NCBI GenBank assembly: GCA_026004975.1
Contig: BPKE01000002.1
Coordinates: 124,001-188,000 of the forward strand
From: Gammaproteobacteria bacterium
Lineage (GTDB): Bacteria; Pseudomonadota; Gammaproteobacteria; HTCC5015
Direction: 5' to 3'
Length of the DNA: 64,000 nt
Shown here piece by piece: positions 1 through 64,000 of this stretch (position 1 is its first letter; every line of letters begins with the position of its first letter). The notes beneath the pieces are model-generated. The model worked only from the letters and a program-made list of their open reading frames with translations. It searched no databases and had not been told where the DNA came from. The position numbers were made by a program, and so were the translations under genes.

Positions 1-86
1 GCGAGCGCTTCATCGACACCTGCCGGCGCCTGGGGTCCGAGCCCTTCAAGCAGGCCGTCTACGGCGCCGTGGAGAGCGCCGCATGA
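1..86 (+). CDS. cysI: Sulfite/nitrite reductase hemoprotein, C-terminal end (partial)
   Basis: Only the last 27 codons are in the window (reading frame starting at base 3, stop TGA 84-86). The tail contains ERFIDTCRRLGSEPFKQAVY, which resembles the C-terminus of CysI/NirA-type siroheme hemoproteins that reduce sulfite to sulfide. The stop overlaps the ATG of the next gene in an ATGA arrangement, so the two are translationally coupled. The DUF934 gene that follows and the nearby cysB and cysH support a sulfate assimilation role. The assignment rests on a short stretch plus context. Confidence 0.7.
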   Translation, partial: ERFIDTCRRLGSEPFKQAVYGAVESAA

Positions 87-571
87 GCCGCTTGATCAAA
101 GACCGCCGCCCGGTCGCCGAGGATCCGTGGCACAGCCTGGGCGCGGACGAGCCGCCGCCCGAACCGGAACGGGCCGTCATCGTCCCGGCCGAACGCTTCG
201 AGGCCGAACGCGCCCTGTGGCTGGCGCGCCCGGGCTCCCTGGGCGTGCGCATCGGCCCGCACTGCGGCCTCGAGCCCGTGCTCGACGTCCTGGACCGGCT
301 GGCGCTGATCGCCATCGAGTTCCCGACCTTCCGCGACGGCCGCGGCTACAGCTACGCGCGGCTGCTGCGCGAGCGCCATCGTTTCCAGGGCGAACTGCGC
401 GCCGTCGGCGACGTGCTGCGCGACCAGCTCTTTTTCATGGCGCGTTGCGGTTTCGACGCCTTCGAGCTGGCGCCGGGCCAGGACGTCGAGGCCGCGCTGG
501 CCGCCTTCGAGGACTTTCCCTACACCTATCAGCCGGCCGCCGACGGCCCGGCGACCGCCTGGGCGCGCTGA
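83..571 (+). CDS. DUF934 family protein, sulfite reductase partner
   Basis: A 162-residue protein whose ATG overlaps the cysI stop codon. Its sequence matches the DUF934 family, small proteins typically encoded directly after a siroheme sulfite reductase in proteobacteria that lack the classical CysJ flavoprotein arrangement. Recognisable parts are an LGVRIGPHCGLEPVLDVLDR-like segment and the central IEFPTFRDGRGYSYARLLR block. Biochemical function is not established; a role in sulfite reduction or electron delivery to CysI is inferred from the gene pair. It ends 16 bp before the convergent cysB gene. Confidence 0.85.
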   Translation: MSRLIKDRRPVAEDPWHSLGADEPPPEPERAVIVPAERFEAERALWLARPGSLGVRIGPHCGLEPVLDVLDRLALIAIEFPTFRDGRGYSYARLLRERHRFQGELRAVGDVLRDQLFFMARCGFDAFELAPGQDVEAALAAFEDFPYTYQPAADGPATAWAR

Positions 572-587
572 GCGCCGCCGGCGCGCC

Positions 588-1562
588 TCAACGTTCCGGC
601 AGCACCACGTCGGCGAACAGCGCGTCCACTTCCTGCTGGCTGCGGCAGCGCGCCGCCGCGTCCACCCGTTCGCGCGTCAGATGCGGGGCGAACAGCTCCA
701 TGAAGCGGTACATGTAGCGGCGCAGATAGGTGCCGCGGCGGAAGGCGATCTTGGTGACGCTGGGCTCGAACAGGTGGCCGGCGTCGATCTTGACGAGGTC
801 GGCGTCCAGCGCTTCGACGTAGGCCATGCGCGCGATCACGCCGACCCCGAGGCCCAGGCGCACGTAGGTCTTGATCACGTCGGCGTCCGTGGCGGTGAAC
901 ACCAGGTTGGGCTTCAAGCCCGCCGCCTCGAAGGCGCGGTCCATCTGGCCGCGGCCGGTCAGCCCCTCGACGTAGGTCACGATCGGCTGCTCGGCCAGGG
1001 CCTCCAGCGTCAGCCGCTCCAGGCGGGTCAGCGGGTGGCCCGGCGGCACGACCACGCAGCGGTTCCAGCGGTAGGCCGGCATCATCACCAGGTCGCGGTA
1101 GAGGGCCAGCGCCTCGGTGGCGACGGCGAAATCGACGTCGCCGGACACCGCCATCTCCGAGATCAAGCGGGGCGTGCCCTGGTGGAAATGCAGCTCCACC
1201 TCCGGGTACTCCTCGCGGAACAGCTTGACCGCCTCGGGCAGGGTGTAACGGGCCTGGGTGTGGGTGGTGGCGATGTCCAGCCGCCCCTGGCGCTCGTTGC
1301 GGAATTCCTGGGCCAGGCGCTTGATGTTCGCCACCTCGTTGAGGATGACCTCGGCGCGGGCGATGATCTGCTGCCCGGCCGGGGTGATGCGGCTCAGGTG
1401 CTTGCCGCTGCGGGTGAACAACTCCAGCCCGAGTTCCTCTTCGAGCAGCTTGAGCTGCTTGCTCACCCCCGGCTGCGAGGTGTGCAGATGCTCGGCGGCC
1501 TCGGAAATGTTCAGGCCGTGCTTGGCGATGGCGACCAGGAAACGCAGTTGTTGCAGCTTCAT
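588..1562 (-). CDS. cysB: CysB-like LysR family transcriptional regulator
   Basis: A 324-residue LysR regulator, the usual CysB length. Residues 1-60 form the winged helix-turn-helix (KHGLNISEAAEHLHTSQPGV), followed by a linker helix and the effector domain. The TTHTQARY motif at residues 99-106 corresponds to the sulfate/thiosulfate-binding loop of CysB (Thr100, Thr102 and Gln103 fall at the expected positions). In this family N-acetylserine is the inducer and the regulon is cysteine biosynthesis. It is divergent from cysH and convergent with cysI-DUF934, so both flanking units are likely targets. A good -10 box lies just upstream. Confidence 0.93.
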   Translation of the reverse strand: MKLQQLRFLVAIAKHGLNISEAAEHLHTSQPGVSKQLKLLEEELGLELFTRSGKHLSRITPAGQQIIARAEVILNEVANIKRLAQEFRNERQGRLDIATTHTQARYTLPEAVKLFREEYPEVELHFHQGTPRLISEMAVSGDVDFAVATEALALYRDLVMMPAYRWNRCVVVPPGHPLTRLERLTLEALAEQPIVTYVEGLTGRGQMDRAFEAAGLKPNLVFTATDADVIKTYVRLGLGVGVIARMAYVEALDADLVKIDAGHLFEPSVTKIAFRRGTYLRRYMYRFMELFAPHLTRERVDAAARCRSQQEVDALFADVVLPER

Positions 1563-1588
1563 GGGCGGCTTCCGCGGCGGGGGCGCTC

Positions 1589-1617
1589 ATTATATCCGGG
1601 CGCCATAAAAAAATGAA
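1589..1617 (-). promoter_or_regulatory. Candidate cysB promoter
   Basis: On the minus strand a perfect TATAAT occupies 1594-1589, with TTCATT 17 bp upstream (1617-1612). The ATG lies 27 bp downstream of the -10. The 1600-1650 stretch is strikingly A/T-rich compared with its surroundings, as expected for a shared cysB/cysH control region. The -35 match is weak, which fits an activator-dependent or autoregulated promoter. Confidence 0.5.
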
Positions 1618-1681
1618 AATACATTACTTTTTGAAATGACGAAATTCCCTTACGATGAGCCCCCCTGCCAAGGACGAGACG

Positions 1682-2425
1682 ATGAACGACGACGCCCTCG
1701 AACAGGCCGTGCGCGCGCGGCTGGACGACACCCGCCGCATCCTCGACCGGGCCCTGGCCGAACACGCGCGCGTGGTCTTCGCCAACAGCCTCGGCGCCGA
1801 GGACATGGTCCTCACCGACCTCTTGTTCCGCCACTACCCGCAGGTGGACATGTTCAGCCTGGACACCGGCCGCCTGCCCGAGGAGACCTACGCCCTCATG
1901 GACCGGGTCGAGGCGCATTACGGCCGGCGCATCCCCCTATACTTCCCGGACACGGCGCAGGTCGAGGCCTTCGTGCGCGAACACGGCGTGAACGCCTTCT
2001 ACCGCAGCGTCGAGCTGCGCAAGGCCTGCTGCCGGATCCGCAAGGTCGAACCGCTCAAGCGGGCGCTGGCCGGCTACGACGCCTGGATCACCGGCCAGCG
2101 GCGCGCCCAGTCCATCACGCGCGCCGACCTGCAGGCGATCGAGCACGACCCGGTGCACGGGATGATCAAGGTCAACCCGCTGGTCGACTGGTCCGAAAAA
2201 GAAGTCTGGCACTACATCCGCAGCCGCGAGGTGCCCTACAACGTCCTGCACGACCGCTTCTATCCGAGCATCGGCTGCGCGCCGTGCACGCGCGCCATCA
2301 CCCCCGGCGAAGACATCCGCGCCGGCCGCTGGTGGTGGGAAAACCCGGAAACGAAGGAATGTGGGCTGCACCCGGGGCGCCGGGGCGCCCCGGGTGCAGC
2401 GGGCCCTCAACGTTCTTCGACGTAG
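1682..2425 (+). CDS. cysH: Adenylylsulfate (APS) reductase, thioredoxin-dependent
   Basis: A 247-residue CysH-family protein reducing activated sulfate to sulfite. The start at 1682 is chosen over an in-frame ATG at 1655 because AAGGACGAG sits 7 nt before it. Cysteines 116-117 (KACCRIR) and the CAPC pair at 199/202 form the CC...CXXC set that ligates a [4Fe-4S] cluster and marks APS-type rather than PAPS-type reductases. Cys227 in ECGLH is the catalytic cysteine. Family members normally end a few residues after ECGLH; here about 18 further residues are encoded because the frame runs through a strong hairpin (2365-2400) and overlaps the convergent lipoprotein stop by 19 bp. Confidence 0.93.
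   Translation: MNDDALEQAVRARLDDTRRILDRALAEHARVVFANSLGAEDMVLTDLLFRHYPQVDMFSLDTGRLPEETYALMDRVEAHYGRRIPLYFPDTAQVEAFVREHGVNAFYRSVELRKACCRIRKVEPLKRALAGYDAWITGQRRAQSITRADLQAIEHDPVHGMIKVNPLVDWSEKEVWHYIRSREVPYNVLHDRFYPSIGCAPCTRAITPGEDIRAGRWWWENPETKECGLHPGRRGAPGAAGPQRSST
2365..2400. terminator. 16-bp perfect hairpin at the cysH/lipoprotein convergent ends
   Basis: Bases 2365-2380 pair perfectly with 2385-2400 around a CGGG loop. The hairpin lies between the ECGLH-coding end of cysH and the stop codon of the convergent OmpA-type gene. No T-run follows on either strand, so intrinsic termination is uncertain; it may block 3' exonucleases or serve both transcripts. Confidence 0.5.
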
Positions 2426-3081
2426 GGCAGCAGGATCAGCTCGACGCGGCGGTTCTGCGCGCGCCCCTGGGGCGTGGCGTTGGAGGCGATGGGGCGGGTT
2501 TCGCCGTAGCCGACCACGTCCATGCGCACCGGGTTGACGCCGAAGCGCACCAGCACGTCGGCCACCGCCTGGGCGCGCTGCTGTGACAAGAGCTGGTTGT
2601 AGCGGTCCGAACCGGTGCTGTCGGTGTGGCCGGCGACCTCGATCATGGTCTTCTCGTATTCCTTGAGCACCAGGGCCACCGACTCCAGCACCGGGATGAA
2701 CTCCGGCTTGACCTGGCTGCTGTCCACGTCGAAGGTGATGTTGCCGGGCATGTTGAGGATGATGTTGTCGCCGTCGCGGGTCACGCTCACGCCCGTGCCC
2801 TCGAGTTGCTGGCGCAGCTTGGCCTCTTGCACGTCCATGTAGTAGCCCACCCCGGCGCCGGTGAGCGCGCCGATGCCGGCGCCGCGCAGGGCGCGCTTCT
2901 TGCGTTCCTTCTTGTTGTCGGAGGTGGCGATGCCGACGATGGCCCCCACCACCGCGCCGACCGCCGCACCGCTGGTGGCCTTGGCGGTTTGCTGTTCGCG
3001 CGTGTAGGGGTTGACGGTGGTGCAGGCCGCGAGCGCGGCGAGCGCACCGACGACGGTGATTCTGCAGACGACAGGGTGCAT
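2407..3081 (-). CDS. OmpA-family outer membrane lipoprotein (YiaD-like)
   Basis: A 224-residue lipoprotein. The ATG at 3081 follows a GGAGGAGG ribosome-binding site; a signal peptide ends in a lipobox (ALAACTT) with the lipidated Cys near residue 20. Next come glycine-rich segments (SGAAVGAVVGAIVG, GAGIGALTGAGVGYYMD) typical of the YMGG/glycine-zipper region. The C-terminal OmpA domain has the peptidoglycan-binding signature EVAGHTDSTGSDRYNQLLSQ and RAQNRRVELIL. The expected role is anchoring the outer membrane to peptidoglycan. It is monocistronic and its 3' end overlaps cysH. Confidence 0.9.
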   Translation of the reverse strand: MHPVVCRITVVGALAALAACTTVNPYTREQQTAKATSGAAVGAVVGAIVGIATSDNKKERKKRALRGAGIGALTGAGVGYYMDVQEAKLRQQLEGTGVSVTRDGDNIILNMPGNITFDVDSSQVKPEFIPVLESVALVLKEYEKTMIEVAGHTDSTGSDRYNQLLSQQRAQAVADVLVRFGVNPVRMDVVGYGETRPIASNATPQGRAQNRRVELILLPYVEER

Positions 3082-3116
3082 GGGGAAACCTCCTCCGTGA
3101 AAGAAAAAGCGAGCCG

Positions 3117-3650
3117 TCAGGACGCGAGGGCCGCCGTCCGCCCGCCGGCCAGCACCGGCCAGCGCCGCTCGGCGGCGTGCCAGAGGCCGAACAAGGCGAA
3201 GGTGAAGACCAGATCGCCGGCCAGGGCGTTGCGCCAGAACGGCAACCCCGCGACATAGGCCTCGAGCAGGCCCGCCGCGTCGCGCCCGTAGAGCTGCGGC
3301 AGGGTCGCCCAGGCGCCGAAGTTGGTCAGCAGGAAGAACAGCGTCGAGCCGCACAGGGTCACGACCAGCAGCCGGCCCGGCCCGCGGCGCGCGCGCAAGC
3401 TCGCCCGCGCCAGAAACACGTTGAGCAGCAACGCGCCGTAAACCCAGGCCCAGCTCGCATGCATGCCCAGCACCAGATCGCTGAGCCCCATCGCCGCCAG
3501 CGGCGCCGCCCAAGCCGACAGCCGATCGCGAAACTGGGCACCGCCGAACAAGGCCAGCGCCAGCACGGGCGTAAAATTCGGCGGATGCGGCAGCAGCCGG
3601 AACACGGCGACGGCGAGAATCAAGGCCCACAAAGCGGTGTTGCGCCACAT
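3117..3650 (-). CDS. DUF6580-type small integral membrane protein
   Basis: A 177-residue hydrophobic protein with four to five membrane segments and the N-terminal motif FRLLPHPPNFTPVLALALFG, followed by GLSDLVLGMH and TNFGAWATLPQLYG. This pattern is that of the DUF6580 family, which resembles small-molecule ECF-type substrate-binding subunits; the substrate is unknown. It sits between the lipoprotein gene and the cobalamin adenosyltransferase on the same strand, 17 bp from the latter, so a link to cobalamin or its precursors is possible but unproven. Confidence 0.7.
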   Translation of the reverse strand: MWRNTALWALILAVAVFRLLPHPPNFTPVLALALFGGAQFRDRLSAWAAPLAAMGLSDLVLGMHASWAWVYGALLLNVFLARASLRARRGPGRLLVVTLCGSTLFFLLTNFGAWATLPQLYGRDAAGLLEAYVAGLPFWRNALAGDLVFTFALFGLWHAAERRWPVLAGGRTAALAS

Positions 3651-3667
3651 GGGGGGCACCTCCCGGT

Positions 3668-4204
3668 TCAAGGGGCGCGGTCCGGCCCGCGCCAGGGTTG
3701 CGGCTGTTCGGCGGCGAGCCACCGCGCGCATTGGAACAACCAATCGGACAAACGGTTCAAGTACACCCGGCCGGCCGCCGGCGCCGCCTCGCCCAACGCC
3801 ACCACGGCGCGCTCGGCCCGGCGGCACACCGCCCGCGCCAGGTGGCAGGCCGCGGCCGCCGCACCGCCGCCCGGCAACACGAACTCGCGCAGCGGGCCGA
3901 GCGTTTCGGCCAGTTCGGCGGTGGCCGCCGCGAGCGCCTCGCTGCGGCCCTCCCGCAGGCCGGTGCGGCCGCCGGCCACCGCCGCGCCCAGGTCGAACAA
4001 ATCCTGTTGCACCGCGAGCAACGCCTCGCGCAAGGCCTCGGGCAGGCGATGGGCGAGCAACACGCCGAGCTGGCAGTTCAGCTCGTCCAGCTCACCCAGG
4101 GCGACCACGCGGGCGTCGGTCTTGGACACGCGGCGCCCATCGGCGAGTTGCGTGAAGCCGTCGTCCCCGCGGCCGGTGGTGATCCGGGTCAAGCGATCGT
4201 TCAC
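3668..4204 (-). CDS. Cob(I)alamin adenosyltransferase, PduO type
   Basis: A 178-residue protein of the PduO-type ATP:cob(I)alamin adenosyltransferase family, which makes adenosylcobalamin. Seen are the N-terminal nucleotide loop (RITTGRGDDGFTQLADG), VSKTDARVVALGELDELNC, and the C-terminal RAVCRRAERAVVAL and YLNRLSDWLFQCAR motifs containing the conserved ATP and cobalamin contacts. The GTG at 4204 aligns with the family start; an in-frame TTG at 4228 would add eight residues. No clear Shine-Dalgarno is visible for either. Its neighbours, a BtuB-like receptor and metH, make a coherent cobalamin group. Confidence 0.92.
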   Translation of the reverse strand: MNDRLTRITTGRGDDGFTQLADGRRVSKTDARVVALGELDELNCQLGVLLAHRLPEALREALLAVQQDLFDLGAAVAGGRTGLREGRSEALAAATAELAETLGPLREFVLPGGGAAAAACHLARAVCRRAERAVVALGEAAPAAGRVYLNRLSDWLFQCARWLAAEQPQPWRGPDRAP

Positions 4205-4282
4205 GGCGGCAGCATAGGGGCGCGGCAAGGCGCTGACAAGCGGGCCGTGCCCCCTCTGTGAAACCGCGCAAGTCCCCCGGGC

Positions 4283-6284
4283 TCAAGGCCAGCGCGTGCC
4301 GATCTCCAGGAACAGGCTGCGCGCCGGCGCCGGGTAGAAGCCGGTCGTCTCGGTCGCGGCGAAGGTGATCGGGTCGAACAGCAGGGTCTCGGCGGCCATC
4401 TCGCTGTAGCGTTCGTCGCCGAGGTTGCGCACCGTCAGCGCCGCGAAGACCGGCCCGAAGCGCCGCTCGAGGTGCAGGTCGAACACCGTATGGGCCGGCA
4501 ACGGCGGCTGGCTGTTGTCCACGTCGCCGCCGACCGGCCGTTCGTCGACCCAGCGGCCGGCCAGTTGCACGTCGGTGGCGCCGTCCGGCGTCCAGGTCAA
4601 GGCCAGCCGGGCGCTGCGCGGGGCGGCCAGCGGCACTTTGCGGCCGGCGTTGGGCCCGGCGCTCTGGCGGGCGTCCAGCCAGGCGGCGTCCAGATCCAGG
4701 CGCCAGTCTTCGCCGAGCCGGCGCTGCAGGGCGAACAGCGCCCCGTCGTGCCGCGCCGCCTCGAGGTTGATGTTCATGAAACGGCCCGGGTCGTAGACGA
4801 TCTGGTCGTCCAGCTCCAACCGGTACAGCATGAAACGGGCGAACGCGGCCCGGGCGCGGTACTCCACCCCCAGCTCCAGGGAACGGCCGGTCTGGGTCCG
4901 CAAGGGATCGCCGCGCTCGCCCGTCAGCCAATCGGGCACCACCGCCGAAGCGGTGTGCTCGTCGACCTTCGGGAAACGGTAATGGGTGGTGTAACGCAAC
5001 AAGTGGCGCAAGGCGCCGTTCTCGACCGCCAGCCCGACGGCGGCGGCGGTCGCCTCGTCGTCCAGGTCGGCGTCGTCCGGCACCCCGCTGCCGAACAGCG
5101 GTCGATCGCGCAAGTCGTTCTCGACCGCGGCGCGGCGCAGCCCCAGGGACAACTCGGCCCGCGGCAGCGCCGGCCAGATCAACTGCGCGTACAACGCCCG
5201 GCGTTCCTGGTCGTTGTCCTGGGTGCCCAATGCGCTTCGCGAGGCGGTAGTCGCTGCGCTCGAAGTCGCCGCCGAGGATCAAGCGCAGATCACCGTGCGC
5301 CACGGGCCAGGCGCCGAGCAGCCGCGGCTGCAGGCCGCTGACGCGGCGCTGCTGGAGACTCGGCGGCGCGGCCGGGTCGGCCGGGGCGCCGCGAAAACTC
5401 AGCACGAACTCGCCGTCCAAGCGGCGATGGTGGGCATCGACCAGCAGCCGCCAGCGGCCGAAGGCCTGATCGAAGGCCAGGTGCCAGGACTCGCTCCGTT
5501 GGGCGCTGTAATCGTTGGCGAAATCCGCCGCGCTCTGGCGCCGGTCGGCGGCCAGTTCCTCGGGCAGCAGCGCGCCGGGGGTTTGCACCCGGTCGTCGCC
5601 GACCGCGTGCGCCAGCCAGAACCGGCCGCCGTCCCAGTGCGCGTCCAGGCGCAGGCTGCCGGCGTCCAGCTCACTCCGGTTGTGCCGGCGATAATTGTCG
5701 GCGCGGCGGTGCAGCCCGCTCACGCGCACGAACCAACCCGCGCCGACCGGCCCGCGCCAATGGCCGCGCAGGCCGCGGCGGCCCCAGTCCCCGATCTCGT
5801 AGGCCGCCTCGCCCACCGCCGTGTCGGCCGGTCGGGTGACGATGTTGACGACCCCACCGACCGCCTGGTCCCCCCACAGCACCGCGGCGCTGCCCTCGAT
5901 CACCTCGATGCGGTCGATGTCCTGCAGGGCCAGGCCGTTGAGATCCGGCGGCGCCAGGTCCGGGTTGTTCAAGGGCCGACCGTCCACCAGCACCAGCGCG
6001 TTGCCGGTGGCATCCAGGCCGCGCAGCAGGAAGCTGCCGCGGCTGCCGTCGCCGTACAAATCGACGACCTGCAGACCCGGCACCAGGCGCAGGGCGTCCA
6101 AGGGGTGGTCGATCCCGGCCTCGTCGAGCGTCCGCGCATCGAGCACGTGCAAGGCCCCGGGAAAGGCCTCGGCGGGCAGCGGCGCGCGCATGGCGGTGAC
6201 CTCGATCGGCGGCTCGCCGAACGGTTCGGCGCCGGCGGCGGCCGCCAGCGCGAGCAGGCCCAAAGCGCTCCAATGGTGATTCAT
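4283..6284 (-). CDS. TonB-dependent receptor, BtuB-like (one frameshift)
   Basis: Outer membrane TonB-dependent receptor of about 666 residues once one frameshift is corrected. A signal peptide ([15 protein letters not shown]) is followed by the TonB box/plug region with [19 protein letters not shown] and [20 protein letters not shown], then a beta-barrel ending in a terminal aromatic-containing strand (LEIGTRWP). The frame changes near 5231: removing one base after the LAKR codons joins the two halves (LAKR to GTQDNDQER) with no loss. Small size and the position between a cobalamin adenosyltransferase and the B12-dependent methionine synthase suggest cobalamin or a corrinoid as ligand (inference). 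No B12-box motif was seen in the 137-bp leader. Confidence 0.8.
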
Positions 6285-6340
6285 GCGTCTTCCCCGTGTC
6301 GTTCCGGTTGGCCTCGCGCCCCTTGCGGCGGGGCGGCGCA

Positions 6341-6369
6341 ACCGTAGCGGGCCGGCGCGGCGCCGTCAA
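6341..6369 (-). promoter_or_regulatory. Candidate promoter of the BtuB-like receptor
   Basis: Minus-strand TTGACG (6369-6364), a 17-bp spacer and TACGGT (6346-6341) precede the receptor ATG (6284) by about 57 bp. The -35 is strong, the -10 poor. A TATACT (6393-6398) on the plus strand is a candidate -10 for metH. Confidence 0.4.
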
Positions 6370-6421
6370 TCCGGTCGGCGACGGCGCCCTGTTATACTTG
6401 CCGTTTCGTGAAAGGCCGCCG

Positions 6422-10097
<3,676 letters not shown>

Positions 10098-10111
<14 letters not shown>

Positions 10112-11861
10112 GCGCCCCCTCGCCCGCCGGCCGGCGCAACCACAGCTCCTGCAACTTCACCCGGATCACCGCGCGCCGCGCGGGATCGGCGGTCTGCGCC
10201 AGCAGGCGCCGGTAGAGCCGCTCGGCATCCCCGAGGAAGCCGGCGGCGACCAGCGCCTCGGCGGCGTGGAAACGCGCGGTCTGGCCCCAGGGATCGTCGC
10301 CGCGGCCGTCGAGCCACAACGCCGAGGCGAGGTAATGCGCCGCCGCCTGGACCGGCTCGCCCAGCGCCTGGTGGGACTCGGCCTGCCAGAAGAGCAATTC
10401 GCGCTGCAGGCCGGGATCGGCGGCCCGCTGGTGCAGACGTTCGAACAGGGCCAGCGCCTCGCGATGACGACCGAGCGTCTGCAGGTCGAACACCACCTGG
10501 GTGACCCGGTCGAGCCGCGCCCGGTCGTCCGGCACCGCTTCGACCAGCGCCGAGAGGGCCTCGATGCCCTCCTCCACCCGGCCGCCCAGCAGCAGCACCC
10601 GGGCGCGCAGCAAGGACCACTGCAGGTCGTCCGCCCCCGCCGGCGGGCGCGCCAGGTTCGCCATCAGGCGCGTCGCGGTCGGCATGTCGTTCGCGGCCAG
10701 GGCCGCATCGACCAGCGCGTAGGCGGCCGGCTCCGGCACCGATCGCTCGCCGCCCTCGACGAACAGGGCGCGCAGCAAGGCGATGCGCCGGGTTTCGTCG
10801 GACAGCGTGGCCATGTAACGCCGGCAGGCCTCGGCCCGTGCCGCTTCCGTGGCGCCCTGGTCCATCACCAGGGCCAACAAGGCGCGCGCCAGGGGCGTCG
10901 CGCCCTGCCGCTCGGCCTCCGCCAACCAGGCCGCGTCGTCTCCGACCAAGAAGCGCAGGCGGTTGCCGAGCGCCCGCGCCTGGTCGAGGTAGGCGCGCCA
11001 CAAGGCATCCCCATCGAGCCGGAACAACGCGTCCTGGGTCGGCAGCGCCGGCGCATCGGCCACCGCCGCCTCCAGCGCAGCCAGCGTGCCCTGCGCGTCG
11101 CCGGCACGCTGGGCGGCGTGCGCCGCCACCGCCCAGAAGCGGGCGCGGTCGGCCGCCTCCGTTGCCTTGGCCGCGGCGCGCGCGGCCGCCTCGGCGATGG
11201 GTCCGGGCGCGGCGCCGGCCGCCAACCGCGCCTGCCAGGCCAGGGCGGCCGCCTCGGCGTCACCGCCGTCGGGCGCCAGCACCGCGGCCGCCTCCTCGGC
11301 CCGCCCCGAGGCGAGCAGGATGCGCGCCTCGAGCTTGGCCCACAGGCCGTCGGCCTCACCCCGGTCTTGCTCGTAGCGCAGCATCGCCCGGCGCGCATCC
11401 TCGAGCGCACCGTCGGTCAAATGCGCCCGGACGACCAGGCGGCGGTACAAGGACAGATCCCCCGGTCCGTGCAGGGCCGGCGGCTGCCAGATCAAGCGGC
11501 GCAGCGCCCGCCGCGCCGCCGCCCCCTGGCCGAGGTTCAGATGCGCATTGGCCGCCTCGAGCAGCCACTCGCGGCGCGCCTCGCGGTCCTGCGGCAGCGG
11601 CTGGGCGGCCAGGCGCTCGGCCAGCGCGTTCCACATCTCCCACCGGCGCATGATCGCCCAACGGCGTCGCTCCACCGCCCACCAGCCGGCCGGGTTCTCG
11701 GCCGCCGGCGGCTGCAGGGCGTCCAGGCGCGCCAGGGCCAGCTCCGGCGCCCCGGCCCGCACCAGGCGCTCGATCTCGGCCAGGCCGGCCGCGGGCTGGC
11801 CGGGGGCCGTGGCCGCGGCGACCCAAGCGAGCAGGCCGAAGAGGAAAGGCAAACGCATCAT
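10098..11861 (-). CDS. Secreted TPR-repeat protein of unknown function
   Basis: A 587-residue protein with an N-terminal signal peptide ([20 protein letters not shown]) and an otherwise all-helical, alanine/arginine/leucine-rich body with repeated helix pairs of TPR type, for example [50 protein letters not shown] and [18 protein letters not shown]. No catalytic motif is visible. A periplasmic scaffold or assembly role is the most that can be inferred. The start (tandem ATGs at 11861 and 11858) has no clear ribosome-binding site. It is a single gene, convergent with metH and separated from rplS by the rplS terminator. Confidence 0.7.
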
Positions 11862-11937
11862 GGGCGGGCATTATAGGCGCGCCGGGCCGACCGCGCCCCG
11901 GCCGGATCGAGCACCCGGGCGGCGACGCGGCGGGCGC

Positions 11938-11967
11938 AAAAGAAAAGCGGGCGGCCGGGCCGCCCGC
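11938..11967 (-). terminator. Intrinsic terminator of the rpsP-rimM-trmD-rplS operon
   Basis: On the minus strand an 8-9 bp G+C stem (arms 11947-11955 and 11959-11967) is followed by TTTTCTTTT (11946-11938), 120 bp after the rplS stop. This is a canonical Rho-independent terminator. Confidence 0.85.
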
Positions 11968-11975
11968 CAATCGCT

Positions 11976-11993
11976 GCATTGTCGTGACAATGC
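11976..11993. repeat. 8-bp inverted repeat with 2-nt spacer
   Basis: GCATTGTC-GT-GACAATGC is a perfect dyad located between the rplS stop and its terminator. It has no T-run, and the arms are far less G+C-rich than other hairpins in the window, so it looks more like a protein-binding or RNA-processing site than a terminator. Function unknown. Confidence 0.4.
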
Positions 11994-12089
11994 GCGCAGG
12001 GGGGGAACGATGAGCCGGGCACGAGGCCCGACCCCGACACCATCGGCCGGGGCGGGCCGGACTTGAGGGTTCCGGCGGCGCTGCGCGGC

Positions 12090-12437
12090 TTATTTGAGCT
12101 TTTCCTTGATCCGCGCCGCCTTGCCGGTGCGGCCGCGCAGATAGTACAGCTTCGCCCGCCGCACGTCGCCGCGGCGCTTGACCTCCACCGAGGCGATCTG
12201 CGGGCTGTGGGTCTGGAAGACGCGCTCGACGCCCTCGCCGTGCGAGATCTTGCGCACCGTGAACGAAGAGTTCAGGCCGCGGTTGCGCTTGGCGATGACG
12301 ACGCCTTCGAAAGCCTGCAGGCGTTCGCGGTTGCCTTCGACGACCTTGACCTGCACGACCACCGTGTCGCCGGGGGCGAAATCGGGCAGGTCGCTGCGCA
12401 ACTGTTCGGCTTCCAGGGTCCTGATGATGTCGCTCAT
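12090..12437 (-). CDS. rplS: 50S ribosomal protein L19
   Basis: A 115-residue L19. The start at 12437 has GAGGTGA seven bases upstream and gives the family N-terminus [13 protein letters not shown]. The core motifs [32 protein letters not shown] and [20 protein letters not shown] are canonical. It closes the rpsP-rimM-trmD-rplS operon, 17 bp after trmD, and is followed by an intrinsic terminator. Confidence 0.97.
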
Positions 12438-12454
12438 GATCGTCACCTCGGTTC

Positions 12455-13207
12455 TCAATCCGTCTCCCCGCCCGCATCGTGCGCGGCGAGCCAGTCCTCC
12501 AACAAGCGCCGGTCGGTTTCGCTCAGCTCACGACCGGCCAGCAGTTCGGGGCGCCGCCGCCAGGTGCGGCCCAGCGCCTCGGCGCGGCGCCAGGCGGCGA
12601 TCCGGCCGTGGTCGCCCGAGCGCAGCACCGCCGGCACCGCCCGGCCCTCGAACACCTCGGGGCGGGTGTAGTGCGGGCAATCGAGCAGCCCGTCGCTGAA
12701 CGAGTCCTGCTCGGCCGAGTCGGCGTCGCCGAGCACCCCCGGCAGCAGCCGCGCGACGGCGTCGATCACCACCATGGCCGGCAGCTCGCCGCCGCTGAGC
12801 ACGTAGTCGCCGATGGACCATTCCTCGTCGACCTCGAGCTCGATGAACCGCTCGTCCACGCCCTCGTAGCGGCCGCAAACCAGGATCAACCGATCCAGCG
12901 CGGCCCAGCGGCGCACCGTGTCCTGTGCCAGCCGCCGCCCCTGCGGCGACAGGTAGACCACCGGCGCCGGCCCGGCCGCGGCGCGCGCCGCACGCACGCA
13001 GGCACACAAGGGCTCGGGCTTCATCACCATGCCCGGGCCGCCGCCGTAGGGCCGGTCGTCGACGGTGCGGTGCTTGTCGCGCGTGAAATCGCGCGGGTTC
13101 CAAGTCACCAGCGCCAACCGCCCGGCCTCCCGGGCCCGCCCGACCACGCCGTGGCGGGCGACCGCTTCGACGAGCTCGGGAAACAGGGTGACGACGTCGA
13201 ACCGCAC
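12455..13207 (-). CDS. trmD: tRNA (guanine37-N1)-methyltransferase
   Basis: A 250-residue TrmD with a GTG start. It methylates G37 of tRNAs reading CNN codons and prevents +1 frameshifting. The SPOUT trefoil-knot signatures are visible: [50 protein letters not shown] and the C-terminal [10 protein letters not shown]. The gene lies 10 bp after rimM in the standard operon order and is intact. Confidence 0.97.
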
Positions 13208-13217
13208 CCCGCGCCCC

Positions 13218-13730
13218 TCAGCGCCAATCCGCCTGCCAGTCCACGGCGATCCATCCCTCCTCGAGCGACACGGCGTCGACCGTGCGTCCGAGGGCGAAGG
13301 GGATCAGGTATTCCCCCGCCTCGCCGTCCACGACCAGCACGTCGTGCGCCCCGGTCTCGAGCAGGCGCCGCACGACGCCGAGGCGCTCCCCGGACCGGTT
13401 GACCACCGCCAGACCGATCAGGTCCTTCCAGTAGTACTCGCCGGGCGCGGGCGGCGGCAGCCGCGCGGCCTCGACGTGGATCTCGGCGCCCAGCCAGGAC
13501 GCGGCCGCGTCGCGGTCGTCGATCCCGACCAGCGCGGCCACCAGCCCCCGGCCCTGGGCGCGCACGGCGCGCGGCTCGAAACGCGCGCGGCGCGCCGCGA
13601 GGCGCAGTTCCCAGGGCGCGTAACGGCCGATGTTTTCGCGCGGCGCGGTGTAGGACTCGACCCTCACCCAGCCGCGCACGCCGAACAGGCCGACCACGCG
13701 CCCGACGAGCACCGCGTCGGCGCCGGCCAT
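13218..13730 (-). CDS. rimM: 16S rRNA processing protein RimM
   Basis: A 170-residue RimM, needed for 30S head maturation and binding S19. The N-terminal domain shows [20 protein letters not shown], and the PRC-barrel shows [35 protein letters not shown] and the terminal IAVDWQADW. Located between rpsP and trmD with about 10-bp gaps on both sides. Confidence 0.95.
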
Positions 13731-13740
13731 CGCCGGCGGA

Positions 13741-14025
13741 TCACGCTTCGGCCGTCTGGGCCTCGGCGGCGGCGCGTTCCTGGTCCTTCCGGTAGCGCTT
13801 GAACAAGCTCAGCACCCGGTCGGACGGTTTGGCGCCCCGCGCCAGCCAGTACTCGGCGCGCGCCATGTCGATCCGCAAGGCTTCTTCGCCGCCGCGCGCG
13901 ATCGGGTTGTAGAACCCGAGGCGCTCGATGTAGCGCCCGTCACGAGGGCTGCGGCTGTCGGTGACCGTGATGTGATAGAACGGCGCCTTCTTGCTGCCGC
14001 CCCGCGACAAACGAATCGTAACCAT
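13741..14025 (-). CDS. rpsP: 30S ribosomal protein S16
   Basis: A 94-residue S16 with the diagnostic N-terminus [20 protein letters not shown] and the [12 protein letters not shown] motif; the C-terminal tail is charged and alanine-rich. First gene of the rpsP-rimM-trmD-rplS operon. The ATG at 14025 matches the family start exactly. Confidence 0.97.
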
Positions 14026-14067
14026 CCGAATACCTGTCTGTATCCTGGGCTCGCACGAAAACCGAAG

Positions 14068-14088
14068 CGCCGCGGCCGGGCCGCGGCG
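14068..14088 (-). terminator. GC-rich hairpin downstream of tadA
   Basis: Arms 14068-14077 and 14079-14088 are perfectly complementary around one base. On the minus strand GGTTTT follows eight bases later, so it is at best a weak terminator for guaB-guaA-tadA; it lies between tadA and rpsP. Confidence 0.35.
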
Positions 14089-14105
14089 GCAAGGGGCGAA
14101 TTTTA

Positions 14106-17758
<3,653 letters not shown>

Positions 17759-17785
17759 ACCGCGGCCGAATCGCCGAGCGCGCCC

Positions 17786-19178
17786 ATGCCCTCCCCGCCC
17801 GACGCGCCGCCCACCGACGCCGTCTACACCGTCTCGCGGCTCAACCGCGAGGTGGCGGATCTGTTCGCCGAGCGCTTCGGTCCGCTGTGGGTGCAAGGCG
17901 AGCTGTCCAACCTGGCGCGGCCGGCCTCCGGCCACTGGTACTTCACCCTCAAGGACGACCGAGCCCAAGTGCGGGCGGCGATGTTCCGCCACCGCAACCG
18001 CCTCGTCGCCTTCACGCCCGAGGCCGGCCAACAGGTGCTGGTGCGGGCGCGGCCGTCCTTGTACGAGCCGCGCGGCGACTACCAGTTGGTCGTCGAACAC
18101 ATGGAACCGCTCGGCGAAGGGGCCTTGCGCCTCGCCTTCGAGGCGCTCAAGCGCAAGCTGCAGGCCGAGGGCCTGTTCGACGCCGCCCGCAAGCGGCCGT
18201 TGCCGGCCTTTCCCCGCCGCATCGGGGTGATCACCTCGCCCAGCGGCGCCGCGCTGCGCGACGTGCTCCAGGTGCTGCGGCGGCGCTGCCCGGCGGTGGA
18301 GGTGCTGATCTACCCCGCCGGCGTGCAGGGCGCGGGGGCGGTCGAATCCTTGATCGCGGCGCTCGAGACGGCCGGCGCGCGGCGCGACTGCGACGTGCTG
18401 CTGCTGGTGCGCGGCGGCGGCGACCTGGAGGATCTGCAAGCCTTCAACGACGAGCGCCTGGCGCGGGCGATCGCCGCCTGCCCGCGTGCCGGTGGTCAGC
18501 GGCGTCGGCCACGAGATCGACTTCACCATCGCCGACTTCGTCGCCGACCTGCGCGCGCCGACGCCGTCGGCGGCCGCGGAACTGGCCAGCCCCGACGCCG
18601 CCGCCTGGCTGAAACGGCTCGCGACCGACCGCGCCCGGCTCTTGCGGCGCCTGCGCGAACGGCTCGCCCGGGCGGCGCTGCGCCTGGCCGCGGCGCAGCG
18701 TGCGCTGCGGCGGCTGGACCCGCGGCGGCGGCTGTTGCAGGACAGCCAGCGCCTCGACGAGTTGCACGGCCGCATGCAGCGGGCGATGCGCCGCCATCTG
18801 CGGCAGGCAGGGCGGCGGCTCGAGGCCGCCCGCGCCCGGCTGACGCCCGATCGCCTCGCCGCGCGCCTGGCCGCGGCGCGGCGCGCGCTGCCGGCGCTGC
18901 GCCGGGGCCTGCTGCGCCATGCCCGCCGCCGTCTGGAGACGGCGCGCGGCCGCTTCGAGCAGACGCTGCACACCCTGGACGCGGTCGGTCCGCTGGCGAC
19001 GTTGCGCCGCGGCTACGCGGCGGTGTTCGTGGCCGGCCGGCGTGCCGCCCTGCGCGAGGCGGCGCAGGCGCCGCCGGGGACACCGCTCGCCATCGTTCTC
19101 GCCCGCGGCGAACTGGAGGCGACCGTCACCGCGCAGCACCCGCACAACCGGCTGGAACGCCACGCTCCGGAGAAATGA
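17786..19178 (+). CDS. xseA: Exodeoxyribonuclease VII large subunit (one frameshift)
   Basis: XseA of about 463 residues after correction. The N-terminal OB fold reads [40 protein letters not shown] and [14 protein letters not shown]. The catalytic domain has [39 protein letters not shown] and [19 protein letters not shown], followed by a long coiled-coil. The frame breaks between AIAACP and VPVVSGVG; dropping C18485 gives the family sequence [12 protein letters not shown]. The gene ends just before the efflux adaptor ATG. Confidence 0.92.
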
Positions 19179-19183
19179 CACCG

Positions 19184-20206
19184 ATGCGCCGACCGCTGCT
19201 CGTTTTGCTCCTCGCAGGGCTGTCCGCCTGCGGCGAACCGCCGCCCCCGCCCCCGGCCGCGCCGCTGCCGGGGGTGCGCACCGTGCCGCTGGCGGCGGTG
19301 ATCGAACACCCCTTGCGCCAGGCGCCGGCGCGCGTCGCCGCCCGCCGCCACGCCCGTCTGGCGGCCGAGGTGGTGGGCACGGTGGCGGCGGTGCCGGTGC
19401 GTGCCGGCCAGCGGGTGGCCGCCGGCACGCCGCTGGTGAAGCTGGATTGCCCGGACGTCGCAGACGCGCTGGCACAGGCCGAAGCGGCGCTGGACGCGGC
19501 GCGCGTGCAGGCCGAGCGGGCCGCGGCGGCCGCGGCCCGGGCACAGCGGCTGCACGACCGCGGCGCCCTGGCCGACGAGCTGCTCGACGACCGGCGCGCC
19601 GCGGCCGAGGCCGCGGCGGCCGAACGACGGGCGCGCGAAGCGGCCTGGCGCCGGGCGCAGCGCGACCGGGCGCGCTGCGATGTGCGCGCCCCCTTCGCCG
19701 GCGTGGTGCTCGACACGCCGGTCCGGGTGGGCGACCGGGTGACGCCGGGCACGGCGCTGTTGGAACTGCTGGACACCGACAGCCTGCAGGTCGAAGCGGA
19801 ACTGCCCGCCTCGCTGCGCGCCAGCCTGGCCGGAGCGGCGGCGGTGCATTTCGTCCACCGCGACGGCCGACACCGCCTGCGCCTGGCGAGCCTCGCCGAG
19901 GCGCTGGACGCGCGCACCCTGACCGTCGCCGCGCGGCTGGATTTCGTCGATCCGCCGCCGCCGGCCGGCACGCTCGGGCGCCTGGAGTGGCAAGAGCCGC
20001 AGGCGATGGTCGGCCCGAGCTGGCTGAGCGAGCGCGACGGCCGGCTCGGTCTGCTGTGGCTGGACGGCGACACGGTGGCGTTCACGCCCCTGCCCCAGGC
20101 CCTGCCGGGGCGCGCCGCGGCCGTGGACCTGCCGCCGGACACGCCGTTGATCGGCGACGGGCGGCACGGGCTCGCGCCCGGCGACCGCGTGCGCCGGCTG
20201 GACTGA
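19184..20206 (+). CDS. RND efflux periplasmic adaptor lipoprotein (HlyD/MFP family)
   Basis: A 340-residue membrane-fusion protein. The N-terminus has a lipobox ([11 protein letters not shown]), indicating an inner-membrane-anchored lipoprotein. A biotinyl-lipoyl-like half ([25 protein letters not shown]), a long alanine/arginine coiled-coil hairpin, the second half ([22 protein letters not shown]) and a beta-barrel follow. The start at 19184 has GGAG 11 nt upstream; an ATG at 19175 overlapping the xseA stop would add three residues. It is nine bp upstream of the RND permease and functions with it; the substrate cannot be read from the sequence. Confidence 0.92.
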
Positions 20207-20215
20207 CCGCCGGCC

Positions 20216-23200
20216 ATGTACCAGCGCTTCCTGGAAAACCACGTCCTGTCCACACTCGCCTTCCTGGTCGTCCTGATCGGGGGCGCCTGGGCCTACGGAC
20301 AGCTGCCGCGCCAACAGGATCCGACGATCAATTTCAACTGGATCCAGATCACGACCGTGTTCCCCGGCGCCTCGGCCGAGGACGTGGAAAAGCGCGTCAC
20401 CGAGCCGCTCGAAGACGCGCTGCGGCGGGTGGACGACATCCGTTTCGTCAACAGCACCAGCGCCCCGGGCCTGTCCACCATCCTGGTGCGCTTCGAGGAC
20501 ATCGATACGCGCCTGTTCGACAAGCGCGTGGCCGAGCTGCGCCGCGAGGTGCAGAACGCCCGGCGGGAGCTGCCGGAGGAAGTGGTGGATGACCCCTACG
20601 TGCTGGAGATCACCTCGGCCAACGGCTTTCCCACCGCCCAGGTGGTGGTCTCCGGGGTGGCGCGCGACGAGAACCTCCGCGCCCAGGCCCGGCGGGTCCG
20701 CGACGGCCTCGAGCGACTGGACGGCGTCTCCCAGGTCTACGCTTACGGCTTCACCGAGCCGGAACTGCACGTCGTCCTGGAGCCGGAACGGCTGGCCGCC
20801 GCCGGCCTGACGGCGACCGCCGTGGTCGACGCCCTGCGCCTGGGCTACCGCGACGTCGCCGCCGGCCGCATCGGCGTCGGCGAGGACACCTGGCTGGTGC
20901 GCCTGCCCGGCGCCGACGACGACCCCGAAACCCTCGCCCGCCATCCGCTGATCACCCGCGCCGGTACGATCGAACTCGGCCAGGTGGCGCGCGTGTTCCG
21001 GAGCCACGAACGCCCCGACCGCCTGGTGAGCCACGAGGGCCGGCCGGCGGTGCTGCTCTCGGTCATCAAGACCGCCGACACCAACACGCTGGAACTGATC
21101 GAACGGATCAACGCCTACATCGCCGAGCGCCGGGCCCTGCGCGCCAGCACCGGCGTCGAGGTGGCGCTGCTCGACGACCAGACCGAGGTCACCCGCAACG
21201 CCCTCGAGGTGATGCAGACCAACGCGCTGCTCGGCCTGATCCTGGTGCTGCTCATCGCCTGGGCCTTCCTCGGCCTGCCCATGGCGCTGCTCACCGCCGC
21301 CGGCATCCCGTTCATTCTCTGCGCGACCTTCTGGCTGCTGTACGCCGCCGGCGAGACCCTGAACGTGGTCGTGCTGCTCGGGGTGGTCATCGCCCTGGGC
21401 ATGCTGGTGGACGACGCGGTGGTGGTCGTCGAAGCGGTCTACCACCGCCTGCACCGGGGCGAGAACACCATCCAGGCCTGCGTGGGCGCGGTGCGCGAAG
21501 TGTTCGCGCCGATCACCAGCGCCGTGCTCACCACCATGGCCGCCTTCCTGCCGCTGATGATCATGCCGGGCATCGTCGGCGACTTCATGTTCTACGTGCC
21601 TTTCGTCGTGTGCACGGCGCTCGCCGTGAGCCTGATCGAGGCCTACTGGATGCTGCCCTCGCACATCATCGCCTTCGACGTGCGCCTCGATCCCCGCTCG
21701 CCCCTGCAACGGTTGCGCACCCGCGCGCTGCGGCGCATCCGGCAGGTCTACACCCGCCTGCTGGTGCGCGCGCTCAGGCACCCGCGGCGGGTGCTGGCGG
21801 CCGCCTTCGGCGGGTTCGCCTTCGCACTCCTGGCGGCCTTCGCCGGCTGGCTGAACTTCGACTTTTTCGCCAGCGACCCGCTGCGGCTGTTCTACATCAA
21901 CGTGAAAATGCCCGCCGGCACGCCTCTGGAGAAGACCCTGGAGAAGACCGTCGAGATCGAAAACCGCGTGCGCCCCCTGTTTCGCGAGGGTGAGCTGCGC
22001 GCGATCGTCAGCTACAGCGGCCTGATGTTCACCGAGACCGAACCGCTCATGGGCGACCGCTATGGCCAGGTGATGATCAGCCTCGCGCCGCGCGAGAACG
22101 GCCTGCGCGAGGTCGGCGAAGTGATCGCCGCGCTGCGGCCGGTGGTCGAGAACCACCCGGGGGTCGAGGAAGCCAGCATCCTGCGCCTGGCCGGCGGACC
22201 GCCGGTGATGCGGCCGATCAGCATCAAGGTGCGCGGCGACGATTTCGCCGAAATCCAGGCCGCCGTGGCCGAGCTGAAACGCATCATGGCGGCCGTGCCG
22301 GGCGTGCGGGACATCGCCACCGACGACAGCCCCGGCGAACCCGAGCTGCGCCTGCGTCCCCGCGCCGCCGCCCTGCAGGCCGCCGGCCTGAGCCAGGCCG
22401 ACGCCCTGCGCCTGGCGCGGCTCTACGTGGACGGGGAAATCGCCGGCTTTCTGCAAAGCCAGGGTGAGGAACTGGCGATCCGCGCCTTCGTCGACCGCCC
22501 GGAAATCGGCCCGGACCGCCTCTACGATCTCGAACCGCTGCTCGCGGCGGCGGTGCCGCTGCCCGGCGGCGGCGTCATGCCCTTCGCCGAGCTGTTCGAC
22601 ATCGAGACCACCCGCGGCCGCGGCCGCATCCGGCACTACAACTTCCGCCGCACCGTCGAGGTCAGCGCCGACATCGATCCGACCCAGACCGACCAGGTCA
22701 AGGCCAACGCCGCGATCCTGGACGCCTGGCGTCGCGAGGCGGCGCTGCGTCATCCGGGCGTGGAACTGGACACCAGCGGCGTGCTCGACGACATCTTCGA
22801 GAGCCTCAACGCGCTGGCCGCCCTGCTCGCCTTCGGCGTGCTGGTCATGTACCTGATCCTCGGCACGCAGTTTCGCAGTTACGGCCAGCCGCTGCTGATC
22901 CTGGCGACCGTGCCGCTGGCGTTCACGGGCGTGGCTTTGGGACTGCTGGTCAACCGCAACCCGGTGAGCTTGTGGACCTTGTACGGCGTGGTGGCCCTGA
23001 CCGGTATCGCCGTGAACGCCGCCATCGTGCTGATCAGCGCGGCCAACGAACGCCACGACGCCGGCATGAGCGTGCTGCACGCGATCGTCTGGGCGGCGCG
23101 GCGGCGGGTGGTGCCGATCCTCATCACCTCGCTGACCACCATCGCCGGCCTGCTGTCCCTGGCGCTCGGGCTGGGGGGCTACTCGCTGCTCTGGGGGCCG

Positions 23201-23323
23201 ATGGCCTCGGCGATCGTCTGGGGGCTGGCGTTCTCGACCGTCCTCACCCTGTTCGTGATCCCCGCACTCTACGCCTGCACGCAGCGCCGGCGCCGGCGCC
23301 GCAGAGCGGGCGTGCGCTATTGA
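20216..23323 (+). CDS. RND-family efflux transporter permease (AcrB/MMPL-like HAE type)
   Basis: A 1035-residue inner-membrane proton-driven exporter with the duplicated six-plus-six transmembrane plan. The N-terminus ([20 protein letters not shown]) leads to the first porter domain. The proton-relay helix reads [16 protein letters not shown] (Asp pair near residue 400), and the second half contains [20 protein letters not shown]. Related exporters in proteobacteria pump hydrophobic compounds or drugs; no outer membrane partner gene is adjacent, so a shared TolC-like channel would be needed. Confidence 0.93.
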
Positions 23324-23348
23324 ATCGGCGGGGGTATTGGGGTTTAAT
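23320..23348 (+). promoter_or_regulatory. dksA promoter
   Basis: TTGAAT (23320-23325), a 17-bp spacer and TTTAAT (23343-23348) form a good sigma-70 promoter about 35 bp before the dksA ATG, overlapping the stop codon of the RND gene. It makes dksA independent of the efflux operon. Confidence 0.65.
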
Positions 23349-23382
23349 TCGCCACTTGCGACCGGCCGAGCCCAAGGACACG

Positions 23383-23970
23383 ATGGCAGCGAAGAAACAA
23401 TCCAAGGCTTCCACCAAGGCATCCAGCAAAACCGCGGGCGCCGCGGCCAAGAAGAAGGCCGCCAAGCCCAAGGCGACGCCCAAGAAGGCGGTGGACGCGG
23501 CGCGGACCGGCGCCACGACCAAGACGCCGCCGCCCGGCGCGATCGGCGGCGACGTCAGTCACTACGCGGAGTTCAGACCCTACGAGCCGGCCAAGGGCGA
23601 GCCCTATATGAGCCCGGCGCAGCTGCAGCATTTCCGCGAGATCCTGCTCGCCTGGAAGCGCGGCCTGATGGAAGAGGTCGACCGCACCGTCCACCACATG
23701 AAGGACGAGGTGACCAACTTCCCGGATCCCAACGACCGCGCGACCCAGGAAGAGGAATTCAGCCTCGAGCTGCGCACCCGCGACCGGGAGCGCAAGCTGC
23801 TCAAGAAGATCGACGAGGCGCTGGACCGGATCGAATCCGGCGACTACGGCTACTGCGAGAGCTGCGGCGTCGAAATCGGCATCCGCCGGCTGGAAGCCCG
23901 GCCGACGGCGACCATGTGCATCGACTGCAAGACGCTGGACGAGATCCGCGAGAAGCAGACCCGCCTGTGA
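23383..23970 (+). CDS. dksA: RNA polymerase-binding transcription factor DksA with basic N-terminal tail
   Basis: A 195-residue DksA, about 45 residues longer than the E. coli protein. The conserved part begins near residue 50 and carries the coiled coil ([20 protein letters not shown]), the tip region [20 protein letters not shown], and a four-Cys zinc finger (Cys158/161 in CESC, Cys179/182 in CIDC). It binds the RNA polymerase secondary channel and, with ppGpp, represses rRNA and activates amino acid promoters. The extra N-terminus is almost entirely Lys/Ala/Thr/Ser/Pro, resembling histone H1-like tails. The ATG is preceded by AAGGA. Confidence 0.95.
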
Positions 23971-23972
23971 AC

Positions 23973-23996
23973 CGCGCCGGGCCTCAGCCCGGCGCG
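23973..23996. terminator. Shared hairpin at the dksA/phhB convergent ends
   Basis: A 10-bp stem (23973-23982 with 23987-23996) around a CTCA loop that holds the phhB stop codon. No T-run on either strand; it would have to work with Rho or as a 3'-end stabiliser. Confidence 0.45.
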
Positions 23997-24340
23997 CCGG
24001 CCCCTTCGTACAGGGCGTCGGTCTTGGCCGCCATGACGAAGTCGTTGCGGTGCAAACCCTTGATCTTGTGCGTCCACCAGCTCACTTCGACCCGGCCCCA
24101 CTCGGTCAGCAACGCCGGGTGATGGCCCTCGGCCTCGGCCAGCTCGCCGACCTTGCAGGTGAAGGCCAGCGCCTCGGCGAAGTTGCGGAAGGTGAACACG
24201 CGCTTGAGGCGCTTGATGCCGTCGATTTCGATGACCTGCCATTCGGGCACCTGCGGCAGCAGCGCGGCGATGGCGGCGTCGTCCAGACGCGGCGCATCCG
24301 GCCGGCAGGCCTCACAGCGTTCGTTGCGCAGCTCAGCCAT
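23984..24340 (-). CDS. phhB: Pterin-4a-carbinolamine dehydratase
   Basis: A 118-residue PCD/DCoH protein that dehydrates 4a-hydroxytetrahydropterin. The signature appears as [20 protein letters not shown] followed by [20 protein letters not shown]. The start at 24340 has an AGGAGG nine bases upstream. The N-terminus carries an extra [20 protein letters not shown] segment. No phenylalanine hydroxylase gene is nearby. It is divergent from gluQ. Confidence 0.92.
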
Positions 24341-24377
24341 CGGTTTCGAACCTCCTGTGCGCAGCCCCGGGGGACCG

Positions 24378-24409
24378 TCAGTATAACAAGACCGCTGCGC
24401 GTATACTGA
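24378..24409. promoter_or_regulatory. Symmetric divergent phhB/gluQ promoter pair
   Basis: TCAGTATA (24378-24385) and TATACTGA (24402-24409) form an 8-bp inverted repeat that places a TATACT -10 on each strand, 16 bp apart. The phhB side has an extended -10 (TGT-TATACT). The gluQ -10 ends only 7 bp before its ATG, so its transcript would be nearly leaderless. Confidence 0.55.
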
Positions 24410-24414
24410 GCCGC

Positions 24415-25338
24415 ATGCCGCACGTCGTCGGCCGTTTCGCCCCGACCCCGTCCGGGCCCTTGCACCTGGGCTCATTGTTCACGGCCGTGGCCAGCTTCCT
24501 CTCCGCCCGCGCCGCCGGCGGCCGCTGGCTGCTGCGCCTCGACGACCTCGACCGGGACCGGCTCGAGCCGGGCGCCGAAACGGCGATCCTGCGCTGCCTG
24601 GAAGCGCATGGCTTGCACTGGGACGATGCACCGATCCGCCAGAGCGCCCGGCTGCCGCTTTACGAGGCGGCGCTGGCGCGCCTCGCCGAGGACGGCCTGC
24701 TCTATCCTTGCGGCTGCAGCCGCGCGCAGCGGCGCGCCGAGGGCCGGCCGGGCCCGGCCGGCCCGGTGTACAGCGGCCGCTGCCGCGATCCGGCGCGCCG
24801 CCGACCGGGCCGCGCCCTGCGGTTGGCGAACCCGGGCGGCGAACTGGCGGTCGACGACGCGCTCCAGGGCCGGCGCCGCTGGGACCTGGCGGCGGCGGTC
24901 GGCGACATCCTGCTGCGCCGCGCCGACGGCGTGATCGCCTACCACCTGGCCAACGTCGTCGACGACGCCGAGCTGGGGGTGAGCGAGGTGGTGCGCGGCG
25001 CCGACCTGCTGGACAGCACGCCGGCCCAGGCCCTGTTGCACCGCCTCCTCGGCCTGGCGCCGCCGCGCTGGCTGCACCTGCCGGTGCTCACCGCCGCGGA
25101 CGGACGCAAACTGAGCAAACAGAACCGCGCCGAGCCGGTGGACGTTCAGCGCTCGCCCGCCAATCTGGCGCGCGTGCTCGTCCTGCTCGGCCACCCGCCG
25201 CCGGCGGCGCTCGCCGGCGCGCCGCCGGCGGCGCTGCTCGAGTGGGCGCGCCAGGCCTGGGATCCGGCCCGCCTGCCGCAGGCCGAAACGCTGGTGCTGG
25301 ATGCGAAAACGCCCGCCGCGAACGCGACGGGCGCTTGA
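24415..25338 (+). CDS. gluQ: Glutamyl-Q tRNA(Asp) synthetase
   Basis: A 307-residue GluRS-like protein lacking the anticodon-binding domain, as expected of GluQ (YadB), which attaches glutamate to queuosine in tRNA-Asp. Visible are the HIGH-equivalent ([19 protein letters not shown]), [17 protein letters not shown], and the KMSKS-equivalent [11 protein letters not shown]. Residues Cys-Gly-Cys-Ser with a downstream Tyr and Cys ([19 protein letters not shown]) form the zinc site of the family. The last 33 bp of its coding region double as the pnp terminator on the other strand. Confidence 0.94.
25306..25333 (-). terminator. Intrinsic terminator of the infB-pnp operon
   Basis: On the minus strand, 22 bp past the pnp stop, a stem of CGCCCG/CGGGCG extended by CGC/GCG (25310-25333) is followed by TTTT (25309-25306). 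It is embedded in the last codons of gluQ. Confidence 0.65.
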
Positions 25339-25354
25339 GCGCGGGCGGCGCCCC

Positions 25355-27487
25355 TCAGCCGCGCGGCTTGGAGGGGGATGCGCCGTCCTGGGCGGCCCCG
25401 GCCTCTTCCTGGGCGACGGCCTTCATGCTGAGCTTCACGCGGCCCTGCTTGTCGATCTCCAGCACCTTGACGCGCACCTCGTCGCCTTCGGACAGGCGGT
25501 CGTGGACGGAGTTGAGGCGCTCGTCGCAGATCTGGGAGATGTGCACCAGGCCGTCGCGGCCGGGCAGCAGGGACACGAAGGCACCGAAATCCATGATCTT
25601 GACCACCCGGCCGGTGTAGATCTTGCCGACTTCGACCTCGGCGGTCAGCTCCTCGATGAGCTGCTTGGCACGCTCGGCGGCCTGGGCGTCGACCGAGGCG
25701 ATCTTGATCAGGCCGTCGTCCTCGATGTCGATGGTGGTGCCGGTCGATTCGGTGATCGAGCGGATGGTCGCGCCGCCCTTGCCGATCACGTCGCGGATCT
25801 TCTCGGGGTTGATGCGCATGGTGATGAACCGCGGCGCGTAAGGCGACATGTCCGGGCGCGGCTTGTCCAGCACCTTGTTCATCGCCTCGAGGATGTGCAA
25901 ACGCCCTTCGCGCGCTTGGCGCAGGGCGATTTCCATGATCTCGGGGGTGATGCCCTCGGTCTTGATGTCCATCTGCAGGGCGGTGACGCCCTCGGCCGTG
26001 CCGGCGACCTTGAAGTCCATGTCGCCCAGATGGTCCTCGTCGCCGAGGATGTCGGTGAGCACGGCGAAACGGTCGCCGTCCTTGATCAAGCCCATGGCGA
26101 TGCCCGCGACCGGCGCGCGGATGGGCACGCCCGCGTCCATCAACGACAGGCTGGTGCCGCAGACGGTGGCCATCGAACTCGAACCGTTCGACTCGGTGAT
26201 CTCGGAGACGACGCGGATCACGTAGGGGAACTCGTCCTCCTTGGGCACCACCGCCTGCAGGCCGCGCTTGGCGAGCTTGCCGTGGCCGATTTCACGCCGC
26301 TTGGGCGCGCCGATGAAGCCGGTCTCGCCCACGCAGTACGGCGGGAAGTTGTAGTGCAACATGAAGTGTTCTTTGCGTTCGCCCTCGATGGCGTCGATCA
26401 ACTGCGCATCGCGGCCGGTGCCCAACGTGGTGGCGACCAGGGCCTGGGTCTCGCCGCGGGTGAACAGGGCCGATCCGTGGGCGCGCGGCAGCACGCCGAC
26501 TTCGATGCTGAGCGGGCGCACGGTTTGGTTGTCGCGCCCGTCGATGCGCGGCTCGCCGGCGAGGATGCGGCCGCGGACGATCTCCTTCTCCAGGCGCCCG
26601 AACTGCGCCTTGACCTGGTCGGCGGTCCACAGGCCGCCTTCCACCACGAGCTCGGCGATGAGCGCGTCGCGCAGCTCGGCGATGCGGCTCTGGCGCGCCT
26701 GCTTGTCGGCGATGCGGTAGGCTTCGCCCAGCGCGGCCTCGCAGGCTTCGGCCACGGCGGCTTGCAGCTCGGGATCCTCGGCGGGCGGCTGCCAGTCCCA
26801 GGGGGTCGCACCGGCGGCCTCGGCAAGCTCGCGAATCGCCCGGATCGCGGTCTGCATCTGTTCGTGGCCGAACACCACCGCGCCGAGCATGACCTCCTCG
26901 GGCAGGATCTTGGCCTCCGACTCGACCATCAGCACCGCCTTCTCCGTGCCGGCGACGACCAGGTCGAGCTGGGACCGTGAAAGCTGGCTGTAGCCGGGGT
27001 TGAGCACGTAACGGCCGTCGATGTAACCGACCCGGGCCGCGCCGATGGGACCGTTGAAGGGAATGCCGGAGATGGCCAGGGCCGCCGAGGCGCCGAGCAG
27101 CGCCGGGATGTCCGGGTCGACATCCGGGTTCAGGGAGACGACGGTGGCGATGACCTGGACTTCGTTCAGAAAGCCTTTCGGGAAAAGGGGCCGCAGCGGA
27201 CGGTCGATGAGGCGGGAGGTGAGGACTTCTTTCTCGGATGGGCGGCCTTCGCGCTTGAAGAAACCGCCGGGAATCTTCCCGGCGGCGTAGGTCCGCTCCA
27301 TGTAGTTGACCGTCAGCGGGAAGAAATCCCGGCCTTCGACGACGTGCTTCTGGGCGACCGCGGTCACCAGGACCGTGGTCTCGGACATGCTGGCGAGCAC
27401 CGCGCCGTCCGCCTGTCGGGCGATGCGCCCGGCCTCGAGGGTGACGGTGTGTTCGCCGTACTGGAACGACTTGCTGACTTTGTTCAC
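25355..27487 (-). CDS. pnp: Polyribonucleotide nucleotidyltransferase (PNPase)
   Basis: A 710-residue PNPase, the 3'-5' phosphorolytic exoribonuclease of the degradosome. Two RNase PH domains ([39 protein letters not shown]) are followed by a KH domain ([19 protein letters not shown]) and an S1 domain ([20 protein letters not shown]...DGLVHISQI). A GTG start at 27487 is preceded by AAGGTG. Last gene of the operon, 73 bp after rpsO, as in E. coli. Confidence 0.98.
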
Positions 27488-27560
27488 GGGAGCACCTTGC
27501 CGCTTGGCGGCCGAATCGAGGGCGTGAGAGGCCGCGCCGGAACGCGCGCCGGAGGTCCGC

Positions 27561-27830
27561 TCAGCGGCGCAGGCCCAGCCGCTCGATCAGCGACTGGTAG
27601 CGACCGTGGTCGTTGCGCTTGAGGTAGTCGAGCAGTTTGCGCCGCTGGTTGACCATCTTCAGCAGGCCCAGCCTGGAGTGATGGTCCTTCTTGTGCGTCT
27701 CGAAATGGGACGAGAGCTTGTTGATGTTGGCGGTCAGCAGCGCGACCTGGACCTCGGGCGAGCCGGTGTCGTTCGGGCCGCGGCCGAAATCCTGGATGAT
27801 CTGCCCTTTCTCTTGGGTGCTCAAGGCCAT
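27561..27830 (-). CDS. rpsO: 30S ribosomal protein S15
   Basis: An 89-residue S15 with the canonical length and motifs [37 protein letters not shown] and [20 protein letters not shown]. The start at 27830 matches the family; GGAG lies ten bases upstream. It sits between truB and pnp in the conserved order. Confidence 0.97.
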
Positions 27831-27906
27831 CTTGCCGGTTCTCCACACACTTCGACTTCTTCAACGGGGGGCATAGTTTAGCAGCCCGCCCCGGGAAAAA
27901 GAATAT

Positions 27907-28842
27907 TTAAGGTGTCCCCCGGGTCTCGAACAACAGCCGCTTGGGGGCGATCCGGCCGTCGTCGAGCACCCGGCCGATGCCCAGGAAGCGCTCGCCTTCG
28001 GCATCGCGCCGGTACAGGCGCAGCAGGCCCTCGGCCTCCACCCGCGGCACCAGCACCGGCTGGCCCTGGGCGAGGAAGTCCGCCATGTAGGGCGGCACCG
28101 CCACCCGCGGCCAGTCCGGCAACGCGGCGTCGGCGGGCAGCAACAGCGCGTCCAGCGCCGCCTCGCCCTCGGCCGCCGCCGCTTCGAGCTCGGCGAGGCT
28201 GCGGCAGGCCTCGTCCTCGAAGGGGCCGGCGCGGGTGCGCCGCAAGGCCGTGACGTGGGCGACCGTACCGAGCGCGGCGGCGATGTCCTCGACCAGGGTG
28301 CGCACGTAGGTGCCCTTGCTGCATTCGACCTCCAGCACCAACCGCCCGTCGCCCCAGGCGCTCAGATCCAGGCGGTGGATGTGCACCTGCCGCGGCCGGC
28401 GCTCGACCTCGACGCCGCGGCGCGCCAGGCGGTACAGCGGCTGGCCCTGGTGCTTGACCGCCGAGTACATCGGCGGCAATTGCGTCTGCTCGCCGACGAA
28501 GCGCTTGAGCACGCGGCGGATGTCGCCGGCCGAACAGGCCGGCGGCGGCCGCGTTTCGAGCACCCGGCCGTCGCGGTCGCCGGTGTCGGTGCGCACACCC
28601 AGCACGCACTGGACCCGGTAGGCCTTGTCGGCGTCCAGGAGGAAGGCGCTGATCTTGGTCGCCTCGCCCAGGCAGATCGGCAAGACGCCGGTGGCCAGGG
28701 GGTCGAGATTGCCGGTGTGGCCGGCCTTGGCCGCCCGGTACAGGCGCTTGACCTGCTGCAAGGCGGCGTTGGAGGTCACCCCTTCGGGTTTGTCGAGCAG
28801 GACGATGCCGTGCACCGCCCGCCCCTTTTTCGCTCGTCCCAT
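27907..28842 (-). CDS. truB: tRNA pseudouridine(55) synthase
   Basis: A 311-residue TruB making pseudouridine 55 in the T-loop of tRNAs. The catalytic Asp lies in AKAGHTGNLDPLATGVLPIC; VHGIVLLDKPEGVTSN and QLPPMYSAVKHQGQPLYRLA are also diagnostic. The C-terminal PUA-like domain is present. It follows rbfA by 10 bp. The 76 bp to rpsO hold an A/T-rich patch that may carry a secondary rpsO promoter. Confidence 0.97.
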   Translation of the reverse strand: MGRAKKGRAVHGIVLLDKPEGVTSNAALQQVKRLYRAAKAGHTGNLDPLATGVLPICLGEATKISAFLLDADKAYRVQCVLGVRTDTGDRDGRVLETRPPPACSAGDIRRVLKRFVGEQTQLPPMYSAVKHQGQPLYRLARRGVEVERRPRQVHIHRLDLSAWGDGRLVLEVECSKGTYVRTLVEDIAAALGTVAHVTALRRTRAGPFEDEACRSLAELEAAAAEGEAALDALLLPADAALPDWPRVAVPPYMADFLAQGQPVLVPRVEAEGLLRLYRRDAEGERFLGIGRVLDDGRIAPKRLLFETRGTP

Positions 28843-28852
28843 GCGGACGCCC

Positions 28853-29233
28853 TCAGTCCTGGTCTTCCTGCCGGCGCCGGTCGGCGGCGACCGCCTCGGC
28901 GATCAGGGCGCTGAGCCGCTGCCCGCGCTCGGCGCTGGTGTCGTGGATGAACTTGAGTTGCGGGATGGTGCGCAGGTGCAGGCGCCGGCCGAGCAGGCCG
29001 CGCAGGTAACCGGCGGCGTGGTTGAGCGCATCGACGCTGTCGCGCGCCGCCGCCTCGTCGCCGAGCACGCTGACGTACACCCGCGCGTGGCCGAGGTCGG
29101 CGCTGACCCGCACTTCGCTGACCGTGGCCAGGGGATGCAGGCGCGGATCCTTGACCTCGCGCCGGATCAGCTCGGCCAGCTCGCGCTGGATCTGGTCGCC
29201 GACCCGCTGTTGCCGGGGGGTGGTGCCCGCCAT
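28853..29233 (-). CDS. rbfA: 30S ribosome-binding factor RbfA
   Basis: A 126-residue RbfA with the KH-like fold motifs RVGDQIQRELAELIRREVKD, DLGHARVYVSVLG and LHLRTIPQLKFIHDTSAERG. It is a cold-shock maturation factor for the 16S 5' end. The start at 29233 is 11 bp after the infB stop; the upstream in-frame start would run into infB. Confidence 0.96.
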   Translation of the reverse strand: MAGTTPRQQRVGDQIQRELAELIRREVKDPRLHPLATVSEVRVSADLGHARVYVSVLGDEAAARDSVDALNHAAGYLRGLLGRRLHLRTIPQLKFIHDTSAERGQRLSALIAEAVAADRRRQEDQD

Positions 29234-29244
29234 CGCCGGCCGCG

Positions 29245-31805
29245 TCAGACGCTGCGCTGCACGGTGACCCGCTCGTAGCATTCGATCTGGTCACCGGGCC
29301 GCACGTCGTTGTAGTTCTTGACCGCGATGCCGCACTCGGTGCCGGCACGCACTTCCTTGACGTCCTCCTTGAACCGGCGCAACGACTCGAGCTCGCCTTC
29401 GAAGATCACCACGTTGTCGCGCAACACGCGGATCGGCCGCTCGCGCCGCACCACGCCCTCGACCACCAGGCAGCCGGCGACGGCGCCGAACTTGGAGGAC
29501 TTGAAGACCTCCCGCACTTCGGCCAGGCCGATGAATTCCTCGCGCACCTCCGGTTCGAGCAGGCCGCCGAGCATCTGCTTGACGTCGTCGATGGCCTCGT
29601 AGATGACGCTGTAGTAGCGCACGTCCACGCGGTTGTCGCCGATCAGCTTGCGGGCCACGGCGTCGGCGCGGACGTTGAAGGCGATGATCCGTGCACCGGA
29701 AGCGATCGCCAGGTTGACGTCGGATTCGCTGATGCCGCCGACGCCGGCCGAGACGATGTTCACCTTGACCTCGTCGGTGGACAGCTTGCGCAGGGCCTCG
29801 CTGAGCGCCTCGGCGGTGCCCTGGACGTCGGCCTTGACCATCAGCGGCAGGCTGCCGACCTCGCCTTCCTTGAGGCGGCTGAACAGATCCTCCCCGGACA
29901 ACGGCCCCTTCGCCAGCTTCTGTTCGCGCTGGTGCTCGCGGCGGCGCTCGGCGATCTCGCGGGCGCGCCGCTCGTCGCCGACGACGACCACGTCGTCGCC
30001 CGCGTCGGGCGTGCCCGACAAGCCGAGGATGGAGACCGGAATCGACGGGCCCGGCCTCTTTGACCTGGCGCCCGCTCTCGTCGAACATGGCGCGCACCCG
30101 GCCGTACTCGGCGCCGGCCAGGACCACGTCGCCGCGCTTGAGACGGCCGGCCTGGACCAGCACCGTCGCCACCGGCCCGCGCCCCTTGTCGAGACTGGAC
30201 TCGAGGATCACGCCGGTCGCCGGACCCTGGTCGGGGGCCTTGAGCTCGAGCAGCTCGGCCTGCAGCAGCAGGCTTTCGAGCAGGTCGTCCACCCCCTGTC
30301 CGGTCAGGGCGGACACCGGCACGAACATGACGTCGCCGCCCCAGTCCTCGGGGATCAACTCGTACTTGCTGAGCGCCTGCTTGACCCGGTCGGGGTCGGC
30401 ATCGGGCTTGTCGATCTTGTTGACGGCGACCACGATCGGCACGCCGGCGGCCTTGGCGTGCTCGATCGCCTCGACCGTCTGCGGCATCACGCCGTCGTCG
30501 GCGGCCACCACCAGCACGACGATGTCGGTCACCCGGGCGCCACGGGCGCGCATCGCCGTGAACGCGGCGTGGCCCGGCGTATCGAGGAAGGTGATGCACG
30601 CCCTTGGGCGTCTTGACGTGATAGGCGCCGATGTGCTGGGTGATGCCGCCGGCCTCGGAAGCCGCCACCTTGGTGCGGCGGATGTAGTCGAGCAGCGTGG
30701 TCTTGCCGTGGTCGACGTGGCCCATGATGGTCACCACCGGCGGCCGCGGCACCGGCTCGCTGTCGTACTCGACGTTCACCGTGAGGCTTTGCTCGGGCGC
30801 GGCCGGGTCCACGGTGACGGCCTTGTGACCCATTTCCTCCACCACCAGCACCGCGGTGTCCTGGTCGAGCGTCTGGTTGATGGTCGCCATCACCCCCATG
30901 CGCATCAGGGTCTTGATCAACTCGGGCGCCTTGACGGCCATCGCCTGGGCGAGCTCGGCGACGGTGATGGATTCGGGCACGCGCACCTCGCGCACGACCG
31001 GCGCGGTGGGCTTCTCGAAACCGTGCTTGCGCCCCAGGCCCGGGCGGGCCGCGGCGCCGGGCTTGCGGCGGCGGCCGAGCTTGGCGGCGACGTGCAGCTC
31101 CTCGCGGCCGCGCTTGCCGAAGCGGTCGTCCTGGTCGCCCTTGGCGGCCTTGCCGCGGCGGCCCTTCTTTTCGGTCTTGGCCGGCTTGCTCTCGGCCGGC
31201 GGCGCCGGCGGGGGCTCCGCGGAGGCGGGGGCGGCCGCGGCCGGCTCCGGCTCGGGCTGCGGCTCGGGCGCGTTGCGGCGGCGCTCGGCCGCCTCTGCCT
31301 CGGCCTTGCGGCGCGCCTCCTCGGCACGCTGACGCTCGAGCTCCTCGGCCTTGCGGCGCTCCTCGGCGGCGATCTGCCGCGCTTCCTCTTCACGCTTGCG
31401 GCGCTCTTCGGCCTCGCGCTTGAGCGCCTCGCGCTCGGCCGCCAGCCGCGCCGGATCCTCGCCGCCGCCGCCCTCCTCACCGCCCGCGGCCGGGGCGACG
31501 ACGCTGCGCCGCTTGCGCACTTCGACCGCGACCGTCTTGGTCGAAGCGCCGCGCATGCCGGAAGCGCGTCCGGCGGCGCCCGGCAGACGGATCTCGCTGA
31601 CGCTGCGGCGCTTCAAGGTCACGCGCCGCGTCTCGCCGCGGCCGTGGCTGCGGCGCAGGAATTCGAGCAACTGCAGCTTCTCGGCGTCGGTGACCGTGTC
31701 ATCCGGCGAGCGTTTCTGCACACCGGCGTCCGTGAGCTGCTGCAACAAGCGCTCGACGGGCGTACCGACGGCTTCCGCCAATTGTTTGACCGTTACTTCC
31801 GACAC
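29245..31805 (-). CDS. infB: Translation initiation factor IF-2 (two frameshifts)
   Basis: About 853 residues after correction. The GTG start at 31805 follows GAGGGGG and gives the family N-terminus [20 protein letters not shown] long charged region (roughly residues 110-250) precedes the G domain: G1 [12 protein letters not shown], switch [13 protein letters not shown]3 DTPGHAAF, G4 NKID, then the C-terminal domains ending RVTVQRSV. Two single-base insertions break the frame, near 30596 (between KGV and ITFLDTPGH) and near 30046 (between VKEAGP and [13 protein letters not shown]). Removing each restores perfect family sequence. The gene is essential, so these are best read as sequencing errors. 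Confidence 0.95.
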
Positions 31806-31836
31806 GGCGTCCCCCTCGGGTTCGTTCGCGGCGACC

Positions 31837-33351
31837 TCAACCGGCCGCCTCTTTCTCGCTTTCCAGATCCTTGAACCACCGCTCGCGGGCCTTCATGATC
31901 AGGGCCGCGGCGCGTTCCTCGTCCATGCCTTCGATGTCCATGAGTTCGTCCACCGACAGCTCGGCCAGGTCGTCGAGCTCGCGGATCCCGCGCGCGGCGA
32001 GCGCGTAGGCGGTCTCGCGGTCCATGCCTTCCATGTTCAGCAGCTCGTCGCTGGGGCGGTTCTCCTCGAGCGTCTCCTCGCTGGCGATGGCGCGGGTGAG
32101 CAGCGCGTCCTGGGCGCGGCTGCGCAGTTCGCGGACGATGTCCTCGTCGAACTCCTCGATCGCCAGCAGTTCCGATTCCGGCACGTAGGCGATCTCCTCC
32201 AGGCTGGTGAAGCCTTCCTGGACCAGGATCGCCGCCAGGTCTTCGTCCACGTCGAGCTGCTCCATGAACTGCTGCTGCAGCTCGCGGGCTTCGCGCTCCT
32301 GCTTCTGCTCGGCCTCTTCCAGGCTCATCACGTTGAGTTTCCAGCCGGTCAGCTCGCTGGCCAGGCGGACGTTCTGGCCGCCGCGGCCGATCGCCTGGGA
32401 GAGCTTCTCCTCGGCGACGGCGACGTCCATGGCGTGCGCGTCCTCGTCGACGACGATCGACAGCACCTCGGCCGGCGCCATGGCGTTGATGACGAACTGC
32501 GCCGGGTTCTCGTCCCAGAGGATGATGTCGACGCGTTCGCCGGCCAGCTCGTTGGACACCGCCTGGACGCGCGAACCGCGCATGCCCACGCAGGCACCGA
32601 CCGGATCCAGGCGCGGATCGTGCGAGACCACGGCGATCTTCGCCCGCTGGCCCGGGTCACGGGCGGCGGCGACGATGTCGATCAGGCCCTGGCCGACCTC
32701 CGGCACCTCGATCTTGAACAGCTCGATCAGGAATTCGGGGCAGGTCCGGCTGACGAACAACTGCGGCCCGCGCGGCTCGGCGCGCACCGCCTTCAAATAC
32801 CCCCGCAGCCGGTCGCCGGGACGCACGGCCTCGCGCGGGATCATTTCCTCGCGCGGGATGATCGCCTCGGCGTTGCCGCCCAGGTCCAGGTAGACGTTGC
32901 CGCGCTCGACCCGCTTGACGATGCCCATGACCAGCTCGCCGACACGGTCTTGGTACTGCTCGACCACGCGCATCCGCTCGGCCTCGCGGACCTTCTGCAC
33001 GATCACCTGCTTGGCGGTCTGGGCGGCGATGCGGCCGAACGCCACCGACTCGATCGGCTCCTCGATGTAGTCGCCCACTTCCACGTCGGGACGGCGCTCC
33101 CGGGCCTGGGCCAGGGTCATCTGGCGCTCGGGCGCCTCCAGCTCGCTCTCGTCGGCCACCACCTGCCAGCGGCGGAAGGTCTGGTAATCGCCGGTGGCGC
33201 GGTCGATGCTCACGCGCACGTCCACGTCGCCCTCGTAGCGCTTCTTGGTCGCGGTCGCCAGCGCCGACTCGACGGCGGCGAAAATCACGTCCTTGTCGAC
33301 GTCCTTCTCGTTCGAGACCACGTCGACCACCAGCAGAATGTCTTTGTTCAT
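31837..33351 (-). CDS. nusA: Transcription termination/antitermination factor NusA
   Basis: A 504-residue NusA with all modules: N-terminal RNAP-binding domain from [17 protein letters not shown]1 domain ([20 protein letters not shown]), two KH domains ([39 protein letters not shown]) and two acidic C-terminal repeats ([37 protein letters not shown]) that contact the alpha subunit. Start at 33351 chosen from the family N-terminus. It lies 32 bp after rimP and 31 bp before infB. Confidence 0.98.
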
Positions 33352-33383
33352 GGTCTGCTCCAAACTCCGAGCATGCTCTTGCC

Positions 33384-33833
33384 TCACCAACGCGGGACCA
33401 GCCGGCCCCGCTCGATTCGATCCAGTGCGAGTTCGACCGTCTCGCCGTCCACTTCGATCCGCACGCGGCCCTCGTGCAAGCCGAGCAGCGTGCCGGTGTA
33501 CTGCCGGCGGCCGGCCTCGGCCGCCGACAGGCGGATGCGGACCCGCTCGCCGGCGAAACGCCGGTAATCCTCGGCCTTGAACAGCGGCCGGTCGGCGCCC
33601 GGCGAGGACACCTCGAGGTCGTAGGGCCCGCGCAGCGGCGCTTCCACGTCGAGCACCGCGTCCAATTGGCGGCTGACCGCCTCGCAGTCGGCCAGGGTCA
33701 CCCCGGCGGGGGTGTCGATGTACACCCGCAACACCGCGCGGCGGCCGTTTCGCGTCCGCTCGATGCCCACCAGCTCATACCCCATGCCTTCCACGGTGGG
33801 CGCCACGATCTCCCAGAGCCGTTCTTGCGACAT
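33384..33833 (-). CDS. rimP: Ribosome maturation factor RimP
   Basis: A 149-residue RimP, required for 30S assembly. The motifs [40 protein letters not shown] and [18 protein letters not shown] are canonical. First protein gene of the nusA-infB operon; the region between it and the initiator tRNA holds two terminator-like hairpins. Confidence 0.97.
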
Positions 33834-33866
33834 GTCGCCTAACCCGTCCGTGCCGGCGAGCCAACG

Positions 33867-33886
33867 AAAAAAGGGGCCGATGCCCC
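33867..33886 (-). terminator. Second terminator-like hairpin upstream of rimP
   Basis: On the minus strand GGGGC-ATCG-GCCCC is followed directly by six T (33872-33867), 34 bp before the rimP ATG. Together with the hairpin at 33915-33942 and a perfect 18-bp palindrome between them (33894-33911), it forms a tandem attenuator-like barrier between the tRNA and rimP. Confidence 0.7.
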
Positions 33887-33914
33887 GTCTCCGCCACCGC
33901 CGCGGCGGTGGAAC

Positions 33915-33942
33915 AAAAAAGGCCCATCGGTCGGACGGGCCT
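33915..33942 (-). terminator. Intrinsic terminator after tRNA-fMet
   Basis: On the minus strand AGGCCC (33942-33937) pairs with GGGCCT (33925-33920) and runs into a T-run (to 33915). It ends the tRNA transcript, with read-through supplying the rimP-nusA operon, as in the E. coli metY arrangement. Confidence 0.75.
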
Positions 33943-33996
33943 CATGCAGTACGTTCACTGATGCGGCGGCCGCCGCGGCGGCCCGCCCTGCCGATC

Positions 33997-34073
33997 TGGT
34001 AGCGGGGGCAGGATTCGAACCTGCGACCTTCGGGTTATGAGCCCGACGAGCTGCCAGACTGCTCCACCCCGCA
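33997..34073 (-). tRNA. Initiator tRNA-fMet (CAU)
   Basis: A 77-nt tRNA with encoded CCA (33999-33997) and anticodon CAT at 34039-34037. It is an initiator: the anticodon stem has the three consecutive G-C pairs (GGG...CCC), position 1 is unpaired with 72 (T1/T72 here, C1/A72 in E. coli), and the D-arm and anticodon arm are nearly identical to E. coli tRNA-fMet. Its place upstream of rimP-nusA-infB matches metY. It has its own strong promoter. Confidence 0.97.
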
Positions 34074-34086
34074 CCGGACGCGGCGC

Positions 34087-34115
34087 ATTCTAACGCCGCG
34101 CAGGGCGGTTTTCAA
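34087..34115 (-). promoter_or_regulatory. tRNA-fMet promoter
   Basis: Minus-strand TTGAAA (34115-34110), a 17-bp spacer and TAGAAT (34092-34087), followed by a G+C-only discriminator before the tRNA 5' end at 34073. This is a strong sigma-70 promoter, and the G+C discriminator is the kind subject to ppGpp/DksA control. Confidence 0.8.
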
Positions 34116-34142
34116 GGGCGAACCCCGAGAAGCGGGCGCCGC

Positions 34143-34289
34143 TCAGGGCCGCAGCAGGAGCAGGACGCCGGCGGCGGCCAGCAGGAGGCCCTCGACCAGC
34201 CAGAGCCCGTCGAAACGCAGACCGACCAGACGCTGGGCGGCTTCGAGCAGCAGATAGAGCGCGAGAACGCGCGCCCCCAGATGTCTCAC
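34143..34289 (-). CDS. Small hydrophobic membrane protein (48 aa)
   Basis: A 48-codon open frame starting with GTG two bases after the stop of the TauE/SafE gene. The translation begins MRHLGARVLALYLLLEAAQR and ends in a leucine/alanine-rich hydrophobic segment (EGLLLAAAGVLLLLRP), so it would have one or two membrane helices. The tight spacing and clean hydrophobic pattern support it as the last gene of the TauE run. I recognise no family. Confidence 0.5.
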   Translation of the reverse strand: MRHLGARVLALYLLLEAAQRLVGLRFDGLWLVEGLLLAAAGVLLLLRP

Positions 34290-34290
34290 T

Positions 34291-35340
34291 TCAGCCCTCC
34301 TCCTCGTGCAGGGGCGGCAGGCGGCGGTGATGGGCGGCCTCCCGCCGCTCGCCGGCGAACAACGCCCCCCAGCGGTTGAGTTTCTCGAAGGCCGCGAACA
34401 GGACGGCCACGGCCGCCACGGCCGCAGCCGCGCCGGTCCAGCCCAGCGCCCGCCACTCGTCCCACAGCAGCCACAAAAACTGCCAGACGCACAACAGGGC
34501 CACGAACAGCAGGGTCGGCTTGCGCCCGACCCGCTCGACGACGAACACCCCGAGCGGCGCGCCCAGGGCCACCACCGGCGCCGCCGCCAGCCAGTGCCCG
34601 AACACCTCGGGCAGCAATCCGCCCTGGGCCGTGCGCACCAGCACGCCGACCACCGACGCGAAGGCCATGACCACCACCGAGGTCGGGATGGCGATCTTCA
34701 GATCGGCCCGGCACAGCAACACCAGGACCGTGTACAGAAGCATGTCCACGCCGACCCCGGTCACCGCCACCGCGGTCGCCCCGGCGACCAGCCCGACCGC
34801 CGCCCCCACCGCCCGGTCCCAGCGCTCGTCGAACTCCACCATCCCCTGATGCGCGGCGATCTCGTCGAGGCGCAACAAATGCAGCAGGCCGAAGCCGGCC
34901 CACAGGACGGAGAACAACACCTTCACCCACAAGTCCGGCACCTTGGGGGCGACGAACAAGAGTCCCAGCGGCGTGCCGACGGCGACCCCGAACAACGCAC
35001 CGCCGAGAATCGCCCAGGCGAGCGGCTGGCGGCGGGCGAGGATGAAGATGCTGGCGCTGACCATCCCGATCGACTGGATGGCGAAACTGAAGTCGCGGCC
35101 GAGGCCGGCGGGCATGCCGAAGCCCAGCACCAGCACGGGGAAGCCGACGGTGCCCCCGCCCATCGGCGTGGAACCAGCCACGTAGCTGCCCAGCGCCATG
35201 GCGAGCGCGATCGGCCAGTGCTCGACCAGCAGCCGGCCGTGGCCGCCGGCCAGCACGATCCCCGTCCAAACCGAGTAGAAGACGCCCAGCCACAGCAACC
35301 AGGGCCACAGGCGCCGCTTCGGCGGCAGACGCAGGTTCAT
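34291..35340 (-). CDS. TauE/SafE family sulfite/anion exporter permease
   Basis: A 349-residue membrane protein with about eight helices in two related halves: LGSYVAGSTPMGGGTVGFPV with DFSFAIQSIGMVSASIFIL in the first half and VGLVAGATAVAVTGVGVDML with LKIAIPTSVVVMAFASVVGV in the second. These are the marks of the TauE/SafE (DUF81) family, which exports sulfite, sulfoacetate or other organic anions. It follows the last antiporter subunit by 16 bp on the same strand. The substrate is unknown. Confidence 0.85.
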   Translation of the reverse strand: MNLRLPPKRRLWPWLLWLGVFYSVWTGIVLAGGHGRLLVEHWPIALAMALGSYVAGSTPMGGGTVGFPVLVLGFGMPAGLGRDFSFAIQSIGMVSASIFILARRQPLAWAILGGALFGVAVGTPLGLLFVAPKVPDLWVKVLFSVLWAGFGLLHLLRLDEIAAHQGMVEFDERWDRAVGAAVGLVAGATAVAVTGVGVDMLLYTVLVLLCRADLKIAIPTSVVVMAFASVVGVLVRTAQGGLLPEVFGHWLAAAPVVALGAPLGVFVVERVGRKPTLLFVALLCVWQFLWLLWDEWRALGWTGAAAAVAAVAVLFAAFEKLNRWGALFAGERREAAHHRRLPPLHEEEG

Positions 35341-35356
35341 CGGTCGCAGGCTCGGC

Positions 35357-37033
35357 TCAACCCGTTGAGCTGCAAAACAGGGCCAGACCGAGCTGCAGGG
35401 CGAAGACGAGCAGCACGAGCAACGCCATCGCCGTCGTTTCCCGGGCGCCGCGCCCGACCGGAACGGCGCGCAGCCCCACCGCCGCGGTCTCGAACAGGCG
35501 CCGGGCGGCGGCGCCGGCCTTGGCCAGCACCGTCAACAGCGCCCGATACACCCGCGGCCCGGCCACCCGCCAGAACCAGTCGAAATCGAGCGTGATGGTC
35601 GGGGTGCGCCGCATCAGCGGCAACATGACGAAAAAGGCCAGTCCCGCGAACAACAACAACTGCAGCTGGGTGACGACGTGCTCCGCCGTGTACGGCACAT
35701 AGTCCACCGGCGCCGGCAAAAGCGCGTACAACAGCCCCGGGAAGACGCCCAGCAACAAGCAGGCCAAGGAAAACAGCACCATCGCCCACCGCATGTTCCA
35801 GGGCGGATCGGGCGGGCGCAGCCCCGAGTCCTTCTGGAAGAAGACGAACCAGGGGAACTTGATGCCGGCGTGCAGGAAAACGCCCGCCGAGGCCGCGACC
35901 AGCGCCAACCACACGCCAGTGAGCCCCTGTCCCGCGGCGGCACCGACCGTCAGCGATTTGGAGACGAAGCCGGAGGTGAGCGGGAAGGCCGAGATGGACA
36001 AGGCGCCGACGGTGCCGCACACCGTGGTCAACGGCATGCTCTGGAACAAACCGCCGAGCTCGCTGCACTTGCGCCGCCCGGTCTGATACAGCACCGCCCC
36101 GGCGCTCATGAAGAGCAGCGCCTTGTAGAGAATGTGGGTGAACGCGTGGGCCGCCGCGCCGTTGATCGCCAGGGCGCTGCCGATGCCGACGCCCACCACC
36201 ATGAAGCCCACCTGGTTGACCACCGAGTAGGCGAGGATCCGCCGCATGTCGTTTTCCAGCAGGGCGTAGAGGATGCCGTAGAAGATCATCCACAGGCCGA
36301 CCCACACGAGGATCGGCTCGCCGGGGAAGAGCAGGATCAAGGCCAACACCGCGGTCTTGGTGGTGAACGCGGAGAGGAACACCGCGCCCCACGGCGTGGC
36401 CTCCGGGTAGGCATCGGCGATCCAGGCGCTCACCGGCGGCGCCGCCGCGTTGATCAGCACGCCGGCGAGCACCAGCACGGCCGGCCAGTCGCCGCCGGTC
36501 AAGGCCCGCACCTCCAACGAACCGGTCTGGACCCACACCGCCAGGATGCCCGCCTTGAGGAGAACGCCGCCGAGCAAGTGCAACACGGCGTAACGCAGGC
36601 CGGCGCGGCGCGCGGTCGGGGTGCCGCCGTGCCAGATGACCAACGTCGAGAACAGCGCCATCAGCTCCCAGAAGACGAACAACACGAGCAGGTCGCCCGC
36701 GAAGCAGACTCCGACCGCCGAACCGGCATAGGCCAGTGCCGCTGCGATTTCACGCCGCGGGGCCTGCCGCAAGGCGAACAACGCGCCGCCGAAGGCCATG
36801 ATCGCGAAGATCGTCGCGAACAGCCGCCGCACCGCATCGCCTTCCAGCCACACCGCCTCCCAGCCCAGCAGCGGCACCGTGCCGCGCACGCCGTCGCCGA
36901 CGCCCCAGACCAGCGCCAGCGCCGCCAGGGGGGCGAGCAGCGCCAGCGGCCGTGCCGCCCGGGACGGCCCCCAGGCGATGAGGGCGGCCGCGAGGTAGAA
37001 CAGCAAGGCCGGCGGGAGCACCGTCTCAAACAT
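35357..37033 (-). CDS. NuoL/MrpD-like proton-translocating antiporter subunit (third copy)
   Basis: A 558-residue member of the proton-conducting membrane transporter family (PF00361). The core has the conserved TM5 Glu in LVLFVFWELMALFSTLVIW, the TM7 Lys in AVFLSAFTTKTAVLALILL and a channel His in AAAHAFTHILYKALLFMSAG. It carries a C-terminal extension ending in a lone transmembrane helix. It is the last large subunit in the Mrp run and overlaps the 88-residue gene by 8 nt. Such extra NuoL-like subunits are thought to add a proton channel. Confidence 0.85.
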   Translation of the reverse strand: MFETVLPPALLFYLAAALIAWGPSRAARPLALLAPLAALALVWGVGDGVRGTVPLLGWEAVWLEGDAVRRLFATIFAIMAFGGALFALRQAPRREIAAALAYAGSAVGVCFAGDLLVLFVFWELMALFSTLVIWHGGTPTARRAGLRYAVLHLLGGVLLKAGILAVWVQTGSLEVRALTGGDWPAVLVLAGVLINAAAPPVSAWIADAYPEATPWGAVFLSAFTTKTAVLALILLFPGEPILVWVGLWMIFYGILYALLENDMRRILAYSVVNQVGFMVVGVGIGSALAINGAAAHAFTHILYKALLFMSAGAVLYQTGRRKCSELGGLFQSMPLTTVCGTVGALSISAFPLTSGFVSKSLTVGAAAGQGLTGVWLALVAASAGVFLHAGIKFPWFVFFQKDSGLRPPDPPWNMRWAMVLFSLACLLLGVFPGLLYALLPAPVDYVPYTAEHVVTQLQLLLFAGLAFFVMLPLMRRTPTITLDFDWFWRVAGPRVYRALLTVLAKAGAAARRLFETAAVGLRAVPVGRGARETTAMALLVLLVFALQLGLALFCSSTG

Positions 37034-37292
37034 CGTGGCGGTCGTCCGCGTAGTAATCGTCGGGGCGCTTCAACCACACGCCCAGCAGCTTGGCCGCCAG
37101 GACCATCGCCACGCAACTGAGGAAACCGTAAGCGGCATGAAAGCCGAACAGGCCGTCCACCCCCGCAACGGCGTGGACGTGGACGAAAAACTGCGCGGCG
37201 ACCACCGCCGCCAGCACGGCCCCGAAGGCGTACCACAAGCGCCGGATGGTGGCCGGGCGCGTCAACCAGTGACCTTGTTTTTCGCGGCTCAT
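37026..37292 (-). CDS. Small two-helix membrane protein in the Mrp run (88 aa)
   Basis: An 88-residue protein with two membrane segments (RRLWYAFGAVLAAVVAAQFF; GFHAAYGFLSCVAMVLAAKL) and a charged tail KRPDDYYADDRHDV. It overlaps both neighbours (4 nt with the NuoL-like gene upstream, 8 nt downstream), so it is certainly translated with the antiporter genes. It is not one of the seven classical Mrp subunits; an accessory or assembly subunit is the likely role. Confidence 0.75.
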   Translation of the reverse strand: MSREKQGHWLTRPATIRRLWYAFGAVLAAVVAAQFFVHVHAVAGVDGLFGFHAAYGFLSCVAMVLAAKLLGVWLKRPDDYYADDRHDV

Positions 37293-38761
37293 GGGGACAC
37301 CTCGACACTCATGCGCGCCAGGTCGATCAGCGGCCCGGCGGCGGCGAACACGCCCACCGTCAAGGCCGCGGTCGCGGTGATCGCGGCGACCATCGGCCAG
37401 GGCGCCTCCTCGAACCCGCGTCCGTCACCCTCGCGGAAGAACGCGCGGCAGACGATGGGCAGGAAATAACCGGCGTTCAGGGCCGTGGACAGCACCAGCA
37501 CCGTGCCGACGAAAACGCTTTGCCAATCCATCGCGCCGGCGAGAATGAACCACTTGGACACGAAGCCGGCCGTGGGGGGCAGGCCGATCATGCTCAGGGC
37601 GCCGACGGTGAAGGCCGCCATGGTCCAGGGCATGCGCCGTCCGACCCCGGCAAGCTCGTCCACGCGGGTCTTGTGCAGGGCGGTGTACACGGCGCCGGCG
37701 GCGAAGAACAGGGTGATCTTGCCGAACGCGTGCGCGGCGATGTGCAGAACCGCGCCGAGTCGGGACAAGGGCGCGAGCAACAGCGCCGCCATCACCACGT
37801 AACCCAACTGGCTGACCGTGGAATAGGCGAGCAGGCGTTTGAACTCGACCTGGCGAAGCGCCACCAGAGACGCCGCGACCACGGTGAACCCGGCGAGCAG
37901 CAAGGCGGCCTCCTGCGCCCCGAGCGCCGCCAGCTCGGCCGGCCCGAATATGTAAAACACGATCTTGCACAGCGTGAACACCCCGGCCTTGACGACCGCG
38001 ACGGCGTGCAGCAAGGCCGAGACGGGGGTCGGCGCCACCATCGCGGCCGGCAACCAGCGGTGAACCGGCATCACGGCCGCCTTGCCGACCCCGAGCACGA
38101 ACATCGACAACAAGGCGGCCGCCACCGCAGGCGACAGCCGGCCGGCGAGCAGCCCGCCGGACACGAACTCGGTGCCCCCGGCCAGCACGTGCGTCCAGAC
38201 GATCGCCGGCAGGAACAAGCCCATCGAGCTCGCGAGCAGGATGGCCAGGTACGTCCGCGCGCCCTGCCGCGCGCGCTCGTCGCCCTTGTGCGCCACCAGC
38301 GGGTACGTCGCCAGGGTGAGCAACTCGTAGGCCACGAACAAGGTGACGAGGTTCGCCGCGAACGCCACCAGCATGGTGGCCGCCAGGGCCAGAGCGAAAC
38401 AGAAGTAGTACCGCCCCTGATGGGCCTCCCGGTTGGCGCGCATGTAGCCGATCGAGTACACCGTGGTCACCACCCACAGCAGGCTCGCCACCGACGCGAA
38501 CAGCATCGAGAGCGGCTCGACGTGCACCGCCAGGACGACCCCGGCCCACCATTCGGGGCCTTCGGAACGGAGCACCGGGGCGCCGGCACGCCACCACGCG
38601 CCGGCCAGCCAGGCCACGCAGACGAACAACCCCAGCGCGCTCACCAAGGCCCAGGCGTCGCGCAGGGCCGGGCGCCGCGCCGCCAGGGGCGTGAGCAGCG
38701 CACCGGCGAGCGGCACGGCCGGCGCCAGCCACAACCAGGCGGGATCGAAGGACGCGCTCAT
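37289..38761 (-). CDS. NuoL/MrpA-like proton-translocating antiporter subunit
   Basis: A 490-residue PF00361 protein. The N-terminal HVEPLSMLFASVASLLWVVT and TVYSIGYMRANREAHQGRYY resemble NuoL/MrpA more than MrpD. Functional charges include the TM5 Glu in TLFVAYELLTLATYPLVAH and Lys residues in VVKAGVFTLCKIVFYIFG. Because the MrpA C-terminal domain is found fused to MrpB at 40580-41563, this gene probably supplies the missing MrpA N-terminal half (inference). ATG at 38761, ATGA overlap with mrpD. Confidence 0.85.
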   Translation of the reverse strand: MSASFDPAWLWLAPAVPLAGALLTPLAARRPALRDAWALVSALGLFVCVAWLAGAWWRAGAPVLRSEGPEWWAGVVLAVHVEPLSMLFASVASLLWVVTTVYSIGYMRANREAHQGRYYFCFALALAATMLVAFAANLVTLFVAYELLTLATYPLVAHKGDERARQGARTYLAILLASSMGLFLPAIVWTHVLAGGTEFVSGGLLAGRLSPAVAAALLSMFVLGVGKAAVMPVHRWLPAAMVAPTPVSALLHAVAVVKAGVFTLCKIVFYIFGPAELAALGAQEAALLLAGFTVVAASLVALRQVEFKRLLAYSTVSQLGYVVMAALLLAPLSRLGAVLHIAAHAFGKITLFFAAGAVYTALHKTRVDELAGVGRRMPWTMAAFTVGALSMIGLPPTAGFVSKWFILAGAMDWQSVFVGTVLVLSTALNAGYFLPIVCRAFFREGDGRGFEEAPWPMVAAITATAALTVGVFAAAGPLIDLARMSVEVSP

Positions 38762-40239
38762 CCCGCGCCTCCCAGGGCGGCGGCCACCCGCCCGGCCAGC
38801 CCCGCGCTCAGACGGGTGTCGATGCCGAAGTAGAGGTTCGCGGCCGCCAGCACCAGGGCGGGCACCAGCAGGCCGAGCGGCGCCTCGGCGATCCCGGCCC
38901 CCCCCTGTGCCGCCGGCGCCCGGAAATACAGCGCTTCCAGCATGCGGCCGACGTAGCCCAGGGCGAACACGGAACCGACGACGACCACCGCGATCAGCCA
39001 CCACGCGCCCTTGGCCGCGGCCGCTTCCACCAGCAACCACTTGCCGACGAAGCCGGCGGTCAGGGGCACGCCGATCAAGCTCAACCCGCCGATCACGATC
39101 ACGGCGGCGGTCAGCGGCATGCGGGCACCCAGGCCGGCAAGATCAGAAAGCCGCTGCCCGCCGCCGTGGTAGACCACGGCGACGAGCGCCAAAAACAGCG
39201 CGCCCTTCATCAACGCATGGTTGAACAAGTGGGTCAGGCCCGCCTGCAGGCCTGCCACGTCGGCGAGCATCAAGCCGAGCACGATGTAGCCGATCTGCGC
39301 CACGCTCGAGTAGGCCAGCAGGCGCTTCGTGTCGTCCTGCCGCAACGCCGCCCAGGAACCGAATACCACCGCCGCAGCGGCCAGGGCGGTCAAGGTGTGC
39401 TGGACGGCAAGCGCCTCGAGGGTCGCCTGGGCGCCGAACACGAAGAAAACCACGCGGATAAAAACATAGATCGCCACCTTGGTCGCCGTCGCGGCCAGGA
39501 AAGCGCTGACCACGCCCGGTGCGCGCGCGTAGGCATCGGGCAGCCAGTGGTGCAACGGGAACAACGCCGCCTTGATGGCGATGCCGACGATCAGAAAGAC
39601 GATGCCGGTATGCACGGCACGACGGTCGAACGCCTCCGGCAAGCGCGCCGCGAGGTCGGCCATGTTCAACGTGCCCGTGCCCGCGTACAGCAGGCCGATG
39701 CCGATCAGCACGAAGGTGGCGCCGACCGTGCCCATGATCAAATAACGGAAACTCGCGGGCAGGGCGCGCCGATCGCGCCCGGCGGCGACCAAGACGTAGG
39801 TGCTCAACGAGGAAATCTCGAGAAAGACGAACAAGTTGAACAGGTCGCCGGTGAGCACCATGCCCGACAGCCCCGCCAGGCACAAGAGGTAGGCGGAGAA
39901 AAACAGCGCCCGGCGCGGTTCGTCGACTTCGCGCTCGACGCCACGCCCGCCGGCCCAGGACACCACCCAGGACACCCCGCTCACCAGCACCAAGACGAAA
40001 GCGCCGAGCAGGTCGATGCGATAGGCGATGCCGATGGGCGGCGGCCAGCCGCCGAACGCGTAATCCACGGGGCCGTTGCGCAACACCGTGACGAGCAAGG
40101 CGGCGGCCGCGGCGAAGGCCACGGCGCCGACCGCCATGCTGCCCCACCACGCCACCTGCGGGCGGCGGACGACCAACCACAGCGGCGCAGCCAGCAGCGG
40201 CGCGACGACGGGCAGAACCGGCAACCAGGCGGCGCTCAC
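38758..40239 (-). CDS. mrpD: Na+/H+ antiporter subunit D (MrpD/MnhD)
   Basis: A 493-residue PF00361 protein with the MrpD signature order: DLFNLFVFLEISSLSTYVLV (TM5 Glu), AIKAALFPLHHWLPDAYARA (Lys and His-His), AFLAATATKVAIYVFIRVVF and LFNHALMKGALFLALVAVV. The GTG start at 40239 overlaps the mrpC stop as GTGA. It is one of the proton/sodium translocating subunits of the complex. Confidence 0.92.
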   Translation of the reverse strand: MSAAWLPVLPVVAPLLAAPLWLVVRRPQVAWWGSMAVGAVAFAAAAALLVTVLRNGPVDYAFGGWPPPIGIAYRIDLLGAFVLVLVSGVSWVVSWAGGRGVEREVDEPRRALFFSAYLLCLAGLSGMVLTGDLFNLFVFLEISSLSTYVLVAAGRDRRALPASFRYLIMGTVGATFVLIGIGLLYAGTGTLNMADLAARLPEAFDRRAVHTGIVFLIVGIAIKAALFPLHHWLPDAYARAPGVVSAFLAATATKVAIYVFIRVVFFVFGAQATLEALAVQHTLTALAAAAVVFGSWAALRQDDTKRLLAYSSVAQIGYIVLGLMLADVAGLQAGLTHLFNHALMKGALFLALVAVVYHGGGQRLSDLAGLGARMPLTAAVIVIGGLSLIGVPLTAGFVGKWLLVEAAAAKGAWWLIAVVVVGSVFALGYVGRMLEALYFRAPAAQGGAGIAEAPLGLLVPALVLAAANLYFGIDTRLSAGLAGRVAAALGGAG

Positions 40240-40583
40240 GCGTCCTCGTCCTTCGCGGCCAGAGCCGCTTCGTCCAGGGTGCCGTAGGCTCGCCGGATGC
40301 GCACCAAAAGCGCCAACGCGAGCGCCATGGTGGCGATGCCGACGACGATGGCGGTGAGGATGAGCACGTGCGGGAGCGGATTCGAGTAGGCGTCGACACC
40401 GGGCTCGACGATGGGCGGCGCGGCGCCTTCCACCACCCCGAGCGAGATGTACAACATGAACACCGACACCTGGAAGACACTCAAGCCGATGAGTTTCTTG
40501 AACAAGTGGGCGCTCGCCATGACGATGTACAAACCGCTCATCATGAGCGCGACGATCAACCAGGCGTGGGCAACGCCGTTCAC
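40236..40583 (-). CDS. mrpC: Na+/H+ antiporter subunit C (MrpC/MnhC, NuoK-like)
   Basis: A 115-residue, three-helix NuoK homologue: GLYIVMASAHLFKKLIGLSV, FMLYISLGVVEG and the third helix LPHVLILTAIVVGIATMALA. GTG start at 40583 with a 4-nt overlap to the preceding A/B fusion gene. Confidence 0.93.
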   Translation of the reverse strand: MNGVAHAWLIVALMMSGLYIVMASAHLFKKLIGLSVFQVSVFMLYISLGVVEGAAPPIVEPGVDAYSNPLPHVLILTAIVVGIATMALALALLVRIRRAYGTLDEAALAAKDEDA

Positions 40584-41563
40584 TCCACTCCTCCATGCCG
40601 CTGGCGCGTGAAGGCACGATAGATCAGCACCATCACGCTGAACACCGTCAGCCCCACGCCGAGTTCGACGAGCAGAATGCCCAGGTGCTGTCCATCAACG
40701 GCGTCCTCGGCCAGGACGGCGTAGTCGAGAAACGCGCCGCCGCGCAAAAGGCACGCGACGCCGACACCACCGTACAGCCATACGCCGGTCGCGGCGAGCA
40801 GACGCAAGCGACTCGGCGGCAGGACCCGCTCGAGTCGGGGCAAGCCGAAAGTCAGCGCGTAGAGCACCATCCCGGCCGCGAAGATGACCCCGGCCTGGAA
40901 GCCGCCGCCGGGGCCGTAGTCGCCATGGAACTGAACGTACAAGGCGAACAACAGCACGAAGGGCACCAGCCACTTGACGACCTGGCGGACGATGATGTCC
41001 CGGTCGCCGGCGTCGACTTCGGAGCGCGCGCCGCTCACCCCCGAGCCGGCCAGCAAGGTCAGCACGCCGAGGCCGGCGGTGAAGATGACGACGAGTTCGC
41101 CGAAAGTGTCGAAACCACGATAGCTGGCGAGCACGGCGGTGACGATGTTGGGCACGCCCGTCTCGACGCCACCGCGGGCGAGATAATGGGGCGCCACATG
41201 CTGCATCGCCGGCGCCGCCGGGTCACCGTAGGCGGGCAGATCGGCGGTGCCGTACAGCAGCAAGCCGCCGCACACCAACACGACGAGGAAAGGCAACCCC
41301 ACGCGGGCGCGGCCGGCGGCACGCCGCTCGCCCAGCACACCCAGCGCGCGCACGGACAACAAGGTCGCCACGCCGGCGCCGACGGCCGCCTCGGTGAACG
41401 CCACGTCCACGGCATCCATCACCGTGAACACGGCCGCCGAAGCCAGGCTGATGATGCCCGCCAGCATCACCGCCGCGAGCAGGTCGTCGCTGCGCGCCAA
41501 CGCCCAGGCGGCGAGCAACATGAACGCGAGCAGGGTCAGCGTGAGGCCGTATTCCACGCTCAT
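40580..41563 (-). CDS. Fused MrpA C-terminal domain (DUF4040/MbhD-like) and MrpB
   Basis: A 327-residue membrane protein combining two modules. Residues 1 to about 90 correspond to the DUF4040/MbhD part of MrpA (MLAGIISLASAAVFTVMDAV, AFTEAAVGAGVATLL). The rest is the MnhB domain, with YRGFDTFGELVVIFTAGLGV and QFHGDYGPGGGFQAGVIFAA. In classical Mrp operons the first module is the tail of MrpA, so here MrpA has been split and its tail joined to MrpB. Four-nt overlaps join it to mrpG and mrpC. Confidence 0.9.
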   Translation of the reverse strand: MSVEYGLTLTLLAFMLLAAWALARSDDLLAAVMLAGIISLASAAVFTVMDAVDVAFTEAAVGAGVATLLSVRALGVLGERRAAGRARVGLPFLVVLVCGGLLLYGTADLPAYGDPAAPAMQHVAPHYLARGGVETGVPNIVTAVLASYRGFDTFGELVVIFTAGLGVLTLLAGSGVSGARSEVDAGDRDIIVRQVVKWLVPFVLLFALYVQFHGDYGPGGGFQAGVIFAAGMVLYALTFGLPRLERVLPPSRLRLLAATGVWLYGGVGVACLLRGGAFLDYAVLAEDAVDGQHLGILLVELGVGLTVFSVMVLIYRAFTRQRHGGVE

Positions 41564-41880
41564 CGACGCCGTCCCTCCGCGCCCGTCCAGGGTTCCAGCC
41601 CGTCGTGACGGGCGGCACGCGCCAGCACGTGGCTCGCCGTCGGGCCGCTCACCCACGCGAAAAGGAGGATCAGGGCCAGCTTGGCGGCCGCCAGGGACCA
41701 GCCCGCCTGCAGCATCAAGCCGAGCAGGACCAGGCCCGCACCCAGGGTGTCGGTGACCCCTGCGGCGTGCAGTCGACTGTAGAAATCGGGAAACCGCAAC
41801 AGGCCGAAGGCCCCGCTGAAACAGACGAAAACGCCAAGCCCGATCGCCGCCCAGGCCAGGCCGTCGACGACGGCGCTCAT
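41560..41880 (-). CDS. mrpG: Na+/H+ antiporter subunit G (MrpG/MnhG)
   Basis: A 106-residue three-helix protein with the family motif FGLLRFPDFYSRLHAAGVTD and GPTASHVLARAA. ATGA overlaps on both sides. Small structural subunit of the Mrp complex. Confidence 0.92.
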   Translation of the reverse strand: MSAVVDGLAWAAIGLGVFVCFSGAFGLLRFPDFYSRLHAAGVTDTLGAGLVLLGLMLQAGWSLAAAKLALILLFAWVSGPTASHVLARAARHDGLEPWTGAEGRRR

Positions 41881-42149
41881 GCATCCTCCTTGCGGCGGGC
41901 GCCGCCGGTCTCGACGTGGCGCAGAACGGCGACCACGGCGGTGAAATTGATCAGGGCATAGGTGAGGGCGATGTCCAGGACGTACGGCACCCCACCGGCG
42001 AAAGCCAGCACCGCCAGGAACAATACGGTCTTGGTTCCGAACATGTTCACGGCGAGGATGCGATCGTACAGGGTCGGGCCCGCGAAGGCGCGCACCATCG
42101 CCAGGATCATCACCACGAACATGCCCGCGGTGGCCGCCCAGTAACCCAC
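41877..42149 (-). CDS. mrpF: Na+/H+ antiporter subunit F (MrpF/MnhF)
   Basis: A 90-residue three-helix protein with the family motif RAFAGPTLYDRILAVNMFGT and DIALTYALINFTAVVA. The GTG at 42149 is preferred (GGAG eight bases upstream); an in-frame TTG at 42155 overlapping the mrpE stop is possible. It overlaps mrpG by 4 nt. Confidence 0.88.
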   Translation of the reverse strand: MGYWAATAGMFVVMILAMVRAFAGPTLYDRILAVNMFGTKTVLFLAVLAFAGGVPYVLDIALTYALINFTAVVAVLRHVETGGARRKEDA

Positions 42150-42151
42150 AC

Positions 42152-42622
42152 TCAACGCTCCAGGGATTGCACGCGGCGCGCCATCGCGCCGTCGGCCAAG
42201 CCGGCCGCCGCGCCCTCGCTCAGGGCGTGGACGAGCAGGCGGCCGCCGCCGATGTCGACCGTCACCGTGCCCGGGGTGAGGGTGATGGAGTTGGCGTAAA
42301 GCGCCTGCGCCCATTCACTGCGCATCGACAGGGGCAGCTCCACGAGCCGCGGCGAGAGGCTCGCGGGGCCGCGCCAGATGCGCCGCAACACGTCGAGATT
42401 CGCCGCCACGATCTGGCCGAGCAGCCACACCAGGTAACCGGGCACACGCCACAACGGTGGCCCGTCCGGCCACACACCGTCGACGGCGGCCATCCGGCCC
42501 GCCAGGAACGCGACCAGTAACACGGACACCGCGCCCAGGCCGAGCAACAACGGCGTGTAGTGGCCGGAGTTCACCAGCCACAGGACGATCAGCGCCGCGA
42601 CGGTGCTCAGCAGACCCCGCAT
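42152..42622 (-). CDS. mrpE: Na+/H+ antiporter subunit E (MrpE/MnhE)
   Basis: A 156-residue protein with two N-terminal helices and a soluble C-terminal domain with the family signature ANSITLTPGTVTVDIGGGRL. First antiporter gene of the run, 13 bp after the MFS porter stop on the same strand. Confidence 0.93.
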   Translation of the reverse strand: MRGLLSTVAALIVLWLVNSGHYTPLLLGLGAVSVLLVAFLAGRMAAVDGVWPDGPPLWRVPGYLVWLLGQIVAANLDVLRRIWRGPASLSPRLVELPLSMRSEWAQALYANSITLTPGTVTVDIGGGRLLVHALSEGAAAGLADGAMARRVQSLER

Positions 42623-42635
42623 CGCGCGCCCGCCG

Positions 42636-44054
42636 TCACCCTTCCATTTCCTCGAGTTCCTTGCCGCAGGTCTCCGGCACCCAGCGGCGCACGAACCACA
42701 CCGAGACGAGCGCGCACACGGCGTAGATCAGGTAGGTGTTGCCCAGGCCGATGGCGGCGAGCAGGATGGGGAAGGTCATGGTGACGGCGAAGTTCGACCC
42801 CCACTGGAACAGGCCGGCCACGGCCAGGCCCGAACCGCGGATCTGGTTCGGGAACATCTCGCCGAGCATCACCCACATCACCGGCCCCCAGGACAGGTTG
42901 AAGAAGAAGACGTAGAGGTTGGCGGCGATCAGGGCGGTGGCCCCGGCGCCCTTGGACAGCTCCAGCGAACCCGTGGGCGTCAAGTGACCCGTGTAGAACG
43001 CCGCCGCCATCACCCCCAGGGTGATGGCCATCGTCACCGAGCCGAACCACAACAGCGGCTTGCGCCCGATGCGGTCGATGAGCAGAACGGTGATGACGCA
43101 GGCGCCGATGCTCACCGCCCCGGAGATCACGTTGATCAACAGCGCGTCGCCTTCGGAGAAGCCCACCGACTGCCAGAGCACGGCGCCGTAGTAGAACACC
43201 ACGTTGATGCCGACGAGCTGCTGGAAGGTCGCCAGACCGATGCCCACCCAGACGATCGGCCGGAGGCGGCGCCGGCCGTTTTCGACCACGATGAGGTCGC
43301 GCAGCCGCGGGCGGTGGTGGTCGGCGGCCAGGGAGGCGTCGATCTCCTCGGCCTTGCGCTGCGCCGCCTGGGCACCATAGAGCCGCGTGAGCACCGCCAG
43401 CGCCTTGTCCCGCCGCCCGGAGACGACCAGGTAGCGGGGCGATTCGGGAATGAACAGCAGCAACAGGAAGAACAAGCCCGCCGGCAGGATCTCCACCCAG
43501 AACATCCAGCGCCAGGCTTCGAAGCCCAGCCACAGCGGCGCGGTGGACAGACCGGCGAACTTGGCGAGCAGATAGTTGCTGAGGAAGGCCGAGAACAGGC
43601 CGGTGATGATGGCGATCTGCTGCACGGTGGTCATGCGGCCGCGGAAATGCGCCGGCGTCACCTCCGAGATGTAGGCGGGCGAGATGACGCTCGCCGCCCC
43701 GACCGCGAGGCCGCCCAATACCCGGTAGAAAACGAATTCCAGAGAACTCGCGGCGACGCCCGAGCCCCAGGCGGAGACGACGAAGAACACCGCGGCGACG
43801 ATCAGCACCGTCCGCCGCCCGGCCCAGTCGGCGAGCCGGCCGGCGAAGAAGGCGCCCACCGCGCAGCCCAGCAGCATGGAGGCGACGTTGAAGCCGGTCA
43901 CCACGCTGTCGGAATCGAAGGCCTGCTTGAGCCCGTCGACGGTGCCGTTGATGACGCCGCTGTCGAAGCCGAACAGGAAGCCGCCGATGGTGGCGACGCA
44001 ACTGATGAGCACGATGAAGAGCGTGTTGTGCCCGGATGCGGCGGACGAGTTCAT
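42636..44054 (-). CDS. Sugar porter (MFS), probable xylose/H+ symporter
   Basis: A 472-residue member of the sugar-porter family with 12 helices. Signatures: GGFLFGFDSGVINGTVDGLK, GRLADWAGRRTVLIV, PESPRYLV, the helix-7 substrate motif FQQLVGINVVFYYGAVLW, RIGRKPLLWFG and PETCGKELEE. The ATG at 44054 follows AGGAGA. Position directly downstream of xylA (beyond a terminator) supports xylose as substrate, like E. coli XylE. It is also only 13 bp upstream of mrpE, so it may be co-transcribed with the antiporter. Confidence 0.88.
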   Translation of the reverse strand: MNSSAASGHNTLFIVLISCVATIGGFLFGFDSGVINGTVDGLKQAFDSDSVVTGFNVASMLLGCAVGAFFAGRLADWAGRRTVLIVAAVFFVVSAWGSGVAASSLEFVFYRVLGGLAVGAASVISPAYISEVTPAHFRGRMTTVQQIAIITGLFSAFLSNYLLAKFAGLSTAPLWLGFEAWRWMFWVEILPAGLFFLLLLFIPESPRYLVVSGRRDKALAVLTRLYGAQAAQRKAEEIDASLAADHHRPRLRDLIVVENGRRRLRPIVWVGIGLATFQQLVGINVVFYYGAVLWQSVGFSEGDALLINVISGAVSIGACVITVLLIDRIGRKPLLWFGSVTMAITLGVMAAAFYTGHLTPTGSLELSKGAGATALIAANLYVFFFNLSWGPVMWVMLGEMFPNQIRGSGLAVAGLFQWGSNFAVTMTFPILLAAIGLGNTYLIYAVCALVSVWFVRRWVPETCGKELEEMEG

Positions 44055-44106
44055 GACGGTCTCTCCTGGCGTGGGGCCGCGGGCAAATGTAACCGATGGC
44101 GCGGAC

Positions 44107-44138
44107 AAAAAAAAGCCGCCCGCCGGGGGGCGGGCGGC
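44107..44138 (-). terminator. Intrinsic terminator of xylBA
   Basis: On the minus strand a stem of at least 8 bp (44115-44122 with 44131-44138) is followed by eight T (44114-44107), 20 bp after the xylA stop and just upstream of the sugar porter gene. Confidence 0.85.
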
Positions 44139-44158
44139 TGCCGGTCGGTTCGCCGCGT

Positions 44159-45475
44159 TCAGAGATAGCGATTGACCAGGTTTTCCAGGTACTCCTGCTT
44201 GCCGGAGACGTGCTTGGGATCGAGGTTGTCGCGCCGCACGCGCTCGAACAAGTCGGCGAGACCCAGCTTGCCGTCGAGGATGTCCCGCCCCAGCGGACCC
44301 GACCAGCCGGCGTAGCGCTGGTCCACGAAGCGCTGCAGCGCCCCGTCCTCGAGCATCTTGTGGGCGTTGAGCAGCGCACGGGCGAGGGTGTCCATGCCGC
44401 CGATGTGGCCGTGGAACAAATCCTCGGGATCCACGCTCTGGCGGCGCACCTTGGCGTCGAAATTGAAGCCGCCGGTGGTGAAGCCGCCGCCGCGCAGGAT
44501 CTCGTAGAGCACCAGGGTGCTCTCGGCGACGTCGTTCGGGAACTGGTCGGTGTCCCAGCCGTTCTGCGGGTCGCCGCGGTTGGCGTCGATGCTGCCGAAA
44601 ATCCCCTTGGCGATGGCCGTGGCGACCTCGTGCTGGAAACTGTGTCCGGCCAGGGTGGCGTGGTTGGCCTCGATGTTCACCTTGTATTCCTTCTCGAGGC
44701 CGAACTGCTCCAGGAAACCGTAAACGGTGGAAACGTCGAAATCGTACTGGTGCTTGGTCGGCTCACAGGGCTTGGGCTCGATCAACAGGGTGCCCTTGAA
44801 GCCGATCTTGTGCTTGTATTCGGCCACCAGCGTCAGGAAACGGCCGAACTGGGCCGCCTCGCGCTTGAGGTCGGTGTTCAGCAGCGTGTCGTAACCCTCG
44901 CGCCCGCCCCAGAGCACGTAGTTCTCGCCGCCCAGTTGATGGGTGACATCCATGCAGTGCTTGACCTGGGCGGCGGCCCGGGCGAACACCTCCGGGTTCG
45001 GATTGGTCGCCGCGCCGGCCGCGTAGCGCGGGTGGCTGAACAGGTTCGCCGTGCCCCACAGCAGGCGCACGCCGGTGCGGGCCATGTGCTCGGCGAGCTT
45101 TTCCGCGAGCCGGCTCAGGTTGTCGCAGCTTTCCTGGAAGGTGGCGCCTTCCGGCGCGACGTCCACGTCGTGGAAGGTGTAGAAGGGCACGCCGAGCTTT
45201 TCGAAGAATTCGAAGGCCGCCTGCATTTTCAGCTCGGCCATGGCCATCGGGTCGCCGGGACGGTGCCAAGGGCGGTCGAAGGTTCCGGCGCCGAAGACGT
45301 CGAAGCCGTTCCAGCAGAAGGTGTGCCAGTAACACACCGAGAAGCGCAACCAGTCCCGCATCGGCTTGCCGCCCACGACGCGGTCGGCGTCGTACCAGCG
45401 GAAGGCCAGCGGATTGTCGCTCTCGGGCCCCTCGTAGCGGATCTTGTCGATGGAAGCGAAATACGATGTGCTCAT
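44159..45475 (-). CDS. xylA: Xylose isomerase
   Basis: A 438-residue class II xylose isomerase converting D-xylose to D-xylulose. Active-site parts seen: [13 protein letters not shown] (catalytic His and Asp), [35 protein letters not shown] and the metal ligands in [20 protein letters not shown]. Located 33 bp after xylB; terminated by a clear hairpin. The frame is intact. Confidence 0.98.
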
Positions 45476-45508
45476 GCTTGGCTTACCTGTCGTCGACGAT
45501 GTGATGGA

Positions 45509-46981
45509 TCAGGCCTGCGGGGCGCTGAAGAACGGCGCCTCCAGGGTTTGGTACAGGGCCCGGTAACGCGGCCACAACCGCGCGTAGAGCGCCTGGAGTT
45601 CCGGCTCGGGTTCGGCGACGCGGCGGATCGGCTGCGGCTCGACCTCGATGCGGCCGGTGTCGCCGAACCGGGCCAGGCGGGCGGCACCGAAGGCCGGGCC
45701 CAGCTCCGCGCCCTCGCGGTAGATCAATTTCCGGCCGAGCACGCTCGCCAGGATGCGCCCCCACAGCACGCTGGCGGCGCCGCCGCCGATCACCGACACC
45801 TCCTCGATGGCGGTGCCGGCGTCGTACAAGGCCTGCTGGCCGTCGGCGAAGGCGAAGGCCACCCCTTCGAGCACGGCGATCACCAGATCCGCGCGCTCGG
45901 TGGCGTGCGTCAGCCCGAAGAACACGCCCTTGGCATAGGGGTTGTTGTGCGGCGTGCGCTCGCCCGAGAGGTAGGGCAAGAACAGCGGCTTTTCGGCCGG
46001 ATCGCGCAGCAAGGGCCGGCCTTCGGCCTCGGCGAGCATCTCGGCCTCGCTGGCGGCGCCCAGCACGCCCTTGAGCCAGCTCAGGCAACTGGCCGCGCTC
46101 AGGATCACGGACATCTGGTGCCACCGCCCCGGCAGGCAGTGGCAGAAGGCGTGCACCCCGCCCTGCGGGTTGGCGCGGTACTCGCCGCTGGAGACGAAAT
46201 ACACCCCCGAGGTGCCCAAGGAGACGAAGGCCGTGCCCGGCTCGATGACGTTGGCGCCGACCGCGCCGGCGGCGTTGTCACCGCCGCCGCCGACCACCGG
46301 CACCGTACCGAGCCCCCAGCGGTCCGCCACCTCCGGACGCAGCCGGCCGGTGATCTCGGTGCCTTCGAACAGCCGGGGCATGTGGCCCTCGTTCAGCCCG
46401 CAGGCCTCGAGCAGCTCCGGCGCCCAGCGGCGCTCGGCGACGTTCATCCACAGTGTTCCGGCGCTGTCCGACATGTCCGAGGCGTACTCACCGGTCATGC
46501 GCCAGCGCAGATAATCCTTGGGCAGGAGCACCTTGGCCACGCGCGCATAGGCCTCGGGCTCGTGGCGGCGCAGCCACACCAGCTTGGGCGCCGTGAAACC
46601 GGGCATCGCGCGGTTGCCGGCGATGCGCGGCAGGTCCGGCACCGTCTCCTCGAGCCAGGCGCACTCGGCATGCGAGCGCCCGTCGTTCCACAGGATCGCC
46701 GGGCGGATCACCCGGCCCTCCGCGTCGAGCAGCGTGGCGCCGTGCATCTGGCCCGACAAGCCCACCGCCCGCACCGCGGCGAAGGCCCGTTCCTGGCGCG
46801 CGCGCATGGCGAGCACCGCCTGGTCCGCCGCCGTCCACCAGCCCTCCGGATCCTGCTCGGACCATAGCGGCCGCGGCCGCGACACGGTCAGCGGCGCCGA
46901 GGCCGTGTCCACCACGCGGTCCTGCTCGTCGATGAGCACCGCCTTCACCGCCGAGGTGCCCAGATCGATTCCGATGTACAT
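45509..46981 (-). CDS. xylB: Xylulokinase
   Basis: A 490-residue FGGY kinase phosphorylating D-xylulose. N-terminal phosphate loop YIGIDLGTSAVKAVLIDEQD, the GLSGQMHGATLLD motif, the catalytic-Asp region PVVGGGGDNAAGAVGANV, and SVIGGGAASVLWGRILASVL. The start at 46981 gives the family N-terminus and has GGAGG upstream. First gene of xylBA; the 363-bp upstream region holds a LacI-type operator candidate. Confidence 0.97.
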   Translation of the reverse strand: MYIGIDLGTSAVKAVLIDEQDRVVDTASAPLTVSRPRPLWSEQDPEGWWTAADQAVLAMRARQERAFAAVRAVGLSGQMHGATLLDAEGRVIRPAILWNDGRSHAECAWLEETVPDLPRIAGNRAMPGFTAPKLVWLRRHEPEAYARVAKVLLPKDYLRWRMTGEYASDMSDSAGTLWMNVAERRWAPELLEACGLNEGHMPRLFEGTEITGRLRPEVADRWGLGTVPVVGGGGDNAAGAVGANVIEPGTAFVSLGTSGVYFVSSGEYRANPQGGVHAFCHCLPGRWHQMSVILSAASCLSWLKGVLGAASEAEMLAEAEGRPLLRDPAEKPLFLPYLSGERTPHNNPYAKGVFFGLTHATERADLVIAVLEGVAFAFADGQQALYDAGTAIEEVSVIGGGAASVLWGRILASVLGRKLIYREGAELGPAFGAARLARFGDTGRIEVEPQPIRRVAEPEPELQALYARLWPRYRALYQTLEAPFFSAPQA

Positions 46982-47141
46982 TCCGCCCAGCCTCCACTTA
47001 GGCGCGGCGCCCGTCGGACCGCGCTCCCGAACCACGCAAAACTGTAACCCAGGCGGCCGCCGGCGCAAACCGCGGGCCCGTGCGACTTGGACCGTGTCCG
47101 AGGCGGACACCGGCCGCTCTAGGCCGAGTTTACCCCAGCGA

Positions 47142-47155
47142 TGGCAACGTTGTCA
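47142..47155. promoter_or_regulatory. Candidate LacI-family operator upstream of xylB
   Basis: TGGCAACGTTGTCA is a 14-bp palindrome with one mismatched pair and the AACGTT centre typical of LacI/GalR-family operators. It lies 160 bp upstream of xylB. LacI-type XylR regulators commonly control xylose genes in TonB-type carbohydrate loci, but no regulator gene is in the window. Confidence 0.4.
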
Positions 47156-47287
47156 GCCTCCGGAAACGAGAGCGCCCCGGCCGCCCCCGCGCCGCGCGGC
47201 CGGGGCACCCTCCCAGTGCACCCCGGGCGACGGCGACGAACCCGGCCGAGGGCTCCCCGCCCACCGCGGACTCCAAGCCAGGCGCGC

Positions 47288-47320
47288 AAAGAAAGAGGCC
47301 GCTGCCGAAGCAGCGGCCTC
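47288..47320 (-). terminator. Intrinsic terminator of the xylan TonB receptor
   Basis: A perfect 11-bp stem (47295-47305 with 47310-47320) with a TTCG loop on the minus strand, followed by TTTCTTT (47294-47288). It lies 24 bp after the receptor stop codon. Confidence 0.88.
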
Positions 47321-47344
47321 CAAAAGAGACGCCTCCTGCGAGAA

Positions 47345-50300
47345 CTAGAATTCCACGCGCGCACCGAAGAGATAGCGCGGTTGGAATTCCTGCCACAACC
47401 ACAGGTTGCTTTCGTCGCGGCCGTAGTGCTTGGTGTTCTCTCCGTTGACGTTGATCCCTTCGAGCGTCAGGGCAAGGAAATCGGTCACTTGCCACGCGAG
47501 GCTCACGTCGATCTGGCGGTAGTCGTCGACGAACACCGGGTTGCGATCGCCGCCGCGGTTGACCGACCGCAGGTAGCTGTCACGCCAGTTGTAGGAGGCT
47601 CGCGCCGAGAACCCACCGCGCTCGTAAATGAGCGTCAGGTTCGCGGTGTCGCTCAAGCCGAGCAGCGCGAACTGGTCCTCGGAAGGCGGCGCGCCGACGT
47701 CGATCCCGACGTCGCCGTTGACCGTGGTGTAGTTGGCCTGGATACCGAAGCCGCTGTCGCCGAAGAAATGCTGCCAGGCCCATTCCAAGCCCTGGATCGT
47801 GCCGGTTTTGTTGTTCAACTGCGTCTGGAACGCAAATTCGAACAGCGGATCACTGCTGTCCGGAACGATGTCGTACGCTGCCAGCACGTTATCGACGAAA
47901 GTCTGGTCCAACTCGCCCGTCACCGGGTCGATCTGGTTCTGGAACTCCGTGAACGGATCGGGGAAGTCCGCAGGGTTGTCGATCATCGCCGTCAAAGTGA
48001 ACAGGTTCACCTCGGTCGGCTGGAAACCGTTGTCGAGCAACCACTGCATCGCCTGCCCCGAGCGCGTGCCGGGCGCACCCGAACTCGGGTCACGCAGATC
48101 GAACAAGGGTTGATTGATCACACCGGACCCGATGAAATTGTCGACCTTCTTGCGATAGGCCCCGACCGAGAAATAACTCGCCTCGCCGTAATAGTACTCG
48201 AGCGAGATGTCGAGGTTCTCCGACTCCATCGCTTCGAGGGCCGGGTTGCCGCCGCTGCCCGTCGGCACACCCGCCGTTGGCGGTCGGGCGGGGCGGAGTG
48301 CCCGCGTTGATGTTCGCAAACAAGCTGCCGTACCCCGGCCGCCCGATCGTCTTGCTGTAGGAGAAGCGACCCCACGAGGGCGTCGGACAACTCGACTTTC
48401 AGGTCGAGGTTGGGCAGCGTGTTGCTGTAGTCATTTTCGATGGTGACGGGCAGGCGCTCACTGGTGAGGGTGATGGTGAAGTCGTTGTCCGACTGCCAGA
48501 TGATGTTTTGGGGCACCGGAATCAACGACGTCGAGGTCACGTCGGTCTGCTCGTGCCGGACACCAAGCACCACCTGGTACGGCAAGCTGCCGAGTTCCCC
48601 ATCGTGGGTAACCTGGATGAAAACGGCGCTGATGTCTTCCTCGACCGTATTGTTTTCGTCGTTGGTGACGAACAGGCTGTTGCCTCGGCTGTCGTACAGC
48701 GCACTCAACTGCTGGAACAGCTCGTTGGCGTTTGCACGGAAACCGATGCGCCCGGGGTCCCCTTCGGGAAGGCCGGGGTCGAACTCCTTGAACTGACACG
48801 CGATGCAGAACGTTTCGATCAAGGAGGTGTCCACGTCACCCGGGTTGTTGATCCCCCAGTCACCCAACACCTGCTGGGTCTGGATCCGCTTTTGGGTCAT
48901 CTCGAGGCTACGGGCGTCGACACCGGCGTCCACGCGCCAGCCGTCGCCGACATCCCAGTTCAAGGTCACGCTGCCACCCGTGATTTCGGTGAGCTGGGAC
49001 GACGAGATCGTCCGGGCCATCTGGGAACCAAGGTCGCCCGCGTCCAGCTCCCCATTGGCGTTGGTGCCGCCGTCGAGGCCCGCGGTATCCCTGACCGTGT
49101 CGTCGATCGAGATGAACTGCTGCGGGAAACCGGAGCGCCGGAAATCCAGGGAATGCTCCGCGATCACCGGCGCGCCGATGGAGACCGTAACGGCGTTGTT
49201 GGTGATCGTCCGCCCGTCCGGCAAGGTGAGAGACATGCCATCGGGCGAGCTTTCCGCTTCGGCACTGTACACATCGAAGGTAAGATCGACCCCGTCAGAC
49301 AGGGTCCATTGCGCATTGAAGCCGACCTCGTCGAGGGTGTCCTCGATGTTGTACATCTGCTGCTCGAAACCCTCGTCCTTGACCCCCGCGATGTCCTCAT
49401 ACAGGAACACCGTGGTCGCCACGACCGGGTTGTCGTCGAACTGGACGGCATCGAAGGGCCGGTTGAACCAGTTCGTTTTATCCGAACGCTGCTCCTGCTG
49501 CGTATTCGTCGCCGTCAACGCATCGAGAGTCAGGGTCAGCGTATCGGTGGGACGGAACTGGACCGTCAACATGGCATTGTCACGCTCACGCGTGAAATCG
49601 GAGCGGTGCCAGCGGCTGTCGTTCGGCACCGAGACGAATTGCTGGCTGCTCGCGGGGACGTTCGCGATGGTGGTCGTCGGGGAAACGAAATTGTTGCCGG
49701 TGTCGAGGAACTGTTCGACGGTCCGGATGTTCCAGCCGTTCACCGTGGCACTCATCGCCGAGCTGTCGCGTTCCTGGTGGCTGACGAACAGCGACACCCC
49801 CCACACGTCGGAGCCGTTGAAACTGAGCATCGCGCTGATCTCGGGCGTGTTCTCGTCGCCCTCGATCACGCTCTTGTCGTGCACGATCTTGGCCAGAACC
49901 GCGCCGCTGAACCCCTCCTCCTGCTCCAGCGGCCGGTGCGTCTTGATGTTCACCGTACCGCCGAGACCACCGCCGGCGACCGTGGCCCTGCCGGTCTTGT
50001 AGACCTCCAGCCCGGCGACGCCTTCCGAGGCCAAGTTTGAGAAGTCGAAGGAACGCGAAGCACCGGTGGCAAAGGCGGCGTTCTGGTCCCCACCGATGAC
50101 CGAAACGTTGGCGCTGGGCAGATGGCGGCCATTGAGCAACACCAGATTGTTGCCGCCGCCGAAGCCGCGGACGGTGATCTCGGCGCCCTCGCCGTTGACG
50201 CGGTCGATCGCCACGCCGGTGATGCGCTGCAGCGATTCGGCGAGGTTGGTATCCGGGAACTTACCGATGTCTTCGGCGGAGATCGCGTCGACCACGCCGG

Positions 50301-50463
50301 CCGAATCGCGCTTGATGTCCATCGCCCGCTCGAGCGAGGCGCGGATCCCCTGGACGACGACTTCTTCCACGGGACCCTGGGCGAGCGCCTGACCGCCCGC
50401 CAGGGAGGACCCGACCAGGGCGGTGTAAATCGCTTGCGAGAGCTTGCTCTTTTCGAACTTCAT
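47345..50463 (-). CDS. TonB-dependent receptor of the xylan locus (two frameshifts)
   Basis: A large receptor of about 1038 residues after correction. The signal peptide (IYTALVGSSLAGGQALAQ) is followed by EEVVVQGIRASLERAMDIKR, the plug (GKFPDTNLAESLQRITGVAI, GAEITVRGFGGGNNLVLLNG) and a 22-strand-type barrel ending FQPRYLFGARVEF. This form, with a short TonB-box region and the IRASLERA motif, is typical of carbohydrate-utilisation receptors. Two single-base insertions interrupt it, near 48369 (ALVG to RFSYSKTIGRPGYGSLFA) and near 48271 (PTANG to GVPTGSGGNPALEAM). Context points to xylo-oligosaccharides as ligand (inference). Confidence 0.88.
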
Positions 50464-50599
50464 GCTGATACCCCCCAAGGGTGTGTTGAGTGGAACGACA
50501 ACCGGCGCGCCTCCCGCGCGCCTCGGCGTTGCGGTTCACGAGCGATGGCCGCGTGGCGGCCACCCGGCCCGGCCGTCCTTGAAGCCGGAACCGCGCGGC

Positions 50600-50629
50600 A
50601 GTCTAGGCGTAAGATTTGACGAATGTCAA
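50600..50629 (-). promoter_or_regulatory. Receptor promoter with overlapping palindrome
   Basis: Minus-strand TTGACA (50629-50624), an 18-bp spacer and TAGACT (50605-50600). The -35 lies inside the dyad TTGAC-GAAT-GTCAA (50616-50629), so a repressor bound there would block it. It gives a leader of about 130 nt to the receptor ATG at 50463. Confidence 0.6.
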
Positions 50630-50700
50630 GTATCGGTCCGGGCTGCATTTTTTAGGCTGCCCGAGGGCGGCCGGCACGGCTTCGGGCGGCGGCCGCGAGG

Positions 50701-50716
50701 TACGTGTTGCCACGTA
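50701..50716. repeat. Inverted repeat in the divergent control region
   Basis: TACGTG and CACGTA flank TTGC, a perfect 6-bp dyad between the receptor promoter and the halogenase-like gene. Possible regulator-binding site; unassigned. Confidence 0.35.
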
Positions 50717-50832
50717 TACGGCGGCCGGCGAACGGCCGGCGCTTTCATCGGCCGCGGCGGATCCTTTACCATCGGCGGGCGCGGCGCGCCGCGGCCGTCA
50801 CGTAAAACCCTTTCGCGAGCGAGGCAACGACG

Positions 50833-52348
50833 ATGGACAAACCTCCCGTACACCGCGTGGTGATCGCCGGCGGCGGCACGGCCGGCTGGCTGGCCGCCGT
50901 GGCGCTTTCCGCAGCAGCTGGGCCCCTTGCTGGAGCTGACCCTGGTCGAGTCGGAGGACATCGGCGTGGTCGGCGTCGGCGAGGCGACCATCCCGCCGGT
51001 GCGCACCTACCACAAGCTCGCCGCGGTGGACGAGCGCGCCTTCATGCGCGCCAGCCAGGCGACCTTCAAGCTCGGCATCGCCTTCGAGAACTGGGGCCGG
51101 CCCGGCGACCGCTACATCCATTCCTTCGGCCGCCTCGGCCTGTCGACCTGGATGGCGGACTTCTTCCAGATCTACCTCGAGGGCCGCCGGCGCGGGCTCG
51201 TCGAGGACGAGGTCGGCGCCTACTGCCTCGAATGGAAGGCGGCCGAGGCGGAGCGCTTCGCCACCGGCGGCGAGCCGGAATTGAATTACGCCTACCACCT
51301 GGACGCGGCGCTCTACGGCCGCCACCTGCGCGGGCTGTGCGAGGCGCGCGGCGTGCGCCGCATCGAGGGCAAGATCGTCGAGGTGGAACAGGACCCGGAC
51401 TCGGGCTTCATCCGCGCCCTGCGCCTCGAGGACGGCCGCCGCGTGGAGGGCGACTTCTTCCTCGACTGCACCGGCCTGCGCGGCCTGTTGATCGAACAGA
51501 CCCTGGGCACCGGCTTCGAAGACTGGTCGCACTGGCTGCCGATGGACCGGGCGCTGGCGGTGCAGACCCGGGCGCTGCGCCCGGCCCCGCCCTACACGCG
51601 TTCGATCGCGCACGCGGCCGGCTGGCAATGGTGGATCCCGCTGCAAAACCGGGTCGGCAACGGCCTGGTGTACTGCAGCGCCCACCTCTCCGACGAGGAG
51701 GCCGCCGACACGCTGATGGCGCACATCGAGGGCGAGACGCTCAACACCCCCCGCCTGATCCGCTTCCGCACCGGCCGCCGCCGCCAGGTGTGGAACAAGA
51801 ACTGCCTGGCCGTGGGCCTGTCCAGCGGTTTCCTCGAGCCGCTCGAATCGACCAGCATCCACCTGATCCAGAACGCCGTGCACCGTTTCATGCGGCTGTT
51901 CCCTTTCCACGGGGTGACCCCGGCGCTGGTCGAACGCTACAACCGCCTCGCCCGCCAGGAGATCGAGGCGATCCGCGATTTCATCATCCTCCACTACAAG
52001 GTCACCGAACGCGAGGACAGCCCCTTCTGGCGGGACTGCCGGCACATGGCGGTGCCCGACACGCTCGCGTTGCGCATCGCCCTGTTCGAACAGAACGCGC
52101 TCGCCTTCCAGGACGGCGAGGAGCTGTTCGCCATCGACTCGTGGATCCAGGTGATGCTCGGCCAGCGGCTCGCCCCGGGCGGCCACCACCTGTTCGCGCG
52201 CATGATGACCGACCAACAGCTGCGCGGGGCGCTCGACGGCCTGCGCCGCAAGGTCGAAGCGCGGATCGGTGCGCTGCCGCCCCACGACCGCTTCGTGCGC
52301 GAGTACTGCGCCGCCGAGGCGGCGCCCTCGCCCGCGCCGACGGGGTGA
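50833..52348 (+). CDS. Tryptophan halogenase-like FAD-dependent protein (one frameshift)
   Basis: About 504 residues after correction. FAD-binding GGGTAGWLAA near the start, the EATIP/ATFKLGIAFENW region that contains the halogenase catalytic Lys position, the WxWxIP motif (GWQWWIPLQNR) and GLSSGFLEPLESTSIHLI are all present. Removing one base near 50911 joins VALS to QQLGPLLELTLVE. Family members halogenate tryptophan or indole, but many sit next to TonB receptors in carbohydrate loci and their substrates there are unknown. It is divergent from the xylan receptor and first in the glycosidase series. Confidence 0.88.
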
Positions 52349-52363
52349 CAACGCTGTCCTCCT

Positions 52364-52403
52364 CGGGCACCATTGGGGTTCCCTGCCCCTTGCGAGGTGC
52401 CCG
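52364..52403 (+). promoter_or_regulatory. Hairpin covering the GH9 ribosome-binding site
   Basis: CGGGCACC (52364-52371) pairs perfectly with GGTGCCCG (52396-52403). The 3' arm contains the Shine-Dalgarno bases and ends immediately before the GH9 ATG. A nested GGGG/CCCC pair (52375-52378 with 52386-52389) could close the loop. No T-run follows. It could limit translation of GH9 relative to the gene before it. Confidence 0.5.
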
Positions 52404-54860
52404 ATGCGCAGACCCTTGTGGATCGCGGCGGCGCTGCTCGCCGCCGGCGCCGCCCCGGCCATGGAGCGCCGCAGCGAAAGCCTGACGCTGCACGCCCCGG
52501 CGCTCGACGTCTTCGTGTTCAACACGCCGTACAACGACTATTTCGGCGACAGCAAGATCAGCGGCATCGAGCTGGTCCATCACCACCGGCGGCTGGCCAC
52601 CAACGGCGACCTGCGCCTGAACCCCACCCCGGAGCAGTGGGATCCGGTGCCCGAAATCGTCGAGCGCCGGGCGCACGGCACCGGCGTCGCCGTGCAACTG
52701 CGCTACGCGCGCGAGCGCTTCGAGTACACGGTGATCGTCGAGCCGGCCGGGCCGCGCGCCTTCACGATCACGGTCGAACTGGCCGCGCCGCTGCCCGCGG
52801 CGCTCGCCGGCCGGGCGGGCTTCAACCTGGAGTTCCTGCCCAGCGCCTATTTCGGCCACGGTTACTTCATGGACGACACCCCCGGCCTGTTCCCCCTGCA
52901 CCCCACCAGCCTGAAGGAGATCCCGGGGGTGCAGGCCCCCGAGCCACTGGCACGCGGCCGGCGCCTGGTGCTCGCCCCGGACGCCGCCGAGCGCCGCCTG
53001 GACATCGCCAGTGAAAGCGGCGAGCTGGTGCTCTACGACGGCCGCGGTCGCGCCCAGAACGGCTGGTTCCTGGTCCGCGAAGTCCTGCCCGCCGGCCGCG
53101 CCGGCACGGTGCTGCGTTGGCGGGTCGAGGCGGGCCACGCGGGGAACGACCTGCGCCCGCCGGTGATCGCCCACAACCAGCTCGGCCACCCGCCGCAAGC
53201 CCCGAAGCGGGCGGTGATCGAGCTCGATGCACGCGCGCGGCCGGCGCGCCGGGCGCGGGTGCTGCGCGTACACCCCGACGGCCGGGAGGAAACGGCCCGC
53301 ACCCTGCGGCCGGCCGACCTCGGCCGTTGGCTGCGCCACCGTTACGTGGCGCTGGATTTCGGCGACCTTCGGGAACCGGGTTTGTACCGGATCGAATACG
53401 CCGGGGCGCGCAGCGCGCCCTTCCCCATCGCGCCCGACGCCTGGACGCGGGCCTGGCACCCGACGCTCGACGTCTACCTGCCGGTGCAAATGGACCACAT
53501 GCGTGTCGAGGAAGGCTACCGGGTGTGGCACGGCGCCTCCCACCTGGACGACGCCCGCCAGGCCCCGGTGGGCCACCGGCATTTCGACCTCTACGCCCAG
53601 GGCCCGACCACCGAGACGCGCTACGCCCCGGGCGAACACGTGCCCGGCCTGAACGTCGGCGGCTGGTACGACGCCGGCGACTACGACATCCGCACCCAGA
53701 CCCAGTACGACGTCGTCAATACGCTGGTCGAGCTCTGGGAGCGCTACGCGCCGGCGCGCGACACCACCCATGTCGACTGGACGGCGCGCCGCGTCGAGTT
53801 GCACCGCGCCGACGGCACGCCCGACGTGCTCCAGCAGATCCGCCACGGCGTGCTCGCCCTGGTCGCCCAGTACCGCGCTTTCGGCCGCGCCGTGCCCGGC
53901 ATCGTCGCGCCGACCCTCGAGCAGTACACCCACCTGGGCGACGGTGCGAGCAAAACCGACAACTTCGTCTACGACCCGGCGCTGGGCGAGCTCGAACGGC
54001 GCGACGGCAAAAGCGGCCTGCCCGACGACCGCTGGGTGTTCACCGGTCACAGCAGCGCGCTCAACTACGGCGCCGCCGCCGCGCTGGCCGCCGCCGCCCG
54101 GGTGCTGCCGCCGCTCGACCCGGCGCTCGCCGCCGAGGCCCTGGACCACGCCCGGCGCGCCTGGGCCGAGGAAGACGCGCGCCCGGCGCCGGCGCGGTTC
54201 ACCAGCGGCAACACCACCGGCGGCCCGCTCGAGCTGGAGCGCTTCAAGGCGGCCGTCGAGCTGTGGTTGAGCACCGCCGAGGCGGCCTACGGCGAAGCCG
54301 CGGTGCAGGCCCTCGACGCGCTCGAACCGTTTTTCGAAGCGGCCCTGCCCTGGTTGCTCAAGGCCGCACCGCGCTTCGACGAAGCCACGCGGGCGCGCCT
54401 GCGCCGGCGTGCCGCGGACTGGTTGCGGACCGCCCGCGCCGAGGAAGCCGCCAACCCGTTCGGCGTGCCGATCCGCCGCGGCGGCTGGGCCGGCAACGGT
54501 TTCGTTCTGCGGCGCGCGCTGGCGCACGACGCCGTCTGGCGGCTGTTCCCGGACCTGGGCGAGCGCGAGGCGGCCGCCCGCGGCCTGGACTACCTTCTGG
54601 GGACGCACCCGGACCACGCGTTGTCCTTCGTGTCGGCCGTCGGCGCCCGCTCCAAGCGCGTCGCCTACGGCATGAACCGGGCCGATTTCAGCTTCATCCC
54701 CGGCGGCATCGTGCCGGGCGTGCTGATCATCGAGCCCGACCTGCCCGAAAACAAAGAAGACTGGCCGTTCCTGTGGGGTGAAAATGAATACGTCGTCAAT
54801 CTCGCGCCCGCTTACATCCTGCTCGTCCACGCCGTCCAGGACGCGCTCGCCGCGCCCTGA
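52404..54860 (+). CDS. Glycoside hydrolase family 9 protein (secreted)
   Basis: An 818-residue secreted enzyme. A signal peptide (PLWIAAALLAAGAAPAM) is followed by an N-terminal domain of about 220 residues I cannot name, then an Ig-like CelD_N module (PVIAHNQLGHPPQAPKRAVI) and the (alpha/alpha)6 catalytic barrel. The catalytic base motif GGWYDAGDYDIRTQTQ has Asp423 and Asp426; the acid lies in WGENEYVVNLAPAYIL (residues 793-795). GH9 enzymes are mainly beta-1,4-endoglucanases, but the family also includes exo-acting and oligosaccharide-specific members. In this locus action on xylan- or mixed-linkage chains is possible. The 3' end overlaps the next gene by 77 bp. Confidence 0.85.
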   Translation: MRRPLWIAAALLAAGAAPAMERRSESLTLHAPALDVFVFNTPYNDYFGDSKISGIELVHHHRRLATNGDLRLNPTPEQWDPVPEIVERRAHGTGVAVQLRYARERFEYTVIVEPAGPRAFTITVELAAPLPAALAGRAGFNLEFLPSAYFGHGYFMDDTPGLFPLHPTSLKEIPGVQAPEPLARGRRLVLAPDAAERRLDIASESGELVLYDGRGRAQNGWFLVREVLPAGRAGTVLRWRVEAGHAGNDLRPPVIAHNQLGHPPQAPKRAVIELDARARPARRARVLRVHPDGREETARTLRPADLGRWLRHRYVALDFGDLREPGLYRIEYAGARSAPFPIAPDAWTRAWHPTLDVYLPVQMDHMRVEEGYRVWHGASHLDDARQAPVGHRHFDLYAQGPTTETRYAPGEHVPGLNVGGWYDAGDYDIRTQTQYDVVNTLVELWERYAPARDTTHVDWTARRVELHRADGTPDVLQQIRHGVLALVAQYRAFGRAVPGIVAPTLEQYTHLGDGASKTDNFVYDPALGELERRDGKSGLPDDRWVFTGHSSALNYGAAAALAAAARVLPPLDPALAAEALDHARRAWAEEDARPAPARFTSGNTTGGPLELERFKAAVELWLSTAEAAYGEAAVQALDALEPFFEAALPWLLKAAPRFDEATRARLRRRAADWLRTARAEEAANPFGVPIRRGGWAGNGFVLRRALAHDAVWRLFPDLGEREAAARGLDYLLGTHPDHALSFVSAVGARSKRVAYGMNRADFSFIPGGIVPGVLIIEPDLPENKEDWPFLWGENEYVVNLAPAYILLVHAVQDALAAP

Positions 54861-56799
54861 GCGGGCCTTTCGGCTCGGCCTGGCGCTGCTCCTCGGGCCG
54901 GCGCTCGCCCTCGGCGGCGAGTTGCGCCTGCCGCGGCTGTGGAGCGACGGCCTGGTGCTGCAGCGCGACGCCGTCGCCGCCGTCGGCGGCTGGGCGCCGC
55001 CCGGCGCCGTGGTCGAAGTCCACTGGCGGGGTGAGCGCCATACCGGCAGCACCGACCTGCACGGCCGCTGGCGCATCGCGCTGCCCACCGGCGCCGCGGG
55101 CGGTCCTTTCACCCTGACCGTGGCCGACGGCCGCGACCGCATCGAGATCCGCGACGTCCTGGTCGGCGACGTGTGGCTGGCCTCCGGCCAATCCAACATG
55201 GAAATGACCGTCGCGCGCGTCCTGCCGCGCTTCCCCGGCCTGCTCGACGACGCCGATCAGCCCGCCATCCGCCAGTTCGACGTCCCCGACCGCTACGCCT
55301 TCCGGGCCCCCGAAACCGATCTCGCCGGCGGCGCCTGGGTCCGCGCCGGCGCCGACACGGTGCCGGACTTCTCGGCCCTGGCCTGGTTCTTCGCCCGCGC
55401 CCTGCGCGCCCGCCACGACGTGCCGATCGGCCTGATCAACGCCAGCCTCGGCGGCTCGCCCGTGGAGGCCTGGATGGCCGCCGAAACCCTCGAGGATTTT
55501 CCGGAACTGCTCGAACGCGCCCGGCGCTGGGCCGACCCACGCGAGATCGAAGCGGTGGAGAAAGCCGACCAGGCGCGCATCGCGGCCTGGCAGCGCCGCC
55601 TGGACGAGGCGGACCCGGGGCTCGCCGGCGGCCGGCCGCGCTGGGCCGAACCGGGCCTGGACGACGCCGGTTGGACGCCGGTGGCCGTGCCCGACCGTTG
55701 GCCGGACCGCCGCGACGCCTGGCGTGCGCCGGGCGCGGTCTGGTACCGCACCGAGCTGCGCCTGCCGCGGGAGCTGGCGGGCCAGGCCGGCGTGCTGGAA
55801 CTCGGCCGTCTGGCGGACGCCGACCGGGCCTGGGTGAACGGCGTCGAAGTGGGCCAAACCGGCTACGAGTGGCCGCCACGCCGCTATCCGATTCCCGCCG
55901 GCGTGCTGCGTGCCGGCGCCAACAGCATCGTCGTGCGCCTGGTCATCCAGCGCGAGCAGGGCGGCTTCGTCCCCGGCAAGGCGCTGGCGCTGCACGCCGC
56001 AGGACGCCGTTTCGAACTCGCGGGCCTGTGGCGCATGCGCCGCGGTGCCGACGCCGAGCCGCTCGATCCGCCGACCTTCATCCGCTGGCAGCCGGTCGGC
56101 CTGTACAACGGGATGATCGCGCCGCTGGTCGGCTTCCCCATCAAGGGCGTCATCTGGTACCAGGGCGAGTCCAACGTCGGCCGCGCCGAACAATACCGGA
56201 CCCTGTTCGCGCGCCTGATCGGCGACTGGCGGGCGCGCTGGGGACAGGGCGACTTCCCCTTCCTGTTCGTCCAGCTCGCCGCCTTCCTGGCGCCGAACCC
56301 CGAGCCGGCCGACAGCGCCTGGGCACGCCTGCGCGAGGCCCAGGCCCGGGTCGCCGCCGCCGTGCCCAACACCGCCATGGCCGTCGCCATCGACCTCGGG
56401 GAATGGAACGACATCCATCCCCTGGACAAACGCACCCTCGGCGAACGGCTGGCCGCGGCCGCCGAGGTCCTGGCCTACGGCGGCCGCGGCGTCCACCAGG
56501 GGCCGGTGTTCCGGCGCCTCGAGCGCGACGGGCCCCGCCTGCGGGTCTATTTCGACCACGTCGGGGGGGGACTGGTCGCCGTCGGCGGCGATGCGGTGCG
56601 TGAATTCGCCGTCGCCGGCGCCGACCGCCGTTTCGTGCGCGCCCAGGCGCGCATCGAAGGCGATCACGTCGTCGTCTGGAGCGACGCCGTGCCCCGCCCC
56701 GTGGCGGTGCGCTACGCCTGGGCCGACAACCCCGAGCGCGCCAACCTCTACAACGCCGAAGGTTTCCCCGCCGTGCCCTTCAGGAGCGATGACTGGTGA
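54784..56799 (+). CDS. SASA-domain carbohydrate esterase (probable acetylxylan esterase)
   Basis: A 671-residue secreted protein of the sialate O-acetylesterase/SGNH type. The nucleophile is in LASGQSNMEM (Ser137); the oxyanion block is GVIWYQGESNVG, and NDIHPLDKRTLGERL carries the Asp543/His545 pair. A beta-sandwich insert (about residues 290-400) splits the SGNH domain, as in the family. In a xylan locus, removal of O-acetyl groups from xylose residues is the likely job. The ATG at 54784 lies inside the end of GH9; no later in-frame ATG/GTG/TTG precedes the hydrophobic signal core (FRLGLALLLGPALALG). Confidence 0.82.
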   Translation: MNTSSISRPLTSCSSTPSRTRSPRPERAFRLGLALLLGPALALGGELRLPRLWSDGLVLQRDAVAAVGGWAPPGAVVEVHWRGERHTGSTDLHGRWRIALPTGAAGGPFTLTVADGRDRIEIRDVLVGDVWLASGQSNMEMTVARVLPRFPGLLDDADQPAIRQFDVPDRYAFRAPETDLAGGAWVRAGADTVPDFSALAWFFARALRARHDVPIGLINASLGGSPVEAWMAAETLEDFPELLERARRWADPREIEAVEKADQARIAAWQRRLDEADPGLAGGRPRWAEPGLDDAGWTPVAVPDRWPDRRDAWRAPGAVWYRTELRLPRELAGQAGVLELGRLADADRAWVNGVEVGQTGYEWPPRRYPIPAGVLRAGANSIVVRLVIQREQGGFVPGKALALHAAGRRFELAGLWRMRRGADAEPLDPPTFIRWQPVGLYNGMIAPLVGFPIKGVIWYQGESNVGRAEQYRTLFARLIGDWRARWGQGDFPFLFVQLAAFLAPNPEPADSAWARLREAQARVAAAVPNTAMAVAIDLGEWNDIHPLDKRTLGERLAAAAEVLAYGGRGVHQGPVFRRLERDGPRLRVYFDHVGGGLVAVGGDAVREFAVAGADRRFVRAQARIEGDHVVVWSDAVPRPVAVRYAWADNPERANLYNAEGFPAVPFRSDDW

Positions 56800-58343
56800 T
56801 GAAAACGCTGACTTTGCTCGCCGGCGCCCTGCTCGGCGTCACCGCCCTCGCCAGCCCCCTGCGCATCGACGTCGACGCGCGCCACGACGGCCCGGTGCTG
56901 TCGCGGTATTTGTACGGTCATTTCAGCGAACACCTCGGCGACGGCCTCTACAACGGCCTCTGGGTGGGCCCCGACAGCGACATTCCGACCGTCGGTGACG
57001 GCTTCCGCCGCGACGTGGTCGAGGCCCTGCGCGAACTGGGGGTGCCCGTGCTGCGCTGGCCGGGCGGCTGCTTCGCCGACGAGTACCACTGGCGCGACGG
57101 CATCGGCCCGCGCGCAAAGCGCCCGGTGCGGACCAACACCCACTGGGGTTGGGTGCCCGAACCCAACGCCGTCGGCACCCACGAATACTTCCAGCTCCTG
57201 GAGCTGCTCGGCGCCGAGGCCTACGTCGCCGGCAACCTGGGCAGCGGCTCGGTGGCGGAAATGGCCGACTGGCTCACCTACCTGACCGCCGACGGCGACC
57301 ACGTCCTGGCCCGCGAGCGCCGCGCCAACGGCCGCGAACGCCCCTGGAAGGTCGCCTTCTGGGGCGTGGGCAACGAATCCTGGGGCTGCGGCGGCCACCT
57401 TCGCCCGGAGCACTACGCCGACCTCTACCGGCGCTACGCCACCTTCCTCAAGGCCCCGCCCGAACTGGCCCCGCTGCGCATCGCCAGCGGCGGCTACGAC
57501 GCCCTCACCGAGTGGACCGAAGTGCTCGCCCGGGACGTGCCCAAAAACCTCATCGACGGCATCAGCCATCACTACTACACCCTGCCGACCGGCGACTGGG
57601 CGCACAAGGGCGCCTCCACCGGTTTCCCGGAACGCGAATGGATCGGCACCCTCGCCCGCGCCCTGGCCCTGGACGAACACATCGCCGCCCAGGTCCGCGT
57701 GCTCGAACGCCACGACCCGGAGAACCGCATCGGCCTGTACCTGGACGAATGGGGCACCTGGTACGACGGCGACGACCCGGCGCGGCCGCTGTACCAACGC
57801 AACACCCTGCGTGACGCCCTCGTCGCCGCCTTGCACTTCCACGTCTTCCACCGCCACGCCGAGCGGGTGCGCATGGCCAACATCGCCCAGATGGTCAACG
57901 TCCTGCAGGCCCTGATTCTCACCGACGGCCCGCGCATGGTCCGCACCCCGACCTATTACGCCTTCTGGCTGCACCGGCCGTTCCGCGACGCCCGGCGTCT
58001 CGAATCACGCCTGCGCGGTGTGCCGCGCTACCGCCACGGCGACCTGTCCGTGCCGGCGGTCGACGCCAGCGCCGCCCGCGCCGCCGACGGTCGCATCCTG
58101 CTCAGCCTGGTCAACCTGGATCCGAACCGGCCGCAAACCCTGTCCGTCGGCCTGGACGGGGCGACGGCCGCCGACCACGAGGCCGAAGTGCTGACCGCCG
58201 AGGCCATGGACGCGGAAAACCGCTTCGACGCGCCTTCGGCCGTCAAACCCCGGCCGCTCGCGGTGGTCCAAGACGGCGACCGCTTGCGATTGACCTTGCC
58301 GCCCAAGTCGGTGGCCGTACTGCGCATCCGCCCGTCGCCATGA
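56799..58343 (+). CDS. Alpha-L-arabinofuranosidase, GH51, with signal peptide
   Basis: A 514-residue GH51 enzyme removing arabinofuranose side chains. Acid/base Glu193 is in GVGNESWGCGG and the nucleophile Glu317 in LYLDEWGTWY; the N-terminal YLYGHFSEHLGDGLYNGLWV and VLRWPGGCFADEYHWRDGIG are canonical. It has a clear signal peptide (TLLAGALLGVTALASP), so it works in the periplasm or outside, whereas many GH51 enzymes are cytoplasmic. ATG overlaps the esterase stop by one base; GTG at 56796 is an alternative. Confidence 0.93.
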   Translation: MKTLTLLAGALLGVTALASPLRIDVDARHDGPVLSRYLYGHFSEHLGDGLYNGLWVGPDSDIPTVGDGFRRDVVEALRELGVPVLRWPGGCFADEYHWRDGIGPRAKRPVRTNTHWGWVPEPNAVGTHEYFQLLELLGAEAYVAGNLGSGSVAEMADWLTYLTADGDHVLARERRANGRERPWKVAFWGVGNESWGCGGHLRPEHYADLYRRYATFLKAPPELAPLRIASGGYDALTEWTEVLARDVPKNLIDGISHHYYTLPTGDWAHKGASTGFPEREWIGTLARALALDEHIAAQVRVLERHDPENRIGLYLDEWGTWYDGDDPARPLYQRNTLRDALVAALHFHVFHRHAERVRMANIAQMVNVLQALILTDGPRMVRTPTYYAFWLHRPFRDARRLESRLRGVPRYRHGDLSVPAVDASAARAADGRILLSLVNLDPNRPQTLSVGLDGATAADHEAEVLTAEAMDAENRFDAPSAVKPRPLAVVQDGDRLRLTLPPKSVAVLRIRPSP

Positions 58344-58397
58344 ACCCGGCCCGGCGGTGTGCGGCGGCCGGCGGCGCCGGGCGGCGCCGGAGAACCG

Positions 58398-59537
58398 ATG
58401 CCGCGAACCCGCCGCCCGACCTTCCCCGCGTTGCTCGCCGGCGCCCTGCTGCTCCTGGCCGGCTGCAGCCCCCTGGCGGGGCTGCGGCCGCCGCCGGCTT
58501 CGGCCCTGGAGGCCGCGCTGTCCGGTCGCGCCCTGCTCGGCCGACCCGTCCGGCCCGAAGCGCTGCCCCGGATCGACCCCTTCGCCCTGGACGAGCGGCT
58601 CGAAGCGCTGGCCGCCGACCTGGCGGCGCGACACCCCGAAGCTTGGCCGCGCGCCCGCGCCCTGCACGCGGCGCTGCTGCAACCGCCCCACCTCGGCGGG
58701 CGCGGCCTGCGCTACGACGCCGCCGCCCCGACCCTGCCCGCCGCCGAGGCCTACCGCCTCGGCCGCGTCAACTGCCTGAGCTACAGTCTGCTCTATGTCG
58801 CCCTGGCGCGGCGCGCCGGCCTGGACGCGGCGCTCAACGACGTCGAACCGCCGCCGAGCTGGGATCTGCGCGATGACGACACCCTGCTGCGGCTGCGCCA
58901 CGTCAACGCCAAGCTGCGCCTGGGGCGCCGCGACGAGCTGGTGGTCGACCTGGACATGGCCCGGTACCGGCCCGAATACCCGCAGCGCCGGCTCGCCGAC
59001 CGCGAGGCCACGGCCCTGTTCCATGCCAACCGGGCGCTGGAAATCGCCGCCGCCGGCGACGAGGCCGGGGCCTTCCTGCACCTGCGGCGCGCCCTCGATC
59101 TCGACCCGGCCAACCCCCACCTGTGGAACAACCTGGGCAATCTCTACCTGCGCCACGGCCGGCGCGGCGAAGCCGAGGCCGCCTACTTTCGCGGGCTGGC
59201 GCTCGCCCCCAGCGACCCCACCCTGCTGGTCAATCTCGCCAACCTCTACGCCGCCGCCGGCCGCCACGCCGATGCCGCACGGCTGGAAACCCGGTTGCGG
59301 CGTTACCGCGAACGCAACCCCTATCATCTCTACGCCCGCGCGCGGGCCGCATTGGCCGCCGGCGCGCTCGAGGACGCGCACACCGCCGTCACCCGCGCGC
59401 TCGATGTCGGCGGCGACCGCGACCCGCGCATCCTGGAACTCGCCGCCCGCATCCAGCGCGCGCTCGGCCGCGAGGCGCGCGCGGCGCGCTACGAGCGCCT
59501 CGCCCGCGAGCTGGATGCCGCATCCCCGACCCCTTGA
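58398..59537 (+). CDS. Lipoprotein with transglutaminase-like fold and TPR repeats
   Basis: A 379-residue lipoprotein (lipobox LLLLAGCSP). Residues about 100-190 match the transglutaminase-like fold: RVNCLSYSLLYVALARRAG (Cys126), LRHVNAKL (His168) and VVDLDM (Asp184/186) give a plausible Cys-His-Asp triad. The rest is TPR repeats, including NPHLWNNLGNLYLRHGRRGE and DPTLLVNLANLYAAAGRHAD. ATG at 58398 follows GGAGA. It sits between GH51 and GH43 but belongs to no glycosidase class. Possible peptidase, amidase or envelope scaffold; the role in xylan use is unknown. Confidence 0.72.
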   Translation: MPRTRRPTFPALLAGALLLLAGCSPLAGLRPPPASALEAALSGRALLGRPVRPEALPRIDPFALDERLEALAADLAARHPEAWPRARALHAALLQPPHLGGRGLRYDAAAPTLPAAEAYRLGRVNCLSYSLLYVALARRAGLDAALNDVEPPPSWDLRDDDTLLRLRHVNAKLRLGRRDELVVDLDMARYRPEYPQRRLADREATALFHANRALEIAAAGDEAGAFLHLRRALDLDPANPHLWNNLGNLYLRHGRRGEAEAAYFRGLALAPSDPTLLVNLANLYAAAGRHADAARLETRLRRYRERNPYHLYARARAALAAGALEDAHTAVTRALDVGGDRDPRILELAARIQRALGREARAARYERLARELDAASPTP

Positions 59538-59549
59538 GGAGCCGCACCG

Positions 59550-61229
59550 ATGATCCGACCCCGCCTCGCCGCGGCGCTGTGGCTGCTGGCCGCCGCCGGC
59601 CCCGCCCTCGCCGCCCCCGAAGCCGTTTTCGAAGCCTTCGAATACCAGGGCGCCGACCCGGTCTTCGAGCCCCCGCCGCCGCCCGGCCGCTACCAGAACC
59701 CCATCATCGCCGGCTACCACCCGGATCCGAGCATCGTGCGCGTCGGCGCCGACTTCTATATGGTCCATTCCAGCTTCGCGCACTTCCCCGCCCTGCCGGT
59801 CTACCACAGCCGCAACCTGGTCGACTGGAGGCTGATCGGCCACGTCTTCGACGACCCCGAGCGGCTCGACCTGGCGGGCCTGGGCACCTCGCGGGGGCTG
59901 TTCGCCCCGACGATCCGCCACCACGAGGGGCGTTTCTACGTGGTCGGCACCGTGGTCGACGGCGGCGGCAATTTCGTCGTCACCGCCGAGGACCCCGCCG
60001 GGCCCTGGTCGGCGCCGGTGTGGCTGCCGGAGGTCGACGGCATCGACCCCGACCTGTTCTTCGACGACGACGGCCGCGCCTGGCTGACCCACAACGGCCC
60101 GCCGCCCGGCGAACCGCGTTGGCCCACCCACCGGGCGATCTGGCAGTGGGCCTTCGACCCCGAAGCGCTGCGCGTGCTGCCCGGCAGCGCCGAGCTGCTC
60201 GTCGACGGCGGCAGCCGCCCCGAGGACGAACCGGCCTGGGTGGAAGGCCCGCACCTCTACAAGATCGACGGCCGCTATTACCTGCTGTGCGCCGAGGGCG
60301 GCACCGAGGAGAACCACTCCGAGGTCGTCTTCCGCGCCGACCACGTGCGCGGCCCCTACCACCCCTACCCCGGCAACCCCATCCTCACCCAGCGCGACCT
60401 GCCGCCGGACCGGCCGGCGCCGATCGCCAACACCGGCCACGCCGACCTGGTGCAGACCCCCGCCGGCGAGTGGTGGGCGGTGTTCCTGGGCGTGCGCCCC
60501 TACGACGCCGCCGGCCATTTCAACACCGGCCGCGAAACCTTCCTGTTGCCGGTGCAGTGGCTCGACGGCTGGCCGCGCATCGTGGCGCCGGCCACGCCCG
60601 TGCCCTGGCGGCCGCCGGCCCCGCGCGGCCTGCCCGCCACCCCCGGTGCCGAGGCCACCACCGGCAACTTCCGCTGGCGCGACGACTTCGACGGCCCGCG
60701 CCTGTCGGGCCATTGGGTCTGGCTGCGCGGCGGTGACGCCCGCGACTGGGCGCGGCTGGCGGACGGCCGCTTGATCCTGCGCGCCCGCGCCGACCGCCTC
60801 GACGGCCGCGGCCGTCCCGCCTTCCTCGGCCGCCGCCAGGCGCACACGCGCTTCTCGGCGCGGCTCACCCTGAGACCGCCCGCGGCGCCCGGCCTGCGCG
60901 CCGGCCTGGCGGTCTACTACGACGAAGGCCACCACGACGTGCTCGGCCTGCGCCGCCTGGCCGACGGCCGCCTGGAAGCGCGGCTGGAGCGCGCCGACGG
61001 CGGCCCACCCCGCATGGTGGCGCGGCGCGTCCTCGCCGCGACCGGGCCGATCGAGCTGGCCGTGGACGGCCGCGGCCGCGAGCTCGCCTACGCGGCGGGC
61101 GCGCCCGGCCGCGCCGAGCCCCTGGGCGCCCCCCTCGACGCGCGCGCCCTGAGCACCGTCCACGCCGGCGGCTTCGTCGGCGTGATCCTCGGCCCCTACG
61201 CCCACCTCGAAACGGAGGGCGCACCGTGA
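59550..61229 (+). CDS. Glycoside hydrolase family 43 (beta-xylosidase/arabinofuranosidase)
   Basis: A 559-residue secreted GH43 enzyme. Signal peptide WLLAAAGPALAAP. The five-bladed propeller has the three carboxylates: base Asp59 in YHPDPSIVR, Asp166/168 in GIDPDLFFDDDG and acid Glu232 in EGPHLYK. A C-terminal beta-sandwich (from FRWRDDFDGPRLSGHWVWL) matches the XynB/GH43 C-terminal domain, pointing to the beta-xylosidase subgroup. GAGGAG precedes the ATG; the gene follows the TPR lipoprotein by 12 bp and overlaps GH115 by 4 nt. Confidence 0.92.
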   Translation: MIRPRLAAALWLLAAAGPALAAPEAVFEAFEYQGADPVFEPPPPPGRYQNPIIAGYHPDPSIVRVGADFYMVHSSFAHFPALPVYHSRNLVDWRLIGHVFDDPERLDLAGLGTSRGLFAPTIRHHEGRFYVVGTVVDGGGNFVVTAEDPAGPWSAPVWLPEVDGIDPDLFFDDDGRAWLTHNGPPPGEPRWPTHRAIWQWAFDPEALRVLPGSAELLVDGGSRPEDEPAWVEGPHLYKIDGRYYLLCAEGGTEENHSEVVFRADHVRGPYHPYPGNPILTQRDLPPDRPAPIANTGHADLVQTPAGEWWAVFLGVRPYDAAGHFNTGRETFLLPVQWLDGWPRIVAPATPVPWRPPAPRGLPATPGAEATTGNFRWRDDFDGPRLSGHWVWLRGGDARDWARLADGRLILRARADRLDGRGRPAFLGRRQAHTRFSARLTLRPPAAPGLRAGLAVYYDEGHHDVLGLRRLADGRLEARLERADGGPPRMVARRVLAATGPIELAVDGRGRELAYAAGAPGRAEPLGAPLDARALSTVHAGGFVGVILGPYAHLETEGAP

Positions 61230-64000
61230 CCGGCGTCCGGCGCATCCTCGGCCTGCTGCTCCTCGCCGGCGCCGCCGGCGCCTGGGCTGCGCTCGACGAC
61301 GACCCGCCGGTGCGCGAACGCCCGCGGCCCGGCGACTTCCCCCTGGTCGGCCCGCGCGGCCCGGCGCCGCTGTGGGTGGACGCCGCCGACCTGCCCGGCG
61401 TCGGGCGCGCCGCCGGCGATCTCGCCGCCGACATCGAGCGCGTCACCGGCCGCCGTCCGGCGCTCGGCCACGACGCCCCGCAAGGGGCCGCGGCGGTGCT
61501 CATCGGCACCCTCGGCCACAGCCGGCTGATCGACGCCCTGGCCGCCGCCGGGCGGTTGCCCGTCGAGACGCTGCACGGGCGCTGGGAGGCCTACCACGTC
61601 GCCGTCGTCGAAGCGCCGCTGCCGGGCCTGGAACGCGCCCTGGTGATCGCCGGCAGCGACCGCCGCGGCACGATCTACGGCGTCTACACCCTCTCCGAGG
61701 CGATCGGCGTCTCGCCCTGGTACGACTGGGCGGACGTGCCGGTGCGCCACCGCCGGGCGCTCTACCTGCCGGCCGGCACGCGCCTTTCCGACGCCCCGCG
61801 CGTGCGTTACCGCGGCATCTTCATCAACGACGAGGCGCCGGCGCTTACCGGTTGGGTCAAGGCCCATTACGGCGACTACGACCACCGCTTCTACCGCCGC
61901 GTGTTCGAACTGCTGTTGCGCCTGAAGGCCAACCTGCTGTGGCCGGCGATGTGGAACAACGCCTTCGCCGACGACGACCCGGAAAACCCACGGCTCGCCC
62001 ACGAATACGGCATCGTCATGGGCACCTCCCACCACGAGCCGATGATGCGCGCCGACAAGGAGTGGAACCGCCACGGCCGCGGCCCCTGGCAATACTCGAC
62101 CAACCGCGAGGCGATCTACGCCTTCTGGGAGGAAGGGGCGCGCCGGGCCAAACCCTACGACAGCATCTTCACCCTCGGCATGCGCGGCCAGGAAGACCGG
62201 CCGCTGAGCGAGGGGGAGAACATCGAACTGCTGCAGCGCATCGTCGCCGACCAGCGCGAGATCCTCGCCCGCGTGTTCGGCGCCGAAAACCTCACCCGCG
62301 TACCGCAGGTCTGGACGCTCTACAAGGAAGTCCAGGGCTTCTACGAGCGCGGCATGCGCGTGCCCGACGACGTCACCCTGATCTGGAGCGACGACAACTG
62401 GGGCAACCTGCGGCGCGTGCCGACCGCACAGGAACGCCGCCGCAGCGGCGGCGCCGGCGTCTACTACCATCTGGACTACGTCGGCGGACCGCGTTCCTAC
62501 CGCTGGATCGGCACGGTCCACATCGCCAAGATCCAGGAGCAGATGAACCTCGCCTGGGCTTTCGGCGCCGACCGGCTGTGGATCGTCAACGTCGGCGACA
62601 TCAAGCCCATGGAATTCCCCATGGAGTTCTTCCTGCGCCTGGCCTGGGACCCGGAGGCCTGGCCCGCTTGGCGCCTGCCCGAGTACACCCGGCGCTGGGC
62701 GGCGCGCGAATTCGGCGCCGAACACGCCGCCGACATCGCCGCCCTGATCGACTTCTACACCCGCCACAACCAGCGCCGCAAGCCCGAGCTGCAGGACCAG
62801 AGCAGCTACAGCCTGCTCGCCCACCGCGAAGCCGAGCGCGTCGAGGCCGAGCTGCAGGACGCGCTGGCGCGCGCGAGCGCGCTGGAGGCGCGGCTGGCGC
62901 CGGCCTGGCGCGACGCCTACGTGCAACTCGTCGGCCACCCCGTGGCCGCCAGCGCCAACCTGACCCTCATGTACATCGCCCAGGCGCGCAACCATCTCTT
63001 TGCCGAACAGCGCCGCGCCGAGACCGAGCGCTGGGCCCGGGTCGTGCTCGACCGCTTCGCCGAGGACGCCCGCCTCACCGAGCGCTACCATCGCCTGCGC
63101 GGCGGCAAGTGGCGGCACATGATGGACCAGCCGCACATCGGTTATCTGTACTGGAACAACCCGCCGGAGAACGTCACGCCGGTCACCGCCCACTACCGCC
63201 CCCACCTGGCGCCGGACATGGGGGTGGCGATCGAGGGCCAGGCGCGCGCCTGGCCGGTGCCCGGCCCCTACCGCCTGTCCTTCACCCGCTTCGGCCAGCC
63301 GACCCGGCGCATCGAGGTGTTCAACCGCGGCCGCACGCCGTTCACCGCGCGCATCGAGACCGATGCCGACTGGATCCGCCTGGACCGCGAAACGTTCACC
63401 GTGGCCGACAGCGTGCCGGTGGAAATCGGCGTCGACTGGACGCGGCTGCCGCCGGGCCGCCACCGTGGGTGGTTGACCGTGCACGGCGCCAGCTGGGGGC
63501 CGGCCCGCATCGAGGTGGTCGCCGAGCAACCGCCGGCGGCGCTGGTCGAAACGGCGCGCGGTTTCCTCGAAGGCGACGGCGTGGTCGCCATCGACGCCGC
63601 CCATTACCAGGCCAGGGGGGCGGCGGACGGCCTCGACTGGGTGGTGTTGCCCGGCTTCGGCCGGCGCGGTTCGGCGCTCACCACCCTGCCGGCGGCCGAC
63701 CGCTTCTACGACGATCCGGCCGCCGCGCCTTGGGTCGAATACGAATTCACGCTCTTCGAACCCGGCGAACGGGCGCTCATCGTCGAGCTCGCCCCGACCC
63801 AACGCCTCTTCCCCGACCGCGGCCTGCGCTACGCCGTGGCCTTCGACGGCGGCCCGCCGCGCATCCTCGACGCCCTGGAAGGCTACGACCAGGCCGCCTG
63901 GGAACGCGCCGTGATCGCCAACCTGCACCGCCACGCGAGCCGGCATCGCTTCGCGCGCGCCGGGGTGCACCGCCTGCGCCTGTGGCGGCTCGATCCCGGG
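61226..64000 (+). CDS. Xylan alpha-1,2-glucuronidase, GH115 (3' end beyond window)
   Basis: An open frame of 925 codons with a GTG start overlapping the GH43 stop (GTGA) and no stop before the window edge. A signal peptide (RRILGLLLLAGAAGAWA) precedes the GH115 domains: GSDRRGTIYGVYTLSEAIGV, KANLLWPAMWNNAFADDD, GIVMGTSHHEPMMRADKEWN, WSDDNWGNLRRVP and WIVNVGDIKPMEFPMEFFL. GH115 enzymes are about 950 residues, so nearly all is present. They remove (4-O-methyl)glucuronic acid from internal and terminal xylose residues, completing the debranching set of this locus. Confidence 0.94.
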   Translation, partial: MTGVRRILGLLLLAGAAGAWAALDDDPPVRERPRPGDFPLVGPRGPAPLWVDAADLPGVGRAAGDLAADIERVTGRRPALGHDAPQGAAAVLIGTLGHSRLIDALAAAGRLPVETLHGRWEAYHVAVVEAPLPGLERALVIAGSDRRGTIYGVYTLSEAIGVSPWYDWADVPVRHRRALYLPAGTRLSDAPRVRYRGIFINDEAPALTGWVKAHYGDYDHRFYRRVFELLLRLKANLLWPAMWNNAFADDDPENPRLAHEYGIVMGTSHHEPMMRADKEWNRHGRGPWQYSTNREAIYAFWEEGARRAKPYDSIFTLGMRGQEDRPLSEGENIELLQRIVADQREILARVFGAENLTRVPQVWTLYKEVQGFYERGMRVPDDVTLIWSDDNWGNLRRVPTAQERRRSGGAGVYYHLDYVGGPRSYRWIGTVHIAKIQEQMNLAWAFGADRLWIVNVGDIKPMEFPMEFFLRLAWDPEAWPAWRLPEYTRRWAAREFGAEHAADIAALIDFYTRHNQRRKPELQDQSSYSLLAHREAERVEAELQDALARASALEARLAPAWRDAYVQLVGHPVAASANLTLMYIAQARNHLFAEQRRAETERWARVVLDRFAEDARLTERYHRLRGGKWRHMMDQPHIGYLYWNNPPENVTPVTAHYRPHLAPDMGVAIEGQARAWPVPGPYRLSFTRFGQPTRRIEVFNRGRTPFTARIETDADWIRLDRETFTVADSVPVEIGVDWTRLPPGRHRGWLTVHGASWGPARIEVVAEQPPAALVETARGFLEGDGVVAIDAAHYQARGAADGLDWVVLPGFGRRGSALTTLPAADRFYDDPAAAPWVEYEFTLFEPGERALIVELAPTQRLFPDRGLRYAVAFDGGPPRILDALEGYDQAAWERAVIANLHRHASRHRFARAGVHRLRLWRLDPG

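Follow-up and report, generated by a model that had tools for sequence, protein, structure and literature searches.

What would a lipoprotein with the catalytic residues of a transglutaminase-like enzyme do in the midst of glycoside hydrolase genes? The question is posed by an open reading frame at positions 58398-59537 (+ strand) of the 64,000-nucleotide stretch of gammaproteobacterial DNA analyzed in this work (hereafter the window), which encodes 379 amino acids followed by a stop codon. The preliminary description of this DNA had suggested that the product might process or cross-link envelope proteins, organize the surface enzymes or cleave cross-links in cell-wall xylan, and it made a specific tie to the surrounding polysaccharide genes a point to be checked.

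The gene and its genomic context

The ATG at 58398 appears preferable as the start codon to the GTG of a longer frame beginning at 58359, because it is preceded by GGAG (58389-58392, +), a likely ribosome-binding site located 5 nt upstream; the codon-position GC content (0.84/0.56/0.90, calculated for the longer frame) has the profile of a genuine coding gene in this DNA. With frames chosen by codon-position GC and families assigned by Pfam, a cluster of seven genes is found on the + strand: a flavin-dependent tryptophan-halogenase-family gene, the first of the cluster (50927-52348; PF04820, 2.1e-169), a GH9 gene (52269-54860), a SASA-type carbohydrate esterase gene (54778-56799), a GH51-type alpha-L-arabinofuranosidase gene (56796-58343), the lipoprotein gene, a GH43 gene (59550-61229), and a GH115 alpha-glucuronidase gene (61226-64000) that runs past the end of the window. 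Just beyond the window, the GH115 gene is followed by a LacI-type regulator, its family judged from the sequence (L144:3135-4172). On the opposite strand, upstream of the cluster, lie genes for a TonB-dependent receptor, an FGGY-family sugar kinase, a xylose-isomerase-like protein and a sugar transporter. This is a xylan/arabinoxylan utilization locus. The lipoprotein gene indeed sits between GH51 and GH43 with short gaps, as described previously, 54 bp separating it from the former and 12 bp from the latter; overlaps of 4 bp occur elsewhere in the cluster. A search of the intervals that separate the lipoprotein gene from its neighbors revealed no promoter- or terminator-like site, and the gene is likely to be co-transcribed with the locus.

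Some details of this region should be recorded separately. The gene calls on the + strand at 44096-50002 are spurious frames, as codon-position GC and Pfam matches place the actual genes of this region on the - strand. The TonB-dependent receptor (47345-50478, -) is split over two overlapping frames, with the plug in 48118-50478 and the barrel in 47345-48319, which suggests a frameshift around 48118-48319, due either to an assembly error or to a broken gene. It is adjoined by the tryptophan-halogenase-family flavoprotein that opens the glycosidase cluster. About 4 kb beyond the window there is an open frame composed of a repeated ELLDS peptide, encoded by a short DNA tandem repeat (L144:7384-7791, corresponding to G000:C2:192384-192791).

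Domain architecture and predicted active site

The N-terminus carries a lipoprotein signal, LLLAGC-S, with the lipobox LAGC-S at 58455-58469 and the predicted lipid-modified Cys23 encoded at 58464-58466 (+). It matches the pattern [LVI][ASTVI][GAS]C (MPRTRRPTFPALLAGALLLLAGC), and the residue at +2 is Ser, which under the usual Lol rule would favor sorting to the outer membrane. A lipobox-like motif recurs in relatives from Cellvibrionaceae and Nevskiaceae, and no match to it was found in most members of the family from Lysobacteraceae. Judging from the lipobox, we infer that the protein is exported, lipid-anchored and faces the periplasm.

The lipoprotein signal is followed by a transglutaminase-like (papain-fold) domain, residues 34-206 (58497-59015, +), which the Transglut_core profile (PF01841) matches only below the threshold (residues 104-144; E-value 0.052, 14.3 bits vs. 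the gathering score of 23). The same profile matches a 36%-identical relative (L002) above the cut-off of 23, with 28.5 bits, and 54 of the 58 aligned family members at E<=0.01. The residues Cys126, His168 and Asp184 named in the preliminary description were found exactly as stated, encoded at 58773-58775, 58899-58901 and 58947-58949 (+), respectively, and they fall in the Cys-His-Asp order of the papain/transglutaminase core. The predicted catalytic Cys and His are invariant in the family (58/58 each), Asp is retained in 57/58 members and replaced by Asn in one, and the Cys-His spacing is nearly fixed. This conservation indicates that the triad is not a chance arrangement.

A full-length AlphaFold2 model built on the 58-row alignment has a mean pLDDT of 93.4 and pTM of 0.89, and the structure check proposed earlier thus yielded a canonical core with the triad: Cys126 at the N-terminal end of helix 126-139, His168 as the first residue of strand 168-174, and Asp184 just after the next strand, 180-183. 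Transglutaminases and papain-like enzymes have their triads placed in the same way as predicted here. When the PDB was searched with a sequence profile of this domain, no matches were obtained, and because TPR proteins dominated the results of a fold search with the full model, the domain was modeled alone (mean pLDDT 92.1). With this model the best Foldseek match in the PDB was the periplasmic domain of Pseudomonas aeruginosa TgpA (E-value 1.3e-3, probability 1.00, TM-score 0.54 on the query), followed by Streptococcus pyogenes TglA, a putative cysteine protease from Cytophaga hutchinsonii, the pseudomurein endoisopeptidase PeiP, LapG, and transglutaminases; the matches to TgpA, TglA and animal transglutaminases have probabilities of 0.9-1.0 and modest E-values.

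The C-terminal part, residues about 201-375 (58998-59522, +), forms a superhelix of ten helices assigned to the TPR type by profiles, model and fold search. Matches to TPR profiles cover residues 218-300 and extend further (TPR_17 at 4.6e-11), and the structural model contains the expected helical hairpins. TPR modules typically bind proteins.

Distribution of the family

A first scan of genome contigs with the single protein detected no relatives, and in the first search for relatives most matches were confined to the TPR region and were discarded. An alignment of six rows was too diverse to derive patterns, and one of three rows served to find the relatives. About 60 full-length relatives were collected, mostly gammaproteobacterial: from Cellvibrionaceae (Gilvimarinus, Cellvibrio, Exilibacterium), Lysobacteraceae (Stenotrophomonas, Xanthomonas, Pseudoxanthomonas, Luteimonas), Nevskiaceae and Wenzhouxiangellaceae, and from a few Acidobacteriota. 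The same architecture, mostly of 380-420 aa, is found in Cellvibrionaceae, Lysobacteraceae, Nevskiaceae and Acidobacteriota. Among 399 sampled genomes of the phylum 32 encode the family, and all of these belong to the same class as the window. The family of transglutaminase-like proteins with TPR is uncharacterized but widespread in gammaproteobacteria.

In the phylogenetic tree the window protein belongs to a clade of 14 with sequences of the Cellvibrio/Gilvimarinus type (support 98/96). It must be noted that its branch is long, at 1.18 changes per column, and its composition deviant, which makes its exact place in the tree unsure, and that with such a branch its function may have drifted. 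It is the single copy found in its own genome, which is 64% complete; the three nearest relatives of the source genome contain no clear copy, and the match in G001 is partial and very weak. No 16S sequence was detected in the source genome or in two relatives.

Is the family linked to polysaccharide genes?

The position of the gene invites the idea of a helper specific for xylan utilization: a lipoprotein recruited to mature, shed or organize the surface glycosidases or the adjacent TonB-dependent receptor, with the cysteine protease core used for cleavage and the TPR arm for docking. The close spacing to GH51 and GH43 on either side within a cluster of genes on one strand, the presence of the only copy in the available genome at this very site, and the closest relatives in Cellvibrionaceae, a family rich in plant-polysaccharide degraders, are all in its favor.

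Recurrent pairing with glycoside hydrolases was sought in both directions. The GH51, GH43, GH115, GH9 and esterase proteins of the window, together with other ORFs, were used as tblastn queries. No match to the xylan-cluster proteins was found at 1e-5 when 80 named loci of homologues were searched with flanks of up to 10 kb per side, whereas the same queries do match on the window itself. In the extended set of 120 homologue loci (1.71 Mb in total, 29 of them with flanks of only 1.5 kb), searched at 1e-3, none contained relatives of the five enzymes; the comparison covers families homologous to these five rather than every CAZyme family. Conversely, none of 18 loci with a close GH51 homologue in other genomes (approximately 46-57% identical) had a gene of the transglutaminase-TPR family. 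The view that xylan loci are not known to include such a lipoprotein stands, and searches of the literature for a transglutaminase-TPR or xylan connection returned nothing relevant.

Five other genomes contain both GH51 and the lipoprotein family, and in all five the genes are unlinked. They reside on separate contigs in G015 (35 and 37), in G690 (29/32 and 6/12) and in G698 (42 and 9/33); in G538 (3.90 and 0.10 Mb) and G644 (0.44 and 2.60 Mb) both lie on one contig, where their coordinates differ by about 2-4 Mb. Homologues scattered away from polysaccharide genes are what the preliminary description had named as grounds for refutation, and the recurrent tie to GH43, GH51 or GH115 looked for at the outset is contradicted.

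On the other hand, whenever another genome of this class in the 399-genome sample has a close GH51 (E-value below 1e-140), it also carries the lipoprotein family somewhere (5/5). We give little weight to this weak counter-signal, because shared ancestry (two of the five belong to the same genus) and perhaps lifestyle confound the co-occurrence, and because there is an exception: a sixth genome with a close GH51, G276, which is outside the sample, has GH115 near GH51 and no lipoprotein at that locus, and the matches that the class-wide search for the family produced do not include it. As a single genome cannot show selection for the pairing, and adjacency was found in no other genome in either direction of the search, we consider the xylan-specific helper unlikely. 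A related reading, in which the captured lipoprotein is a cysteine protease that would by now process or dock surface glycosidases or the TonB-dependent receptor when the cells grow on arabinoxylan, seems decidedly unlikely as well.

Recurrent neighbors of the relatives

In Cellvibrionaceae the commonest neighbors of the lipoprotein gene are those of a nitrate-type transporter, namely a divergent NMT1-like substrate-binding protein, a permease and an ATPase. In 12-13 loci (L061-L073, L081) the lipoprotein gene is oriented divergently from this ABC transporter, which lies upstream. This is the single recurrent context of the close relatives, and perhaps a better functional clue than the xylan operon. 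In five Gilvimarinus loci (L066, L069, L070, L073, L081) the next gene downstream encodes an exported-looking protein of the endonuclease/exonuclease/phosphatase family (Exo_endo_phos). Of the 25 neighbor families seen most often, a single one relates to carbohydrates, the 3-keto-disaccharide-hydrolase domain, whose gene follows the Cellvibrio copies in three loci.

The neighbors also bear on a role in cell-wall metabolism, in which the papain-fold domain would act as an amidase or endoisopeptidase on peptide cross-links of peptidoglycan and the TPR arm would bind a partner. A lipid anchor and periplasmic exposure would fit such a role, as would the presence of PeiP among the structural neighbors. 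However, PeiP matches less well than TgpA or TglA, no peptidoglycan-binding domain is found among the Pfam matches of the window protein, and apart from OmpA-domain genes near the homologue in a few loci there is no cell-wall gene among the recurrent neighbors. This explanation is improbable.

Comparison with known transglutaminase-like proteins

The window protein is most similar to the unnamed family described above. Members from Gilvimarinus, Cellvibrio, Stenotrophomonas and Pseudoxanthomonas exhibit full-length, co-linear homology at 27-41% identity, with the same triad and domain order and a similar size; in contrast to the window protein, none of the other members examined is located beside relatives of these glycoside hydrolases. 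A transglutaminase-like domain followed by TPR is also present in SirB1/YchA (Transglut_core2 + TPR), which are cytoplasmic, unlike the predicted lipoprotein; Transglut_core2 matches weakly in 7/58 family members and not in the window protein. The plan of a cysteine-peptidase domain with TPR is further shared by the PA2778-family C39 cysteine peptidases. An assignment to that family was rejected, as NF033920 scores 24.7 bits against a cut-off of 150 and at the TPR end only, and so was an identity with PilW, Tgl or PrsT, for which the NCBIfam matches are restricted to TPR and far below the cut-offs.

Among the solved structures the closest fold is that of TgpA (PA2873; PDB 6g49), whose periplasmic transglutaminase-like domain has a Cys-His-Asp triad. 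Unlike the window protein, which is a predicted lipoprotein with TPR, TgpA resides in the inner membrane, contains a DUF3488 region and lacks TPR. The LapG/BTLCP proteases (Peptidase_C93), including HvyA, likewise combine a periplasmic location with a papain fold and a Cys-His-Asp triad, to which the window protein adds TPR and a lipid anchor; the profile itself (PF06035) is neither among the Pfam matches of the window protein nor among the 25 commonest families of its relatives. The spacing of the window triad resembles that in HvyA (C192-H226-D241) (PMC4241560). TgpA exhibits transglutaminase activity in vitro (PMC3507681), and BTLCP members such as LapG and HvyA are periplasmic proteases or resemble them (PMC4241560).

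Proposed function

We propose that the window protein is probably an outer-membrane-anchored, periplasm-facing Cys-His-Asp hydrolase or acyltransferase with a general role in the envelope, which in one lineage came to reside in a xylan operon. This explanation best accommodates the signal, the papain-type core and the TPR superhelix seen in the sequence and the model, from which the chemistry is deduced. The established chemistry of this superfamily proceeds through a thioester, which arises by attack on the carbonyl of an amide or ester and is then resolved by water or an amine. By analogy, Cys126 would attack an amide (or ester) carbonyl, and the resulting thioester would be resolved by water, as in a peptidase or amidase, or by an amine, as in a transamidase. 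The substrate may be an envelope protein held by the TPR arm, whose groove could accommodate either the substrate or a partner protein. Because of the bacterial precedents with the LapG-type fold, a role as peptidase or amidase appears more likely than cross-linking.

In the case of direct action on polysaccharide, the enzyme would cut ester or amide cross-links of xylan or modify uronic acids. Of the functions suggested previously, cleavage of xylan cross-links is the least likely, since relatives without a xylan context keep the same active site; it is conserved in dozens of genomes that have no such locus nearby. The TPR arm, typical of protein binding, also speaks against this reading, while the GH115 alpha-glucuronidase and the carbohydrate esterase in the same operon could be cited for it. 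A precedent exists in WbmE, a periplasmic transglutaminase-like protein described as involved in the modification of the LPS O-antigen (PMC3507681). All things considered, direct action seems extremely improbable.

According to the preferred scenario of a general envelope enzyme, the function would be far older than the xylan cluster, and the gene would have been captured into the operon in a single lineage; its expression may follow xylan utilization, while its chemistry need not. Were the captured protease to act on the glycosidases or the receptor, it would represent a proteolytic maturation step in a gammaproteobacterial polysaccharide-utilization system, and a dedicated xylan helper would couple envelope proteolysis to polysaccharide uptake, which the comparative evidence does not support. 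As a new member of a known superfamily the window protein is unremarkable, and what is unusual is the location of its gene in one genome; if the general role is correct, the protein would enlarge a widespread family of envelope proteins whose cysteine active site is intact.
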